From contig NC_015564.1 in the NCBI RefSeq assembly GCF_000214175.1, positions 434,001 through 498,000 of the forward strand: DNA of 64,000 nucleotides, given 5' to 3'. The notes under the pieces were generated by a model that had not been told where the DNA came from, made no database searches, and saw only the letters and a list, made by a program, of their open reading frames with translations. Shown here piece after piece: positions 1-64,000 of this stretch (position 1 is its first letter; each line of letters starts with the position of its first letter). This stretch comes from Hoyosella subflava DQS3-9A1. Lineage in GTDB: Bacteria > Actinomycetota > Actinomycetes > Mycobacteriales > Mycobacteriaceae. Made by a program: the position numbers and the translations under genes.

Positions 1-3000
1 TTGAAGTACCCGGGTTGCTAGACCTTCAGTTGGATTCGTTCGAATGGTTGATCGGTGCTGAGAGGTGGCGCAAGCGTGCCGCAGCCCGCGGGCAGGAGAT
101 CCTGACGAGCGGTCTTGAAGACGTTCTCGAAGAGATCTCACCGATCGAGGATTTCGCCTCCTCAATGTCACTTTCGTTCTCCGACCCTCGGTTCGAAGAG
201 GTTAAGGCCTCCGTCGACGAGTGCAAAGAGAAAGACATGACGTACGCCGCTCCGCTCTTCGTGACGGCGGAGTTCATCAACAACGAAACCGGCGAAATTA
301 AGAGCCAGACGGTCTTCATGGGTGATTTCCCGATGATGACCGACAAGGGCACTTTCGTCATCAATGGCACGGAGCGGGTTGTGGTTTCGCAGCTCGTCCG
401 GTCGCCTGGCGTTTATTTCGATAAGACACGCGACAAGTCCACGGAAAAGGACCTGTACAGCGTCAAGGTCATCCCGAGCCGGGGAGCCTGGCTTGAGTTC
501 GACATCGACAAGCGCGACACGGTTGGCGTGCGTATTGACCGGAAGCGGCGTCAGCCCGTCACTGTGCTACTCAAGGCGCGTGGCTGGACCAATGAGCAGA
601 TCGCGGAGCGCTTCGGCTTCTCCGAGATCATGATGTCGACGCTGGAGAAGGACAACACCGCTGGCACCGACGACGCACTGCTCGACATCTACCGCAAGCT
701 TCGTCCGGGCGAGCCGCCGACGAAGGAAGGTGCGGAAAACCTCCTCGAAGGGCTGTTCTTCAAGGAGAAGCGCTACGACCTGGCGCGTGTCGGCCGCTAC
801 AAGGTGAACAAGAAGCTCGGCCTGACGGTCGATCCCACCTCCACGGTGCTCACCGACGAGGACATTGTCACCACGATTGAGTACCTCGTTCGCCTGCAAG
901 CTGGCGAACGGAGGATGGCTGCTGCCAACGGCGACGAGATTCGCGTCAATGTCGATGACATTGACCACTTCGGAAACCGCCGACTGCGCACCGTTGGTGA
1001 GCTGATTCAGAATCAGATCCGCGTGGGCCTGTCCCGCATGGAGCGTGTTGTTCGTGAGCGGATGACGACCCAGGATGTCGAGGCGATTACGCCGCAGACA
1101 CTGATCAACATCCGGCCAGTTGTCGCTGCGATTAAGGAGTTCTTCGGAACTTCGCAGCTCAGCCAGTTCATGGATCAGAACAACCCGCTTTCGGGGCTTA
1201 CCCACAAGCGGCGCCTATCAGCGCTGGGACCAGGTGGTCTGTCCCGCGAACGTGCAGGTCTCGAAGTGCGCGACGTACACCAGTCGCACTATGGCCGCAT
1301 GTGCCCGATTGAGACGCCGGAAGGCCCGAACATTGGTTTGATCGGTTCACTTTCGGTGTATGCGCGGGTCAACCCCTTCGGCTTCATCGAAACTCCATAC
1401 CGCAAGGTCATCGATGGTCAGGTGACGGATGACATCTTCTACCTGACAGCTGACGAGGAAGACCGGTATGTCATCGCGCAGGCGAACTCGCCGCTCGATG
1501 CCGAAGGCCGCTTCGTTGAGGATCACATCCTCGTCCGGGTCCGGCGTGAAGCCGAGTCCGAGGTGGAGTTCGTATCACCGAGCCAGATCGACTTCATGGA
1601 CGTCTCACCACGTCAGATGGTTTCGGCTGCGACCGCGATGATCCCATTCCTCGAGCATGACGACGCTAACCGTGCCCTCATGGGCGCGAACATGCAGCGT
1701 CAGGCTGTGCCGCTGCTCCGCAGCGAGGCACCACTCGTTGGTACTGGCATGGAACTGCGCGCCGCATATGACTCGGGTGATGTCATCGTCAGCGAAAAAG
1801 CTGGCGTCGTCGAGGAAGTTTCCGCCGACTACATCACGATCATGGCTGATGACGGCACCCGCCGTACCTACCAGTTGCGCAAGTTCAGCCGCTCGAACCA
1901 GGGCACATGCATCAACCAGCGCCCGATCGTCGACGAAAGCCAGCGCGTTGAGGTCGGACAGGTTATCGCCGACGGTCCTTGCACCGACGAAGGCGAGATG
2001 GCCCTCGGTAAGAACCTGCTCGTGGCGATCATGCCGTGGGAAGGCCACAACTACGAGGACGCGATCATCATTTCGCAGCGTCTCGTAGAAGAGGACGTCT
2101 TCACCTCGATCCAGATCGAGGAGCATGAGCTCGATGCCCGCGACACCAAGCTCGGTGCCGAGGAAATCACCCGCGACATCCCGAACGTTGCTGACGAGGT
2201 GCTCGCTGACCTCGATGAGCGGGGGATCGTCCGCATCGGTGCGGAAGTGCGGGACGGCGACATCCTCGTTGGCAAGGTCACGCCGAAGGGTGAAACCGAA
2301 CTGACGCCGGAGGAGCGCTTGCTCCGCGCGATCTTCGGTGAGAAGGCACGTGAGGTGCGCGACACCTCGCTGCGTGTTCCCCACGGTGAAACCGGCAAGG
2401 TCATCGGTGTTCGCGTGTTCTCACGTGAGGATAATGACGACCTTCCTCCAGGTGTCAACGAACTTGTGCGCGTGTACGTGGCGCAGAAGCGGAAGATCCA
2501 GGACGGTGACAAGCTTGCTGGCCGCCACGGCAACAAGGGCGTTATCGGCAAGATCCTCCCGCACGAGGACATGCCGTTCCTCCCGGACGGCACGCCGGTC
2601 GACATCATCCTGAACACCCACGGTGTTCCGCGTCGTATGAACATCGGCCAGATTCTCGAGTCGCATCTTGGCTGGATCGCAAAATCGGGCTGGAAGATCG
2701 ACACGGTCAACGGGACTCCTGACTGGGCGGCAAACCTCCCTGAGGATGTCCTCGAAGCGCCAGAGAACACGCGGACCGCGACACCCGTCTTCGACGGTGC
2801 CAAGGAAGACGAACTCGCGGGTCTGCTCGGTTCGACTCTGCCGAACCGTGACGGCGACCAGATGGTCGGCGCAAATGGTAAGGCACAGTTGTTCGACGGC
2901 CGTTCCGGCGAGCCCTTCCCGTACCCGGTCGCGGTCGGTTACATGTACATCTTGAAGCTGCACCACATGGTCGACGACAAGATCCACGCCCGTTCGACCG

Positions 3001-3371
3001 GTCCTTACTCGATGATCACCCAGCAGCCGCTAGGTGGTAAGGCCCAGTTCGGTGGTCAGCGGTTCGGTGAAATGGAGTGCTGGGCCATGCAGGCCTATGG
3101 CGCCGCGTACACCCTGCAGGAACTTCTGACGATCAAGTCGGACGACGTCGTTGGTCGCGTCAAGGTGTATGAAGCGATCGTCAAGGGGGAGAACATCCCT
3201 GAGCCCGGTATCCCTGAGTCGTTCAAGGTTCTGCTCAAGGAACTGCAGTCGCTGTGCCTCAACGTCGAAGTCCTTTCTTCGGACGGCGCCGCAATTGAGA
3301 TGCGTGACACCGATGACGACGATGTGGAACGTGCCGCTGCAAGTCTTGGGATGAACAGCCGGGCGATCTGA
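1..3371 (+). CDS. rpoB: RNA polymerase beta subunit (5' partial)
   Basis: Beta subunit of the core RNA polymerase; with RpoC it forms the catalytic cleft and the rifamycin pocket. The reading frame is already open at base 3 (EVPGLLDLQ...), and mycobacterial RpoB has about 45 more residues before this point, so the true start lies upstream and the TTG at 15 is not the start. About 1122 residues are visible, collinear with actinobacterial RpoB to the C-terminus (...[12 protein letters not shown]). No intein or insertion is seen. The rifampicin-resistance region (about nt 1140-1245) has the susceptible-type residues: Asp in FMDQNN, His in THKRR and Ser in RLSAL. rpoC follows after 144 nt on the same strand. 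Identification is near certain. Confidence 0.98.
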
Positions 3372-3452
3372 CACAGGTTCTGGTACGGCGCGGCCGCCAC
3401 GCTGGTTTCCGCGCCGGGGCTTATTAGGTGAAGAAGGAATTGCAGTCCGGTA

Positions 3453-3484
3453 CCACAGATCGGCAACCCACACCCGATCTGTGG
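3453..3484 (+). promoter_or_regulatory. Perfect hairpin in the rpoB-rpoC intergenic region
   Basis: CCACAGATCGG (3453-3463) and CCGATCTGTGG (3474-3484) form an 11-bp perfect inverted repeat with a 10-nt loop, ending 31 nt before the rpoC GTG. No T-run follows, so it is not an obvious terminator. It could be an mRNA processing or stability element, or a protein-binding palindrome. The function is inferred; the repeat itself is read directly. Confidence 0.55.
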
Positions 3485-3515
3485 CGCCATAACCCTTACG
3501 GGGAAAGGAAGTTAC

Positions 3516-7469
<3,954 letters not shown>

Positions 7470-7488
7470 TCAGTAGCAGATCCACAAC

Positions 7489-7521
7489 AAAGCCCGCCCT
7501 GGAATTCCAGGGCGGGCTTTT
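7489..7521 (+). terminator. Rho-independent terminator of rpoBC
   Basis: AGCCCGCCCTGG (7491-7502) pairs perfectly with CCAGGGCGGGCT (7507-7518) around an AATT loop. An A-run stands on the left and TTTT on the right (7518-7521). It sits just after the rpoC stop, and because it has A's 5' and T's 3' it could also serve the convergent minus-strand dioxygenase gene. Confidence 0.92.
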
Positions 7522-7602
7522 GTGATTTCTGGTCATGAGTGGTCAGTTATGCGCGAGATACAGCGCAGATTTCTATACATAACCGCCCACTTGCGAGGGG
7601 GC

Positions 7603-8448
7603 CTAGGTGCGAACCGGTATGGCCAGCCGGGCGGTAAGCCCGGTGTCGGCGGCCCCGCTCAGTTCGGCCATCTGAGTCCCCCACCCGTCACGGAAGACCA
7701 TGTCGCCGGAGAGACTTAGCTGCGCGAAATTGCGGTCACTGCCGGGATAGTCCGCCGCCGAGTACACCGACGCGGACACGTCTTCTGGCAAAGCGATCTG
7801 TGAGGTCAGAAGCGGAGTGCCCGCGCTGCTCGCACTGTCCAGGCTGGAGAACACCTCGAAATGAATATGTGGCCACCTGCCGGGGTAGCAGCCCGGGAAG
7901 ATGCTGGTGAACGTCACTCTGCCCGATGAGTCGGAGACACCTACGCCGCGCAGGTAGTTCTCCGTTGCGGCGCCTGGTGAGTAGAGGGAGTAGTCGCCGT
8001 TCCGGTCACATTGCCACACGTAAATCGCAGCACCAGCGAGCGGTGCGCACCCGGCTGTCCAGTCCTGCAGAGTGAGGTTCAAGGACAGGTCCACACCATC
8101 AGCCACCGCGGACGAGTCCCCGAAGCTGCGACGGATATCCGTGCGAACCACCCCGTCGCGCACCAGCACGTTCGGACCGTTCGATCCGTCGCCGGGAAAC
8201 GGCCCAGCGGTCTCCTCAGGAACGGCGACACAACTCTCAGGATCGCCGAGCCCTGCCTCCGACGCTGGAGAAGTGCGGCTAGCCTCGCCAGATCCCGCGC
8301 GGGGCGCTGTGCCGCCGCACGCCGCGGCGAAAGCCCCGGCGCTGGTTATCCCTAGGATTGCGAGCAGACTCCGGCGGCTGAGCAGGCGGGGCATGTCGTA
8401 TGCCAGGCCACGATCAAGGTCGTCAGCGTGATTATCGGGCATGTTCAC
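7603..8448 (-). CDS. Intradiol ring-cleavage dioxygenase-like Tat lipoprotein
   Basis: 281-aa protein of the intradiol dioxygenase (protocatechuate/catechol dioxygenase) fold. The N-terminus has a twin-arginine signal (SRRSLLAILG, Arg25-Arg26), a hydrophobic stretch, then AAAC (Cys44) as a plausible lipobox, so the enzyme is predicted to be exported and membrane-anchored. The iron site reads as Tyr153 in GDYS, Tyr188 in GCYPGRW, and His194 and His196 in PHIHF. Cytosolic family members cleave catechols; the substrate of exported members like this is not established. The GTG at 8448 follows AAAGG; an in-frame ATG lies two codons later. It is the last gene of a minus-strand group and converges on rpoC. 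Confidence 0.85.
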   Translation of the reverse strand: MNMPDNHADDLDRGLAYDMPRLLSRRSLLAILGITSAGAFAAACGGTAPRAGSGEASRTSPASEAGLGDPESCVAVPEETAGPFPGDGSNGPNVLVRDGVVRTDIRRSFGDSSAVADGVDLSLNLTLQDWTAGCAPLAGAAIYVWQCDRNGDYSLYSPGAATENYLRGVGVSDSSGRVTFTSIFPGCYPGRWPHIHFEVFSSLDSASSAGTPLLTSQIALPEDVSASVYSAADYPGSDRNFAQLSLSGDMVFRDGWGTQMAELSGAADTGLTARLAIPVRT

Positions 8449-8512
8449 GATCTTTACCTTTGATTATGTCAGCACGCTGTCATAAGCCTAGGAAGAAGCT
8501 GGCAATCGCGCT

Positions 8513-9259
8513 CTAGTGCAGCGGCAGAACCATTGCCTGTGCATGAACTTTTCCGCCCACGGTGAACCATATTGTGAGGTCCTTCTCGCCGTGGCGTGTG
8601 CGGAGCAGAACCTCGTCGTCGGGGGCTATGGGAACGAGATACTCAATGACGGTGCGGGTGGGCACCTCGTGCAGTTCGGGTCGCGTGCGAAGCGCCGCAT
8701 CGACAGCCTGCAGGTACATGGCATTGTTGACGTGCGCCATCACGTCGATGTCGGTACTCCGCAAGGGGAAGGGTGTGACAGCGTCGTCAGGGTCGGGGGA
8801 GTCGCTAATCCACTGTTGCCACCTGAGGCGTGAGGTCAGCGCCGTATCGCTGAGGAACTTCTCGAACCGGTCCGTGATGCGGGCGGGCCTGAGGGTTTCT
8901 GCGTTGAAGTTGATCCAGAACCCCTCGGTCTCGACGAGTCCGCCATCGTCAGTGGTCATCCGCACTCGCATGGAGCACCAGCGGCTGGAAAGTCCGGAGC
9001 ACCACCGGTTGATGTGGACAAGGCTGGGGAACTCAGGCGGCTGGATGACATCGATGACAGATCTCCGCACGACCCAGGCGGGGTGCTCTGCGCGCGCGTC
9101 GACGGCATCGAGGTGGTCGAACCCGGCGTCCTGAAGGTACCGTGCGATCCCGTCGAGCCGAAGACGCCGATTCCTGTCAACGTCACCGGCCCGCATAGGC
9201 CAGTTGGTCATGAAGACATGGCCGTCGTGGGGGAGCGGCATCAAAGGAGTGTCGAGCAT
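8513..9259 (-). CDS. Acyl-ACP thioesterase-like protein
   Basis: About 248 aa with two hotdog halves, as in the FatA-like acyl-ACP thioesterase family. The first half carries RAGDVDRNRRLRLDGIARYLQD and the second DIDVMAHVNNAMYLQAVD, where Asn and the nearby His/Asp are the usual active-site region. Predicted role: hydrolysis of acyl thioesters in the cytosol. I chose the ATG at 9259 because AGGAG (9265-9269) lies 5 nt upstream. The ORF could begin at 9289, ten codons earlier, but that would overlap the preceding phosphatase gene and lacks an equivalent site. It lies 16 nt downstream of the phosphatase gene, so co-transcription is likely. The substrate is unknown. Confidence 0.82.
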   Translation of the reverse strand: MLDTPLMPLPHDGHVFMTNWPMRAGDVDRNRRLRLDGIARYLQDAGFDHLDAVDARAEHPAWVVRRSVIDVIQPPEFPSLVHINRWCSGLSSRWCSMRVRMTTDDGGLVETEGFWINFNAETLRPARITDRFEKFLSDTALTSRLRWQQWISDSPDPDDAVTPFPLRSTDIDVMAHVNNAMYLQAVDAALRTRPELHEVPTRTVIEYLVPIAPDDEVLLRTRHGEKDLTIWFTVGGKVHAQAMVLPLH

Positions 9260-9275
9260 GGTGGCTCCTGGGTGA

Positions 9276-9812
9276 CTAGCGCGGAACATGGAACTTGTCG
9301 AGCCGGGCGGCGCCGCGATCGAGTTGATCCCAGCGCCGGGTGGTTGTCAGCACAGCGATCGCCGAGGTGTGGAACTTGCTGCGCATCTGGTCGGCCTCGT
9401 CACTGTCATCGTTATCGGCCAGCCACAGAGCGGTCTCCGGGATGCCGGGCCAGTGGGCAATGACGAGGAGCGTCTGGCTGTCCTCGCCGATGAGTCCAAC
9501 CTCTTCAGCGATTATCTCAGGATCTGCGCCATAGAGACTCTCAAGGTACTCCACGGGCGCGTCGATCCCCGATGCCGCGAACGTCTCCCGGGTGCGTACC
9601 GCCGACGAGCACAGCACATGGTCGACTGGAGCGGTTGCTTGCTGGAGCCACGAGCCCCCCAATGCGGCTTCCCGTTGACCGCGCGGCGCGAGGGGCCGGT
9701 CGTGGTCTGGAACACCATCCGGATAGGCCGACTTGCCGTGACGCATGAGGATGAGGGTGCGGCGAGATTCCATGACTTTCCAGCGTAGCGGCAGCGGGGT
9801 GGCAGAGGTCAC
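9276..9812 (-). CDS. SixA-like histidine phosphatase
   Basis: 178 aa of the histidine phosphatase superfamily. The phospho-acceptor histidine is His25 in the RHGKS motif, followed by DHDRPLAPRG and a SSAVRTRET segment typical of SixA-type enzymes. A later IAHWPGI holds the second active-site histidine. Family members remove phosphate from phosphohistidine proteins or small phosphoesters; the target here is unknown. The GTG start at 9812 is backed by GGAGG six bases upstream. An in-frame ATG at 9773 (MESRRTLIL) with a weaker GGAAAG site is the alternative and would give a more typical short N-terminus. Confidence 0.83.
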   Translation of the reverse strand: MTSATPLPLRWKVMESRRTLILMRHGKSAYPDGVPDHDRPLAPRGQREAALGGSWLQQATAPVDHVLCSSAVRTRETFAASGIDAPVEYLESLYGADPEIIAEEVGLIGEDSQTLLVIAHWPGIPETALWLADNDDSDEADQMRSKFHTSAIAVLTTTRRWDQLDRGAARLDKFHVPR

Positions 9813-9835
9813 GCGAAGCCTCCGTGTGTCGGGAC

Positions 9836-10786
9836 TTACGAGGCGAGGGCGAAGGCCGGGGCATGGAGCGCCCGGCGCAAAAGATGAGCGAGCGCGTGCG
9901 CCACGACCTCAGCTCGTTCAAGGATGACCGAATGGCCCGCACCCTCAACACGTACCAGGTCCGCGGCGGGAAGCGCGGAGGCTAGGGCTGCTGAGTGATG
10001 GAAGGGCGTCATATGGTCAGCAGTGCCGCACAGCACCAACGCTGGGATCTCCCGTAATGCGGGGAGGGCCAACGATTCGTTGAGATGGAGCAAAGACCGC
10101 AGAAAACCGATCTTGGTGGCGAGCGTGGTCTCGTTCACCATGGCCGTGACCAGCGAGGTCACGTGCGGGCTGACGCGCCCCTCTCCGAACGCAGTGGCGC
10201 GGATGATGTGCCTGGCGATGCGACGGCTGAGCCGGTGCGGAATCTCCATGAGAGCGGGCGCGCGGTCGACTGCACGGTGCAGGAGGTGCGCCAGCGGATG
10301 GCGGAGCAACTGGCCGACACCCGCGTCGGTGAGGCCATGGGATGCTGTGGCGATCAGGCCAACGCCGATAATGCGTTTCCCGATCGTATGGGGGAACTGG
10401 CGCGCATAGGACATCGCCGTCATCCCGCCCATCGAGTGCCCGACGAGAACTACGGGGCCATGCGGCGCCACCGCGCGGAGTACAGCATCGAGGTCGCGGC
10501 CGAGTTGGTCGATGGTGTACGTCCCGGCCGGCGCGGAGCCCGACTCACCGTGGCCACGGTGGTCGTACGACACCATCCGGATGCCGTACCCGAGCGTCCC
10601 GGAGAGGTGTTCGCGGAGCGCGGACCATGAGTCTGCCCGCAAGCAGTGACCGTGAATGAAAACGAGGGTGAGGTGCGCGGAGCGGTCACCACATTCGGTG
10701 ACAGCGAGCGGCACGCCGTCGTCGCTCAGAACCATACTGCGCTCAATGCGGGGATCGGCCCGAAACATCGCCGTTGACGTGCTCAT
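9836..10786 (-). CDS. Alpha/beta hydrolase
   Basis: 316-aa alpha/beta-hydrolase fold protein. Visible elements are the oxyanion segment FIHGH, the DHRGHGES strand-turn, the nucleophile elbow GHSMGG (Ser118), the acid Asp in GTADHMTP and the histidine in GAGHSVILER, so the catalytic triad is complete. No signal peptide is seen. It may act on a lipid or acyl ester because its neighbours handle acyl-CoA and acyl-ACP thioesters, but that is context only. It lies 142 nt downstream of the thiolase-like fusion gene and 23 nt upstream of the phosphatase gene, all on the minus strand. Confidence 0.85.
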   Translation of the reverse strand: MSTSTAMFRADPRIERSMVLSDDGVPLAVTECGDRSAHLTLVFIHGHCLRADSWSALREHLSGTLGYGIRMVSYDHRGHGESGSAPAGTYTIDQLGRDLDAVLRAVAPHGPVVLVGHSMGGMTAMSYARQFPHTIGKRIIGVGLIATASHGLTDAGVGQLLRHPLAHLLHRAVDRAPALMEIPHRLSRRIARHIIRATAFGEGRVSPHVTSLVTAMVNETTLATKIGFLRSLLHLNESLALPALREIPALVLCGTADHMTPFHHSAALASALPAADLVRVEGAGHSVILERAEVVAHALAHLLRRALHAPAFALAS

Positions 10787-10928
10787 GGTCCCCTCCGTCC
10801 GCGCCGCTGATAATGCGTGTGCCGTCTTCAGGCACCTTTCAACTATCGGTGTTGCGGAGGGTTCACGGCACCATCCCTGGGGGTGGAGTCAACGCACCCT
10901 TCGGGTAGATCTCAGAAGTTCGGCCGAC

Positions 10929-13900
10929 TCACCGGCCAGACCATCGAGGGGCGCGTTTCTCGTCGAAGGCGCAGATACCCTCAGCAGCGTCATCGGAGAA
11001 CGAAGCGGCAGAGGCGATCTCACTTTGCCTGCCGAATGCCTCCGGCACTGGCCACCCAGGCGACTCGTCGACGATTCGCTTGCTGAGCTCTACGGAGAGG
11101 GGTGCGCTCTCGGCGATGACGTTAGCCAGGTTCCTGGCCACTTGCGCCGCATCACCGGGCGCGCACAGCCGATTGATCAGCCCGAGTTCGTACGCACGCT
11201 GTGCGGAGATAGGGGCGCCGGTGTACGCGAGTTCCAGCGCGATCGCGCGGGGCAGACGTTGCGCCAGTCGCAGTACTCCGCCCGCAGCCGCGACGAGGCC
11301 GCGGCGAGCTTCGGGCAGCCCAAACAAGGCGTCCTCAGCTGCGACGACAAGGTCACAGGCCAGGGCGAGCTCGAAACCGCCGGCCAATGCGTTTCCCTCC
11401 ACGGCGGCGATCACTGGTTTGACCGGTGGTGTGCCGGTGAGGCCGAGCAGTCCTCGCCGTGGTGTCACTGGGAACTGTCCTTTTGCCGCAGCTTTCAGAT
11501 CCATGCCGGTGCAGAAATCAGTGCCGGCGCCGCGCAGGATGGCAACGCGCGCATCGGGGTCGGCCTCAAACGTATCGATCGCCCGCTCGATTTCTAGAGC
11601 GAGGGCCAGATCGATGGCGTTGCGCACCTGGGGACGGTTGAGGGTGATCACGCATAGTGGGCCGTCCCACTCGACCGTCAGGGAGGGAACGTGCGCCGCT
11701 GCCGTGGAGAGAAGGCGGTCCCGTGCCGTCCCGGTGCTGGTGTTGCGGTGTGCGCCCAGGCTGGAGACTGCACCATCGGTCAACGTGAATGTGGTGTCAA
11801 GAAGGTCTGTCGCTTCACCGAGCGCGACGTATTCAGCTTCGGTTGTGCGCGCGAGTACTCGGTCGCCGTCCACGGCGATACCGCTGACGATCAGTGCCTC
11901 TGGACTGCCGTTGCTCTGATACGTGACCGTGTAGCCCTCGACTAGCGCTTCGCCGCTGTAGCTCGTGCAGACTCGGCGTTTCGGTGGGCGGCGCATACGC
12001 AGCCCCGCGTCGATCTGCCGGAACGGTTCTCGCGGCGGCTGGGCCGAGTAGATTCCAATCGCATGTTTGGTGGCGTACCAGCCGAGCGCGGTTGCGAGGC
12101 CGTAGGCGGCGGGTTCGTTGCGCAGCTGTGTGGCGAGCGCAGCGATCCCGTGGGTGCTGTAGTTGTTGAGCGGCCCGCCCGCGAAGGTCAGCCCACCTGT
12201 CTGGGTGAGCGGCCGCGCAGGATCGTCGAGAGGCAGGGAAAGCTGCTGCGCGGCAGCTTCGACCGCGAACGGGAAGCACGAGTAGAGATCGAGGTGCGTG
12301 ACGTCATCGATTGTCAGCCCCGCGTGGGCGAGTGCAGCGCGGGCCGCCGCTCCGATCGCGGGAACCTCGGCGATGCTGTGGCGCTCGGATACGTACCATT
12401 CTTCTTCCGCATGCGCGGCTGCGTGAATGAAAACCCAGTGCTGTGGCGGTATTCCCGCCGCCGCGGCGGAGTCAGCGCTGCACAGTACGAGCGCGGCCCC
12501 CTGGTCGACGGTGAGGTTCGCCGTCATCAGTTTGGTGTAGGGACTCGCAATGGGACGGTTGTCTGCAGCGTGGTCAGCGATCCGTTCGGGCGAATGGTAT
12601 TCGGGCAGCCAGGCGAACCGGTTCTTGGTGGCAGCGGCCGAGAAACGCGACCACAACGAACTTATGGCGGTGACATGTTCTCGGATGTCCCGTTTGAGGG
12701 CACCTCGAAGCGCGGATTCCATGAGTGCGTACATGGGTGCGGGCGTGAGTAGTCCGGCCGCGTTCTCCGCCTCGTTGTTCCCGGGCCGGTCGGATCCCAC
12801 CCGCCGGGGCGCTCCCGCCCCGCTGTGCGGGCGATCCCATTTGGGCGCGGCCCCGGACTTCTGCGCGATCGCGAGTGAGGCGAAAGCTTCGGCACCTGCG
12901 ATGATGGCGACGTCGAGTTGTCCCTCGCTGATCGACTGGGCCGCATCGCTGACCAGCCGTTGGGGTGCGTCACCGCCAAGCGGTGCGGACTGGACCAGCT
13001 CAGCGTCATCGATTCCAAGCTGCCGGGCAAGAAGGGCCGCCTGATCGTCACCGTATGCCCACGACACTGTCGAGACGGCACTGACGCGCACCCTGCTATC
13101 GAGTAAGCGAGCATTACCGGCATCTTTGATTGCGATTCTGGCTGCATGCGCTGCCAGTTCGAGCGGCGACTGAATTGTGTCGGCGCTATCCGGACGGTGG
13201 ACCGTCTGACCGATTCCGACGAGGACTGGCGCCCACGGGTCGACCAGTTTTCCGGAGGGCGCGTGGAGTACAGGCTTGGGGCGGGGGCCGGAGGGCGGAG
13301 GAATCTGACGGGTGACAGCCCGGGATTGTCCGGTGCTGGAGGGTTCAGGTGGCGCGCCGGTAACGAGGCTAGTGAGGTTTCCCAGCGCTTCCTTGGTAGC
13401 TGACTGGAGTGTGCTGGCAACCAATGAACCCATAGGTCCTTTGAGCGCATCGCTGTGAAACCCGCCGGTCACTGAGAGTTCTGTCCCTGCTGGGGTTTCT
13501 TTTGCACCGAACCAGATGCCGACGGAGGTGCCCATCGGCCCGGTACCTTCGATCGCGAAAGCGGCGGGCGGCGCGTAATGGGTCACTGTCCACTGCACGC
13601 GAGCGGGGGTTCCAAGGACTCGAACGTCTTCAGTGTATTGCGAGCCACTCGTGACCTGCGCGGGCGCTCCGTTGGGCCAGTCAGCATGGAGCGTGAACCA
13701 CTTCCCGAAGCTCTTGAAGTCGAGCACGCGCTCCATGATCTCGTCGGGCTGTGCCGTGACCAGCGCGGTTTCGCCAAAGGTGTGTGCGAAGTCGCGGGAG
13801 AAATGAGCCTCGGTGGGTGCAGCGCTGTGGGGTGCAGCTTCGCGCTGCAGCAGGGACCGAACTGACGCCTCCCCGATGATTCGTGCAGTGCGCATCGGCA

Positions 13901-13967
13901 TCAGTGGGTCCTGCCTGACCATGCGCAGAGCGTGCGCGACATTCCTGCGGACGCGTTGAGTAACCAA
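10929..13967 (-). CDS. SRPBCC / thiolase-like (TLP1) / enoyl-CoA hydratase triple fusion
   Basis: 1012 aa in one uninterrupted frame. Residues about 60-205 resemble a SRPBCC (START-like) lipid-binding domain. Residues 245-645 resemble mycobacterial thiolase-like protein type 1, shown by DLYSCFPFAVE and GGLTFAGGPLNNY; where thiolases carry the nucleophilic Cys this protein reads APLGGDAP, so thiolase chemistry is doubtful. Residues 655-745 match the extra C-terminal TLP1 domain. Residues 760-1012 are a crotonase with oxyanion segments DFCTGMD and GNALAGG and both catalytic glutamates (Glu866, Glu886), so hydratase activity is expected. The TTG start at 13967 follows GGAAGGA at 7 nt spacing. 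It is divergent from the acyl-CoA carboxylase operon across a palindrome and probably belongs to the same pathway. Confidence 0.82.
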   Translation of the reverse strand: MVTQRVRRNVAHALRMVRQDPLMPMRTARIIGEASVRSLLQREAAPHSAAPTEAHFSRDFAHTFGETALVTAQPDEIMERVLDFKSFGKWFTLHADWPNGAPAQVTSGSQYTEDVRVLGTPARVQWTVTHYAPPAAFAIEGTGPMGTSVGIWFGAKETPAGTELSVTGGFHSDALKGPMGSLVASTLQSATKEALGNLTSLVTGAPPEPSSTGQSRAVTRQIPPPSGPRPKPVLHAPSGKLVDPWAPVLVGIGQTVHRPDSADTIQSPLELAAHAARIAIKDAGNARLLDSRVRVSAVSTVSWAYGDDQAALLARQLGIDDAELVQSAPLGGDAPQRLVSDAAQSISEGQLDVAIIAGAEAFASLAIAQKSGAAPKWDRPHSGAGAPRRVGSDRPGNNEAENAAGLLTPAPMYALMESALRGALKRDIREHVTAISSLWSRFSAAATKNRFAWLPEYHSPERIADHAADNRPIASPYTKLMTANLTVDQGAALVLCSADSAAAAGIPPQHWVFIHAAAHAEEEWYVSERHSIAEVPAIGAAARAALAHAGLTIDDVTHLDLYSCFPFAVEAAAQQLSLPLDDPARPLTQTGGLTFAGGPLNNYSTHGIAALATQLRNEPAAYGLATALGWYATKHAIGIYSAQPPREPFRQIDAGLRMRRPPKRRVCTSYSGEALVEGYTVTYQSNGSPEALIVSGIAVDGDRVLARTTEAEYVALGEATDLLDTTFTLTDGAVSSLGAHRNTSTGTARDRLLSTAAAHVPSLTVEWDGPLCVITLNRPQVRNAIDLALALEIERAIDTFEADPDARVAILRGAGTDFCTGMDLKAAAKGQFPVTPRRGLLGLTGTPPVKPVIAAVEGNALAGGFELALACDLVVAAEDALFGLPEARRGLVAAAGGVLRLAQRLPRAIALELAYTGAPISAQRAYELGLINRLCAPGDAAQVARNLANVIAESAPLSVELSKRIVDESPGWPVPEAFGRQSEIASAASFSDDAAEGICAFDEKRAPRWSGR

Positions 13968-14010
13968 GGTGCGTTCCTTCCAGCGGTAGTCAGAACCAGC
14001 CTAATCCAAA

Positions 14011-14034
14011 AAGAAGCAAGCATGCTTGATTCTT
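14011..14034. promoter_or_regulatory. 24-bp near-palindrome, candidate TetR-type operator
   Basis: A perfect 12-bp core CAAGCATGCTTG (14017-14028) is extended by AAGAAG and ATTCTT flanks, so 22 of 24 positions are symmetric. It lies between two divergent genes, 43 nt from the TTG at 13967 and 57 nt from the ATG at 14092. Size, symmetry and position fit a TetR-family dimer site. The TetR gene at the end of the plus-strand operon is the obvious candidate regulator, which is inference. Confidence 0.6.
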
Positions 14035-14091
14035 TTGCGATTCGGTGTCACTCTTGTCTCATATACCTATGGCAAACCGAAGGTGGATTGG

Positions 14092-14901
14092 ATGTCTGAT
14101 CCTGGCCGGCTAGTGGCCGAAGTTGTCGATGATCTTGACGCCGAAAGTGATGCGCTTGACGCATTGGTCGCTGACCTCCCGGAAAGCGCCTGGAGCACAC
14201 CGACACCAGCGGAAGGATGGACTATCGCGCACCAGATCGGCCACCTTGCGTGGACCGATGATGCGTCGATCGCCGCCGCTACCGACCCGGAGCGCTTTCA
14301 GGAGATAGTCACACTCGCATGGTCGAATCCAGCGGGTTTCGTGGACGAAGCGGCAGCGGAATGGGCAGCTGCTCCACCCGGCGAGCTGCTCGCGAGGTGG
14401 CGCAGCGGTCGAGCGCAGCTGTCCAAAGCGCTGCGCAACACTGAGCCAGGCACGAAGCTTCCGTGGTTCGGGCCGCCAATGAGTCCGGTGTCCATGGCAA
14501 GCGCCCGGATGATGGAAACCTGGGCCCACGGCCTCGACGTCGCGGACTCGCTGGACGTGGATGTGCAGCCGACCAGCCGTCTCAAGCATGTCGCACATAT
14601 CGGTGTGCGTGCACGGGACTTCGCGTTTGCGCTCAACCAGCTAGAGGCGCCCAAAGAGCCGTTCCGGGTAGAGCTGACAGCCCCGGACGGCACCATCTGG
14701 AGCTGGGGCCCAGAGGACGCCAGCCAGCGCGTCACAGGCACCGCACTCGACTTCTGCTGCCTCGTCACGCAGCGTCGCAATATCACCGAACTCGACGTCG
14801 GCGCCACTGGTCCAGATGCCGAGAAGTGGCTCACCATCGCGCAGGCCTTCGCAGGCCCGCCCGGAAAAGGTCGCGAACCGCAAGCGACAACGAACTCGTA
14901 A
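14092..14901 (+). CDS. TIGR03084 family metal-binding protein
   Basis: 269 aa with a DinB/maleylpyruvate-isomerase-type four-helix domain. The N-terminal half holds the HQIGHLAW motif and a later histidine ([11 protein letters not shown]), the usual metal ligands of this fold; the C-terminal part is a small alpha/beta domain. Related enzymes use mycothiol, but the TIGR03084 family reaction is not established. The ORF opens at 14026, but that upstream TTG falls inside the palindrome. The ATG at 14092 (MSDPGRL) has AAGGTGG upstream and matches the family start. First gene of the operon; the next gene starts 16 nt after its stop. Confidence 0.8.
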
Positions 14902-14917
14902 CGGAGCGAAGGAACAC

Positions 14918-16648
14918 ATGGCTGCATCTCCCTTACCACCTCCCATGATCCGGGTCGGCAACTGTTCCGGCTTTTACGGTGACCGCATCTCCGCTATGCG
15001 CGAAATGCTCGACGGCGGAGACCTCGACTACTTGACCGGCGACTACCTGGCCGAGCTCACGATGCTCATCCTTGGCCGCGACCGCATGAAAGACGCCAGC
15101 CTCGGGTACGCGAAAACGTTCGTGCGGCAAATGGAAGAGTGCATGTCGCTCGCCCTCGAACAAGGCGTGAAGATAGTTGCTAACGCCGGTGGGCTGAACC
15201 CTGCAGGTCTGGCCGCGAAGCTCTCCGGCATCGCGGAGAACCAGGGCCTGAAAGCAAAAATCGCGTACGTCGAGGGAGACGACCTCCGGGAACGTGCGCA
15301 AGAACTCGGCCTCGGCAGCCCCTTGACCGCGAACGCCTATCTTGGTGCCTTCGGAATTGCGGAGTGCCTCAGAAACGGCGCCGACATTGTGGTTACGGGC
15401 CGGGTAACTGACGCCTCAGTGATCGTCGCGCCTGCGATCGCAGAGTTTGGCTGGTCGCGCACCGACTTCGATCAGCTCGCAGGTGCCGTCGCAGCTGGCC
15501 ACGTCATCGAATGCGGCACCCAGGCGACCGGTGGCAACTACTCCTTCTTCAGGGAAATTTCCGACATGAGCCGCCCCGGCTTCCCTATCGCGGAAATCTT
15601 CCCGGACGGTTCCAGCGTGATCACCAAGCATGATCACACCGGCGGCGAAGTCAGCATTGGCACCGTCACCGCTCAGCTCCTCTACGAGATCAGCGGCGGG
15701 CGATACGCCGGACCCGACGTCACCACGCGAATGGACACCATCAAATTAAGCGATGACGGTCCTCATCGCGTCCGCCTTTCCGGCGTGAAGGGTGAAGCTC
15801 CGCCACCAGACTTGAAGGTCTCCCTGAACACGCTCGGTGGATTCCGCAACCAGGCCGACTTCATTGTCACTGGCCTCGACATCGACGCCAAGATCAAACT
15901 CGCGAAGCAGCAGCTCGAGGCGTGGCTGACCAAGCCTCCCGCTGAACTGCGGTGGGAGGTGTCAGGCACGGCGCGCGAGAACGCGCCCACCGAAGAGCAA
16001 GCGAGTTCGATCCTCCGCTGCATCGTGAAGGATATGGACCCGAAGATTGTCGGGCGCTCCTTCACCAGCGTCGCTGTCGAACTTGCGCTCGCGAGCTACC
16101 CGGGCTTCGCGCTGACCGCTCCTCCGGCTGATGCGCAGCCCTACGGGCTGTTCACGCCGGGCTACGTGCCCCAGGAGAGCGTCCCGCACGTGGCTGTTCT
16201 CGCGGACGGACAGCGAGTCGATATCGCACCTGCGCCGGAAACACGTCCACTCGAGGACGCCCCCGAATCCAGCTTGCCCGCCAAACCAGCAGTGACTGAA
16301 ACGCGCCAGGCGCCGCTCGGTGCCATCGCTGGGGCACGCAGCGGTGACAAGGGCGGTGACGCCAACGTTGGAGTATGGGTGCGCACCGACGAGGAGTTCG
16401 AGTGGCTCGCCCACACCCTCACCGTCGACGCCCTCAAAAAGCTTCTTCCAGAAGCTGATGGGATGACCGTCCGCCGCTACCCCCTTCCGCACCTGAAAGC
16501 CATCAACTTCGTCATCGAAGGCATTCTCGGCCAGGGCGTGGCCTCGCAGGCGCGTTTTGATCCACAAGCCAAGGGACTCGGTGAGTGGCTGCGGTCCCGT
16601 CATCTCGATATCCCCGTTGCCCTCCTCGACGCCGAAGGAAACGAATGA
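14918..16648 (+). CDS. AtuA-like DUF1446 protein
   Basis: 576 aa. The N-terminal DUF1446 region opens with IRVGNCSGFYGDR and holds ANAGGLNP, TGRVTDASV and CGTQATGGNY. The C-terminal 110 residues, beginning IAGARSGDKGGDANVG, form the smaller AtuA ferredoxin-fold-like domain. Pseudomonas AtuA is needed for acyclic terpene utilisation but its reaction is unknown, and related genes accompany acyl-CoA carboxylase operons in mycobacteria. The ATG at 14918 follows GAAGGA; upstream in-frame codons belong to read-through of the previous gene. The stop overlaps the next start as ATGA. The symbol is withheld because the pathway is not proven to be terpene degradation. Confidence 0.85.
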   Translation: MAASPLPPPMIRVGNCSGFYGDRISAMREMLDGGDLDYLTGDYLAELTMLILGRDRMKDASLGYAKTFVRQMEECMSLALEQGVKIVANAGGLNPAGLAAKLSGIAENQGLKAKIAYVEGDDLRERAQELGLGSPLTANAYLGAFGIAECLRNGADIVVTGRVTDASVIVAPAIAEFGWSRTDFDQLAGAVAAGHVIECGTQATGGNYSFFREISDMSRPGFPIAEIFPDGSSVITKHDHTGGEVSIGTVTAQLLYEISGGRYAGPDVTTRMDTIKLSDDGPHRVRLSGVKGEAPPPDLKVSLNTLGGFRNQADFIVTGLDIDAKIKLAKQQLEAWLTKPPAELRWEVSGTARENAPTEEQASSILRCIVKDMDPKIVGRSFTSVAVELALASYPGFALTAPPADAQPYGLFTPGYVPQESVPHVAVLADGQRVDIAPAPETRPLEDAPESSLPAKPAVTETRQAPLGAIAGARSGDKGGDANVGVWVRTDEEFEWLAHTLTVDALKKLLPEADGMTVRRYPLPHLKAINFVIEGILGQGVASQARFDPQAKGLGEWLRSRHLDIPVALLDAEGNE

Positions 16649-17823
16649 CATCCACCGCAAGTACGGCAGCCTGGCCCTCGCGAGCGTTGTGGGACAGCCC
16701 CGAACGCCAGGAACTCCGCAAGACCGTGCGCCGCTTCACCGAACAGCACATCCTTCCCCACCAGGATGAATGGGAACGCGCTGGCGAACTGCCACGGTCG
16801 CTGCACAAGAAGGCCGGTGACCTCGGGCTCCTCGGTGCTGGGTTCCCCGAATTCGCCGGTGGCGGTGACGGCAATCTGATCGACGCCATGATCGTCGCGG
16901 AGGAACTTTGCTATTCCGGAGCTGCGGGGGGCCTTCTCGCGTCGCTCTTCACCCACGGGATCGCATTGCCGCACATGATCACTGCAGGAAACCCGGACCA
17001 CATCGAGAAATGGGCCAGGCCGACCCTGGACGGTGAGCTGATCGGTTCACTCGCAATCACCGAACCAGGCGGTGGTTCGGACGTCGCGAACATGCGCACG
17101 ACGGCGCGGCGCGACGGCGATGAGTTCGTCATCAACGGCTCGAAAACCTTCATCACCTCCGCGGTACGCGCCGATTTCGTGGTCACCGTGTGCCGCACCG
17201 GGGACAAGGGACAGCTGTCGCTGATCGTCGTGGAAAAAGGCACTCCCGGCTTCACCGTCGCCCGCAAGCTCGAGAAAATGGGCTGGCTGTGTTCGGACAC
17301 CGCGGAACTGCATTATGACGATGTTCGTGTGCCGGCAGCGAACCTGATCGGTGAAGAACACAGTGGATTCACCCAGCTTGCTCAGGGGTTCGTCACTGAA
17401 CGCGCGGCACTTGCCGTGCAGGCTTACGCGAGCGCCCAGCGCTGCCTGGATCTGACACTGCAGTGGTGCCGCGACCGCGAGACTTTCGGGCGGCCCCTCA
17501 TCAGCCGGCAGGCTGTGCAGGCGACGCTATCGGAGATGGCCCGCAAGATCGACATCGCACGGGTGTACACCCATCAGCTGATCGAGCGTTTCACGTTCGG
17601 TGACGGTGACCTCATCGCGGAAATGTGCTTTGCGAAGAACACCGCCGTGGAATCAGGGGAGTGGGTCGCTCACCAGGCTGTGCAGCTTTTCGGCGGCATG
17701 GGATACATGCGTGAAAGCGAAGTCGAGCGGCAGTACCGCGACATGCGCCTCCTCGGGATCGGCGGCGGCACGAACGAGATTCTCACAGGACTTGCAGCTA
17801 AGCGATTGGGGTTTAAAGCATGA
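16645..17823 (+). CDS. Acyl-CoA dehydrogenase (FadE13-like)
   Basis: 392-aa flavin-dependent acyl-CoA dehydrogenase with the three usual regions: an N-terminal helical domain, the FAD/substrate segment SLAITEPGGGSDVANMRTTA, and a C-terminal helical domain with QLFGGMGYMRES. At the common C-terminal base position it reads IGGGTNEI, without Glu. A Glu in FVTERAAL occupies the place used by isovaleryl-CoA-type enzymes, suggesting a branched substrate (family-based inference). The ATG overlaps the previous stop (ATGA, 16645-16648), showing translational coupling. Order and similarity match FadE13 of the mycobacterial accA2/accD2 operon. Confidence 0.88.
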   Translation: MTSTASTAAWPSRALWDSPERQELRKTVRRFTEQHILPHQDEWERAGELPRSLHKKAGDLGLLGAGFPEFAGGGDGNLIDAMIVAEELCYSGAAGGLLASLFTHGIALPHMITAGNPDHIEKWARPTLDGELIGSLAITEPGGGSDVANMRTTARRDGDEFVINGSKTFITSAVRADFVVTVCRTGDKGQLSLIVVEKGTPGFTVARKLEKMGWLCSDTAELHYDDVRVPAANLIGEEHSGFTQLAQGFVTERAALAVQAYASAQRCLDLTLQWCRDRETFGRPLISRQAVQATLSEMARKIDIARVYTHQLIERFTFGDGDLIAEMCFAKNTAVESGEWVAHQAVQLFGGMGYMRESEVERQYRDMRLLGIGGGTNEILTGLAAKRLGFKA

Positions 17824-19418
17824 CAGCTCTGCAATCAGCCCTCGACACCGCTTCAGAGGAGTTCGCCGTCGCGAAAGAGGCGATGATCACGAAGCTCGGT
17901 GAGGTCGAGGCAGAGTACGACAAAGCCATCGGAGGCGGCGGGCCCGACAAGGTGGAACGGCACCGCAAGCGGGGGAAGATGACCGCCCGGGAACGCATCG
18001 AACTGCTCATCGACGAGGATTCCGCCTTCCTCGAGTTGTGTCCACTCGCCGCATGGGGCAGTGACTTTCAGGTCGGTGCCAGCCTCGTGATTGGCATAGG
18101 CGTCGTCAGCGGCGTGGAATGCTTGATCGTTGCCAACGACCCCACAGTCAAGGGCGGCACCAGCAACCCGTGGACGCTGAAGAAGTCCTTCCGCGCGAAC
18201 GAAGTCGCCTTCCAGAACCGGCTTCCCGTGATCTCACTCGTCGAGTCCGGGGGCGCGGATCTTCCCACCCAGAAAGAAGTGTTCATTCCCGGCGGCCAGA
18301 TGTTCCGGGACCTCACTCGTGCTTCCGCGCTCGGCATCCCCACCATCTCGCTGGTATTCGGCAACTCCACCGCCGGCGGTGCATACATCCCGGGCATGTC
18401 CGACCACGTCGTGATGATCAAGGAACAGTCCAAGGTGTTCCTCGGCGGCCCGCCGCTGGTCAAAATGGCGACTGGTGAGGAATCCGATGATGAGTCGCTG
18501 GGTGGCGCGGATATGCATGCGCGTACATCAGGACTCGCGGACTACTACGCGCTCGACGAGCAGGACGCCATCCGGATCGGACGTGACATTGTGTCGCGCC
18601 TCAACTGGAAGAAGAAGGGCCCGGAACCGAAAACGGAATACGCGGAGCCGCTCTACGAGACGGAGGATCTGCTCGGCGTCGTTCCCAGTGATCTGAAAAT
18701 TCCATTCGACCCCCGTGAGGTCATTGCACGGCTTGTCGATGGCTCTGAATTCGACGAATTCAAGCCACTCTACGGCTCATCGCTGGTAACGGGATGGGCG
18801 CAGTTGCATGGCTACCCGGTGGGGATTCTCGCGAACGCGCGCGGAATCCTGTTCAGTGAGGAATCACAGAAGGCTACGCAGTTCATCCAGCTCGCTAACC
18901 GTTCGAATACACCGCTCCTGTTCCTGCACAACACCACCGGATACATGGTCGGCCGAGAGTACGAACAGAACGGCATCATCAAGCACGGTTCGATGATGAT
19001 CAACGCGGTCTCCAATTCGAAGGTCCCCCACATCTCGCTGCTGATGGGTGCCTCATACGGTGCTGGTCACTACGGCATGTGCGGGCGGGCCTACGAGCCG
19101 CGATTCCTATTCGCCTGGCCCAGTGCGAAGTCCGCCGTTATGGGGCCACAGCAGCTTGCTGGAGTCATTTCGCTGGTCATGCGCGCCGCTGCTGAAGCCA
19201 AAGGCCGCCCGTTCGACGAGGAAGCCGACAAAGGGATGCGCGCCATGGTAGAGGCGCAGATCGAAGCGGAGTCGCTGCCGATGTTCCTGTCGGGACGTCT
19301 CTTCGACGATGGTGTCATCGACCCGCGCGATACACGCACCATCCTTGGTTTATGCCTGTCTGCTATCCACACGAACGAAGTTGAAGGCACAGCCAACTTC
19401 GGCGTATTCCGGATGTGA
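17820..19418 (+). CDS. accD2: Acyl-CoA carboxylase beta (carboxyltransferase) subunit, AccD2-like
   Basis: 532-aa carboxyltransferase that moves carboxyl from biotin onto an acyl-CoA. Both crotonase-like halves are present. The N-terminal half has KMTARERIELL, LVESGGADLP and FGNSTAGGAYIPGMSDHVV; the C-terminal half has LFLHNTTGYMVG, MGASYGAGHYGMCGRAYEP and WPSAKSAVMG. These are typical of methylcrotonyl-/geranyl-CoA-type carboxyltransferases rather than propionyl-CoA ones. The ATG overlaps the previous stop (ATGA) and the gene is followed directly by the biotin-carrying subunit. The symbol rests on operon order equal to mycobacterial fadE13-accD2-accA2-fadE12-echA7. The substrate is unknown. 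Confidence 0.87.
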   Translation: MTALQSALDTASEEFAVAKEAMITKLGEVEAEYDKAIGGGGPDKVERHRKRGKMTARERIELLIDEDSAFLELCPLAAWGSDFQVGASLVIGIGVVSGVECLIVANDPTVKGGTSNPWTLKKSFRANEVAFQNRLPVISLVESGGADLPTQKEVFIPGGQMFRDLTRASALGIPTISLVFGNSTAGGAYIPGMSDHVVMIKEQSKVFLGGPPLVKMATGEESDDESLGGADMHARTSGLADYYALDEQDAIRIGRDIVSRLNWKKKGPEPKTEYAEPLYETEDLLGVVPSDLKIPFDPREVIARLVDGSEFDEFKPLYGSSLVTGWAQLHGYPVGILANARGILFSEESQKATQFIQLANRSNTPLLFLHNTTGYMVGREYEQNGIIKHGSMMINAVSNSKVPHISLLMGASYGAGHYGMCGRAYEPRFLFAWPSAKSAVMGPQQLAGVISLVMRAAAEAKGRPFDEEADKGMRAMVEAQIEAESLPMFLSGRLFDDGVIDPRDTRTILGLCLSAIHTNEVEGTANFGVFRM

Positions 19419-21472
19419 GCGCGATGAATGGAACTGACGAAATGATCGACGTAAAAGACATCAGTCGCGTGCTCGTCGCGAACCGTGGTGAGATCGCTCG
19501 CCGGGTTTTCGCGACGTGCCGTCGTGCAGGTATCGGCACTGTCGCCGTGTTCTCAGACGCAGACGCGGATGCGCCGCACGTGAAGGAAGCAGACTCGGCC
19601 GTGCGGCTGCCGGGAAACACTCCCGGCGAAACATACCTTCAGTCGGACAAGCTCATCGCGGCGGCGAAAGCATCCGGCGCGGATGCGATTCACCCCGGGT
19701 ATGGCTTCCTTTCTGAGAACGCCGAATTCGCCCGGGCCGTCATCGACGCCGGCCTGACCTGGATCGGTCCTCCGGTGAAAGCCATAGAGCTGATGGGGTC
19801 GAAGGTCGAGTCCAAGAAGATGATGGACGCCGCAGGGGTGCCCGTCCTCAACAAACTTGACCCGGACACCGTCACGGAAGGGGAACTGCCTGTCCTCATC
19901 AAGGCATCCGCCGGTGGCGGCGGCCGCGGTATGCGGGTTGTGCGGTCACTCCCCGAACTTCCTGGTGCAATCGAAGCGGCGCGCTCTGAGGCGGGTTCCG
20001 CGTTCGGTGACCCGACTGTGTTCTGTGAGCGTTACCTAGAAACAGGACGGCACATCGAAGTCCAGGTCATGGCTGACCAGCACGGAACTGTCTGGGCCGT
20101 CGGTGAGCGTGAATGCTCCATCCAGCGCCGGCACCAGAAGGTCGTGGAAGAAGCTCCTTCGCCGCTGGTGGAACGGCTCAAGAGCGAAGGCATGCGTGAT
20201 CGCCTGTTCGAGGCTGCACAGCTCGCGGCGAAAGCCATCGACTACGTCGGGGCTGGCACTATCGAGTTCCTGGCTGATGAGACCGGCCATTTCTACTTCC
20301 TCGAAATGAACACCAGGCTCCAGGTCGAGCATCCTGTCACGGAGTGCACCACTGGACTGGATCTCGTTCAGCTGCAACTTGACGTCGCAGCCGGGGCGGT
20401 TCTCGACGCCGAACCTCCCGCTATGCGCGGGCACTCGATCGAGGTCCGCCTCTACGCGGAAGATCCGGCACAGGACTGGCAGCCACAGAGCGGCACGGTG
20501 CACCACCTTGACGTGCCGGGCCTGCGCAGGGAGTTCGAGGTTCTCACGGAACTGGGCGTACGGCTCGATTCCGGCGTCGTCGACGGGTCAGTTGTGAGCG
20601 TTTTCTATGACCCGATGCTCGCGAAAGTGATCTCCTTCGCGCCCACCCGCAGGCAGGCCGCGCAAGTCCTTGCCTCGGCGCTCGCCGGAATGCAGCTGCA
20701 TGGTCTGGTCACTAACCGGGACCTACTCGTGAACATTCTCCGCCATCCGGCTTTCCTCGCGGGTGACACCGACACTGCGTTCTTCACGACCCATGGTCTT
20801 GACGTTCTGTCCGCGCCGATCACCTCTGAAGACGCTGTGGGGTGGGCAGCCGCGGCGGCAGCGCTCGCCGACTCGGAAAACACCCGGGCGGACGCGACAG
20901 TGCAGCGCCGGATTCCCAGTGGCTGGCGCAACCTGCCCGCGCAGCACCAGCGGCGCGTCTACACGACACCTCAGGGGGACCACGAGGTGAAGTACCGCTT
21001 CACCAGGAACGGCCTCTCCGTAGAAGGACACGACGAACTGACGCTTGTGGCCGCCGCGCCCCACGAGGTCATCTTCGAGATCAACGGTGTTCGCAGGCGT
21101 TTCAGTGTTGCCCGGTACGGCGCAATGCGCTGCATCGATTCGCCGCTCGGCCACGCGACGTTCACCGCCGCCCCGCGTTTCGTCGACCCCTCCGCCGAGG
21201 TCGCGGCGGGCTCGCTGCTCGCGCCAATGCCGGGCTCAGTCATTCGTCTCGCTGCCGCTGTAGGGGACCGTCTGACCGCGGGACAGCCCATCCTGTGGCT
21301 CGAGGCGATGAAAATGGAACACACAATCTCCGCCCCGACCGACGGGATTTTGACTGAACTGCCTGTTCAAGCAGGCCAGCAGGTTGATGTTGGCACGGTG
21401 CTTGCCGTTGTCGGCGACGAAGACAACGCGGAATCTATCCAGGAAACCTCCGGAGAAGAGGGACAGAAATGA
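19415..21472 (+). CDS. accA2: Acyl-CoA carboxylase alpha subunit (biotin carboxylase + BCCP), AccA2-like
   Basis: 685 aa. The N-terminal biotin carboxylase opens with VLVANRGEIARRV and carries the ATP-grasp glycine loop ASAGGGGRGMR, then EMNTRLQVEHPVTE. The C-terminal biotin carrier domain has EAMKMEH, with Lys633 as the expected biotinylation site. Together with the preceding AccD2-like subunit it makes a complete biotin-dependent carboxylase. The GTG at 19415 overlaps the previous stop (GTGA); in-frame ATGs at 19424 and 19442 are alternatives, and the conserved domain begins only after the last. The stop overlaps the next ATG. Confidence 0.88.
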   Translation: MSAMNGTDEMIDVKDISRVLVANRGEIARRVFATCRRAGIGTVAVFSDADADAPHVKEADSAVRLPGNTPGETYLQSDKLIAAAKASGADAIHPGYGFLSENAEFARAVIDAGLTWIGPPVKAIELMGSKVESKKMMDAAGVPVLNKLDPDTVTEGELPVLIKASAGGGGRGMRVVRSLPELPGAIEAARSEAGSAFGDPTVFCERYLETGRHIEVQVMADQHGTVWAVGERECSIQRRHQKVVEEAPSPLVERLKSEGMRDRLFEAAQLAAKAIDYVGAGTIEFLADETGHFYFLEMNTRLQVEHPVTECTTGLDLVQLQLDVAAGAVLDAEPPAMRGHSIEVRLYAEDPAQDWQPQSGTVHHLDVPGLRREFEVLTELGVRLDSGVVDGSVVSVFYDPMLAKVISFAPTRRQAAQVLASALAGMQLHGLVTNRDLLVNILRHPAFLAGDTDTAFFTTHGLDVLSAPITSEDAVGWAAAAAALADSENTRADATVQRRIPSGWRNLPAQHQRRVYTTPQGDHEVKYRFTRNGLSVEGHDELTLVAAAPHEVIFEINGVRRRFSVARYGAMRCIDSPLGHATFTAAPRFVDPSAEVAAGSLLAPMPGSVIRLAAAVGDRLTAGQPILWLEAMKMEHTISAPTDGILTELPVQAGQQVDVGTVLAVVGDEDNAESIQETSGEEGQK

Positions 21473-22626
21473 GCTTCGTAGAAACCGAAGAGCAGCGCGA
21501 ACTCCGCAAGGCGGTAGCGGACCTCGGCGAGAAGTACGGCTGGCAATACATGCTCGAAAAGTCGCAGAAGGGTGAGAAGACTACCGAACTGTGGGACGAA
21601 GCAGGAAAGCTCGGCTTCCTCGGGGTCAACCTTCCTGAAGAGTACGGCGGCGGCGGTGCAGGAATGTACGAGCTGTCACTCGTGCTCGAGGAGCTTGCCG
21701 CAGCGGGAACGGGCCTGTTGATGATGGTTGTGTCACCCGCGATCTGCGGCACGATCATTGCTCGGTATGGCACTGAAGAGCAAAAGCAGAAGTGGCTTCC
21801 TGGAATTGCGGATGGCTCGATCACGATGGCATTCGGGATCACCGAACCCGATGCTGGCTCGAACTCGCACAAGATCATCACTACCGCTCGGCCGGATGGT
21901 GATGAGTGGCTGCTGACGGGCCGGAAAACCTACATTTCAGGGATCGACCAGTCGCAGGCTGTGCTTGTGGTTTCCCGCACCGAGGATGCCAAGACCGGCA
22001 AACTGAAGCCCGCGCTCTTCATCGTGCCGACTGATGCCGAGAACTTTGAGTACCAACCCATCGAGATGGGCATCATGAGTCCCGAGAAGCAGTTCACCCT
22101 GTTTTTCGATGACGTCCGCCTTCCGGCCGACGCGCTGGTGGGTTCCGAGGACGCAGGTCTGATGCAGCTGTTCGCTGGGCTCAATCCAGAGCGCATCATG
22201 GCGTCGGCTATGGCGATCGGGATGGCCCGGTATGCGCTGAACAAGGCGACGAACTATGCGAAGGAACGTCAGGTTTTCAAGACCCCAATTGGTGCGCACC
22301 AGGCGATCGCCCATCCGCTCGCGCAATGCCACATCGAGATCGAACTCGCGAAACTGATGATGCAGAAAGCAGCGGTGCTGTACGACTCAGGTGACGACTG
22401 GGGTGCGGCGTCGGCGGCGAACATGGCAAAATACGCCGCCGGTGAAGTGGGAACCAAGACGGTCGACCAGGCGGTACAGACTCACGGTGGAAACGGTCTC
22501 GCGATGGAATACGGCCTTGTGCCCCTGATCGCGGCGTCTCGCCTGACGAAGATCGCGCCAGTCAGCCGCGAAATGATCCTGAACTTCATCGCGCAGGCCA
22601 ACCTCGGTCTGCCGAAGTCGTACTGA
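21469..22626 (+). CDS. Acyl-CoA dehydrogenase (FadE12-like)
   Basis: 385-aa acyl-CoA dehydrogenase, second in the operon and distinct from the FadE13-like one. FAD-binding and substrate segments are visible (MAFGITEPDAGSNSHKI; QTHGGNGLAMEYG). A Glu in LNPERIM stands at the isovaleryl-type catalytic base position, while the usual C-terminal base is absent. A full-length N-terminal helical domain is present. The ATG overlaps the previous stop. Two dehydrogenases in one operon suggest two oxidation steps before and after carboxylation, as in citronellyl-CoA or leucine breakdown; this is inference. Confidence 0.88.
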   Translation: MSFVETEEQRELRKAVADLGEKYGWQYMLEKSQKGEKTTELWDEAGKLGFLGVNLPEEYGGGGAGMYELSLVLEELAAAGTGLLMMVVSPAICGTIIARYGTEEQKQKWLPGIADGSITMAFGITEPDAGSNSHKIITTARPDGDEWLLTGRKTYISGIDQSQAVLVVSRTEDAKTGKLKPALFIVPTDAENFEYQPIEMGIMSPEKQFTLFFDDVRLPADALVGSEDAGLMQLFAGLNPERIMASAMAIGMARYALNKATNYAKERQVFKTPIGAHQAIAHPLAQCHIEIELAKLMMQKAAVLYDSGDDWGAASAANMAKYAAGEVGTKTVDQAVQTHGGNGLAMEYGLVPLIAASRLTKIAPVSREMILNFIAQANLGLPKSY

Positions 22627-22638
22627 TCGGGAGAGGGT

Positions 22639-23445
22639 ATGAGCGAACAACTCGTGCAATATGCCGTTGACGGCGGGATCGCGACGATCACACTCGACTC
22701 GCCGAAAAACCGCAACGCGCTCTCAACGCGACTGGTTCAGGGTGTGTCGGAAAGCTTGCAGTCGGCCGCGCAGGACGATGACGTGCGCGCGGTCGTCCTC
22801 ACCCACACGGGTGGCACGTTCTGCGCGGGTGCTGATTTGCAGGAAGCTGCAGAGTCCGGCGGCGAGCAGTTGGATCCGCTCGAGGTCGCCAAGCTCAGGA
22901 CCAGCCAGATGCGTGATCTGCTGCGTGCGATCGTGGCGCACCCGAAACCCGTGATCGGTCAGATCAACGGTCATGTGCGGGCAGGCGGTATGGGTCTCGT
23001 CGGCGCCTGCGACCTTGTCGCGGCAGGCCCCGACAGTACGTTCGCGCTGACGGAGGCGCGCCTCGGACTGGCGGCGTCGATCATCTCACTGACGCTGCTC
23101 CCCAAAATCGATTCCCGCGCCGCTTCTCGGTACTTCCTGACCGGGGAGAAATTCGATTCGGAGACCGCTCAGCAGATCGGCCTGGTCACGCAGGCCAGTG
23201 CGGATCCAGCTGCGACGGCAACCCATTGGTCGGCGGAGCTGGTCAAAGCGTCACCGCAGGGTTTGCGAGAGTCGAAAGGTCTCACGACGGCGGAGGTTCT
23301 TGCTGGGATTGACCAGCGAGGTGACGAACTTGCGGCCCTTTCGGCACGGCTATTCGCCTCCGAGGAGGCACGCGAAGGGATGATCGCATTCCTGCAGCGC
23401 CGTCCGCCCCGGTGGGCTGAGAAGTACGAGACGGTGGGCCGCTAA
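22639..23445 (+). CDS. Enoyl-CoA hydratase/isomerase (EchA7-like)
   Basis: 268-aa crotonase. The oxyanion-hole segments read GTFCAGADL and GHVRAGGMGLVGACDL. The first catalytic Glu of enoyl-CoA hydratase is not present at its usual place (GMGLVGACD), while the second (LTEARLG) is. This pattern fits methylglutaconyl- or isohexenylglutaconyl-CoA hydratase-like enzymes, which hydrate the carboxylated product of the preceding carboxylase; that assignment is by family and context. A GGGAGAGGG ribosome-binding site precedes the ATG, 12 nt after the dehydrogenase stop. Confidence 0.85.
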   Translation: MSEQLVQYAVDGGIATITLDSPKNRNALSTRLVQGVSESLQSAAQDDDVRAVVLTHTGGTFCAGADLQEAAESGGEQLDPLEVAKLRTSQMRDLLRAIVAHPKPVIGQINGHVRAGGMGLVGACDLVAAGPDSTFALTEARLGLAASIISLTLLPKIDSRAASRYFLTGEKFDSETAQQIGLVTQASADPAATATHWSAELVKASPQGLRESKGLTTAEVLAGIDQRGDELAALSARLFASEEAREGMIAFLQRRPPRWAEKYETVGR

Positions 23446-23447
23446 CG

Positions 23448-24077
23448 GTGACCATCCGCGAACCCCAGCAGGAGCGCAGTCGCGCGACTCATCAGCGCCT
23501 GCTCGAAACCACCATTGAGTGCCTCGCCCAGCACGGCTGGGCGGGTACGACAGTGGGGGTAGTGGCGCAGCGGGCTGGCGTATCGCGCGGTGCCATTCAG
23601 CACCATTTCCCGACCAGGGAAGATCTGATCACCTCCGCGCTCGAGTTCATTTTCGACCAGCGAATGGCGGAAGTCCGGGCCGCCGCCGCAGATCTGCCGG
23701 AGGGCGCCGAGAGAGTTGAAGCAGTGGTCATCCGGTTGGTCGACTACTTCACGGGTGTTCTCTTCAAGGCTGCTCTGCAAGTGTGGACGGCGGCCGCGGC
23801 AGACCCTGCACTGAAGGAACGGGTGGTTCCGCTGGAACTGCGCTTTGGACGGACCGTTCACACGATCGCGATCGAACTGCTCGGCGCCGACGACTCGGAT
23901 CCTGATACGCACCGTCTGGTGCAGGCCACTCTCGACATGGCGCGTGGCTTGGGCCTCGCGGATGTGCTGACAGACGACTCCCGTCGGCGATCGCAAATCG
24001 TTGCCACGTGGGCGCAGCACCTCAGTACTGCGCTCACGCGGGTACGGGCACCCTCGGCCGCGGGGGCGCCGCAGTAA
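23448..24077 (+). CDS. TetR/AcrR family transcriptional regulator
   Basis: 209 aa. The N-terminal helix-turn-helix domain (residues about 8-58) reads RATHQRLLETTIECLAQHGW, then VVAQRAGVSRGAIQHHFPTREDL, the typical TetR DNA-recognition segment. The C-terminal two-thirds is the variable ligand/dimerisation domain. The GTG start lies 2 nt after the previous stop, so it is the last gene of the acyl-CoA operon and probably represses it, with an acyl-CoA or free acid as ligand. The candidate site is the palindrome at 14011-14034. Regulation is inferred, not shown. Confidence 0.88.
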   Translation: MTIREPQQERSRATHQRLLETTIECLAQHGWAGTTVGVVAQRAGVSRGAIQHHFPTREDLITSALEFIFDQRMAEVRAAAADLPEGAERVEAVVIRLVDYFTGVLFKAALQVWTAAAADPALKERVVPLELRFGRTVHTIAIELLGADDSDPDTHRLVQATLDMARGLGLADVLTDDSRRRSQIVATWAQHLSTALTRVRAPSAAGAPQ

Positions 24078-24092
24078 CTCACGAAATGACAG

Positions 24093-24158
24093 TTCTCAAA
24101 GGAAGGCGTACATCCTCAAAAGAAACTTCCTTTGAGGGTGTACGCCTGGTTGTGAGAA
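24093..24158 (+). terminator. Long hairpin with alternative pairing after the TetR gene
   Basis: Positions 24104-24120 pair with 24131-24147 over 17 bp (one G-T pair) around a 10-nt loop, and TTCTCA/TGAGAA adds an outer arm. A competing 10-bp perfect stem is possible between CTCAAAGGAA (24095-24104) and TTCCTTTGAG (24127-24136). No T-run follows, so classical terminator function is uncertain; it probably marks the operon end or acts as a regulatory RNA structure. Confidence 0.5.
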
Positions 24159-24202
24159 TTAGCGCGCCGCGGGGCGAGGGCACTCCAGGTAGCATCCGGT
24201 AC

Positions 24203-24754
24203 GTGGAGACTCGTGGGCTGAGACGCGTTGGCGCCGGACTCGCGGCTGCGCTGTGCGTGCTGTTAACAGCCTGCTCAGATGGCCCAGAAACTGAGTCCGA
24301 GCCGCATCAGAACGAGCAGAACGAGCCTGGCCAGGTGGATGCTGCGGGATTGTTCTTCGGGGAATGCGGCGGGGTGTCAGCTGATGAACTGATGCAAACC
24401 ACAGGAATCAGTAACGTTCGGCTCATTGAGCGAAACTCAGTCGGCTGTCGCTGGGAGGACCCGAACTTTTTCGGCGCGCGCGCCTCATTCTCCTGGTACC
24501 GGGGTAGTCCGATCGGGCGAGAACGGGCGCTGGTGGAGCTCTCGGGCCGGGACGTATTTGACGTATCTATGCAAGGCCCCAATGGCGAACTGCATGGTTT
24601 CGCAGGGCGCGGTGTGGGCATCTGTGAGGTATCGATCGAGTCGGAATCGGATTTCTTTGTCTGGTCCGTCGTGTTCGATCAGCTTTCGCCGCCGCGCGAT
24701 ATGTGTGAGCGGGTTGAGGCGCTGGCAGAAATGACGGTGACACGTGCCGAATAG
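24203..24754 (+). CDS. DUF3558-type lipoprotein
   Basis: 183-aa predicted lipoprotein. From the GTG at 24203 the protein begins VETRGLRRVGAGLAAALCVL and continues to LTAC, a normal lipoprotein signal peptide; the ORF is open further upstream but that stretch overlaps the TetR gene and the hairpin. The mature part has an acidic linker, then a domain with CGGVSADELMQTTGI, a Cys in GCRWED and GICEVSIES, the paired-cysteine pattern of DUF3558 mycobacterial lipoproteins. The function of this family is unknown; it is expected on the outer face of the cell membrane. It overlaps the next gene. Confidence 0.75.
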   Translation: METRGLRRVGAGLAAALCVLLTACSDGPETESEPHQNEQNEPGQVDAAGLFFGECGGVSADELMQTTGISNVRLIERNSVGCRWEDPNFFGARASFSWYRGSPIGRERALVELSGRDVFDVSMQGPNGELHGFAGRGVGICEVSIESESDFFVWSVVFDQLSPPRDMCERVEALAEMTVTRAE

Positions 24755-25304
24755 ATGCGGTTTCAAATGGCGGCGTGCCCTGGCGTGCGGCGCGGCCGCC
24801 GCCCTCCTCGGAGCCGGCCTCGTCGGCTGCACCAGGGAAATCGAGGGCACCGCGCGCGCTGACGGCTCCGTGGGCCAGGTGGACAGTCAAGAGTTCCTGA
24901 ACCTGCTCGATGAGTGCGAGTTCCTGCCGGCTGAAGACATTGCAGAGGTGTTCGATGCCGATGGGGTGAGTAATACGTTCTTCGGAGCCATCTGCCGGTA
25001 CGACGTCTATGGGCCCCTAGGCACGGTGGGGGTGACGCTGGCGTGGTTCGAAGACGGATCCTTGTGGCGCGAGCGCAGGGCCACTGAGCAGCTCGGTTAC
25101 GAGGTAAATAACGTCTCGGTTGCGGGGCAGGGCGGGTTTGAGGTCCGCATTCCCGACGATCCGATGGCGTGCGGGGTCGCGACACGATCTGGCGACGGCG
25201 GGTCCCTGACTTGGTGGGTGCATCCGCAAGGATCGCGTGCGGGAGTGAACAGCTGTGACGCCGCTTTGGAACTGGCGGAGATGAGTGTCAGGATGAACTT
25301 CTGA
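24744..25304 (+). CDS. DUF3558-type lipoprotein
   Basis: 186-aa predicted lipoprotein, a divergent paralogue of the preceding one. The signal peptide ends in the lipobox LVGC, followed by a short linker and a DUF3558-like domain (LLDECEFLPAEDIAEVF, ICRYDVYG, ACGVATRSGDGGSLTWWV). The GTG start at 24744 overlaps the end of the upstream gene by 11 nt, indicating co-translation. Function is unknown. The pair separates the TetR gene from the ribosomal str operon. Confidence 0.75.
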   Translation: MPNRCGFKWRRALACGAAAALLGAGLVGCTREIEGTARADGSVGQVDSQEFLNLLDECEFLPAEDIAEVFDADGVSNTFFGAICRYDVYGPLGTVGVTLAWFEDGSLWRERRATEQLGYEVNNVSVAGQGGFEVRIPDDPMACGVATRSGDGGSLTWWVHPQGSRAGVNSCDAALELAEMSVRMNF

Positions 25305-25656
25305 CGCGACGGAGTACGGCTGCAGGCTTCAGGCAGAGCCCACCGATGGGTGGGGATGCACTGACTTTGACCTGGACGGTGATATAGAGGTATTGTTGCC
25401 GGTCGTGCCCGATGCATTCGGGTCGAATCGCAAGCCTGAATTCAGTGACTCCGGCGGCAGAGAACTGTCCGCCGGTGTTGGTGCGGGTGCTGTAGCGAGC
25501 GCTTCGCAAGTATTTTCGCTGGTCAGGGGTGCGACACTCCCGACCTCGGGATGACGGGCCTGGGCTTGTACTGTTGAGCCCGGTTAACCCAGAAAACTTT
25601 GAATACGTTCCGCTCTTGAACAAGAGAGTGAAGAAGCACCAGAGGAAAGCCGGTCT
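25305..25656 (+). promoter_or_regulatory. Non-coding region upstream of the str operon, with a candidate promoter
   Basis: 352 nt without a convincing gene. The best promoter-like pair is TTGACC (25367-25372) and TATTGT (25391-25396) with an 18-nt spacer, which would give a leader of about 255 nt before rpsL. A second start nearer rpsL cannot be excluded. An AGGAAAG stretch just before 25657 is the rpsL ribosome-binding site. The promoter call is by eye and tentative. Confidence 0.4.
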
Positions 25657-26031
25657 ATGCCCACCATTCAGCAGCTGGTCCGTAAAGGGCGCCAGGACAA
25701 GGTCGCCAAGACCAAGACCGCGGCCCTGAAGGGGAGCCCCCAGCGTCGCGGTGTGTGCACACGCGTGTACACCACCACCCCCAAGAAGCCGAACTCTGCG
25801 CTGCGGAAGGTGGCCCGTGTACGCCTGACCAGCCAGATTGAAGTTACGGCATACATCCCCGGCGAGGGGCACAACCTTCAGGAGCACTCCATGGTGCTCG
25901 TGCGTGGCGGTCGTGTGAAGGACCTTCCGGGTGTTCGCTACAAGATCATCCGCGGTTCGCTTGACACGCAGGGTGTCAAGAACCGCAAGCAGGCACGCAG
26001 CCGTTATGGCGCGAAGAAGGAGAAGAGCTAA
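25657..26031 (+). CDS. rpsL: 30S ribosomal protein S12
   Basis: 124-aa decoding-centre protein of the small ribosomal subunit, nearly identical in outline to mycobacterial RpsL ([12 protein letters not shown]...[10 protein letters not shown]). The two positions that give streptomycin resistance when changed are wild type: Lys in TPKKPNS (Lys43) and Lys in GRVKDLPG (Lys88). First gene of the str operon; its TAA overlaps the rpsG ATG by one base (TAATG), coupling the two genes. Confidence 0.98.
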
Positions 26032-26501
26032 TGCCTCGCAAGGGCCCAGCACCCAAGCGTCCGCTCATCGCTGATCCTGTGTACGGGTCGCCGCTCGTTA
26101 CGCAGTTGGTGAACAAGGTTCTGCTCGATGGTAAGAAGTCGACTGCGGAGCGCATCGTTTACAGCGCTCTCGAGCAGGCTCGCGAAAAAACCGGTACCGA
26201 CCCGGTTGTCACTCTGAAGCGCGCTCTCGACAATGTGCGTCCCGCCCTTGAGGTCCGCAGCCGCCGCGTTGGTGGCGCGACCTACCAGGTGCCGGTTGAC
26301 GTTCGTCCCGCCCGGGCTACCACCCTGGCCATGCGCTGGCTCGTGACATTCTCACGTGCACGACGTGAGAAGACAATGGTCGAGCGGCTCGCCAATGAGC
26401 TGCTCGATGCGAGCAACGGTCTTGGTGCATCGGTGAAGCGGCGTGAAGACACGCACAAGATGGCTGAGGCTAACCGGGCGTTCGCGCACTACCGCTGGTG
26501 A
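26031..26501 (+). CDS. rpsG: 30S ribosomal protein S7
   Basis: 156-aa primary 16S rRNA-binding protein of the 30S head ([12 protein letters not shown]...NRAFAHYRW), full length. It starts inside the rpsL stop codon. In other bacteria S7 represses its own operon by binding the rpsL-rpsG junction; with a one-base overlap no intercistronic hairpin is available here, so that mechanism is not evident. fusA follows after 188 nt that contain a small tandem repeat (CAGCGATAA twice, near 26627-26644). Confidence 0.98.
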
Positions 26502-26689
26502 CGACCCTTCGCAGCTGTCCGTTTCTGCCGGCCAGCTGCATCGGGAAGTGCCCGGCTCGATACAGTTACGGTGAATACCGTGCAACGCCTGTCACCCGAC
26601 TGAGCCTGGCGAGAAGATCGTGATGACAGCGATAACAGCGATAACAAGGCAACCGCACACAACGACAAGAACGAGCGGGGAAGATTCCA

Positions 26690-28807
26690 GTGGCACTTGA
26701 CGTGCTGACCGACCTGAACCGGGTCCGCAACATCGGCATCATGGCGCACATCGACGCCGGCAAGACAACAACCACCGAGCGGATCCTGTTCTACACCGGG
26801 ATCAACTACAAGATCGGTGAAGTTCACGATGGCGCGGCCACCATGGACTGGATGGAGCAGGAGCAGGAGCGGGGTATCACCATTACCTCCGCAGCCACTA
26901 CGTGCTTCTGGAAAGACAACCAGATCAACATCATCGACACCCCTGGTCACGTCGACTTCACGGTCGAGGTGGAGCGTTCGCTCCGTGTCCTCGATGGTGC
27001 GGTTGCTGTCTTCGACGGCAAGGAAGGCGTTGAGCCGCAGTCCGAGCAGGTCTGGCGGCAGGCGGATAAGTACAACGTCCCCCGTATCTGCTTCGTCAAC
27101 AAGATGGACAAGCTCGGGGCCGACTTCTACTTCACCGTGCAGACGATCAAGGACCGTCTTGGCGCGAAGCCGCTGGTTCTCCAGCTCCCCATCGGTTCCG
27201 AGAACGATTTCATCGGCGTTGTGGACCTGATTGAGAACAATGCGATCATCTGGCACGAGAAAGATGAGCAGGGCAACCCTGGCCGCGGGCAGGTTTTCGA
27301 GGTCATCGACATCCCGGAGGATCTTGCTGAGCGGGCGGAGCAGTACCGCCAGGAACTGATCGAGACTGTCGCGGAATCCGATGAGGAACTGCTTGAGAAG
27401 TTCTTCGGTGGCGAGGAGCTGTCGAAGGACGAGATCAAGGGCGCTATCCGCAAGCTCACCATCTCCGGTGAAATGTATCCCGTGATCTGTGGCTCCGCTT
27501 TCAAGAACAAGGGCGTTCAGCCCATGCTGGATGCGGTCATTGCTTACCTTCCGTCGCCGCTCGACGTGCCGTCGATCGAGGGTCATGTTCCCGGGGACGA
27601 GTCTGCGGTTCTGACCCGCACGCCCAACTCGGACGAGCCCTTCTCTGCGCTCGCGTTCAAGGTTGCTACGCACCCGTTCTTCGGAAAGCTCACCTACGTC
27701 CGCGTTTACTCGGGCAAGGTCGACACGGGTTCGCAGATCACGAACTCGACCAAGGGCAAAAAAGAGCGTGTTGGCAAGCTCTTCCAGATGCACTCGAACA
27801 AGGAAAACCCTGTTCCGTTTGCATCCGCGGGCCACATTTACGCGTTCATCGGTCTCAAGGACACCACCACGGGCGACACGCTGTGTGACGCGTCGAACCC
27901 CATCATCCTCGAGTCGATGACCTTCCCGGACCCGGTCATCGAGGTAGCGATCGAGCCGAAGACGAAGTCGGACCAGGAAAAGCTCTCCACGGCTATCCAG
28001 AAGCTCGCCGAGGAAGACCCGACCTTCAAGGTCCACCTCGACGACGAGACCGGTCAGACCGTGATCGGCGGTATGGGTGAACTCCACCTCGATATTCTCG
28101 TCGACCGCATGAAGCGTGAGTTCAAGGTCGAGGCGAACGTCGGTAAGCCGCAGGTTGCTTACCGTGAGACGATTCGCGGGACCGTGGACAAGCACGAATT
28201 CACCCACAAAAAGCAAACCGGTGGCTCCGGACAGTTCGCTCGCGTCATCATCAAGCTCGAGCCTTTCAAGGGCGAGGATGGCGAGCACTACGAGTTCAAG
28301 AGCGCTGTCACCGGTGGGCGTGTGCCGAGGGAGTACATTCCTTCGGTGGACGCTGGCGCACAGGACGCCATGCAGTACGGCGTGCTGGCTGGCTACCCGC
28401 TGACCGACGTTAGGGTCACGCTCCTCGACGGTGCGTACCACGAGGTCGACTCGTCGGAAATGGCCTTCAAGATCGCCGGTTCCCAGGCCCTCAAGGAAGC
28501 TGCCCGCAAGGCACATCCGGTGATTCTCGAGCCGCTCATGGCGGTCGAGGTCATCACTCCTGAGGACTACATGGGAGATGTCATCGGTGACCTGAACTCC
28601 CGCCGTGGTCAGATTCAGGCCATGGAGGAGCGCAGCGGTGCCCGTGTCGTGAAGGCACTCGTTCCGCTGTCGGAGATGTTCGGCTACGTCGGCGACCTCC
28701 GGTCGAAGACTCAGGGCCGGGCGAACTACTCAATGGTGTTCAACTCCTACGCTGAAGTTCCCGCGAACGTGGCGAAGGAGATCATCGCGAAGGCCACCGG
28801 CGAGTAA
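26690..28807 (+). CDS. fusA: Elongation factor G
   Basis: 705-aa translocation GTPase. G-motifs are visible: [12 protein letters not shown] (P-loop), [10 protein letters not shown] (switch I), DTPGHVDF and NKMD. The C-terminal domains II-V are complete ([44 protein letters not shown]). The start is GTG at 26690 after a GGGGAAGA site, giving [14 protein letters not shown]. Standard str-operon position between rpsG and tuf. There is no sign of duplication or truncation. Confidence 0.98.
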
Positions 28808-28966
28808 GTTCACCAACCGCCGCCCATAGGTAGTATCTCCGGGTAGCCTTCCTAGGAGCCGCTTCTCTGGGAACCCCTCACCATCTGGGGTAACGGCAAG
28901 ACCACCACGTTAGAACAACCGCACTGCTGCAAACTGCAAGCACTAATTAGTCCAGGAGGACACAAA

Positions 28967-30160
<1,194 letters not shown>

Positions 30161-30184
30161 TCTGACGCTCGACCGAATCTTCGT

Positions 30185-30221
30185 AACGGCACTCACCCCC
30201 GCTGGGGTGGGTGCCGTTGCT
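30185..30221 (+). terminator. Rho-independent terminator of the str operon
   Basis: AACGGCACTCACCCC (30185-30199) pairs with GGGGTGGGTGCCGTT (30204-30218) around a 4-nt loop, with one G-T pair, followed by GCTTTG. It starts 25 nt after the tuf stop. Confidence 0.85.
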
Positions 30222-30298
30222 TTGTGTTGACCGGGATGAGTCAGCAGTGCGCCCTTAACCCTTATCAGGGCGGTGCAGGCGGTAGGCTCACTTGATGC

Positions 30299-30341
30299 GT
30301 TACCACCGAGTAAGGTCGTCTATCGGTCCTTCGGTGGTAAC
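30299..30341 (+). promoter_or_regulatory. Leader hairpin I
   Basis: GTTACCACCGA (30299-30309) and TCGGTGGTAAC (30331-30341) form an 11-bp perfect stem with a 21-nt loop. It lies about 250 nt upstream of the NRPS start. Confidence 0.55.
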
Positions 30342-30421
30342 TCCTAGCGGGGCTAAAAGCAATATCATGTGAGATGAGCAACGGGATATTGGAGGTACGT
30401 TGATCTGAGGTAACGACGGGC

Positions 30422-30443
30422 CCGGTTACCGCGATGTAACCGG
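30422..30443 (+). promoter_or_regulatory. Leader hairpin II
   Basis: CCGGTTAC (30422-30429) and GTAACCGG (30436-30443) form an 8-bp perfect stem with the loop CGCGAT, directly in front of the terminator-like hairpin. Confidence 0.55.
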
Positions 30444-30444
30444 C

Positions 30445-30476
30445 AGAGCGCAGGTCAACAATTGATGCGCTCTTTT
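30445..30476 (+). terminator. Terminator-like hairpin in the NRPS leader (possible attenuator)
   Basis: AGAGCGCA (30445-30452) pairs with TGCGCTCT (30466-30473). An inner TCAA/TTGA stem caps it with a CAA loop and a GG bulge, and TTTT (30473-30476) follows. It ends 118 nt before the NRPS GTG, a position suited to transcription attenuation. The T-run is short, so efficiency is uncertain. Confidence 0.5.
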
Positions 30477-30594
30477 AGCCTTCTTGACGATTGGCAGATT
30501 CTTAGAGCATCAACTAGCGGATTTCGCCAACAGGGCCTAGAAGAAGACCCTGAAGGCGTCTTTGTGGTTGTGCTGGTGCAAATGGAGATGACGC

Positions 30595-33500
30595 GTGAGT
30601 CCTAGTGATGTGCCGGAGATTGACCGTGCGGAGGAGCAGCCCGTTGGCGATAGCTCATTCCCGCTGTCGTCGGCTCAGTACAGCATCTGGATGGCGCAGC
30701 AGCTTGATCCAGAGACGCCAGTCACGATCGCGCAGTACGTAGAGATTCACGGTGAAGTTGATCATGAACTTCTGACGCGTGCCGCCATGCAGGCAGGCCG
30801 GGAAACCGGTTCTGGGTACATCAGGATCGTCGAGTCCGGCGGTGCGCCAGTCCAAATGGTTGATAGATCTATTGACGACAGCATCACTTTCCTCGACCTC
30901 AGTGGCGCCAAGGACGCGGTGTCGCGGGCCCGGAAGTGGATGCGCGATGAGTACTCGTCACCGATAGATATCTCTAGGGATCGCCTGGCAGTATCCAGCC
31001 TCATCAAGGTCGGCCGCGGGCGTTACTTCTGGTACCAGCGAATTCACCATGTCGCAGTCGACGGTTTCGGTGCGATGAACGCGCTGACTCGTGTGAGCGA
31101 GATCTACTCCGCACTGGTGAATGGCGACGAGCCGCCCGCAGCGCCGGTCGAGGGATTACGCGCAATCTACGAGTCGGAAGTCGCTTACCGCCAGTCCCCG
31201 CGATTTGAGCGCGACCGGGAATTCTGGCGTGCATACACAGAAGGACTTCCAGATCGGGTTTCGCTCGCGCAGCGTTCAGCGCCTGCCGGGAAACAGAGCC
31301 TCGTTGCCTCATCTTCAGTGGGCGAAGCGACGGAGCGGCTGCTCGAAAAATCAGCGCAGCGGTATAACGGCTCCTGGTCACCTGCCACGATCGCGGCTTT
31401 CGGTGCCTATCTGGCACGCGTGACCGGGAACGACGAAGTCGTGCTCAGTCTGCCCGTATCAGCGCGTGTGACGAAAACGATGCGCCGGTCCGGCGGCATG
31501 GTCTCCAACGTGGTTCCCTTGCGAATCGCGGCCACGCCTGACCAGACTCCCAAGCAGCTGACTGACCTTGTGCAGAGCCAGATCTTCTCGGCGCTGCGTC
31601 ATCAGCGTTTCCGATACGAAAACATTCGCCGTGACATGGGCAGCGTGTCGGCGGACCGCGAGTTTTTCGGTCCCACCATCAACATCATGATGTTCCAGCC
31701 GGAGTTGCGGTTCGGCGACGTCACCGGCGAAATACACATCCTGAGTACGGGTCCCGTCGAAGACCTGTCCGTCAACCTGTATCCGAGTTCAGGCCCGGAA
31801 CGGATTCACATCGATTTCGAAGCGAATCCGGGACGCTACTCACGTGTTGAACTCGAGCGGCACCATGCCCGTTTCCGTACCTACCTGCAGCGCTTCCTCG
31901 AACTTGGTGAGTCCGAGTCGATCCGCTCTATCTCGATTCTCGGGCAGGATGAGCGGGAGTCTGTACTTGGCTGGGCTCGCGGTCCCCGTACCCCGCTCGT
32001 TCCCGAGTTGCGTTCCCTCAGCGGAGCCGTCCGTGCCCGCATTGAAGCTGCGCCCGGCGATATTGCTGTCGTAAGCACTGCGGGCAGCCTGACCTACGGC
32101 GAGCTCGGAAAGTCCGCTGATGCCCTCGCGGCAAAGCTATCGGCCAGGGGGGTTGGCCGTGAGAGCGTCGTCGCTCTCGCAGTGCCCCGGTCCCGGGAAT
32201 GGGTCGTCGGCATGCTAGCGGCTTGGCAGGTGGGTGCGAGCTACGCACCCGTCGATCCCGCATTCCCCGCTGACCGGCTCGAGGCAGTCCTGACGGACAC
32301 GAACGCGGCAGTGGTCGTGAGCCTCCCAGGCTGGGAGCACGCAGGTTCAGTTCCGCCTGGGGCGTTAATCGAATGTGACCTCGTGAGCCTGTCGCGAGAG
32401 AACGCTCAGCCGCCTACCGAACCGGCAGACCCCTGGCTGGAGGCCGGCGCCGGAGCCCGCACTGCGTACGTCATCTCCACGTCAGGCTCGACGGGGCGCC
32501 CGAAGCCCACTGTCGTTCCGATGGCCGGCGTCGCAAACACTGTTGCGTGGTACTGCGATGACGTGAAACTCACACCGGGTGAGGGTGTGCTCGTCGCCTC
32601 GTCACCAGGTTTCGACCTCACTCAGAAGAACGTGTGGGCGGCACTGGCCAGCGGGGCGCATATCGTTCTCGCTCAGGACGGTTTCGACCCGAGCGAAATA
32701 CTTCCTGCGATTTCTGAGCACGCGGTCACGCTGACGAATATGTCGCCGAGCGCGTTCGAGGCGCTCGTAGAGTCGGACACCGCAGGTGTCCTCAAGAAAA
32801 TGCGCACCGTATTCCTCGGTGGGGAGGCCATTCGCCCGCGGCCGCTTGAAAGCCTGCTGCGCGCCGGTGTCCGCATCGTCAACAGTTACGGGCCCACGGA
32901 AGCCTCGGACGTGGTGTCCTTCGCGGAGATGTCGCTGAAGGACCTCCAGTCGGTCCCGATCGGCCACGCGATCCCGAATATCGAGCTGTACGTACTCGAC
33001 CGTAGCCTCGCTCCTGTCCCCGTCGGCGTCGCAGGTGAGCTCTATGTCGGCGGTGTCGGTGTGGGCCGTGGATATGGTGGCCTGCCAGAGCTGACGTCTA
33101 ACCGGTACGTCGCAAGCCCGTTCGGCGTGCCTGGCGAGCGCATGTACCGCACCGGTGACCTTGTGCGGTGGCGCGATGATGGCGAACTCGAATACATCGG
33201 CCGCACCGATTTTCAGGTGAAACTTCGTGGTTTCCGCATCGAACTCGGTGAGGTGGAACTCGCGTTGCTCAGCCACCAGGATGTGGCGCAGGCAGCTGCA
33301 GTGGTGCACCGTGGCAACGGAACACCAGACCGGCTCGTCGGTTACGTTGTCGGAGCTGCGAACAACGTCGACGAAACGTCCGTGCTGTCGAGCATCTCGG
33401 AGTTCTTGCCGAGCTACATGGTGCCCTCTGCGCTCGTTGTCCTTGACGAATTCCCGTTGACGCCGAGCGGGAAGATTGACCGTAAAGTTCTTCCCGTTCC

Positions 33501-36500
33501 CGACTTCGGCTCGATGGTGTCTTCGTCGCGTGAACCAGCGAACGAGACGGAGCGCATACTCGCTCAGATTTTCGCCGACACCCTGGGCCTGCCCACCATC
33601 GGTCTGGATGATTCCTTTTTCGCCCTCGGTGGCGACAGCATCATGTCGATTCATGTTGTTTCGCAGGCGAAAGCCGCGGGGATAATCATCTCTCCGCGTG
33701 ACATCTTCGAGAGGCGAACTGTCTCTGCGCTAGCCCTCGTCGCGCGCGCCGCAGACACTGCGGACTCTGCGGCGGTACTCGCGGAACTCGACGGCGGCGG
33801 CACCGGCGAAATGGCGCTCACCCCGGTCATGGAGTGGATGGTTGAGCGTGGCGGTGACTACCGCCAGTACTCGCAGGCAGCACTGCTCACCCTGCCTCCA
33901 AGGATCACCGAAGACGGTATTGGACGGACCCTCCAAGCCGTCATCGACCACCATGACCTGCTTCGGGCCAGGATCGACGGGCATACGCTGGTCGTCCCCG
34001 AGCCAGGCACAGTTGACGCTAATGCACTGCTCACCCGGGTCAAGGTCTCCGAAACCCCGGGCACTGCCGAGTTCCAGGACATCGTCTCGAACCAACTCGT
34101 AGCTGCGGCGGATCAGCTTGATCCGGTAAACGGTGTCATGTTGCGGGCGATCTGGTTCGATACCGGGGCCGGTTCGCCCGGGCGGATTCTCCTGGTGATC
34201 CACCACGTCGCGATCGACGGCGTGTCTTGGCGGATCATCGTGCCGGACCTTGCATCTGCGTGGGCACAAATCAGCTCCGGACGCGAACCGGAACTCGCGC
34301 CGGTTGGCACCTCGTTCCGCCGCTGGTCACACGGACTTGTGGAGGAATCAGGTGCCCGTGAGGACGAGTTCGGTATCTGGGAATCGATGCTCACCGGCAC
34401 GGAACCCGTGCTTGGCGCCCGCCAGTTCGATCCGGCACGCGACATCAACGCGACCCTGGACCGGCTGACGCTCGAGATAGATCCCGCTATCACCGACGTC
34501 TTGCTCACGCGGGTTCCCGAGGTTATTCGCGGTGGCGTCGATGACGGCTTGATTGCCTCGCTTGTACTTGCGCTCGGTAAATGGCGCGACGCGCAAACAC
34601 CGCTCATTGGCCTGGAAGGGCATGGCAGGGAAGAGGGCGCCGTTCCCGGGGCCGACCTGACCCGCACAATGGGCTGGTTCACCACAGTCGCGCCAATCAG
34701 ATTCGATACGACCGACTGTGACATCGCTGATGCGATGGCCGGGGGAGCGTCGGCTGGCGTGCTTCTCAAGGCCGTCAAGGAACAGCTGCGGGCGGTGCCG
34801 GATCGCGGCATCGGTTACGGCATGCTGCGTTACCTGCACTCTGAGGGTGCGGAGCGTCTCGGTAGCGCGGCGCAGCCGCAGGTGATGTTCAACTATCTCG
34901 GGCGCTTCGTCACCAGCGAGATCCCTGAGGAACTCCGCGATCTGGGGTGGATGCCATCAGACGATGCTGACGAACTCATGTTCACCTTCGCGCCGGATAT
35001 GGCTGCTTCTGGTGTCCTCGACATCACGGCGATGATCGCTCCTACCGCGGCTGGCCAGGTGCTGAAGATCGTGCTTCTGTACCCGTCGGAACTGCTGACA
35101 AGCGACGAAGCTGCGGAGTTCGCGGAAATTTGGCGCGATTCGCTGGCCGCGATCGGACGATACGCGGAGGACCCCCAAGCCGGTGGTCTCACACCGTCCG
35201 ATGTGCCCCTTGTCGCGGTCGACCAGCGGACGATCTCCGCCCTCGAAACCCAGTTCCATCAGGTCACCGATATTTGGCCGCTGTCACCGCTGCAGGCCGG
35301 CATGCTGTTTCACGCGGTACTTGCCGAAGACAGTGTCGACGCCTACATGGTTCAGCTGGTGCTCAACGTCAAGGGCACGATCGACCAGGACCGGCTGCGC
35401 CGTGCCGTCAACGGGGTACTCGCCCGGTACCCGAACCTGCGTGTCGCGTTCGCGACCAACAATGTGGGCGACCCGATCCAGGTTGTGCTGGGTGAAGCGG
35501 AAGCGACCGTCACGCTGCGTGATCTCACGGCAGATGGTGAGCTGCGTGGTTCAGCCATCGATGCTGCGGTCGACCAGGCCCTCGCTGAGGATCGCGCGGC
35601 CCGCTTCGACATGGCGCGCGCGCCGCTCGTGCGCGTCACCATTCTCGTGGTCGCGCCGGGCGAGTACCGGCTAGTCCTGACCAACCACCACATCCTGATG
35701 GACGGCTGGTCCACTCCGCTGTATCTGCGCGACCTGATCGGGCTGTACCTGTTCGACGGTGACTCGTCGCAACTCCCTGCCGTCCGGTCGTATAAGGACT
35801 ACCTGGAATGGGTGGGTCAGCAAGACGCGCAGGTGTCGCTGCAGGTATGGCGCGATGCGCTCGCGGGAGTGGAGGAGCCGTCCACGCTCATCCCGCTGGA
35901 GCGGGCCCGGCGACACGAGGCACCGCCACAGGAGATCTCACACCAGTTCTCACCCGAGTTCTCCCAGCAGATCTCACACGTTGCCCGCGAACTCGGGGTC
36001 ACCGTAAACACCGTCATTCAGGCTGCGTGGGGCATCGTCCTCGCCACCGAATCGGCACGCGACGATATTGTCTTCGGTGCGACCGTGTCAGGCCGGCCGC
36101 CGCAGCTCGACGGCGTTGAAGACATGATTGGCTTGTTCATCAACACCTTGCCTGTGCGGGTGCGGCTTGAGCCGACTGAAACCTTCGCGGAGCTGCTCAC
36201 CCGGCTCCAGACCGAGCAGGCTGGTCTGCTCGAGCACCATTACGTCCAGCTTGCCGACATCCAGCGAGCCGCAGGACAAGGCGCCATATTCGACACGCTG
36301 ACCGTATTCGAGTCCTACCCGGTCGACCGTGCTGGTCTCGGAGAAGACAATGACATCGCGGGTATGCGCATTACGGGCGTCACCGGTCTCGACGCTGCGC
36401 ACTATCCGGTCACGGTCATCGCGCACGCGGAACCGGCGTTGCAGCTCATCATCAAATACTTCCCGGACTTGCTCGACGGCAGCCGGATGCGGGCAGTCCT

Positions 36501-39500
36501 TGATCGGCTCGTACGCACCGTGTCGGCGATCGCCGAGGCCCCGGGCAGCCGTTACGGCGGCTATGACGTTCTCACGGCGCAGGAACACTCGCAGCTCGCC
36601 CCCGTCGTCGGCCCCGCTGGTATCGAGCCGCGGCCGCTGCCGGAAATTTTCAGTGAAGCCGCTGCCGCAGCGGCCGACAACATCGCGGTTGTGGACCGTG
36701 ACCGATCGCTGACGTATCGCGAACTTGACGCACGCTCCTCGCAGCTCGCGCGGCTGCTCATCGACCGCGGTGTCAAAGCGGAGGACTTTGTCGCTCTCGG
36801 TATGGCGCGCTCGCAGGAGTCGATCCTCAGTGTCTGGGCGGTCGCGAAGTCTGGCGGCGCGTTTGTGCCGATCGACCCCGACTACCCGGTCGAGCGCATT
36901 GAGCACATGCTGACGGACTCGGGTGCGCGTGTCGGTCTCACTGTCTCATCACAGGTTAGCCATCTTCCGGACACAGTCGACTGGATTGTGGTCGACGATC
37001 CGGCGTTCGGCGCCGAACTCACGCGCTACTCGGCGGAGCCGGTGACAGATGCGCACCGCCTCCAGCCAATCAGGCCGCGGAACACCGCGTACATGATCTA
37101 CACCTCAGGCTCGACCGGCGTGCCCAAGGGAGTTGTGGTCACCCATACCGGGCTCGCGAACTTCGCGGCTGAACAGCGGGAACGCTACAGCGTGGCGCAC
37201 GACTCGCGTGTCCTCCACTTCTCGTCACCGAGTTTCGACGCGTCTGTACTCGAGTACCTGCTCGCATTCGGCACCGGTGCGACCATGGTGATCGTCCCGC
37301 CGGGCACTTACGGCGGGGAAGAGCTCGCTGCGGTCATCAGCGAGGAGAAAGCGACGCACGCGTTCATCACGCCTGCAGCGCTCGCGTCGGTGGATCCTGA
37401 AGGTCTCGACACATTCCAGCACGTCGTCGCAGGTGGCGAGGCGGTGCCAGCTGATCTTGTTGCACGGTGGGCACCCGGCCGCCGTATGTACAACGGCTAT
37501 GGTCCGACGGAAACCACCATCATGGTGATGATTTCGGACCCGATGTCGCCAGGACAGAAAACGGTGACGATCGGCCCGCCGATCCGCGGAACCGAAGCGC
37601 TGGTTCTCGATTCACGACTGCGCCCAGTCCCTCTAGGTGTGCCTGGCGAACTGTATGTCTCCGGTCTCGGTGCGGCACGCGGCTACCACGCGCGGCCTGG
37701 CCTCACTTCCGAGCGTTTCGTCGCGAACCCGTTCGGCGTCCCGGGTGACCGGCTTTACCGCACCGGCGACCTCGTGCGCTGGACCACGGACGGGCCGTCC
37801 GGTGGCCTGGAGATCGAATACCTGGGCCGCACTGACTTCCAGGTGAAGGTGCGCGGTTTCCGCATCGAACTGGGTGAAATCGACGCGGTGCTCAGCACGT
37901 ATGCGACTGTGGACTTCGCTGTCACCATCGGTCACACCGGTGCGAACAACATCACTCGGCTCGTTTCCTACGTGAAGCCTGTCGCCGGAGCGACGATCGA
38001 TACCGCTGCACTGAGTGAACACCTCGCTGAGAGCCTTCCCTCCCATATGGTTCCGTCTGGGATCATTGTTCTCGACGAGATCCCACTGACGGTCAACGGC
38101 AAACTCGATCGCAGGCGCCTCCCCGAGCCTGACTTCGCGTCCGCCGAGGAGGCGTACGTCGCCCCGCGGACACCCGCGGAGATTGCGATCTCTGAGGTGT
38201 TCGCAGACGTCCTGGGTCTGGATCGGGTCGGTGTCCACGACAGCTTCTTCGACCTCGGCGGCAACTCGCTGACAGCCACCAAGGTCACCGCGCGGACGAA
38301 CGATGCGATTGGCTGCCGCCTGGGCGTGCGGGAAGTGTTCGAGCGCCCGACAGTTGCGGAACTCGCTGAGCGTGCGGTCGCCCTGCTTGCAGGTGCTGGA
38401 GACGCGCAGCGTCCAGCGCTGACTCCAGCGCCGCGCCCAGACCGGATCCCAGTTTCCCTCGCCCAGCAGGGCATGTGGTTCATCAACCAGTTCGACCCAA
38501 CGTCGGCGGTTTACAATATCGCGTTCGCCCTCGACATGCGGGGCGCGCTCGATGTCGCGGCCCTGCAGTCAGCAATGGGGGATGTGCTCGCCCGTCATGA
38601 GGCGCTGCGGACAATTTTCCCGGCTGATACAGAAGGCCCTTACCAACTGATCCTCACTCCGGATCAGGTGGCGGCGGATATCCCGGTGAGGCGAGTGAAG
38701 GCCTCCGACGTCGACGCCGCTAGCGCTGACTTCGCTACACGCGGCTTCGATGTGACGAAAGACCTGCCCATCAGGGTCATGCTTTTTGACTTGGACAAGT
38801 CCCGGCACGTGCTGGCCGTGGTCATGCATCACATTGCCGCGGACGGTGCGTCGATGGCACCGCTGGCGGCGGACCTCATGGTTGCGTACGCGGCGCACAC
38901 TGGCGGCAGTGCCCCTGAGTGGGAGTCGCTCGAGATCCAGTACGCGGATTACGCGTTGTGGCAGCGTGCGGTACTCGGTGCGGAGACCGATCCGTCGAGC
39001 GTGCTGTCCCGTCAGCTCGCCTACTGGTCGCACACTCTCGCCGGCGCGCCGGGGCTGTTGCCGCTGCCCACTGATCATCCCAGGCCGCCGGAACAATCCC
39101 TGCAGGGCGACACGGTTTCGTTCCAGCTGAACGCGGACCTGCACCGACAGATCGAGGAGATCGCGCGGCGCAGCAATGCCACCGTTTTCATGGTGACTCA
39201 CGCTGCGTTCGCTGCGCTGCTGGCGCGGCTGTCCGGGACGACTGATATAGCGATCGGCACACCGATCGCGGGCCGCGGTGAAGCGTCTCTCGACCAGCTT
39301 GCGGGCATGTTCGTCAACACTCTCGTTCTGCGGACGCATGTCGAGCCTGAAGCGACGTTCGCGGAACTCGTTTCCCAATCCCGGGAAACCGACCTTGCTG
39401 CGTTCCAGAACGCGGACGTCCCGTTCGAGCGTGTCGTCCGCGAAGTGGGGGCTGAGCGAGCAGCTGACCACTCACCGCTGTTCCAGGTGATGCTCGCGTT

Positions 39501-42500
39501 CCAGAACACAGACCCGGTGAAGTTCGACATCGCGGGGCTTGAGGTTGTTGCCGACGCGATCGACGTCAACACAGCGAAGTTCGACATCCTCATGACGCTC
39601 GAAGAGATTCGCGGTGAAGACGGTTCAGCGGCCGGTATCAAGGCGCTGATCACCTATGCGACGGACCTTTTCAACCGCGCAACGATCGAACAATACGCCG
39701 ATCGGTACACGCGGTTGCTTGAGTCAGCGTGCTCGGACGTCAGTATCGCAATCGGGGACGTCAACATCCTCAGCGAGCATGAACAGAATCTTTTCACGAA
39801 CCGGCACGCATCCATGGGCGGGCTGGAACGGCGTTTGGAAACTGCGGCTCACGAGAAGCCTGATGCGGTCGCGTTCACGGTCGAGGATCGCGCGATCACC
39901 TATTCAGAAGTGATCACCCGTGCTCACGACATCGGTACCAGGCTGGGGGACCAGCGTGTGCGACGCGAGGGGCACTATGCGCTTGCTCTGCTGACCTATG
40001 CGGCAGGTGCCGCCAGCGAACCGGCTGCGATGCAGCTGATGGACCGTTTGCTGCCGGTGCTCGATGCAGTAGCCGGTGACGCGGAGCTAGCACTGGGAAC
40101 GATCGGCGCGGCTAATCTGCTGCCACAGATCGGGGCGGGCACGCAGGATGCAGCAGGCTGGAATGACACCGCGCACTGGGTGCCTGAAACGACGCTGGTC
40201 TCGCTGTTCGAAGAGCAGGCTGCGAAGACTCCGGACTCTATCGCTCTCGTTTACCGCAAACGTGAGGTCACGTACGCGGAACTCGATGGCTGGGCAAATC
40301 AGGTCGCGCGCAAGCTGATCGAACGCGGCGTCGGCCCTGAATCGCGCGTTGCGCTCGTCGCCCGCAGGTCGCTCGAGATGGTTGTCGGCATGTACGCCAT
40401 CGTGAAAGCGGGAGGTGCCTACGTTCCGGTGGATCCGGACCACCCGGCAGACCGCATCGCGTGGGTGCTCGAATCGGCTGACCCGGTATGTGTGGTAACC
40501 ACGAGCCGTGATCGCGTCGCCATGCAGGGCGCTGTGGAGTCATTGGAGATCGACCGGCTTGACCTCTCGGCGTTCAGCTCCGCTCCGGTCACAGATGAGG
40601 ACCGTGGGGCGCCTATCCGGACCGATAACACCGCGTACGTCATCTACACGTCGGGGTCAACGGGACGGCCGAAGGGTGTGGCCGTCAGCCACCGGGCGAT
40701 CGTGAACCGGCTGCTCTGGATGCAGGCTGAGTATCGTCTCACTGAGCGCGATGTAGTCCTGCAGAAAACACCATTCACCTTCGATGTGTCGGTGTGGGAG
40801 TTTTTCTGGCCGTTGGAACTCGGCGCTAGGCTCGTCATCGCGCTGCCCGATGGTCACCGCGACCCCGCCTATCTCTGTGATCTGATCGGTGCCCAGGGTG
40901 TCACCGTGTTGCACTTCGTGCCGTCGATGCTTGCGGTGTTCGTTGCTTCCGCAGCGGAAGGCGGCCGCAAGGAGCAACTCGAAACGCTGCGGCTGGTCTT
41001 CGCCAGTGGTGAAGCACTCGCGCCGCCCGCAGCCGAAGCGCTTACCCGGCTGACTAGTGCTGAACTGCACAATCTTTACGGGCCGACTGAAGCCGCCGTG
41101 GATGTGACGTACCACCAGTACACGGCCGAAGACACGGTCACGGTCCCGATCGGCGCACCAGTCTGGAACACGCAGGTGTACGTGCTCGATTCGCGGCTGC
41201 GCCTGGTGCCGATCGGTGTCCAGGGCGAGCTGTATCTCGCTGGTATTCAATTGGCACGCGGATATGTCGGGCGACCAGACCTCAGTGCGGATCGTTTCGT
41301 GGCGAACCCGTTCGGGGAAGCTGGCGAGCGGATGTACCGCACCGGTGACCTAGTTCGCTGGACAGTCAATGGAGAACTCGAGTACATCGGGCGTACCGAC
41401 TTCCAGGTGAAACTGCGTGGTCTTCGCATCGAACTCGGCGAGATCGAGGCTGTGCTGCGAGCGAACGAGGGTGTCGATCAGACTGTCGTGACGCTGTACC
41501 ACGATCCGTCAGGTGGCGAGCAGCTTGTCGGGTATCTCACCACTGAACCGGACGCTTCCGTCGACCTCGATGCCATCAAACGAGAGGCAGCTAAGCAGCT
41601 GCCGGACTACATGATTCCGCGCACGCTGATGGTGCTCGATGAGCTTCCGCTCAACATCAACGGCAAACTCGACCGCAAGGCACTGCCAGCGCCGGATCTC
41701 GGCGGATCAGCCAAAACCTTTGTGGCGCCGTCTGGCCCGGTCGAAGAAATCGTCGCGGGCATCTTCGCGGAAGTCACCTCGTTCGATCGCATCAGCGTTA
41801 ACGAGTCGTTCTTCGACCTCGGCGGCAACTCCCTGAGCGCCACCCTGGTCACGGCGCGCATCAATGATGCGCTCGGTGCGGAACTGACGCTGCGTGACTT
41901 GTTCGAATCGCCGACAGTCGCGGGACTTTCCGCCATGCTCGAGCACGAGGGGTCACGGATTACGTCCCGGCCGAAACTCGTGCCGGGTGACCGGCCGGAC
42001 CGGCTTCCGCTCTCGCTGGCGCAGCAGCGGATGTGGTTCCTGAACCGCTTCGACACCGCGTCCGCTGTGTACAACATGCCGCTGGTCCTGCGTCTCACCG
42101 GCAAGCTGTACGTGTCAGCCCTGCAAGAAGCGATTTTGGATGTGATTGGCCGCCATGAGTCGCTGCGGACGGTGTTCCCCGCAACCGACGAGGGGCCAGT
42201 GCAGGTTGTTCTGCCCGCGTCCAAGGTTGGGATCGACATTTCACCCGTTGATATCGCGGAGACGGAATTGCATCGCGAGCTTTTCGCGCTCGCGTCGGTC
42301 GGCTTCGATGTCACAGCCGAGGCGCCGGTGCGCGCCGCGCTGCTGCGTACCGCTCCCGACCAGTACACCCTGCTCCTCGTGGTGCATCACATCGCGGCCG
42401 ACGGCGCCTCGCTGAAGCCGCTGGCGACCGACCTCGTGGGAGCCTATGTGGCCCGCGCGAACGGTGATGCTCCGGCTTGGGAACCCCTACAGGTCCAATA

Positions 42501-45500
42501 CGCTGACTTCGCACTGTGGCAGCGGGAACTTCTCGGTGACGAGAACGATCCTGAGTCCCTGGCGGGTCGCCAGATCGAATTCTGGAAGGAAACGCTCGCG
42601 GGCGTGCCAGAACTGCTGGAACTGCCCACGGACCGGCCACGGCCAGCGCGGCAGTCGCAGCGCGGCGCGACGATGTCGTTCGCCATCGATGCTGAACTGC
42701 AGCGCGATCTGCAGCACCTCGCGCGCAGTAATCGCGCCACCCTTTTCATGGTGATGCATGCCGCGTACGCGGTCCTCCTGGCGCGTCTTTCCGGCACAGA
42801 GGACGTCACCATCGGCACGCCGATCGCCGGCCGCGGGGAGCGCGCACTCGACCCACTTGTCGGCATGTTCGTCAACACGCTTGTGCTGCGCACGCCGATC
42901 GAAGGTTCGGAATCGTTCACCGACCTGCTCAGTTCAGTGCGTGACCGGGACCTGGCAGCCTTTACGCACGCCGATGTCCCATTCGAGCAACTCGTCGACG
43001 TCCTGAAGCCGCACCGCTCGACCGCCCACGCACCGCTTTTCCAGGTGGTGCTCGCGTTCCAGAACACCGAACCGATCGCGTTCGAACTGGACGGAATCGC
43101 CGCAGAGTTCCAGACAGTAGATGTGCACACCACCAAGTTCGACCTCATGCTCGACTTGGCTGAGAAGTGGGACGATACCGGCGAGCCCGCCGGTATCGAA
43201 GGCCACTTCGTCTACGCGACCGACCTGTTCGATGCCGATACCATTGATTCGTTCGCGCGCCGCTTTGTGCAACTTCTTCAGCACTTTGTTGCCGCACCGG
43301 ACCACTCAGTCGGTGATGCGGTGCTCATCGATTACGCCGAACACGCTGCTCTCGTGCCGGTGGCCGGTGAGTCGGCCGCCGCGCTACAGACTCTGCCAGA
43401 GATCTTCAGCGCAGCCGCAGCCGCTGATCCGCAGCGCACCGCGGTGATTTCCGGGAACACCACGCTCACCTATGCGGAGCTCGACGCGCGATCGAGTCAG
43501 CTTGCCCGGATGTTGCTGGCGCGCGGCGTCACCGCGGATTCGGTCGTCGCGCTCGCCATGCCTCGTTCCGAAGACCTCGTGATCGCGGTCTGGGCGGCCG
43601 CAAAAGCTGGGGCAGCTTTCCTTCCCGTCGACCCCTCGTACCCCGAGGACCGCATCGCCCACATGGTGTCGGATTCGGCGGCCGCTATCGGTGTCGCACA
43701 CAGCAGCGATGTCAGTCAGCTTCCAGGCAGCATCGAATGGCTGGCCATCGGCAGCGAGGCCCTCTCCGAGAAGCTGGCGGCCTACAGCACAGAGACGCTG
43801 ACCGACTCGGAGCGGGGCTTCCCGATCAGACCAGACGCCGCCGCATACATGATCTACACCTCAGGCTCGACGGGCTTGCCGAAGGGTGTCGTGGTCACCC
43901 ACAGCGGACTGTCCTCTGTCGTCCACGAACAGATCGATCGGTTCGCGCTCGACTCACAGTCCCGAGTCCTGCAATTCGCGTCGCCAAGTTTCGATGCTTC
44001 GGTGTTTGAGCTTCTGATGGCGTTCGGTTCCGCGGCGACACTTGTTGTGGTGGAGGGCGGTCGTGAGGCCGCTGGGGCCGTGGGTGCAGTGCTTCGCGAC
44101 CACCATGTCACGCACGCTGTGATCACGCCGTCCGTCCTTGCCTCGCTGGATCGCAGTGATGTGACGGATATCCGTACGCTGCTGGTGGCCGGTGAAGCAT
44201 GCCCACCTGAGCTGGTCACCGAGTTCGCGCCGGGACGCACGATGCTGAACTTGTACGGTCCCACTGAGGCGACCATCTGGTCGACAAGCAGTGCGCCGAT
44301 GGCGGCAGGGCAAGCGATCGATATTGGTCGTCCGGTGCGTGGAACCGACGTGGTGGTCCTTGATTCACGGTTGCACCCGGTACCGGTCGGTGTAGCCGGC
44401 GAACTGTACCTGTCGGGTGTCGCGCTCGCGCGTGGCTACCACCGCAGGGCGGGCACCACGAGCGACCGGTTCGTCGCGAACCCGTTCAGCGGAAACGGTG
44501 AGCGCCTGTACCGCACAGGTGACCTGGTTCGCTGGAACAAGAACGGCGACCTTGAGTACCTCGGGCGTACCGATTTCCAGGTGAAGATCCGTGGTCTGCG
44601 AATCGAACTCGGGGAGATCGAAGCGGCGCTCGCGCGGCACGAGTCCATCGATCAGGCGGTGGCAGCAGTCCACCACGATGCGAACACTGGCGATGTCCTC
44701 GTCGCCTACATAGTCGGCTCTGCAGGTGCGGTTGACGTCCCCGCAGTCAAAGCCGCACTCGCTGAGCAACTGCCACCGCACATGGTTCCGCAGGTGTTCA
44801 TGCAGCTCGAGGCGATGCCGCTCACTGCGAACGGAAAGATCGACCGCCAGGCAATGCCTGAGCCGGATGTGGTGGGCGCGGCGCTGGTCGAATTCCGGGC
44901 ACCCTCAAGCCCGGTCGAAGAAATCATCGCGGGCATCTTCGGTGAGATCACCGGCCGTGACCGGGTGGGTGCCGACGACGACTTCTTTGATATCGGCGGT
45001 AACTCGCTCTCGGCGACTCGGGTCGCCGCGCGTGTCAGTGAAGCGACAGGCCGCACGATTGGGGTCCGCGAGCTATTTGAGGCCCCGACAGTTGCTCAGC
45101 TCGCGGTCGTCGTCGAGACTTCGGACGAGAGCAAGCATGCCCGTCCTCCGCTGGTTCCGCAGCCGCGCACGGCGCCTGCGCCGCTGTCACTCGCCCAGTC
45201 ACGGATGTGGTTCATCAACCAGCTCGACACAGAGTCAGCGGCCTACAATATTCCGCTGATGCTGCGGTTGAACGGGACCGTCGATGTCTCGGCGCTGCAG
45301 GCTTCGGTGCTCGATGTCATTGCCCGGCATGACGTTCTCCGCACGATGTACCCGGAGACCGCCGACGGGCCTGTCCAGCAGGTTGTCGCGGCTCGCGAGG
45401 TGCCGCTCGATTTGACACCGCAGCCGGTCGGCGACGAGACAGGCCTTGCCGAAGCGATCCGTAAGGTCGCGCAGCGCGGCTTCGACGTCACCGCTGCGCC

Positions 45501-48500
45501 GCCAATCCGTGCGGGGCTGTATCAGCTCACCGACGACGAGTACGTTCTGGTCATCGTCGTGCACCACATCGCAGCCGACGGTGAATCAATGCGTCCGCTC
45601 GCACGCGATGTCATGGTTGCGTACAGTGCGCACGCGGATGGCCAGGACGTCAGTTGGGATCCCCTCAAAGTCCAGTACGGCGATTTCGCTATCTGGCAGC
45701 GCGAACTGCTCGGGGATGAAAACGATCCCGAATCTCTTGCCTCGCAGCAACTCGAGTACTGGAAGTCGACACTCGCCGGTTTGCCTGAGCTGGTGGAGCT
45801 GCCGACGGACCGGCCGCGCCCTGCGGTCGCGAGCATGCGTGGCGCGACCTACGAGTACCGGATCGATGCGGAACTGCACACGAAATTTGTGCAGCTCGCC
45901 CGCAATTCCAATGTGACCACCTTTATGGCGGTACACGCGGCGCTTGCGGTCCTCATGTCGCGGATGTCGGGAACAACTGATATTCCCCTCGGAACGCCGG
46001 TGGCGGGCCGCGGCGAGCGCGCCCTCGATGACGTTGTCGGCATGTTCGTCAACACCCTCGTGCTGCGCACTGAGGTGGATCCGGGTCTCTCGTTCGCTGA
46101 GCTGCTCGCACAGGTCCGGGAAGCTGACCTCGGCGCGTTCACCCATGTGGACGTGCCGTTCGAGCGGCTCGTCGAAATTCTCAACCCGGTGCGCACTCAG
46201 GCACACGCGCCGCTCTTCCAGGTGATGCTCTCGCTGCAGGACGATGCCTCCCCGACCGTTGAGCTGCCCGGCATGACAGTGTCGCCCATCGAGATCAGTA
46301 CCAATAGTTCGAAGTTCGATATCAGCTTTGGTGTCTTGCAAGACTGGGACGACACGGGTGCTCCCGCAGGAATGACGCTCAGCCTCACGTATGCGACGGA
46401 TCTGTTCGACGAGTCGTCGATCGCACGGTTTGCCCAGCGCTTCGAACGCGTTGTCCAGCGGGTTGTCGAGGGCCCTGACGTCGAGGTTAGCGACATCGGT
46501 GTGATGTCTGCTGCTGAGCACACGCAGGTTCTTCTCGAGTGGAACTCGTGGGAAGACGTTCTGCTGGTGCCGATGCGGGATGTCATCACGCAGTTCGAAA
46601 TGCAGACGGCCCAGACTCCGGGCAGCGTCGCGGTCGTCGCTGGCGACGAAGAGGTGACCTACGCCGAGTTCAACGCTCGCGTGAACCAGCTTGCCCGGTA
46701 TCTTGTCGAGCAGGGCGTGCAAGCTGAATCACGCGTAGCCGTCATGCTCAATCGATCGGTTGACCTTCTCGCTGCGATCTACGCGATCCTCAAGGCCGGT
46801 GGAGCGTACGTTCCTATAGACCCCGAGTACCCGGCTGATCGCATCCAGCACATGCTCAGCACTGCGGATCCGCAGCTGATCATTGTGTCCACCGAAACCG
46901 CCGGACCGTCGACAGATGCACGCTGCCCTAAGGTGGTTATCGATTCCCTGGACGTGTCCGCGTACTCCGCACAGTCACTGACAAGCGCGGACGTACACGC
47001 GAAGATTCACGGTGGGAACACGGCGTACATTCTGTTCACGTCTGGGTCGACTGGCCGGCCGAAGGGCATCGAAGTCAGCCGTGACTCGCTGGCCTACTCC
47101 CTTGCGTGGCACCAGCATGACTTCCCGATTGGGATCGACGATGCGGTACTTCAGAAGACTTCCGTCACGTTCGATCCGTCCGTCGCGGAACTGTTCTGGC
47201 CCCTGCAAACCGGAGCACGGCTCGTGTTCGCGAAGCCCGGCGGACATCGCGATCCGGAATACCTCGCTGAAGTAATCGCGGACAAGAAGATCACGGTCAC
47301 CCACTTCGTCCCATCGATGCTCGAAGCGTATCTGAGCGTGACGGATGGTGCGGGTCTGAGGAATCTGCGGACCGTTTTCAGCGGCGGCGAGGCGCTCTCC
47401 GCTGCGCTGGCCCGGCGTTTCAGCCGTGCCTGTGACGGTGGCCTATACAACGCGTACGGCCCGGCTGAGGCGACAATCCGTACGCACACATATTTGTGGA
47501 ATAACCAGACGAGCGGTGCAAACTCGGTGCCCATCGGTCGCGGAGTGCCAGGAACACAGGTGCTGGTACTCGACCAGAGCCTCAAGGCAGTACCCATCGG
47601 TGTGGCTGGCGAGCTGTATGTGGCCGGACCGCTCCTGGCTCGGGGTTATGCGCATCGACCGGATCTGACAGCAGACAGGTTTGTCGCAGACCCATTCGGT
47701 GCGCCCGGTGAACGGATGTATCGCACCGGTGACCTAGTCCGCTGGTTGCCGGATGGGTCCCTCGAATATCTTGGCCGGACTGATTTCCAGGTGAAGCTGC
47801 GCGGTCAGCGCATTGAGCTCGGCGAGATCGAGGCTGCCTTGCGGGACCACGTGAGCGTGACCGGTGCGGTGGTCGTTCTTCGTAAGGACCCGCGCCTTGG
47901 AGATCAACTCATCGGTTACGTGACGGCTCGCCCTGACTCTGAAGTGGATGGCGGCGACATTCGTTCCGCGCTGGCCGATCGCTTGCCGGATTACATGGTC
48001 CCGGCAGCTGTGGTGGTTCTGGCGGAGTTCCCGCTCAGCGCCAACGGCAAACTGGACCGGAGGGCGCTGCCGGATCCTGTCTTCGACTTCGGCCCGCGGA
48101 CGTACATCGCACCGCGAAACCCGATTGAAGAGATCATCGCGGACGTGTACGCGGAGGTACTCGGTGCGGAGCACGTGAGCACGGATATCTCGTTCTTCGA
48201 CCTCGGTGGCAGCTCGCTTGCCGCGATGAAGGCGATCGCGCGTATCAGCTCTGGACTGGGCGTTCGTGTCCGGGTTCAAGATCTGTTCGACGCACCGTCG
48301 GTGGCGGCGCTAGCCGAACGAGTTGAGCATGCGCAATCGCACGCTGGCGCGGTCCGGCCGCTTGCTCCGGCAGACCCGCGTCCGGATTACATTCCGCTTT
48401 CGCTAGCGCAGCAACGGATGTGGCTGCTGAACCGGATCGACCCGGGGTCAGCCGCGTACAACATGCCCCTCGTTCTGCGGCTCTCAGGCCAGCTGAATGC

Positions 48501-50877
48501 TGGCGCGCTGCAGGCGGCAGTCAATGATGTCGTCGCGCGGCATGAGTCGCTGCGCACGATGTTCCCCGATTCAGCGAACGGACCGGGACAGGTCATCCTA
48601 GGTGCGAGCGAAGTGACGATTGACCTGACTCCGCGAGCCGTCACCGAGTCAGAGGTCGTTGAACACGTCACGAGCTTCGCTGGCCGAGGCTTCGACGTCA
48701 CAAGGGAAGTCCCGCTCCGAGGTGCTCTCTTCGAACTGTCCGAGCAAGAACACATCCTCGCGATCATCGTGCACCACATCATCGGTGACGGTGAGTCCAT
48801 GTCGCCGATGGCGCGCGACGTCATGATCGCGTACACGGCCCGCGCAGCAGGTGAAGTCCCCGCGTGGCCACCGCTCGAGGTGCAGTACGCGGACTTCGCG
48901 CTGTGGCAGCGAGAGGTGCTGGGCGACCCTGGCGATCCGGAGTCGCTGGCATCGCGCCAGATTCGCTACTGGCAGGAGGCTCTCGCAGACCTGCCTGAGC
49001 TTCTCGACCTTCCGACCGACCGGGCCCGGCCAGCGGTCGCAGGGACAGAAGCAGGCCATGTCACCGTCGAACTCAGCGCGGCTGAACACAGCGGGCTGGT
49101 AAGCCTCGCTGATCGGCACAGCGGATCGATGTTCATGGTGTTGCACGCCGCTCTCGCCGTAGTGCTCTCACGCGTGAGTGGCGCGCGAGATATCGCGATC
49201 GGCACGCCCGTGGCCGGACGGGGCGAGGCTGCGCTTGACAACCTCATAGGAATGTTCGTCAACACGCTGGTCCTTCGAACACAGGTGGACAGCGCCGCCG
49301 CGTTCAGCGAGCTTATGCAGCACGTTCGGCAGGTCGACCTGGGCGCATATGAGCATGCTGACGTGCCTTTCGAGCAACTCGTGGAGGTACTCAAGCCACA
49401 GCGGTCGACCGCGCACGCTCCCCTTGTACAGGTCATTTTGTCGCTGCTGAACCCCCAACAGCGCAAGGTTGAACTTTCCGGGCTCACCGTGGAGCCCCTC
49501 GAAGGCGACGAGTCGGCAAAGTTCGATTTGCTGCTTGGCGTGGAACAGCATTTCACTGACGACGGCCGGCCCGCAGGCCTGACCGCGCGCTTCGTCTACC
49601 GGACGGATATTTTTGACGGTTCGTCGATTGAGCGGCTCGGGCGCCGACTCGAACGGGTCGTGCAGGCGGTGTCAGCCAACCCTGACGCCATCGTTGGCGA
49701 TATCGACATCGCTGACGAAACCGAGTCTGGATCCATTGTTCGTGGCGGAGCGCAACACGCGGCATCTGGTGGAGCAGCCGAGACTGGTGTCCTCACCGGT
49801 GCGGAAGCGCCTCCAGCTGAGACGGTCGCGCAGATACTGTCTGCGGCAGCTGAAGCGAATCCAGGTGGAACGGCCGTTCTGACGGATGCGAAGCCACTTT
49901 CGTACATGAATCTGGATAAGCGGTCTTCGCGGCTCGCGCGTCTGCTCATACGACAGGGCGCAGGGCCAGAAGACTCGGTGGCCGTCGTCATGCCGCCATC
50001 GATCGAAGCGGTCGTCGCTCAATGGGCTGTGGCGAAAACCGGCGCCGCCCTAGTGCTTCTTGATCCGCGCGGCGTGGAGGATCAGGTGGTGGCTACGGCA
50101 CTGTCAGCATCTGGGACGCGTATCGGAGTGACGATGAGCGCGTTCAGCGGCAGCCTTCCGTCCGCCGCCACGTGGATGTCCCTCGACGACGACGAAGTCA
50201 AGGCACAGCTGAAGACCCTGTCCCCGGCCCCAGTGTCGTTCTACGACAGGCTGGGCCAGGTGCGGCTGGACAACACTGCCTATATCGCGTTCTCGGGCGA
50301 AAGTGAGGATCTGCACGCGGTAGCGGTGACTCACCGCGCCATCGCGGGTGCCGTGGCTGCGTTGCGAGACCGGCTCGATGTGACAACCGAGACACCAGTG
50401 CGGCTGGCAGACTTCAGTGACGTCCACGAATCGGTGTTGCGACTTGTCCTCGCCGCGACCGAATCGTCTGCCCTTGATATGGGGGAACGGGAAGCCGAAG
50501 CGGGCATGCTGTGGCGGCACGCCACCCTGGATGCATCGCTCCCCGCCGCCGATGTGCGCGTAGTGGGTGCTCCGGAGGCGCCTGGAGCTACCATCGCCAA
50601 CGGCGCGCCAGCACTCGGCGACCCAGTGCCGGGATCGAAGGTGCTGGTACTCGATGACACGCTCCAGCCTGTTGCCGAAGGTGGTGAAGGCGAGCTTTAT
50701 CTCGCTGGAGATGCTGTTGGCCGCGGTTACGTCCGGGCCACCGCGCTGACCGCTTCTCGTTTTGTCCCCGACCCAACCAACGGCGAGGGCGAACGGATGT
50801 ACCGGACCGGGATTCGTGTGCGCTGGGGAGCGCAGGGCGCTGTCGAGTATCTGGCAGATGCGAGCGGTCGTTTGTGA
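30595..50877 (+). CDS. Giant non-ribosomal peptide synthetase (NRPS1), six C domains
   Basis: 6760 aa. Reading order: C-A-T-E | C-A-T | C-(relic)-A-T | C-A-T | C-A-T | C-(degenerate A). Each complete A domain has the TSGSTG.PK loop, RTGD and a C-terminal GK(L/I)DR; carrier serines are Ser1015 (GGDSI), 2558, 3746, 4804 and 5874. All six C domains keep HHxxxDG; the one after the E domain is of the [10 protein letters not shown] type expected to accept a D-residue. Starting with a C domain suggests an acyl or externally loaded starter. No thioesterase, methylation or cyclisation domain is seen. The GTG start at 30595 follows GGAGA. NRPS2 begins 116 nt downstream and continues the line. The product is unknown; base composition resembles the neighbours, so there is no sign of recent transfer. 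Confidence 0.95.
30646..35217 (+). other. NRPS1 module 1: C-A-T-E
   Basis: C (residues about 18-465, HHVAVDG at 151-157), A (478-970), T (Ser1015 in LGGDSI), E (1072-1525, [10 protein letters not shown] at 1203). By alignment to the GrsA pocket the nine variable A residues read D-L-K-N-F-G-S-D-V. I do not recognise a substrate; the Lys/Asn/Asp suggest a polar side chain. The E domain predicts a D-residue at position 1. Confidence 0.8.
35218..38409 (+). other. NRPS1 module 2: C-A-T
   Basis: C domain with HHILMDGWS (residues 1698-1706), the type found after E domains and accepting a D-configured donor. A domain about 2015-2520, pocket D-A-L-F-V-G-G-I-M, hydrophobic substrate likely. T domain Ser2558. 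Confidence 0.8.
38410..41949 (+). other. NRPS1 module 3: C-(relic)-A-T, predicted serine
   Basis: C domain with HHIAADG at 2745. About 120 extra residues lie between C and A (separate entry). The A pocket reads D-V-W-H-F-S-L-V-D, the well-known serine code. T domain Ser3746. Confidence 0.85.
39799..40158 (+). other. Relic of a deleted NRPS module inside module 3
   Basis: Residues about 3069-3188 between the C and A domains. The first 45 resemble the start of an A domain ([17 protein letters not shown], then [14 protein letters not shown]). The rest resembles the end of a C domain ([11 protein letters not shown], then [20 protein letters not shown]), after which a new normal A domain begins. 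The simplest reading is an in-frame deletion that fused an early A to a late C, removing about one module. Confidence 0.7.
41950..45129 (+). other. NRPS1 module 4: C-A-T
   Basis: C domain HHIAADG at 3931; A domain with [11 protein letters not shown] at 4291 and [10 protein letters not shown] at 4422; pocket D-A-F-V-L-A-L-I-W, hydrophobic but no substrate recognised. T domain Ser4804 in DIGGNSL. Confidence 0.78.
45130..48348 (+). other. NRPS1 module 5: C-A-T
   Basis: C domain HHIAADG at 4990; A domain with [11 protein letters not shown] at 5354 and [10 protein letters not shown] at 5482. The normally invariant YGPTE reads YGPAE here. Pocket D-P-A-H-F-G-A-I-R, not recognised. T domain Ser5874 in LGGSSL. 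Confidence 0.78.
48349..50877 (+). other. NRPS1 module 6, first half: C plus degenerate A
   Basis: C domain with an intact HHIIGDG (6060-6066), then an A-like segment from about residue 6405 (nt 49807) to the stop. The A-like part keeps [10 protein letters not shown] but lacks TSGSTG.PKG (it reads [11 protein letters not shown]) and YGPTE, and ends at [11 protein letters not shown], just before the hinge to the small A subdomain. No carrier domain follows. It is most similar to the first A domain of NRPS2. Confidence 0.8.
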
Positions 50878-50993
50878 CCCTGCCTGGTTGATCAGAGTAC
50901 GAAACGTGCGCCGGTTCAGTGAATACGATGTAACAAACGCTGACGGCGGTCCGGTATCCCTGTGGTGCCGTCTATGTGAGATGGGAAGGTTCG

Positions 50994-52763
50994 ATGAGCG
51001 CTGGCCCGAATGTGCGTGTGCAGTTGCTTCCGCAGCTGATGGCGGCGGCGGTAGAGGCCAACCCGACAGGTGCCGCGCTCATCATGGGGGAGAAGACTGT
51101 CTCGTACGCGGCGCTGGATAAGCGCTCGTCGCGGCTCGCGAGGTTCCTGATTTCGCGAGGTGTCGGTCCCGAATCCTTCGTTGTCATCGGCTTGCCCCGG
51201 TCTATTGAGTCGATCGTCGCGCTGTGGGCGATCGCGAAAAGCGGCGCCGCTTTCGTGCCGGTTGATCCTTCAGCACCCGAGGGCCGTATCGCGCATATCG
51301 TTTCCGATTCAGGGGCGCGCTTCGGTATCACAACGACCGAGACACGGCCAGCATTGCCGGGTTCAGTGACATGGATCGAACTCGACGATGAGGCTGTCAA
51401 AGCCGAGCTCAAGACGCATCCGCCGACGCCCATCTCTTACCTGGATCGCCTCGGGATGCTGCGTCCGGAGAACCCCGCCTACATGATCTACACGTCGGGC
51501 TCGACGGGCCTGCCGAAGGGCGTCGTTGTCACGCATCTCGGGCTATCACTACTCGCGGCAGAACAGCGCGAACGGTTCAGGATCGATGCGCAGTCGCGGT
51601 CCCTGCATTTCGCCTCGACGATTTTCGATGCGTCCATTCTCGAACTGCTGCTCGCGATTCCGGCGGGGGCGACGATGGTGATCGCACCCAGCGACGTCTA
51701 CGGAGGCCAGGAACTCGCGAATTTCATACGTGAGCATGCGCTTACGCATGCTTTCGTGACGCCAGCTGCGCTGGAAACGGTCGATCCGGCTGGGATCACG
51801 GAACTCCGGGTGATCATCGTCGGGGGTGAGACGTGCCCGCCAGAACTCGTCGCGCAATGGGCGCCGGGCCGTGAGTTCTACAACGGCTACGGCCCCACCG
51901 AAACGACTGTGATCGCTACCTACGCCGGGCCGATGCAGCCAGCGGAGAAAGTCACGATCGGGGCGCCGATCAGGGGCACAACCGCGATGGTGCTTGATTC
52001 CAGGCTAAAGCCGGTCCCCTCGGGGACCACCGGCGAGCTCTATATCGCTGGACCTGGTGTGTCCCGCGGTTACCACGCGCGAAACTCGCTGACAGCGGAC
52101 AGGTTCGTCGCAAATCCGTTCGGGAAGCCCGGCGAAAGAATGTACCGCACAGGCGATCTAGTGCGGTGGACGAGCGATAAGCAGCTCGATTACATTGGCC
52201 GCTCCGACTTCCAGGTCAAGGTGCGTGGTTACCGCATCGAACTCGGTGAGATCGATGCATCGCTGCGTTCGCATTCCGATGTGCGGTTTGCGATCACGCT
52301 GGCCCACAAATCACCAGCGGGCGAGAACATCCTGGTGGCGTACATCCAGCAGAATGAGGGTGCGACGGCCGACACGGACGAGTTGCTGGGCCACGCGAGC
52401 AAGAGCCTTCCGGGCTACATGGTGCCTAGTGTTGTTGTACCGATCGACGAGGTGCCACTCACGCCGCAAGGCAAGGTGGACCGGCGCGCGCTACCGGTCC
52501 CTGACCTGTCTGGGGGCGAGCGCGAATACGTCGCGCCGGAGAATGCGGTTGAAGAACAGATCGCCGCGATCTTCGCGGAGGTACTCGGGCTCGAGCGGGT
52601 CAGTACGCAGGAGTCGTTCTTCGAACTCGGCGGCAACTCATTGATGGCGACCCGGGTGATCGCGCGCGTGAACGAGTCGATGGGCACGGACATCATTGTT
52701 CGCCAGCTCTTCGAAACCCCGACGATCGCGGCGCTCGCCGAACTCATTGACGTTCCTGAACAT
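50994..52763 (+). other. NRPS2 module 6, second half: A-T
   Basis: Complete A domain ([10 protein letters not shown] at 167-176) with pocket D-A-L-F-I-G-G-V-I, close to that of module 2, so a similar hydrophobic residue is expected. T domain Ser549 in LGGNSL. It lacks its own C domain. Confidence 0.8.
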
Positions 52764-55700
52764 CAGATCACCCAGCGGGTGCCGCTCACAGCGCGGCCAC
52801 GACCCGAGACCATCCCTCTCTCCCTCGCGCAGCAACGCATGTGGTTTATCAACCAGTTCGAGCCGGAGTCCGCTGCTTACAACATTCCGCTTGCGCTGCG
52901 CCTCACAGGGTCCGTGAACGCTGATGCGATGCGCCAGGCCTTCGCGGATGTGATTGAGCGGCACGAGTCGCTGCGCACTATCTACCCGGGCACTGCTGAC
53001 GGCCCTGTGCAGCGCATCCTCCCCGCTGCCGAAGCCGATGTCACGCTCAACGTGATCGCAGCGGAGAGTGAAGCAGATGCGACCGCCAAAGCTGCGGCAT
53101 TCGGTACGCGAGGTTTCGACGTCAGTGTTGAACTGCCTATTCGGGGTGCACTTCTCGCGCTTTCCGGAAATGAGCACATCCTTGTCGTGGTGATGCACCA
53201 CGTCGCGGCGGACGGCAGCTCGCTCGTTCCGCTGGCCAAGGACGTAATCACGGCGTACGTGGCCCGAATCTCGGGCACCGACCCGGGCTGGGGCCCGCTC
53301 GAAATCCAGTACGCAGACTACGCTCTATGGCAGCGTGAGGTTCTGGGCGATGAGGGCGATCCGGCTTCGCTGGCGGCCCGGCAACTGGCGTACTGGCAGA
53401 AGCAGCTTGCAGATCAGCCTGACTTGCTGGAACTCCCCACTGACAAGCCTCGTCCAGCCTCGCAAACACTGCACGGCGGCAAGGTGTTGTTTGACATCGG
53501 TCCGGACTTGCACGCAAAGCTCGCGCGCGTCGCGAGCCAGAACAGTGCGACCGTCTTCATGGCGCTGCACAGCGCGTTTGCCGTACTTCTTGCGCGTTTG
53601 ACTGGCACAGGCGATGTTTCAGTGGGCACCCCAATCGCAGGCCGGGGGAGCAGGGCGCTTGACGACCTCATCGGCATGTTCGTCAACACGCTGGTGCTGC
53701 GCACTAGGGTGAGCGACGAGGCCACATTTTCCGAGTTGCTGCGCGAAACCCGCGACACCGACCTGGAGGCGTTCGCACACGCGGACGTTCCGTTTGAACA
53801 GCTGGTCGAGGTCATCAACCCGACACGGTCCACCGCGTATGCACCGCTCGCGCAAGTCGGCTTCTCCTACCAGAACCTCGAGAAGCCATCGTTCGAACTG
53901 CCGGGTCTGACAATCGAGCCGCTTGGTGTGGATACCGAAGTGGCACAGTACGACCTGCACCTGCACGCCAGCGAGAACCTGGACGAGATGGGCCAGCCGG
54001 CAGGCCTGAACGCGGGTTTCACCTACGCGCTCGACCTATTCGAGCATGACACGGTGCGTGAGTTCGCGAACCGCCTGCTCAAGGTTGTGGAAGCAATCGT
54101 CGACAATCCGGATGTCCCAGTTCTCGAGGTGGACATTCTGTCTGCAGCGGAGCGAAACTATGTGCTTCGTGAACTCACCGCCACGTCGGGCCACGAGCCA
54201 GAAGGCGTGCTCACCGACTTTCTCGATGCACGAGTCGCGGAGAGCTCTGACGCAGTTGCACTCGAATTCGCAGGTGCGGCACTCACATACGGTGAGTTCG
54301 ATGCTCGCGTAAATCAGCTGGCCCGAAAGCTCATCGCCGAGGGTGTCGGACCCGATGTCGTCGTAGGGCTTGCGGCTCGTCGTTCTTTCGAACTGCTCGT
54401 GGGCATGTACGCGATCGTCAAGGCTGGCGGGGCATACCTGCCTATCGACCCTGAGCACCCCGCTGATCGCACCGCCTACGTCGTCGAGTCAGGACGGCCG
54501 CTGTTCGTGCTGTCAGTCGCAGGCGAAGAGGTGACGCTTCCCGCTGGGGTACGCCGGCTCGACATCGATGCTCTTGATCTGGAGCAGTTCAGTGCATCGC
54601 CCATCACCCAGGTAGATCGCCGTGAACCGCTTAGTTCGTCGAACCTCGCGTACGTCATCTACACGTCCGGCTCGACTGGGCGTCCGAAAGGGGTTGCACT
54701 GCCGCACAAAGCGGTAGTCAACCAGATTGCCTGGAAGCAGACCGCGTATCCGCTGAGTCGAGACGACGCGCTCGTTCTCAAAACGCCAGCAACATTTGAC
54801 CTTTCGGTCTGGGAGTTCTGGTGGCCGCTGGCGTCCGGTGCGCGGCTTGTTATTGCTGACCCGGACGGACATCGTGATCCGGCGTATCTCGGTCGGTTGA
54901 TGAGCGAGCGCAAAGCCACCGTGGCCCATTTCGTGCCCTCTCTGCTGGACACATTTGTTGCAGTGAACGGTGACGAGGGCGTCCGCGCGATCGACTCGCT
55001 GCGCTACGTCCTGTGCATCGGCGAGGCGCTGCCAGCTGCGCTGGTCCACAAGTGGACAACGACCGCTGACGTCCCGATTGAGAACCTGTACGGCCCGACG
55101 GAAGCTGCGGTTTCGATCACGTCCTATCGCTGTACCGGTGACGAACAGGGTGCGGTGCCGATCGGCGCGCCAGAAACAAACAGCCAGGTGTACGTCCTTG
55201 ATCGGCGTCTCAGCCCAGTTCCCCCCGGTGTTGCTGGTGAGCTTTATCTTGCGGGCACCCAGCTTGCCCGTGGGTATTACGGTCGGCCCGACCTCACCGC
55301 TGAACGATTTATCGCAAACCCCTTCAGCGGGCGTGGAGAGCGTCTCTACCGCACCGGTGACCTCGCCCGATGGAATCGGGAAGGACACCTCGAATATGTT
55401 GGGCGCTCCGACTTCCAGGTGAAGGTCCGTGGCTTCCGTATTGAACTCGGTGAGATCGAGAACGCGCTCGCCCGCCTCGAATCGGTGGCCCAGGCGGCCG
55501 TCATTGTGCACTCCGATGCGCCGACCGGAGATCAGATCGTTGGCTACGTCGTAGCCCGCGGAGATTTCGACACAGGCAGTGCAAAGGCTCAGCTAGGCCG
55601 GGACCTGCCTGCATACATGGTTCCGTCGCTATTCGTGCAACTCGATGAGATGCCGCTGAACGCGAACGGCAAACTCGATCGGAAGGCTCTGCCAGCTCCA

Positions 55701-58700
55701 GAGATCGGGGCGGCGACAGGCGAGTTCGTGGCACCGCGCGACCCGGTAGAAGAGATCATCGCCGGGGTTTACTGCGAGGTTCTTGGGCTGCCCGAAGCGA
55801 GCGTCACCGCGGGATTCTTTGATCTCGGTGGAAACTCATTGCTCGGAACGCGAGTGATCGCGCGCATCAACTCGGCGCTGCAAGTGAACCTCGGGGTGCG
55901 CGCCCTGTTCGACTATCCGACGATAGCTGCGCTGGCTCAGCATGCGGAGCAATCCGCAGGTACTGCGCCGCGACCCGCCCTCACACGCCGCGAGCGTCCG
56001 GCGGTCGTTCCGCTTTCACTCGCACAGCAGCGCATGTGGTTTATCAACCAGTTCGATACTGCGTCGCCCGCCTACAACATCCCCATGGTGCTTCGGCTTT
56101 CAGGTGACCTCGACATGGACGCGCTGTCGGCGGCGTTCCGTGATGTGCTCGACCGACACGAGTCATTGCGCACCGTGTATCCGGGTGGTGATGAGGGTCC
56201 CCGCCAAGTGGTCCTGCCAATGAGCGAATTCGCGTCCAGTCTGGTTGTCACAGAAGTGGGCGCTGACGAACTGCGGTCCCGAGTTGTTGACTTCGTCAAC
56301 CAGGGCTTCGACGTTTCGGTGGCGCCTCCGATTCGGGCTTCATTGTGGCGTGCAGCACCGGGAGAGCACGTGCTCGCGGTGGTCGTTCACCATATCTCCG
56401 CCGACGGCGCCTCGATCGCGCCCCTCGCGCGCGACATCATGGTGGCGTACAGCGCTCGCACCGCGGGAGAGGAACCCGGCTGGAAGCCGCTTGACGTGCA
56501 ATACGCTGACTTCGCGTTATGGCAGCGCGAGGTCCTTGGTGATGAAGCTGACCCGGACAGCATCGCGGCGCAGCAGCTCGAATACTGGACCCGCACGCTC
56601 GCGGGATTGCCTGACGTGATCGAACTGCCAACTGACCACCCGCGTCCGCCGGTGCAGTCGATGCGGGGCGCGAACTTTGAGTTCGACATCAGTGACGACC
56701 TGGTCAAGGCGCTCACTGTGCTTGCTCAGCAGCAGGGCGTCACGCTCTTCATGGTCGCGCACGGAGCGCTCGCGGTATTGCTGTCCCGCATTTCAAGTAG
56801 TGATGACATCGCGATCGGAACCCCGATCGAAGGTCGCGGTGAAGCGGCCCTCGACGACCTCGTTGGCATGTTCGTGAACACGCTTGTTCTCCGCACACTT
56901 GTCGAGCCGGGCACCTCTTTTGTCGAACTGCTTGAATCCGTCCGGCAGGCGGACCTCGAAGCGTTCATGCACACCGATGTGCCATTCGAGCGACTCGTGG
57001 ACGTGCTCAGCCCTGAGCGCGCAACGTCGCATTCACCACTCTTCCAGGTTGTACTCGCGTTCCAGAACATCGCGCAGGCGCACCTCGAACTCGCTGGCCT
57101 CCGTATCGACGGAATGGCGGATGACTTAGCAGTCTCGAAATTCGACCTGCAGCTCACACTGGCTGAACGTGGCGGGGAGGGTGCCAAAGGTGGCGGCATG
57201 CACGCTGTCTTCACGTATGCCACCGATCTCTTCGACGAGCCGACGGTGAGGGATTTTTCCCAGCGCTTCACGAGAATCCTCGAGGCGATAACGGCAGACC
57301 CGTCAATCGCGGTGGGTGACATCGAACTGCTCGGCACTGACGAACTCGCTGGGCTTACGCCCGCTGCGGGAGCGAAACCACCTGCCGCGCTGCGCTTCGC
57401 GGAGATCATCGAGCACGCCGTCGCACTGAATCCTTCTGGCACGGCTGTAGTCGACGGTGAAAGGTCGGTCACCTATCGCGAGCTCGATGAATACTCGAAC
57501 CGAATCGCCAGGGCGCTTCTTACAACTGGTGTTCGTCGCGGCGACGCGATTGGGCTGGCGATCACGCGCTCGCTCGAGTCGATCGCGGCCACGTGGGCAA
57601 TCGTTAAGACCGGTGCCGCTTTTCTCCCAATCGATCCGAACTACCCGGCCGATCGCATTGAGCATATGGTTGCCGACAGTGGAATCACAGTCGGCCTCAC
57701 GATGACCGCCCACGTCAGTGCTCTGCCGAGTGGAATCCACTGGGCCGCACTCGACGACACTGCGTTCCGGTCGCAGGTGGAGGCCGCATCGGCGCACCCA
57801 GTGCTGGAGATTGAGCACGGTGGGCAGGCTGCTTTGGATCAGCCTGCATACATTATTTACACCTCCGGGTCGACAGGTTTGCCGAAGGGTGTCGTGGTTC
57901 CGCACCGCGGTCTCGCGGCCGTGTCACACGAGCAGCGCGACAGGTTTGGCATCGTGCCGACCTCTCGTGTGCTCTTCTTTGCCTCCCCGAGCTTCGATGC
58001 GTCGATACTTGAACAGTTGATGGCGCTCGGTGCAGGCGCTACGACGGTCATCGCCCAGCCGGGCATCTTCGGTGGCGACGAACTCGCGGAACTGCTCATC
58101 AGCGAACACGTGACGCACGCCTTCGTGACTCCAGCTGCACTCATGTCGGTGAGCCCGGCGGGGATCACCGACCTTGAAATGGTTGCTGTGGGCGGCGAAG
58201 CGTGCCCGCCGGAACTGGTCAGCCGCTGGGCCGGCGACCGGATGATGTTCAACCTCTACGGACCGACTGAAGCCACCGTGTGGTGTCTGGGCAGTCGGCT
58301 TTCCGCCGGTGAACCGATCGATATCGGTGGGCCAATTCAAGGAACCTCCATCGTCGTTCTGGACGCACGGCTGAAGCCCGTTCCCGTGGGTGTTCCGGGA
58401 GAGTTGTACCTGCTTGGCGAAGGTATTGCGCTCGGCTACCACGGCCGCCCTGAACTCACAGCCGACCGTTTCGTGGCCGCGCCGTTCGGCGCGCCCGGAA
58501 CCCGTATGTATCGCACCGGCGATCTTGTTCGCTGGGCCAAAACGGGAACAATCGAGTTCGTTGGCCGTACCGACTTCCAGGTGAAGGTGCGCGGTTTCCG
58601 GATCGAACTGGGCGAGATCGACGCTGCCCTGTCACAGCACGACAATGTTTCCACGTCGGTGACGGTGGGGCACAAGCGCGAATCCGGTCAGACGGTACTC

Positions 58701-61700
58701 GTCTCCTATGTGATCCCTGACGCAGCGAGCACGGTCGATGAGGCTGCGCTGCGCGAGTTTGTAAGCTCCTCGCTGCCGGAGTACATGGTGCCCTCGGTCA
58801 TCATGACCATCGGTTCGGTTCCGCTCACACCGGTGGGAAAGCTCGACCGTAAAGCCCTTCCTGAGCCGGTATTCGCGTCGTCGGAGCACGAGTTCGTCGA
58901 ACCTCAGACGGAACTCGAGGAGAAGCTTGCGCGGATCTTTGCGGACGTGCTTGGGGTGGCGCAGGTCAGCGTCAATGAGTCGTTTTTTGCGCTTGGCGGC
59001 GACAGCATCATGTCGATTCAGCTGGTTTCGCGAGCCAAAACTGAAGGAATCGTGATCCGCGCCCGCGACGTATTCGAACAGCGCAGCGTCGCTGGGCTCG
59101 CACGCGTTGCCCTCAGTGGTGCCGAAGCTGAGGTGCTCGCTGAAATGCCTGGCGGTGGCGTCGGCGAGGTCGTAGCACTGCCAATCGTTGAGTGGCTGCG
59201 CGAGCTTGTCGGGTCGTCCGGCAGTTATGACCGCTTCCAGCAGTCGGTGTTACTCAGGGTGCCCGGCCGCGTGGATCGCGACACTATCCTCACCGTCATT
59301 CAGGCAGTCATCGACACCCACGACGCGCTGCGGTCACGGTGTGAAATCACCGCTGATTCGGTCGAATTCGAAGTACTCGAGGCAGGTGACGTTCGCGCGT
59401 CCGACATCCTGACTGAGCGTGTGGTGCCCGCGGAAACGCTTGCGGATAACGCTGCACTCGCCGCAGTAGTCGCGGATGCGTTTAGCGCTGCAGTCGAAAG
59501 CCTTGATCCGGCGAACGCCCGGATGGCGCAATTCGTGTGGGTACACAGTGATTCACGGGCGGATTCACAGGCCGATTCAGCTGGGGGCGCCGACGGCCGC
59601 CTCATCGTTGCGATCAACCATCTTGCTGTTGACGGGGTCTCCTGGCGCGTGCTCGTTCCCGACTTCGCTGTCGCGGGGGCGCAGGCCAGCAGCGGTTCAG
59701 CGGTGACGCTGCAGCCGGCCGGTACATCCCTGCGGCGCTGGTCGCACGGGATCGCGGAGCGCGCTGCGGACGCTGCGATCAGCGCAGACCTCCCGTTCTG
59801 GCGGGATGTGCTGCAGGGCCCGGATCCTCAGCTTGGTTCGCGGGAGCTGGATCCTCAGCAGGACTTCATGCCCTCAGTACAGCGGGTCTCCGTCGAACTG
59901 AATGAACAGTCCACGGAATCGTTGCTGACCACGCTGCCCGCAAAGTACCGCGGTGGCGTCAACGACGGTTTGCTGACTGCGCTCGCTGTTGCGGTACGGC
60001 GCTGGCGTCAGCGCCGCGGTATTGACGAGTCGTCGGTGCTGGTGGCACTGGAAGGTCACGGCCGGGAAGAAGAGATTCTGCCGGGCGCGGACCTGAACCG
60101 GACGGTCGGCTGGTTCACCAGCATGTATCCGGTGCGGCTGAGCACAGAGCGAATCGATGTCGACGCGGTGGCGGCGAACGCGGAAGCCGCGAGCTCGGCG
60201 ATCAAAGCGGTGAAGGAGCAACTTCGCGCGCTCCCACACAAGGGCATGAGCTACGGCATGCTCCGCTACCTCAACGCGGAGACACGCGGAGAACTCGCCC
60301 AGTTCAATGAGCCGCAGATCGCGTTCAACTACCTAGGTCGCTTCGGCAGCACCGAGGGCATGGAACTTGACGACGTTTCATGGATCCCTGATGGGGACAT
60401 CGAACTCACCACCGAGCCTGACGCCACGATGCCAGTCACATCTGCATTGAGCATCAGCGCGACTGTCACAGACGGTGCGGCTGGGCCTGCGTTGAAAGCC
60501 GCGTTCGCCTACGCATCGGGCGTGCTGAGCGAGCCTGAGGTCGCGGAACTTGCGGACCTGTGGGTCGAGGCGCTCGATGACCTCAGCCGCCACGCCGAAT
60601 CTGAACATGCGGGAGGACTTACTCCGTCAGATTTGCTCATACCCGGTGTTTCTCAGCCGCAGATCGAGACCATCGAATCCCGGTTTGCCGGTGTCGAGGA
60701 AATCTGGCCGCTGACGCCGTTGCAGAGCGGCTTGATGTTCCACGCGCTTCTTGTCGGCGACGGCCGTGATGTTTACACGACACCAACGCGGCTGAAGCTC
60801 GGTGGCACGGTTGACCCCGAGCGCATGCGCCGGGCTGGGCAAGCACTAGTGGACCGCCATCCGAACTTGCGTGCCGCGTTCATTCACACCTCGGATGGGG
60901 ATGCGGTGCAAGTGGTTCCGCAGCGTGCTGAACTGCCCTGGACCTGCACGGACCTCACGACACTCGATCCGGCTGCCCGTGCAGCGGAGCGGGACCGCCT
61001 TGTCGCCGTTGATGGCGCAACCGGCTTCGCGATGGAATCGCCGCCATTGCTGCGTATGCACTTGATAGCGGTTGCCGCCGATGAGTACGAGCTGCTAGTG
61101 ACGAACCATCACATTTTGCTGGATGGCTGGTCGATGCCGCTCTTGCTGAAAGAGTTGCTCACCCTGTACGTACTCGACGGTGACACCACCCATATGCCGG
61201 CGGTGCAGGATTACAAGAGATTCCTTGAGTGGCTGAACCGCCAGGACCACGCGCATTCACTGAAGGTGTGGGAGACCGCGCTGCGCGAGACCGATACTCC
61301 GACGGTTGTCGCGCCGCAGGTGCAGGAAGGCGACCACGGTGAGCCTGCCGAGGTCACCCGCGGACTTTCCGATGAGCTAACGAGCGCCCTGACTGGGCTC
61401 GCGAGCCGTTCGGGCGTCACACTGAACACGACCGTGCAGGGAGCATGGGGCATCTTGCTGGGCCGGCAGCTGGGCCGGCGGGATGTCGTGTTCGGCGCGA
61501 CGGTGTCTGGTCGCCCGCCGCAGGTCGCTGGGATCGAGCAGATGATCGGATTGTTCATCAACACGTTGCCGGTGCGGGTTCACTTTGATGAAGACGACAG
61601 TTTTGAAGCCCTCATCACGAGGTTGCAGCGCGAGCAGAGCGAACTCGTCGACCACCAGTTCATCGGTCTAACCGAGATTCAGAAGGCCGCTGGCGCCGGA

Positions 61701-64000
61701 GCGGTGTTCGACACGCTGGCGGTCTTTGAATCCTATCCAGTCGACCAGGCAGGGGACTCCGCGACGGATCTCGCGGGGATGCGGCTCCTAGGCGCTGAGG
61801 GCAGCGACGCGACGCACTACCCGCTGACGCTACTGGCGTTCACGGAGCCGAATTTGCGGCTGAAGCTGAAGTATTTCCCGTCCCTGTTTGATGCTGAAAC
61901 AGTCAGTGGACTGATTGACAAACTCGAGCGGCTATTGATAACTGTCGCCGCCGATGCGGCCAAACCCGTGGGTTCAATCGATCTTCTCGATCCCGCGGAG
62001 CGGGAGCTGGTACTGCATGGCTGGAACGCTGATGGTCCTGGAGCAGCCGCTGGCTCAACGTTGGTGTCGCTGTTTGAGGCGCAGGCTCGACGAGTGCCGG
62101 GCAGTATTGCTGTGCGGTCGGGTGCTGCCAGTCTGTCGTATCGCGAGCTCGATGCCAGGTCGAATGAGCTGGCCCGGTTGCTGGTGTCCCGCGGGGCGGG
62201 CCCGGAGTCGTTGGTGGCGGTGGCAACCGCGCGGTCGAATGAGTTGCTGGTCGCGATAATAGGCGTGCTGAAGTCCGGTGCAGCGTATGTTCCGGTGGAT
62301 GTTTCGTATCCGGCGGAGCGGATCGAGTACACGCTTGCTGATGCGAAGCCCGTTGTTGTGCTGACGACATCGGGGGAGCAGGGTGCGTTGCCCGCGGGGC
62401 ACGAACTGCTGGTTCTTGACGATGACCGAGTCAGGCTGGAACTGGACAGCTTCGATGATGGCCCGTTATCGGATGCTGAGCGTCGCGGTGAGCTGCGGCC
62501 AGACAATGTCGCGTATGTGATTTACACATCGGGTTCTACGGGTAAACCGAAGGGCGTAGCAGTCACGCACTTCACGGTTACGTCGCTGATGGCGAACACG
62601 GAAGCGCTGTTCGGTTTCGATGAGTCGGATGTGTGGACGCTGTTCCACTCGTATGCGTTCGATTTCTCGGTGTGGGAGATCTGGGGTGCGTTGTTGTACG
62701 GCGGCTCGGTTGTCGTTGTCGACTACCTGACGTCACGTTCGCCAGGGGACTTCCTTGCTCTGCTGGCTGCCGAGGGTGTGACTGTCCTGAACCAGACTCC
62801 GACGGCGTTCTACCAGCTTGTTGAGGCTGATCGTGAGGTGGGCGGCGCTGACTTGAGCCTGCGATACGTCATCTTCGGTGGCGAAGCTCTGGATCTGTCG
62901 CAGCTGGAGCGGTGGTATGAGCGGCATCCGGAGGATGCTCCGCGGCTGGTGAACATGTATGGCATCACCGAGACGACGGTGCACGTCACTTACCGAGAGC
63001 TTGACCGTGAGTTCGCTGCGCGTGCGTCCGCGTCGGTGATTGGCCGCGCGATCCCGGGGCTGAGCGTGTACGTGCTGGATGAGAGACTGCGGCCGATGCC
63101 GGTCGGCGCGACAGGCGAGTTGTATGTCGCTGGTCCGCAGCTTTCTCGCGGCTATCTAGGCAGGCCGGATCTGTCGTTCTCCAGGTTTGTGGCAAATCCG
63201 TTCGGCGTGCCCGGTGAGCGGATGTATCGCACGGGTGATGTCGGGCGCTGGAACCGTGACGGCGAACTCGAGTATTTCGGGCGGTCAGATTTCCAGGTGC
63301 AGCTGCGTGGCTTCCGGATTGAGCTCGGAGAGATCGAGGCGGTGCTGGGCCGGCATCCGGGGGCGGCGCAAGCGGTCGTCCTCGTCAAGGAACATGAGCT
63401 GCTGGGGGAGCGGCTGATCGGCTATGTGGTGGCGGAAAGCGGCGCTGAATTAGACGGACCGAGTCTGCTCCATGAGGCCGGTAAGCACCTTCCCGCGCAC
63501 ATGGTGCCTGCTGCGGTCGTCGTCCTCGACGCGCTGCCGCTGACCGCGAACGGCAAGCTCGACCGCGCAGCTCTGCCTGACCCGGAGACCGGCGGCGCAG
63601 CAGGCGAATACGTCGCACCGCGGAATCCGATGGAGGAGATTGTCGCAGGCGTAGTTGAGGACGTGCTTGGAATCAAGCACGCGAGCGTCGTCGCGAGCTT
63701 CTTTGAGCTCGGCGGTAATTCGCTCCATGCGACGCGTGTGATCGCACGGTTGAATTCTGTACTGGGGTCCAGCCTGGGGGTCCGGGTCCTTTTTGAGAAC
63801 CCGACGATCGAAGCGCTTGCCGAGTCGGTCGAGCATGCGGCCGGGACTTCGCGGGACGTTCCGTTGGTAGCACGTCAGCGTGAGGGTGCGATCCCGTTGT
63901 CGCTGGCCCAGCAGAGAATGTGGTTCCTGAATCAGTTCGACACTTCCTCGCCGGCGTACAACATTCCTCTTGCGTTGCGATTGACGGGTCAGCTTGATGC
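50994..64000 (+). CDS. Giant non-ribosomal peptide synthetase (NRPS2), 3' end outside the window
   Basis: Open from the ATG at 50994 (GGGAAGG seven bases upstream) to the window end, 4335 codons with no stop. Order: A-T | C-A-T | C-A-T-E | C-A-T | C (partial). It starts directly with an A domain and has no condensation domain of its own for it, so the C domain at the end of NRPS1 probably serves it. Carrier serines are Ser549, 1615, 2671 (GGDSI, before E) and 4243. Four complete A domains carry TSGSTG.PKG at residues 167, 1224, 2290 and 3845. Pocket residues give threonine for the last. No terminal thioesterase is reached; the line continues past the window. NRPS1 and NRPS2 are 116 nt apart on the same strand. 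Confidence 0.95.
52764..55958 (+). other. NRPS2 module 7: C-A-T
   Basis: C domain HHVAADG at 735; A domain with [11 protein letters not shown] at 1097; pocket D-L-W-H-L-I-L-V-S, which partly resembles serine codes but is not a clear match. T domain Ser1615. Confidence 0.78.
55959..60644 (+). other. NRPS2 module 8: C-A-T-E
   Basis: C domain HHISADG at 1799; A domain pocket D-A-L-F-A-G-L-V-W (hydrophobic); T domain Ser2671 in LGGDSI; E domain about 2725-3215. The E-domain core motif reads NHLAVDG (Asn2875, His2876): the first His is replaced by Asn while the catalytic second His is kept. A D-residue is predicted if it is active. Confidence 0.78.
60645..63848 (+). other. NRPS2 module 9: C-A-T, predicted threonine
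   Basis: C domain of the post-E type ([12 protein letters not shown] at 3371-3382). A domain with [10 protein letters not shown] at 3845; pocket D-F-W-N-I-G-M-V-H, the classical threonine code. T domain Ser4243 in LGGNSL. Confidence 0.85.
63849..64000 (+). other. NRPS2 module 10: start of a C domain
   Basis: [17 protein letters not shown] and about 25 further residues of a condensation domain before the window ends, showing that the assembly line goes on to at least a tenth residue. Confidence 0.8.

Follow-up and report, generated by a model that had tools for sequence, protein, structure and literature searches.

The thiolase-like protein TLP1 of M. smegmatis (MsTLP1; PDB 4egv) has had a structure since 2012 but no assigned function; it has a large putative CoA groove and showed no thiolase activity (PMC3406046). 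More is known about thiolase-fold aldolases that work with hydratases. In the bile-acid retro-aldolase CtSal, the catalytic pair is a Tyr-x-Cys, and no activity could be detected in any of the variants Y302F, C304A, C304S and C304H (PMC12329534, 2025). CtSal does not decarboxylate malonyl-CoA (PMC12329534), and TbSLP, as cited in that paper, does so slowly (kcat 0.005 per s). Channelling was not seen in the Sal-Shy complex, where 93% of the intermediate was intercepted (PMC12329534), so the tethering of two such enzymes need not channel. Acyl chains can also be held by START proteins such as MSMEG_5634, which binds acyl-AcpM with chains of C36-52 (PMC9014085). Here we describe a Hoyosella subflava gene in which relatives of MSMEG_5634 and MsTLP1 and a crotonase are joined in one protein. 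It lies in the 64,000-nucleotide stretch of DNA that was analysed (the window).

Architecture of the fusion protein

The gene occupies 10929..13967 on the minus strand, as do all the domains and residues located below, with its stop codon at 10929-10931. Its reading frame is uninterrupted for 1012 amino acids (1023 from stop to stop). The TTG start is doubtful: a codon-usage gene caller preferred to begin at residue 16, an ATG at 13922, and in a homologue of 96% identity the same caller again chose the Met that matches this ATG. The preliminary description had claimed a fusion of three domains and proposed a domain search; matches to Pfam and to PDB sequences now cover all three in a single intact chain, with SRPBCC/START at about residues 62-205, TLP1 with an extra C-terminal barrel at 241-740, and crotonase at 763-1012. 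The linkers, residues 206-240 (13248..13352) and 741-762 (11682..11747), include segments of pLDDT <50 at 206-221 and 742-745, respectively.

The START-type domain (residues 62-205; 13353..13784) matches Polyketide_cyc2 of Pfam at 63-202 with 45.9 bits against a cut-off of 27.4. Among PDB sequences it matches 8h2d and 7wa9, the latter being MSMEG_5634, its closest solved relative, which aligns with residues 70-201 (1e-15). Trp90 is the aligned equivalent of the helix 2 residue W30 of MSMEG_5634 and is present in 16 of the 17 rows covering this position. Acyl binding by the domain is a reasonable reading of these matches.

The TLP1 thiolase-fold domain (residues 241-650; 12018..13247) was placed by alignment with 4egv (VIA-align Z 43.0 over 443 aligned residues, 35% identity), and 4egv also aligns with residues 238-735 at 6e-69 in the search of PDB sequences. 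The TLP1_add_C beta-barrel (residues 661-715; 11823..11987), a feature of TLP1 proteins, scores 31.8 bits against a Pfam cut-off of 26.1, and Thiolase_C_1 scores only below its cut-off. Conservation was read from 41 rows gathered without a motif filter, namely the window protein, 4egv and the loci L041-L080 except L064, for which no gene was obtained (39 of 40). Invariant in all 41 are these residues of the putative active site: Gly331, Gly332, Arg471, Tyr562, Cys564, Phe565, Asn601, His606 and Lys634. Gly332 (12972..12974), the equivalent of Gly102 in the published MsTLP1 numbering (PMC3406046), stands at the CxS position, so the nucleophilic Cys of thiolases is indeed missing from its expected place, as noted earlier, and Leu628 replaces the second Cys (CxG). 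Residues 562-565 read YSCF instead of NEAF (Tyr562-Ser563-Cys564 at 12276..12284), the Ser being kept in 38/41 rows. Fingerprint 5, described from seven TLPs as NGG in place of CxG, is Leu628-Gly-Trp here. Its first position is Asn in 16 and Leu in 23 of the 41 rows, and since it varies among proteins that show the other TLP1 features, the domain is still called TLP1-like.

In the profile alignment, the TLP1 YSCF lines up with YDCF of TbSLP, whose Tyr-x-Cys is the counterpart of the CtSal catalytic pair; in a separate alignment, the window's YSCF lines up with YDHF of TcLtp2. The window protein has the Tyr of the Y-x-(C/H)-(F/Y) motif found in Sal, Ltp2 and SLP. The thiolases in the profile alignment read HDAF (7yvy) or HDCF (6esq), and Tyr for His is thus common to TLP1 and the aldolases. 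The Cys alone is not diagnostic, because SCP2-thiolases also have it (HDCF).

The crotonase domain (residues 763-1012; 10932..11681) covers the entire profile of the PRK08252 subfamily (329.2 bits, cut-off 282), matches Pfam ECH_1 at 771-1011 (164.8 bits, cut-off 27) and aligns with EchA1 (6ldz) over residues 755-1011 at 1e-69. Alignment places the two glutamates reported in the preliminary description at Glu866 (11370..11372) and Glu886 (11310..11312, followed by a segment of pLDDT <50 at 887-902). Both are kept in 17 of the 17 rows having a crotonase, and by analogy with rat enoyl-CoA hydratase we take them to be catalytic.

Distribution and history of the fusion

The three domains (a triple) occur in one stop-free frame in all three genus genomes searched, including that of the window, the other two copies being 96% and 57% identical, and likewise in 26 of the 301 genomes of the family, a count that takes in the window's own. 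The fusion is therefore real, and a join made by sequencing or assembly error, a possibility raised at the outset, is ruled out. A TLP1-crotonase fusion of two domains (a double) was found in at least 27 of the 301 family genomes. In the phylum sample, 24 of the 30 TLP1 loci listed lack a fused or overlapping crotonase, and two of these 24 have one 0.5-0.9 kb away. The earlier statement that such proteins are usually separate thus holds for the phylum sample and much less for this family. The survey of fused and separate genes proposed there found the fusion to be widespread, one part of the outcome named beforehand as counting against the preliminary description; as to the other part, our literature search, at the level of listings and abstracts, found no characterisation of the fusion.

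We examined 120 loci: 40 chosen by hand, 79 from a peptide-pattern search (the best 80 of at least 590 matches) and the window. They include 45 triples, 20 doubles, 19 adjacent pairs and 34 TLP1 genes with no crotonase beside them, some genomes being counted twice (e.g. L078/L151 and L042/L111). One of the search patterns was DLY[SA]CFPxA, and motif conservation is accordingly taken only from the 41 rows above. The non-fused forms are adjacent TLP1 and crotonase genes, as in Nocardia and, in addition to the 120 loci, in Methylobacterium and Massilia, or TLP1 alone; further doubles were seen in Sphingobium and Novosphingobium, and one family genome (L047) has START-TLP1 with no crotonase. Crotonase domains of the 19 pairs start 9-65 bases past the end of the TLP1 frame. 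Apart from the fusion, the window genome (4.86 Mb) holds 31 crotonase-region matches, some of which are fragments of the same gene. At this density, a crotonase within a few kb of any gene is expected in only a few percent of cases, and chance proximity fails as a general explanation.

A single clade of fused TLP1s, as a single ancient fusion would give, was rejected by the AU test (p = 1.4e-5). One clade of linked crotonases was rejected as well (p = 0.0015, a test weakened by the long branches L168 and L161). Since the fused TLP1s do not form one clade, the fusion probably arose repeatedly; the clade test taken alone would also allow one early fusion that was split many times afterwards. MsTLP1 sits inside the clade of doubles, and L150, classed as a double, falls in that of triples. 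L137 and L153, in which TLP1 is interrupted by stops and the piece read has no motif, were omitted from the tree.

Triples were also among the listed peptide-pattern matches in Nocardioides and Actinoplanes. Neither genus is known to make mycolic acids, and a mycolate/FAS-II role for the START domain is therefore not favoured.

Neighbourhood and possible function

The next gene downstream of the fusion, on the same strand, encodes an alpha/beta hydrolase (9836..10786, minus strand), and an acyl-ACP thioesterase-like gene also lies downstream within the window. The divergent neighbour (14026..14901, plus strand) matches the profile TIGR03084 (MDMPI-type). Genes for AtuA, an acyl-CoA dehydrogenase, a carboxyltransferase, a biotin carboxylase, a second acyl-CoA dehydrogenase, a separate crotonase (22639-23445) and a TetR protein follow at 14816..24077 on the plus strand and, judged by their sequences, constitute a carboxylase-type catabolic cluster. 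The neighbours of doubles are mostly degradative (CoA-transferase III, acyl-CoA dehydrogenase and aldehyde dehydrogenase): CoA-transferase III is near 5/20 and aldehyde dehydrogenase near 6/20, and both adjoin the fusion in Frankia. In Methylobacterium and Massilia, an acyl-CoA ligase gene immediately precedes TLP1. The triples lend no such support, aldehyde dehydrogenase being near only 3 of 45, and near 1 of the 19 pairs.

The explanation we favour, with a confidence that falls somewhat short of even, is that the fusion acts as a single-chain hydratase and retro-aldolase for bulky or branched enoyl-CoAs. The crotonase would hydrate an enoyl-CoA to the 3-hydroxyacyl-CoA. Following the CtSal scheme, Tyr562 of TLP1 would then take the proton of the 3-hydroxyl, the C2-C3 bond would break, and Cys564 would protonate the acyl-CoA enolate, giving acetyl- or propionyl-CoA and an aldehyde or ketone. 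By using up the product of an unfavourable hydration, cleavage could drive that step, which is the published rationale for the coupling of steroid hydratases to aldolases, and the START domain may hold the acyl chain close to both sites. Most speculatively, the substrates could be tertiary 3-hydroxyacyl-CoAs from terpenoid or branched acids; oxidation to ketones is closed to these, and such a cleavage would be needed. The invariant Tyr562 and Cys564, the alignment of their motif with those of the aldolases and the CtSal mutants argue for this proposal, as do the recurrent pairing with a crotonase, fused or adjacent, and the catabolic context of the doubles. Against it weigh the lack of any DUF35 match nearby with the one query used, the private barrel, the monomeric MsTLP1, the want of clear equivalents of the Sal Gln residues, the many phylum-sample TLP1s with no fused or overlapping crotonase, L047, the rarity of aldehyde dehydrogenase at triples and the pLDDT of <50 of loop 593-599. 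Overall resemblance does not single out aldolases either, since archaeal thiolases are nearer by both fold and sequence. By fold, 4egv is followed by 7yvy (Z 40.8), 6et9 (40.0) and TbSLP (38.0), with TcLtp2, CtSal and an SCP2-thiolase all at 36.7; by sequence, 7yvy (3.7e-22), 4u4e and 6esq rank above TbSLP (8.7e-8), Ltp2 (2.2e-7) and Sal (9MYR, 3.8e-4).

The preliminary description saw in the first two domains a scaffold that binds and presents a bulky acyl-CoA to the hydratase, the crotonase being the sole active site. TLP1 without a thiolase nucleophile or base would suit this, as would the CoA groove and unseen thiolase activity of MsTLP1 and the long acyl-AcpM bound by the START relative. 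The START half of the proposal is reasonable, given MSMEG_5634 and Trp90. TLP1 as a mere binder is less well supported, because polar residues such as Tyr562, Cys564, Asn601, His606 and Lys634 would not be expected to be invariant in a passive binder, its Tyr-x-Cys matches that of Sal, and 34 of the 120 loci have no adjacent crotonase to present to; we consider the scaffold as a whole unlikely. A touch less probable still is a catalytic TLP1 with another reaction, either removal of CO2 from a carboxyacyl-CoA or the reverse sequence, aldol addition followed by dehydration at the crotonase, for biosynthetic chain extension. The slow decarboxylation by TbSLP, which shares the YxCF, points this way, as do the acyl-AcpM of a synthetic pathway bound by MSMEG_5634 and the thioesterase-like gene in the window, whereas CtSal's inability to decarboxylate malonyl-CoA, the degradative neighbours of doubles and the triples of Nocardioides and Actinoplanes point away from it.

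The fusion might instead serve the AtuA/carboxylase cluster as hydratase and lyase for 3-alkylglutaconyl-CoA, a bulky counterpart of LiuC and LiuE (HMG-CoA lyase) in leucine breakdown. It is divergent from MDMPI-AtuA-ACAD-CT-BC in the window, a distant actinobacterial lineage (L206) has TLP1-AtuA-MDMPI-crotonase on one strand, and TLP1_add_C and AtuA occur together in 23/31 TLP1 genomes against 53/296 overall (kinship ignored). However, adjacency was seen only in L206, the window and L041, the relative of 96% identity; AtuA lies within 3.5 kb of only 2/45 triples; and only 2 of 30 AtuA loci (1.5 kb flanks) touch a TLP1 gene, one being the window's own. The cluster moreover has its own crotonase, the genome a separate HMGL-family gene (331-aa frame), and AtuA itself is tentatively assigned as the lyase (PMC4847356). 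We regard this role as improbable.

Comparison with known systems

MsTLP1 shares with the window protein the thiolase fold, the TLP1_add_C barrel, YSCF and the Gly at the nucleophile site. It has neither START nor crotonase and reads NGG at fingerprint 5 where the window reads LGW. The archaeal thiolases 7yvy and 6et9/6esq are the closest solved structures after 4egv by fold, but have His (HDAF/HDCF) where TLP1 has Tyr, and TLP1 has Gly for their nucleophilic Cys. MSMEG_5634/Rv0910 START proteins have the same domain match and Trp as the N-terminus of the window protein; they stand alone, whereas the window domain opens a 1012-aa enzyme, with AcpM binding putative. EchA1-type crotonases (6ldz, PRK08252) likewise share the whole profile and both glutamates, the window domain differing in its covalent link to TLP1.

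CtSal-CtShy (9MYR) and TcLtp2-ChsH1-ChsH2 (6ok1) are hydratase-linked thiolase-fold aldolases with a catalytic Tyr, which has a counterpart in the window's YxC, and CtSal also has a catalytic Cys and a Gly for the nucleophile, both with counterparts in the window TLP1. TbSLP (5ab4-5ab7; Z 38.0 to the window protein), an SCP2-thiolase-like protein, is a 425-residue chain with neither hydratase nor START part. The Mycolicibacterium aldolase Atf1 is no TLP1 but a Sal-like SCP-x with 56% identity to Sal1 (PMC10398937). With one DUF35 query, no match turned up within 3.5 kb of the 45 triples, and the window protein is therefore proposed to work like Sal/Ltp2 and not classed as a member. The pairing with crotonase and the CtSal-type Tyr-x-Cys narrow the question of TLP1 function to one assay; a positive answer would reveal a widespread route of carbon-carbon cleavage and provide biocatalysis with a hydratase-aldolase whose parts are covalently joined in nature.

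In Sal and Ltp2, separate chains join a MaoC hydratase via DUF35, whereas the window protein has one chain, a crotonase, an extra START domain and, in TLP1, a private C-terminal barrel. More tentatively than for the fusion itself, we suggest that TLP1s could join Ltp2 and Sal as another class of CoA-dependent retro-aldolases, serving the non-thiolytic shortening of branched or bulky acyl-CoAs in many actinobacteria and some proteobacteria, and that the fusion could be their covalent hydratase-aldolase, in which crotonase replaces MaoC/DUF35 and START is the acyl holder.

Domain structure of the fusion protein

The preliminary description reported three domains joined in one protein, and this was confirmed by the gene itself, by domain search and by solved-structure matches. 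An intact open frame of 1012 aa (10929-13967, minus strand) carries SRPBCC (Polyketide_cyc2, residues 63-202) in its N-terminal part, the TLP1 additional C-terminal domain (661-715) in the middle and ECH_1 (771-1011) in its C-terminal part. In NCBIfam, the middle (242-722) matches the PRK08257 'acetyl-CoA acetyltransferase' models with E 7.6e-122, under their cut-offs, and the C-terminal part matches PRK08252 over the cut-off. The closest solved structures by sequence are the START protein MSMEG_5634 (7wa9) for 70-201, Mycobacterium smegmatis TLP1 (MsTLP1, 4egv) for 238-735 and EchA1 (6ldz) for 755-1011. The AlphaFold2 model (22 sequences) has a mean pLDDT of 79 and a pTM of 0.72, with pLDDT < 50 in linkers (part of 20-51, 206-221, 742-745) and also in short stretches including 593-599 and 887-902.

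As described in PMC9014085, MSMEG_5634 binds acyl-AcpM with C36-52 chains, and this binding is disrupted by W30A. From the wording of that paper and the 7wa9 alignment, we infer that W30 is the Trp of 'YHEW'. Trp90 of the fusion aligns with this putative W30, and is Trp in 16 of 17 covering rows and Arg in the other (locus L046).

Occurrence and history of fused, paired and lone TLP1s

The triple fusion is present in all three genomes searched in the genus. At E ≤ 1e-100, a stop-free match from residue ≤80 to 1012 was found in 26 of 301 family genomes, and a stop-free two-domain match (TLP1-crotonase, the double fusion; start at 192-242, end ≥936) in 27 of 301. Three further family doubles contain one stop that was read through by the search tool. 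Lone TLP1s counted in, 27 of the 296 genomes in the class sample match at 1e-100. Among the matches listed (best 80 of at least 590), named carriers of triples include Nocardia, Nocardioides, Aeromicrobium, Actinoplanes, Antrihabitans, Thermocrispum and Pseudonocardia, and those of doubles include Gordonia, Williamsia, Prauserella, Planotetraspora, Frankia, Caulobacter and Camelimonas. The Nocardia seriolae triple (L129) has one in-frame stop inside TLP1, between 5647-7662 and 7666-8715. No description of the fusion was found in a literature search of listings and abstracts, subscription journals being mostly outside its reach.

We examined 120 loci (the window, 40 hand-chosen and 79 from the best 80 of at least 590 pattern matches; some genomes counted twice), comprising 45 triples, 20 doubles, 19 adjacent same-strand pairs, 34 lone TLP1s, the stop-broken L129 and one START-TLP1 that lacks a crotonase (L047). 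In the 19 pairs, 9-65 bases separate the TLP1 frame end from the crotonase domain start. Methylobacterium and Massilia plasmids carry acyl-CoA ligase, TLP1 and crotonase with ends touching or overlapping. In Sphingobium and Novosphingobium plasmids the double fusion, annotated 'hypothetical protein' or 'enoyl-CoA hydratase-related protein', overlaps a CoA-transferase gene. A PF18313 search found TLP1 in 31 of 296 phylum-sample genomes. Among the 30 loci returned, three are fused, three are overlapping pairs, two have a crotonase on the same strand at a distance of 0.5-0.9 kb, and the other 22 lack one in their 1.5 kb flanks. Longer stretches from 20 of these TLP1 genomes agree, adding one same-strand run that includes a crotonase (L206). 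The strength of the TLP1-crotonase link thus depends on the lineage: it is strong in some, and others do not have it.

In the TLP1 tree (113 rows, SH-aLRT support only), 17 of 18 doubles fall in one starred clade of 19 rows, with MsTLP1 and one other unfused protein nested inside. Another starred clade (60 rows) holds the triples, the Nocardia pairs, one double (L150), one lone TLP1, L047 and L129. A topology uniting fused TLP1s in a single clade was rejected (AU p 1.4e-5; 26 vs 26 rows), as was one grouping TLP1-linked crotonases to the exclusion of seven free crotonases from the window genome (AU p 0.0015; long branches). Judging from these tests, fusion probably arose independently at least twice; the alternative is a single old fusion followed by many splits. 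MsTLP1, a published orphan, may itself descend from a fused ancestor.

Gene neighbourhoods

Among scanned proteins up to three genes away, triples have TetR (18/123) and acyl-CoA dehydrogenase (5/123), and doubles plus four deep pairs have acyl-CoA dehydrogenase (7/96), TetR (7/96), aldehyde dehydrogenase (5/96) and CoA-transferase III (4/96). Within 3.5 kb, aldehyde dehydrogenase lies near 6/20 doubles, 8/34 lone TLP1s, 3/45 triples and 1/19 pairs; with 28 aldehyde dehydrogenase matches across the 4.86 Mb of the window genome, ~0.05 are expected per locus. CoA-transferase III lies within 3.5 kb of 5/20 doubles and 6/34 lone TLP1s, and of none of the 45 triples or 19 pairs.

One lone-TLP1 operon type, combined from L065 and L066, runs crotonase, luciferase-like monooxygenase, TLP1, small protein and DUF35, then a second thiolase-like protein, aldehyde dehydrogenase and CoA-transferase III. 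This second thiolase-like protein (L065 10178-11362; L066 5347-6540), beside DUF35 and TLP1, reads YENF and has a Gly-rich stretch at the possible nucleophile place, making it another candidate aldolase. Many lone TLP1s have housekeeping neighbours (SHMT 9, PrmC N-terminal domain 6 and LacAB_rpiB 6, of 134 neighbour proteins), which suggests a separate core role for them.

In the window, an MDMPI-AtuA-carboxylase cluster is divergent from the fusion; among labelled loci, this neighbourhood is common only to the window and its 96% relative L041. In L206, of a distant lineage, TLP1, AtuA, MDMPI and crotonase share one strand. Genes for a dioxygenase-fold protein, an acyl-ACP thioesterase-like protein and a SixA-like phosphatase (7603-9812, minus strand) lie downstream of the fusion on the same strand, likewise common only to the window and L041 among labelled loci. 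The catabolic genes are flanked by 3-7469, containing what we take to be rpoB/rpoC, and by 25657-30160, in which domain search found S12, S7, EF-G and EF-Tu genes, placing lipid catabolism inside a core transcription-translation gene string. Two giant frames follow: 30595-50877 (6760 aa), with condensation and AMP-binding domains in its first 1000 residues, and 50994-64000, running to the window end (at least 4335 aa), with condensation, AMP-binding and carrier domains in the same span. By domain content they are a predicted large non-ribosomal peptide synthetase locus.

TLP1 active site and proposed function

Mapping through MsTLP1, which reproduces published numbers (YSCF at 330), places Gly332 at the nucleophile position, so the absence of a nucleophilic Cys held up. 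Leu628 occupies the CxG base position (Asn395 in MsTLP1). Tyr562 and Cys564 are invariant in 41/41 rows, for whose collection no motif filter was used, and the same holds for Gly331, Gly332, Arg471, Phe565, Asn601, His606 and Lys634; 33 of 495 alignment positions are fully invariant.

For the steroid aldolase CtSal, which has Gly in place of the nucleophile, PMC12329534 proposes Tyr302 of YDCY as catalytic base and Cys304 as acid; neither 'TLP1' nor 'YSCF' was found in the main text of that paper. The 2012 TLP1 paper, in its accessible part, names the fingerprint and gives no function (PMC3406046). Joining this fingerprint with Sal-type catalysis is our own inference. Our best reading, offered tentatively and with the balance slightly against it, is a hydratase plus retro-aldolase on a single chain, in which the START domain would hold the acyl chain. 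Such coupling makes sense, since hydration has an unfavourable equilibrium that retro-aldol cleavage helps to overcome (PMC11321319). The preliminary description had suggested a scaffold presenting a bulky acyl-CoA to the hydratase, a reading that is partly supported; acyl-chain binding by the START relative MSMEG_5634 agrees with this, but invariant Tyr562 and Cys564 argue against TLP1 as a mere presenter. Sal-Shy itself showed no channelling (PMC12329534).

A VIA-align search, which bears on the TLP1 domain and hardly tests the START and crotonase domains, gave 4egv as the top fold match of the model (Z 43.0, 1.8 Å, 443 residues), followed by the archaeal thiolases 7yvy (Z 40.8) and 6et9 (Z 40.0). 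Below these came the SCP2-thiolase-like protein TbSLP (Z 38.0), then the steroid aldolases TcLtp2 and CtSal and an SCP2-thiolase (all Z 36.7), with many classical thiolases near 33-34. Where TLP1 reads YSCF, profile alignment places HDAF and HDCF in thiolases 7yvy and 6esq, and single-sequence alignment pairs TcLtp2 LYDHF with LYSCF of the window. TbSLP 'fglYdCFPicl' aligns by profile under TLP1 'DlYSCFPsav', and TbSLP is likewise proposed to be an aldolase by the CtSal authors (PMC12329534).
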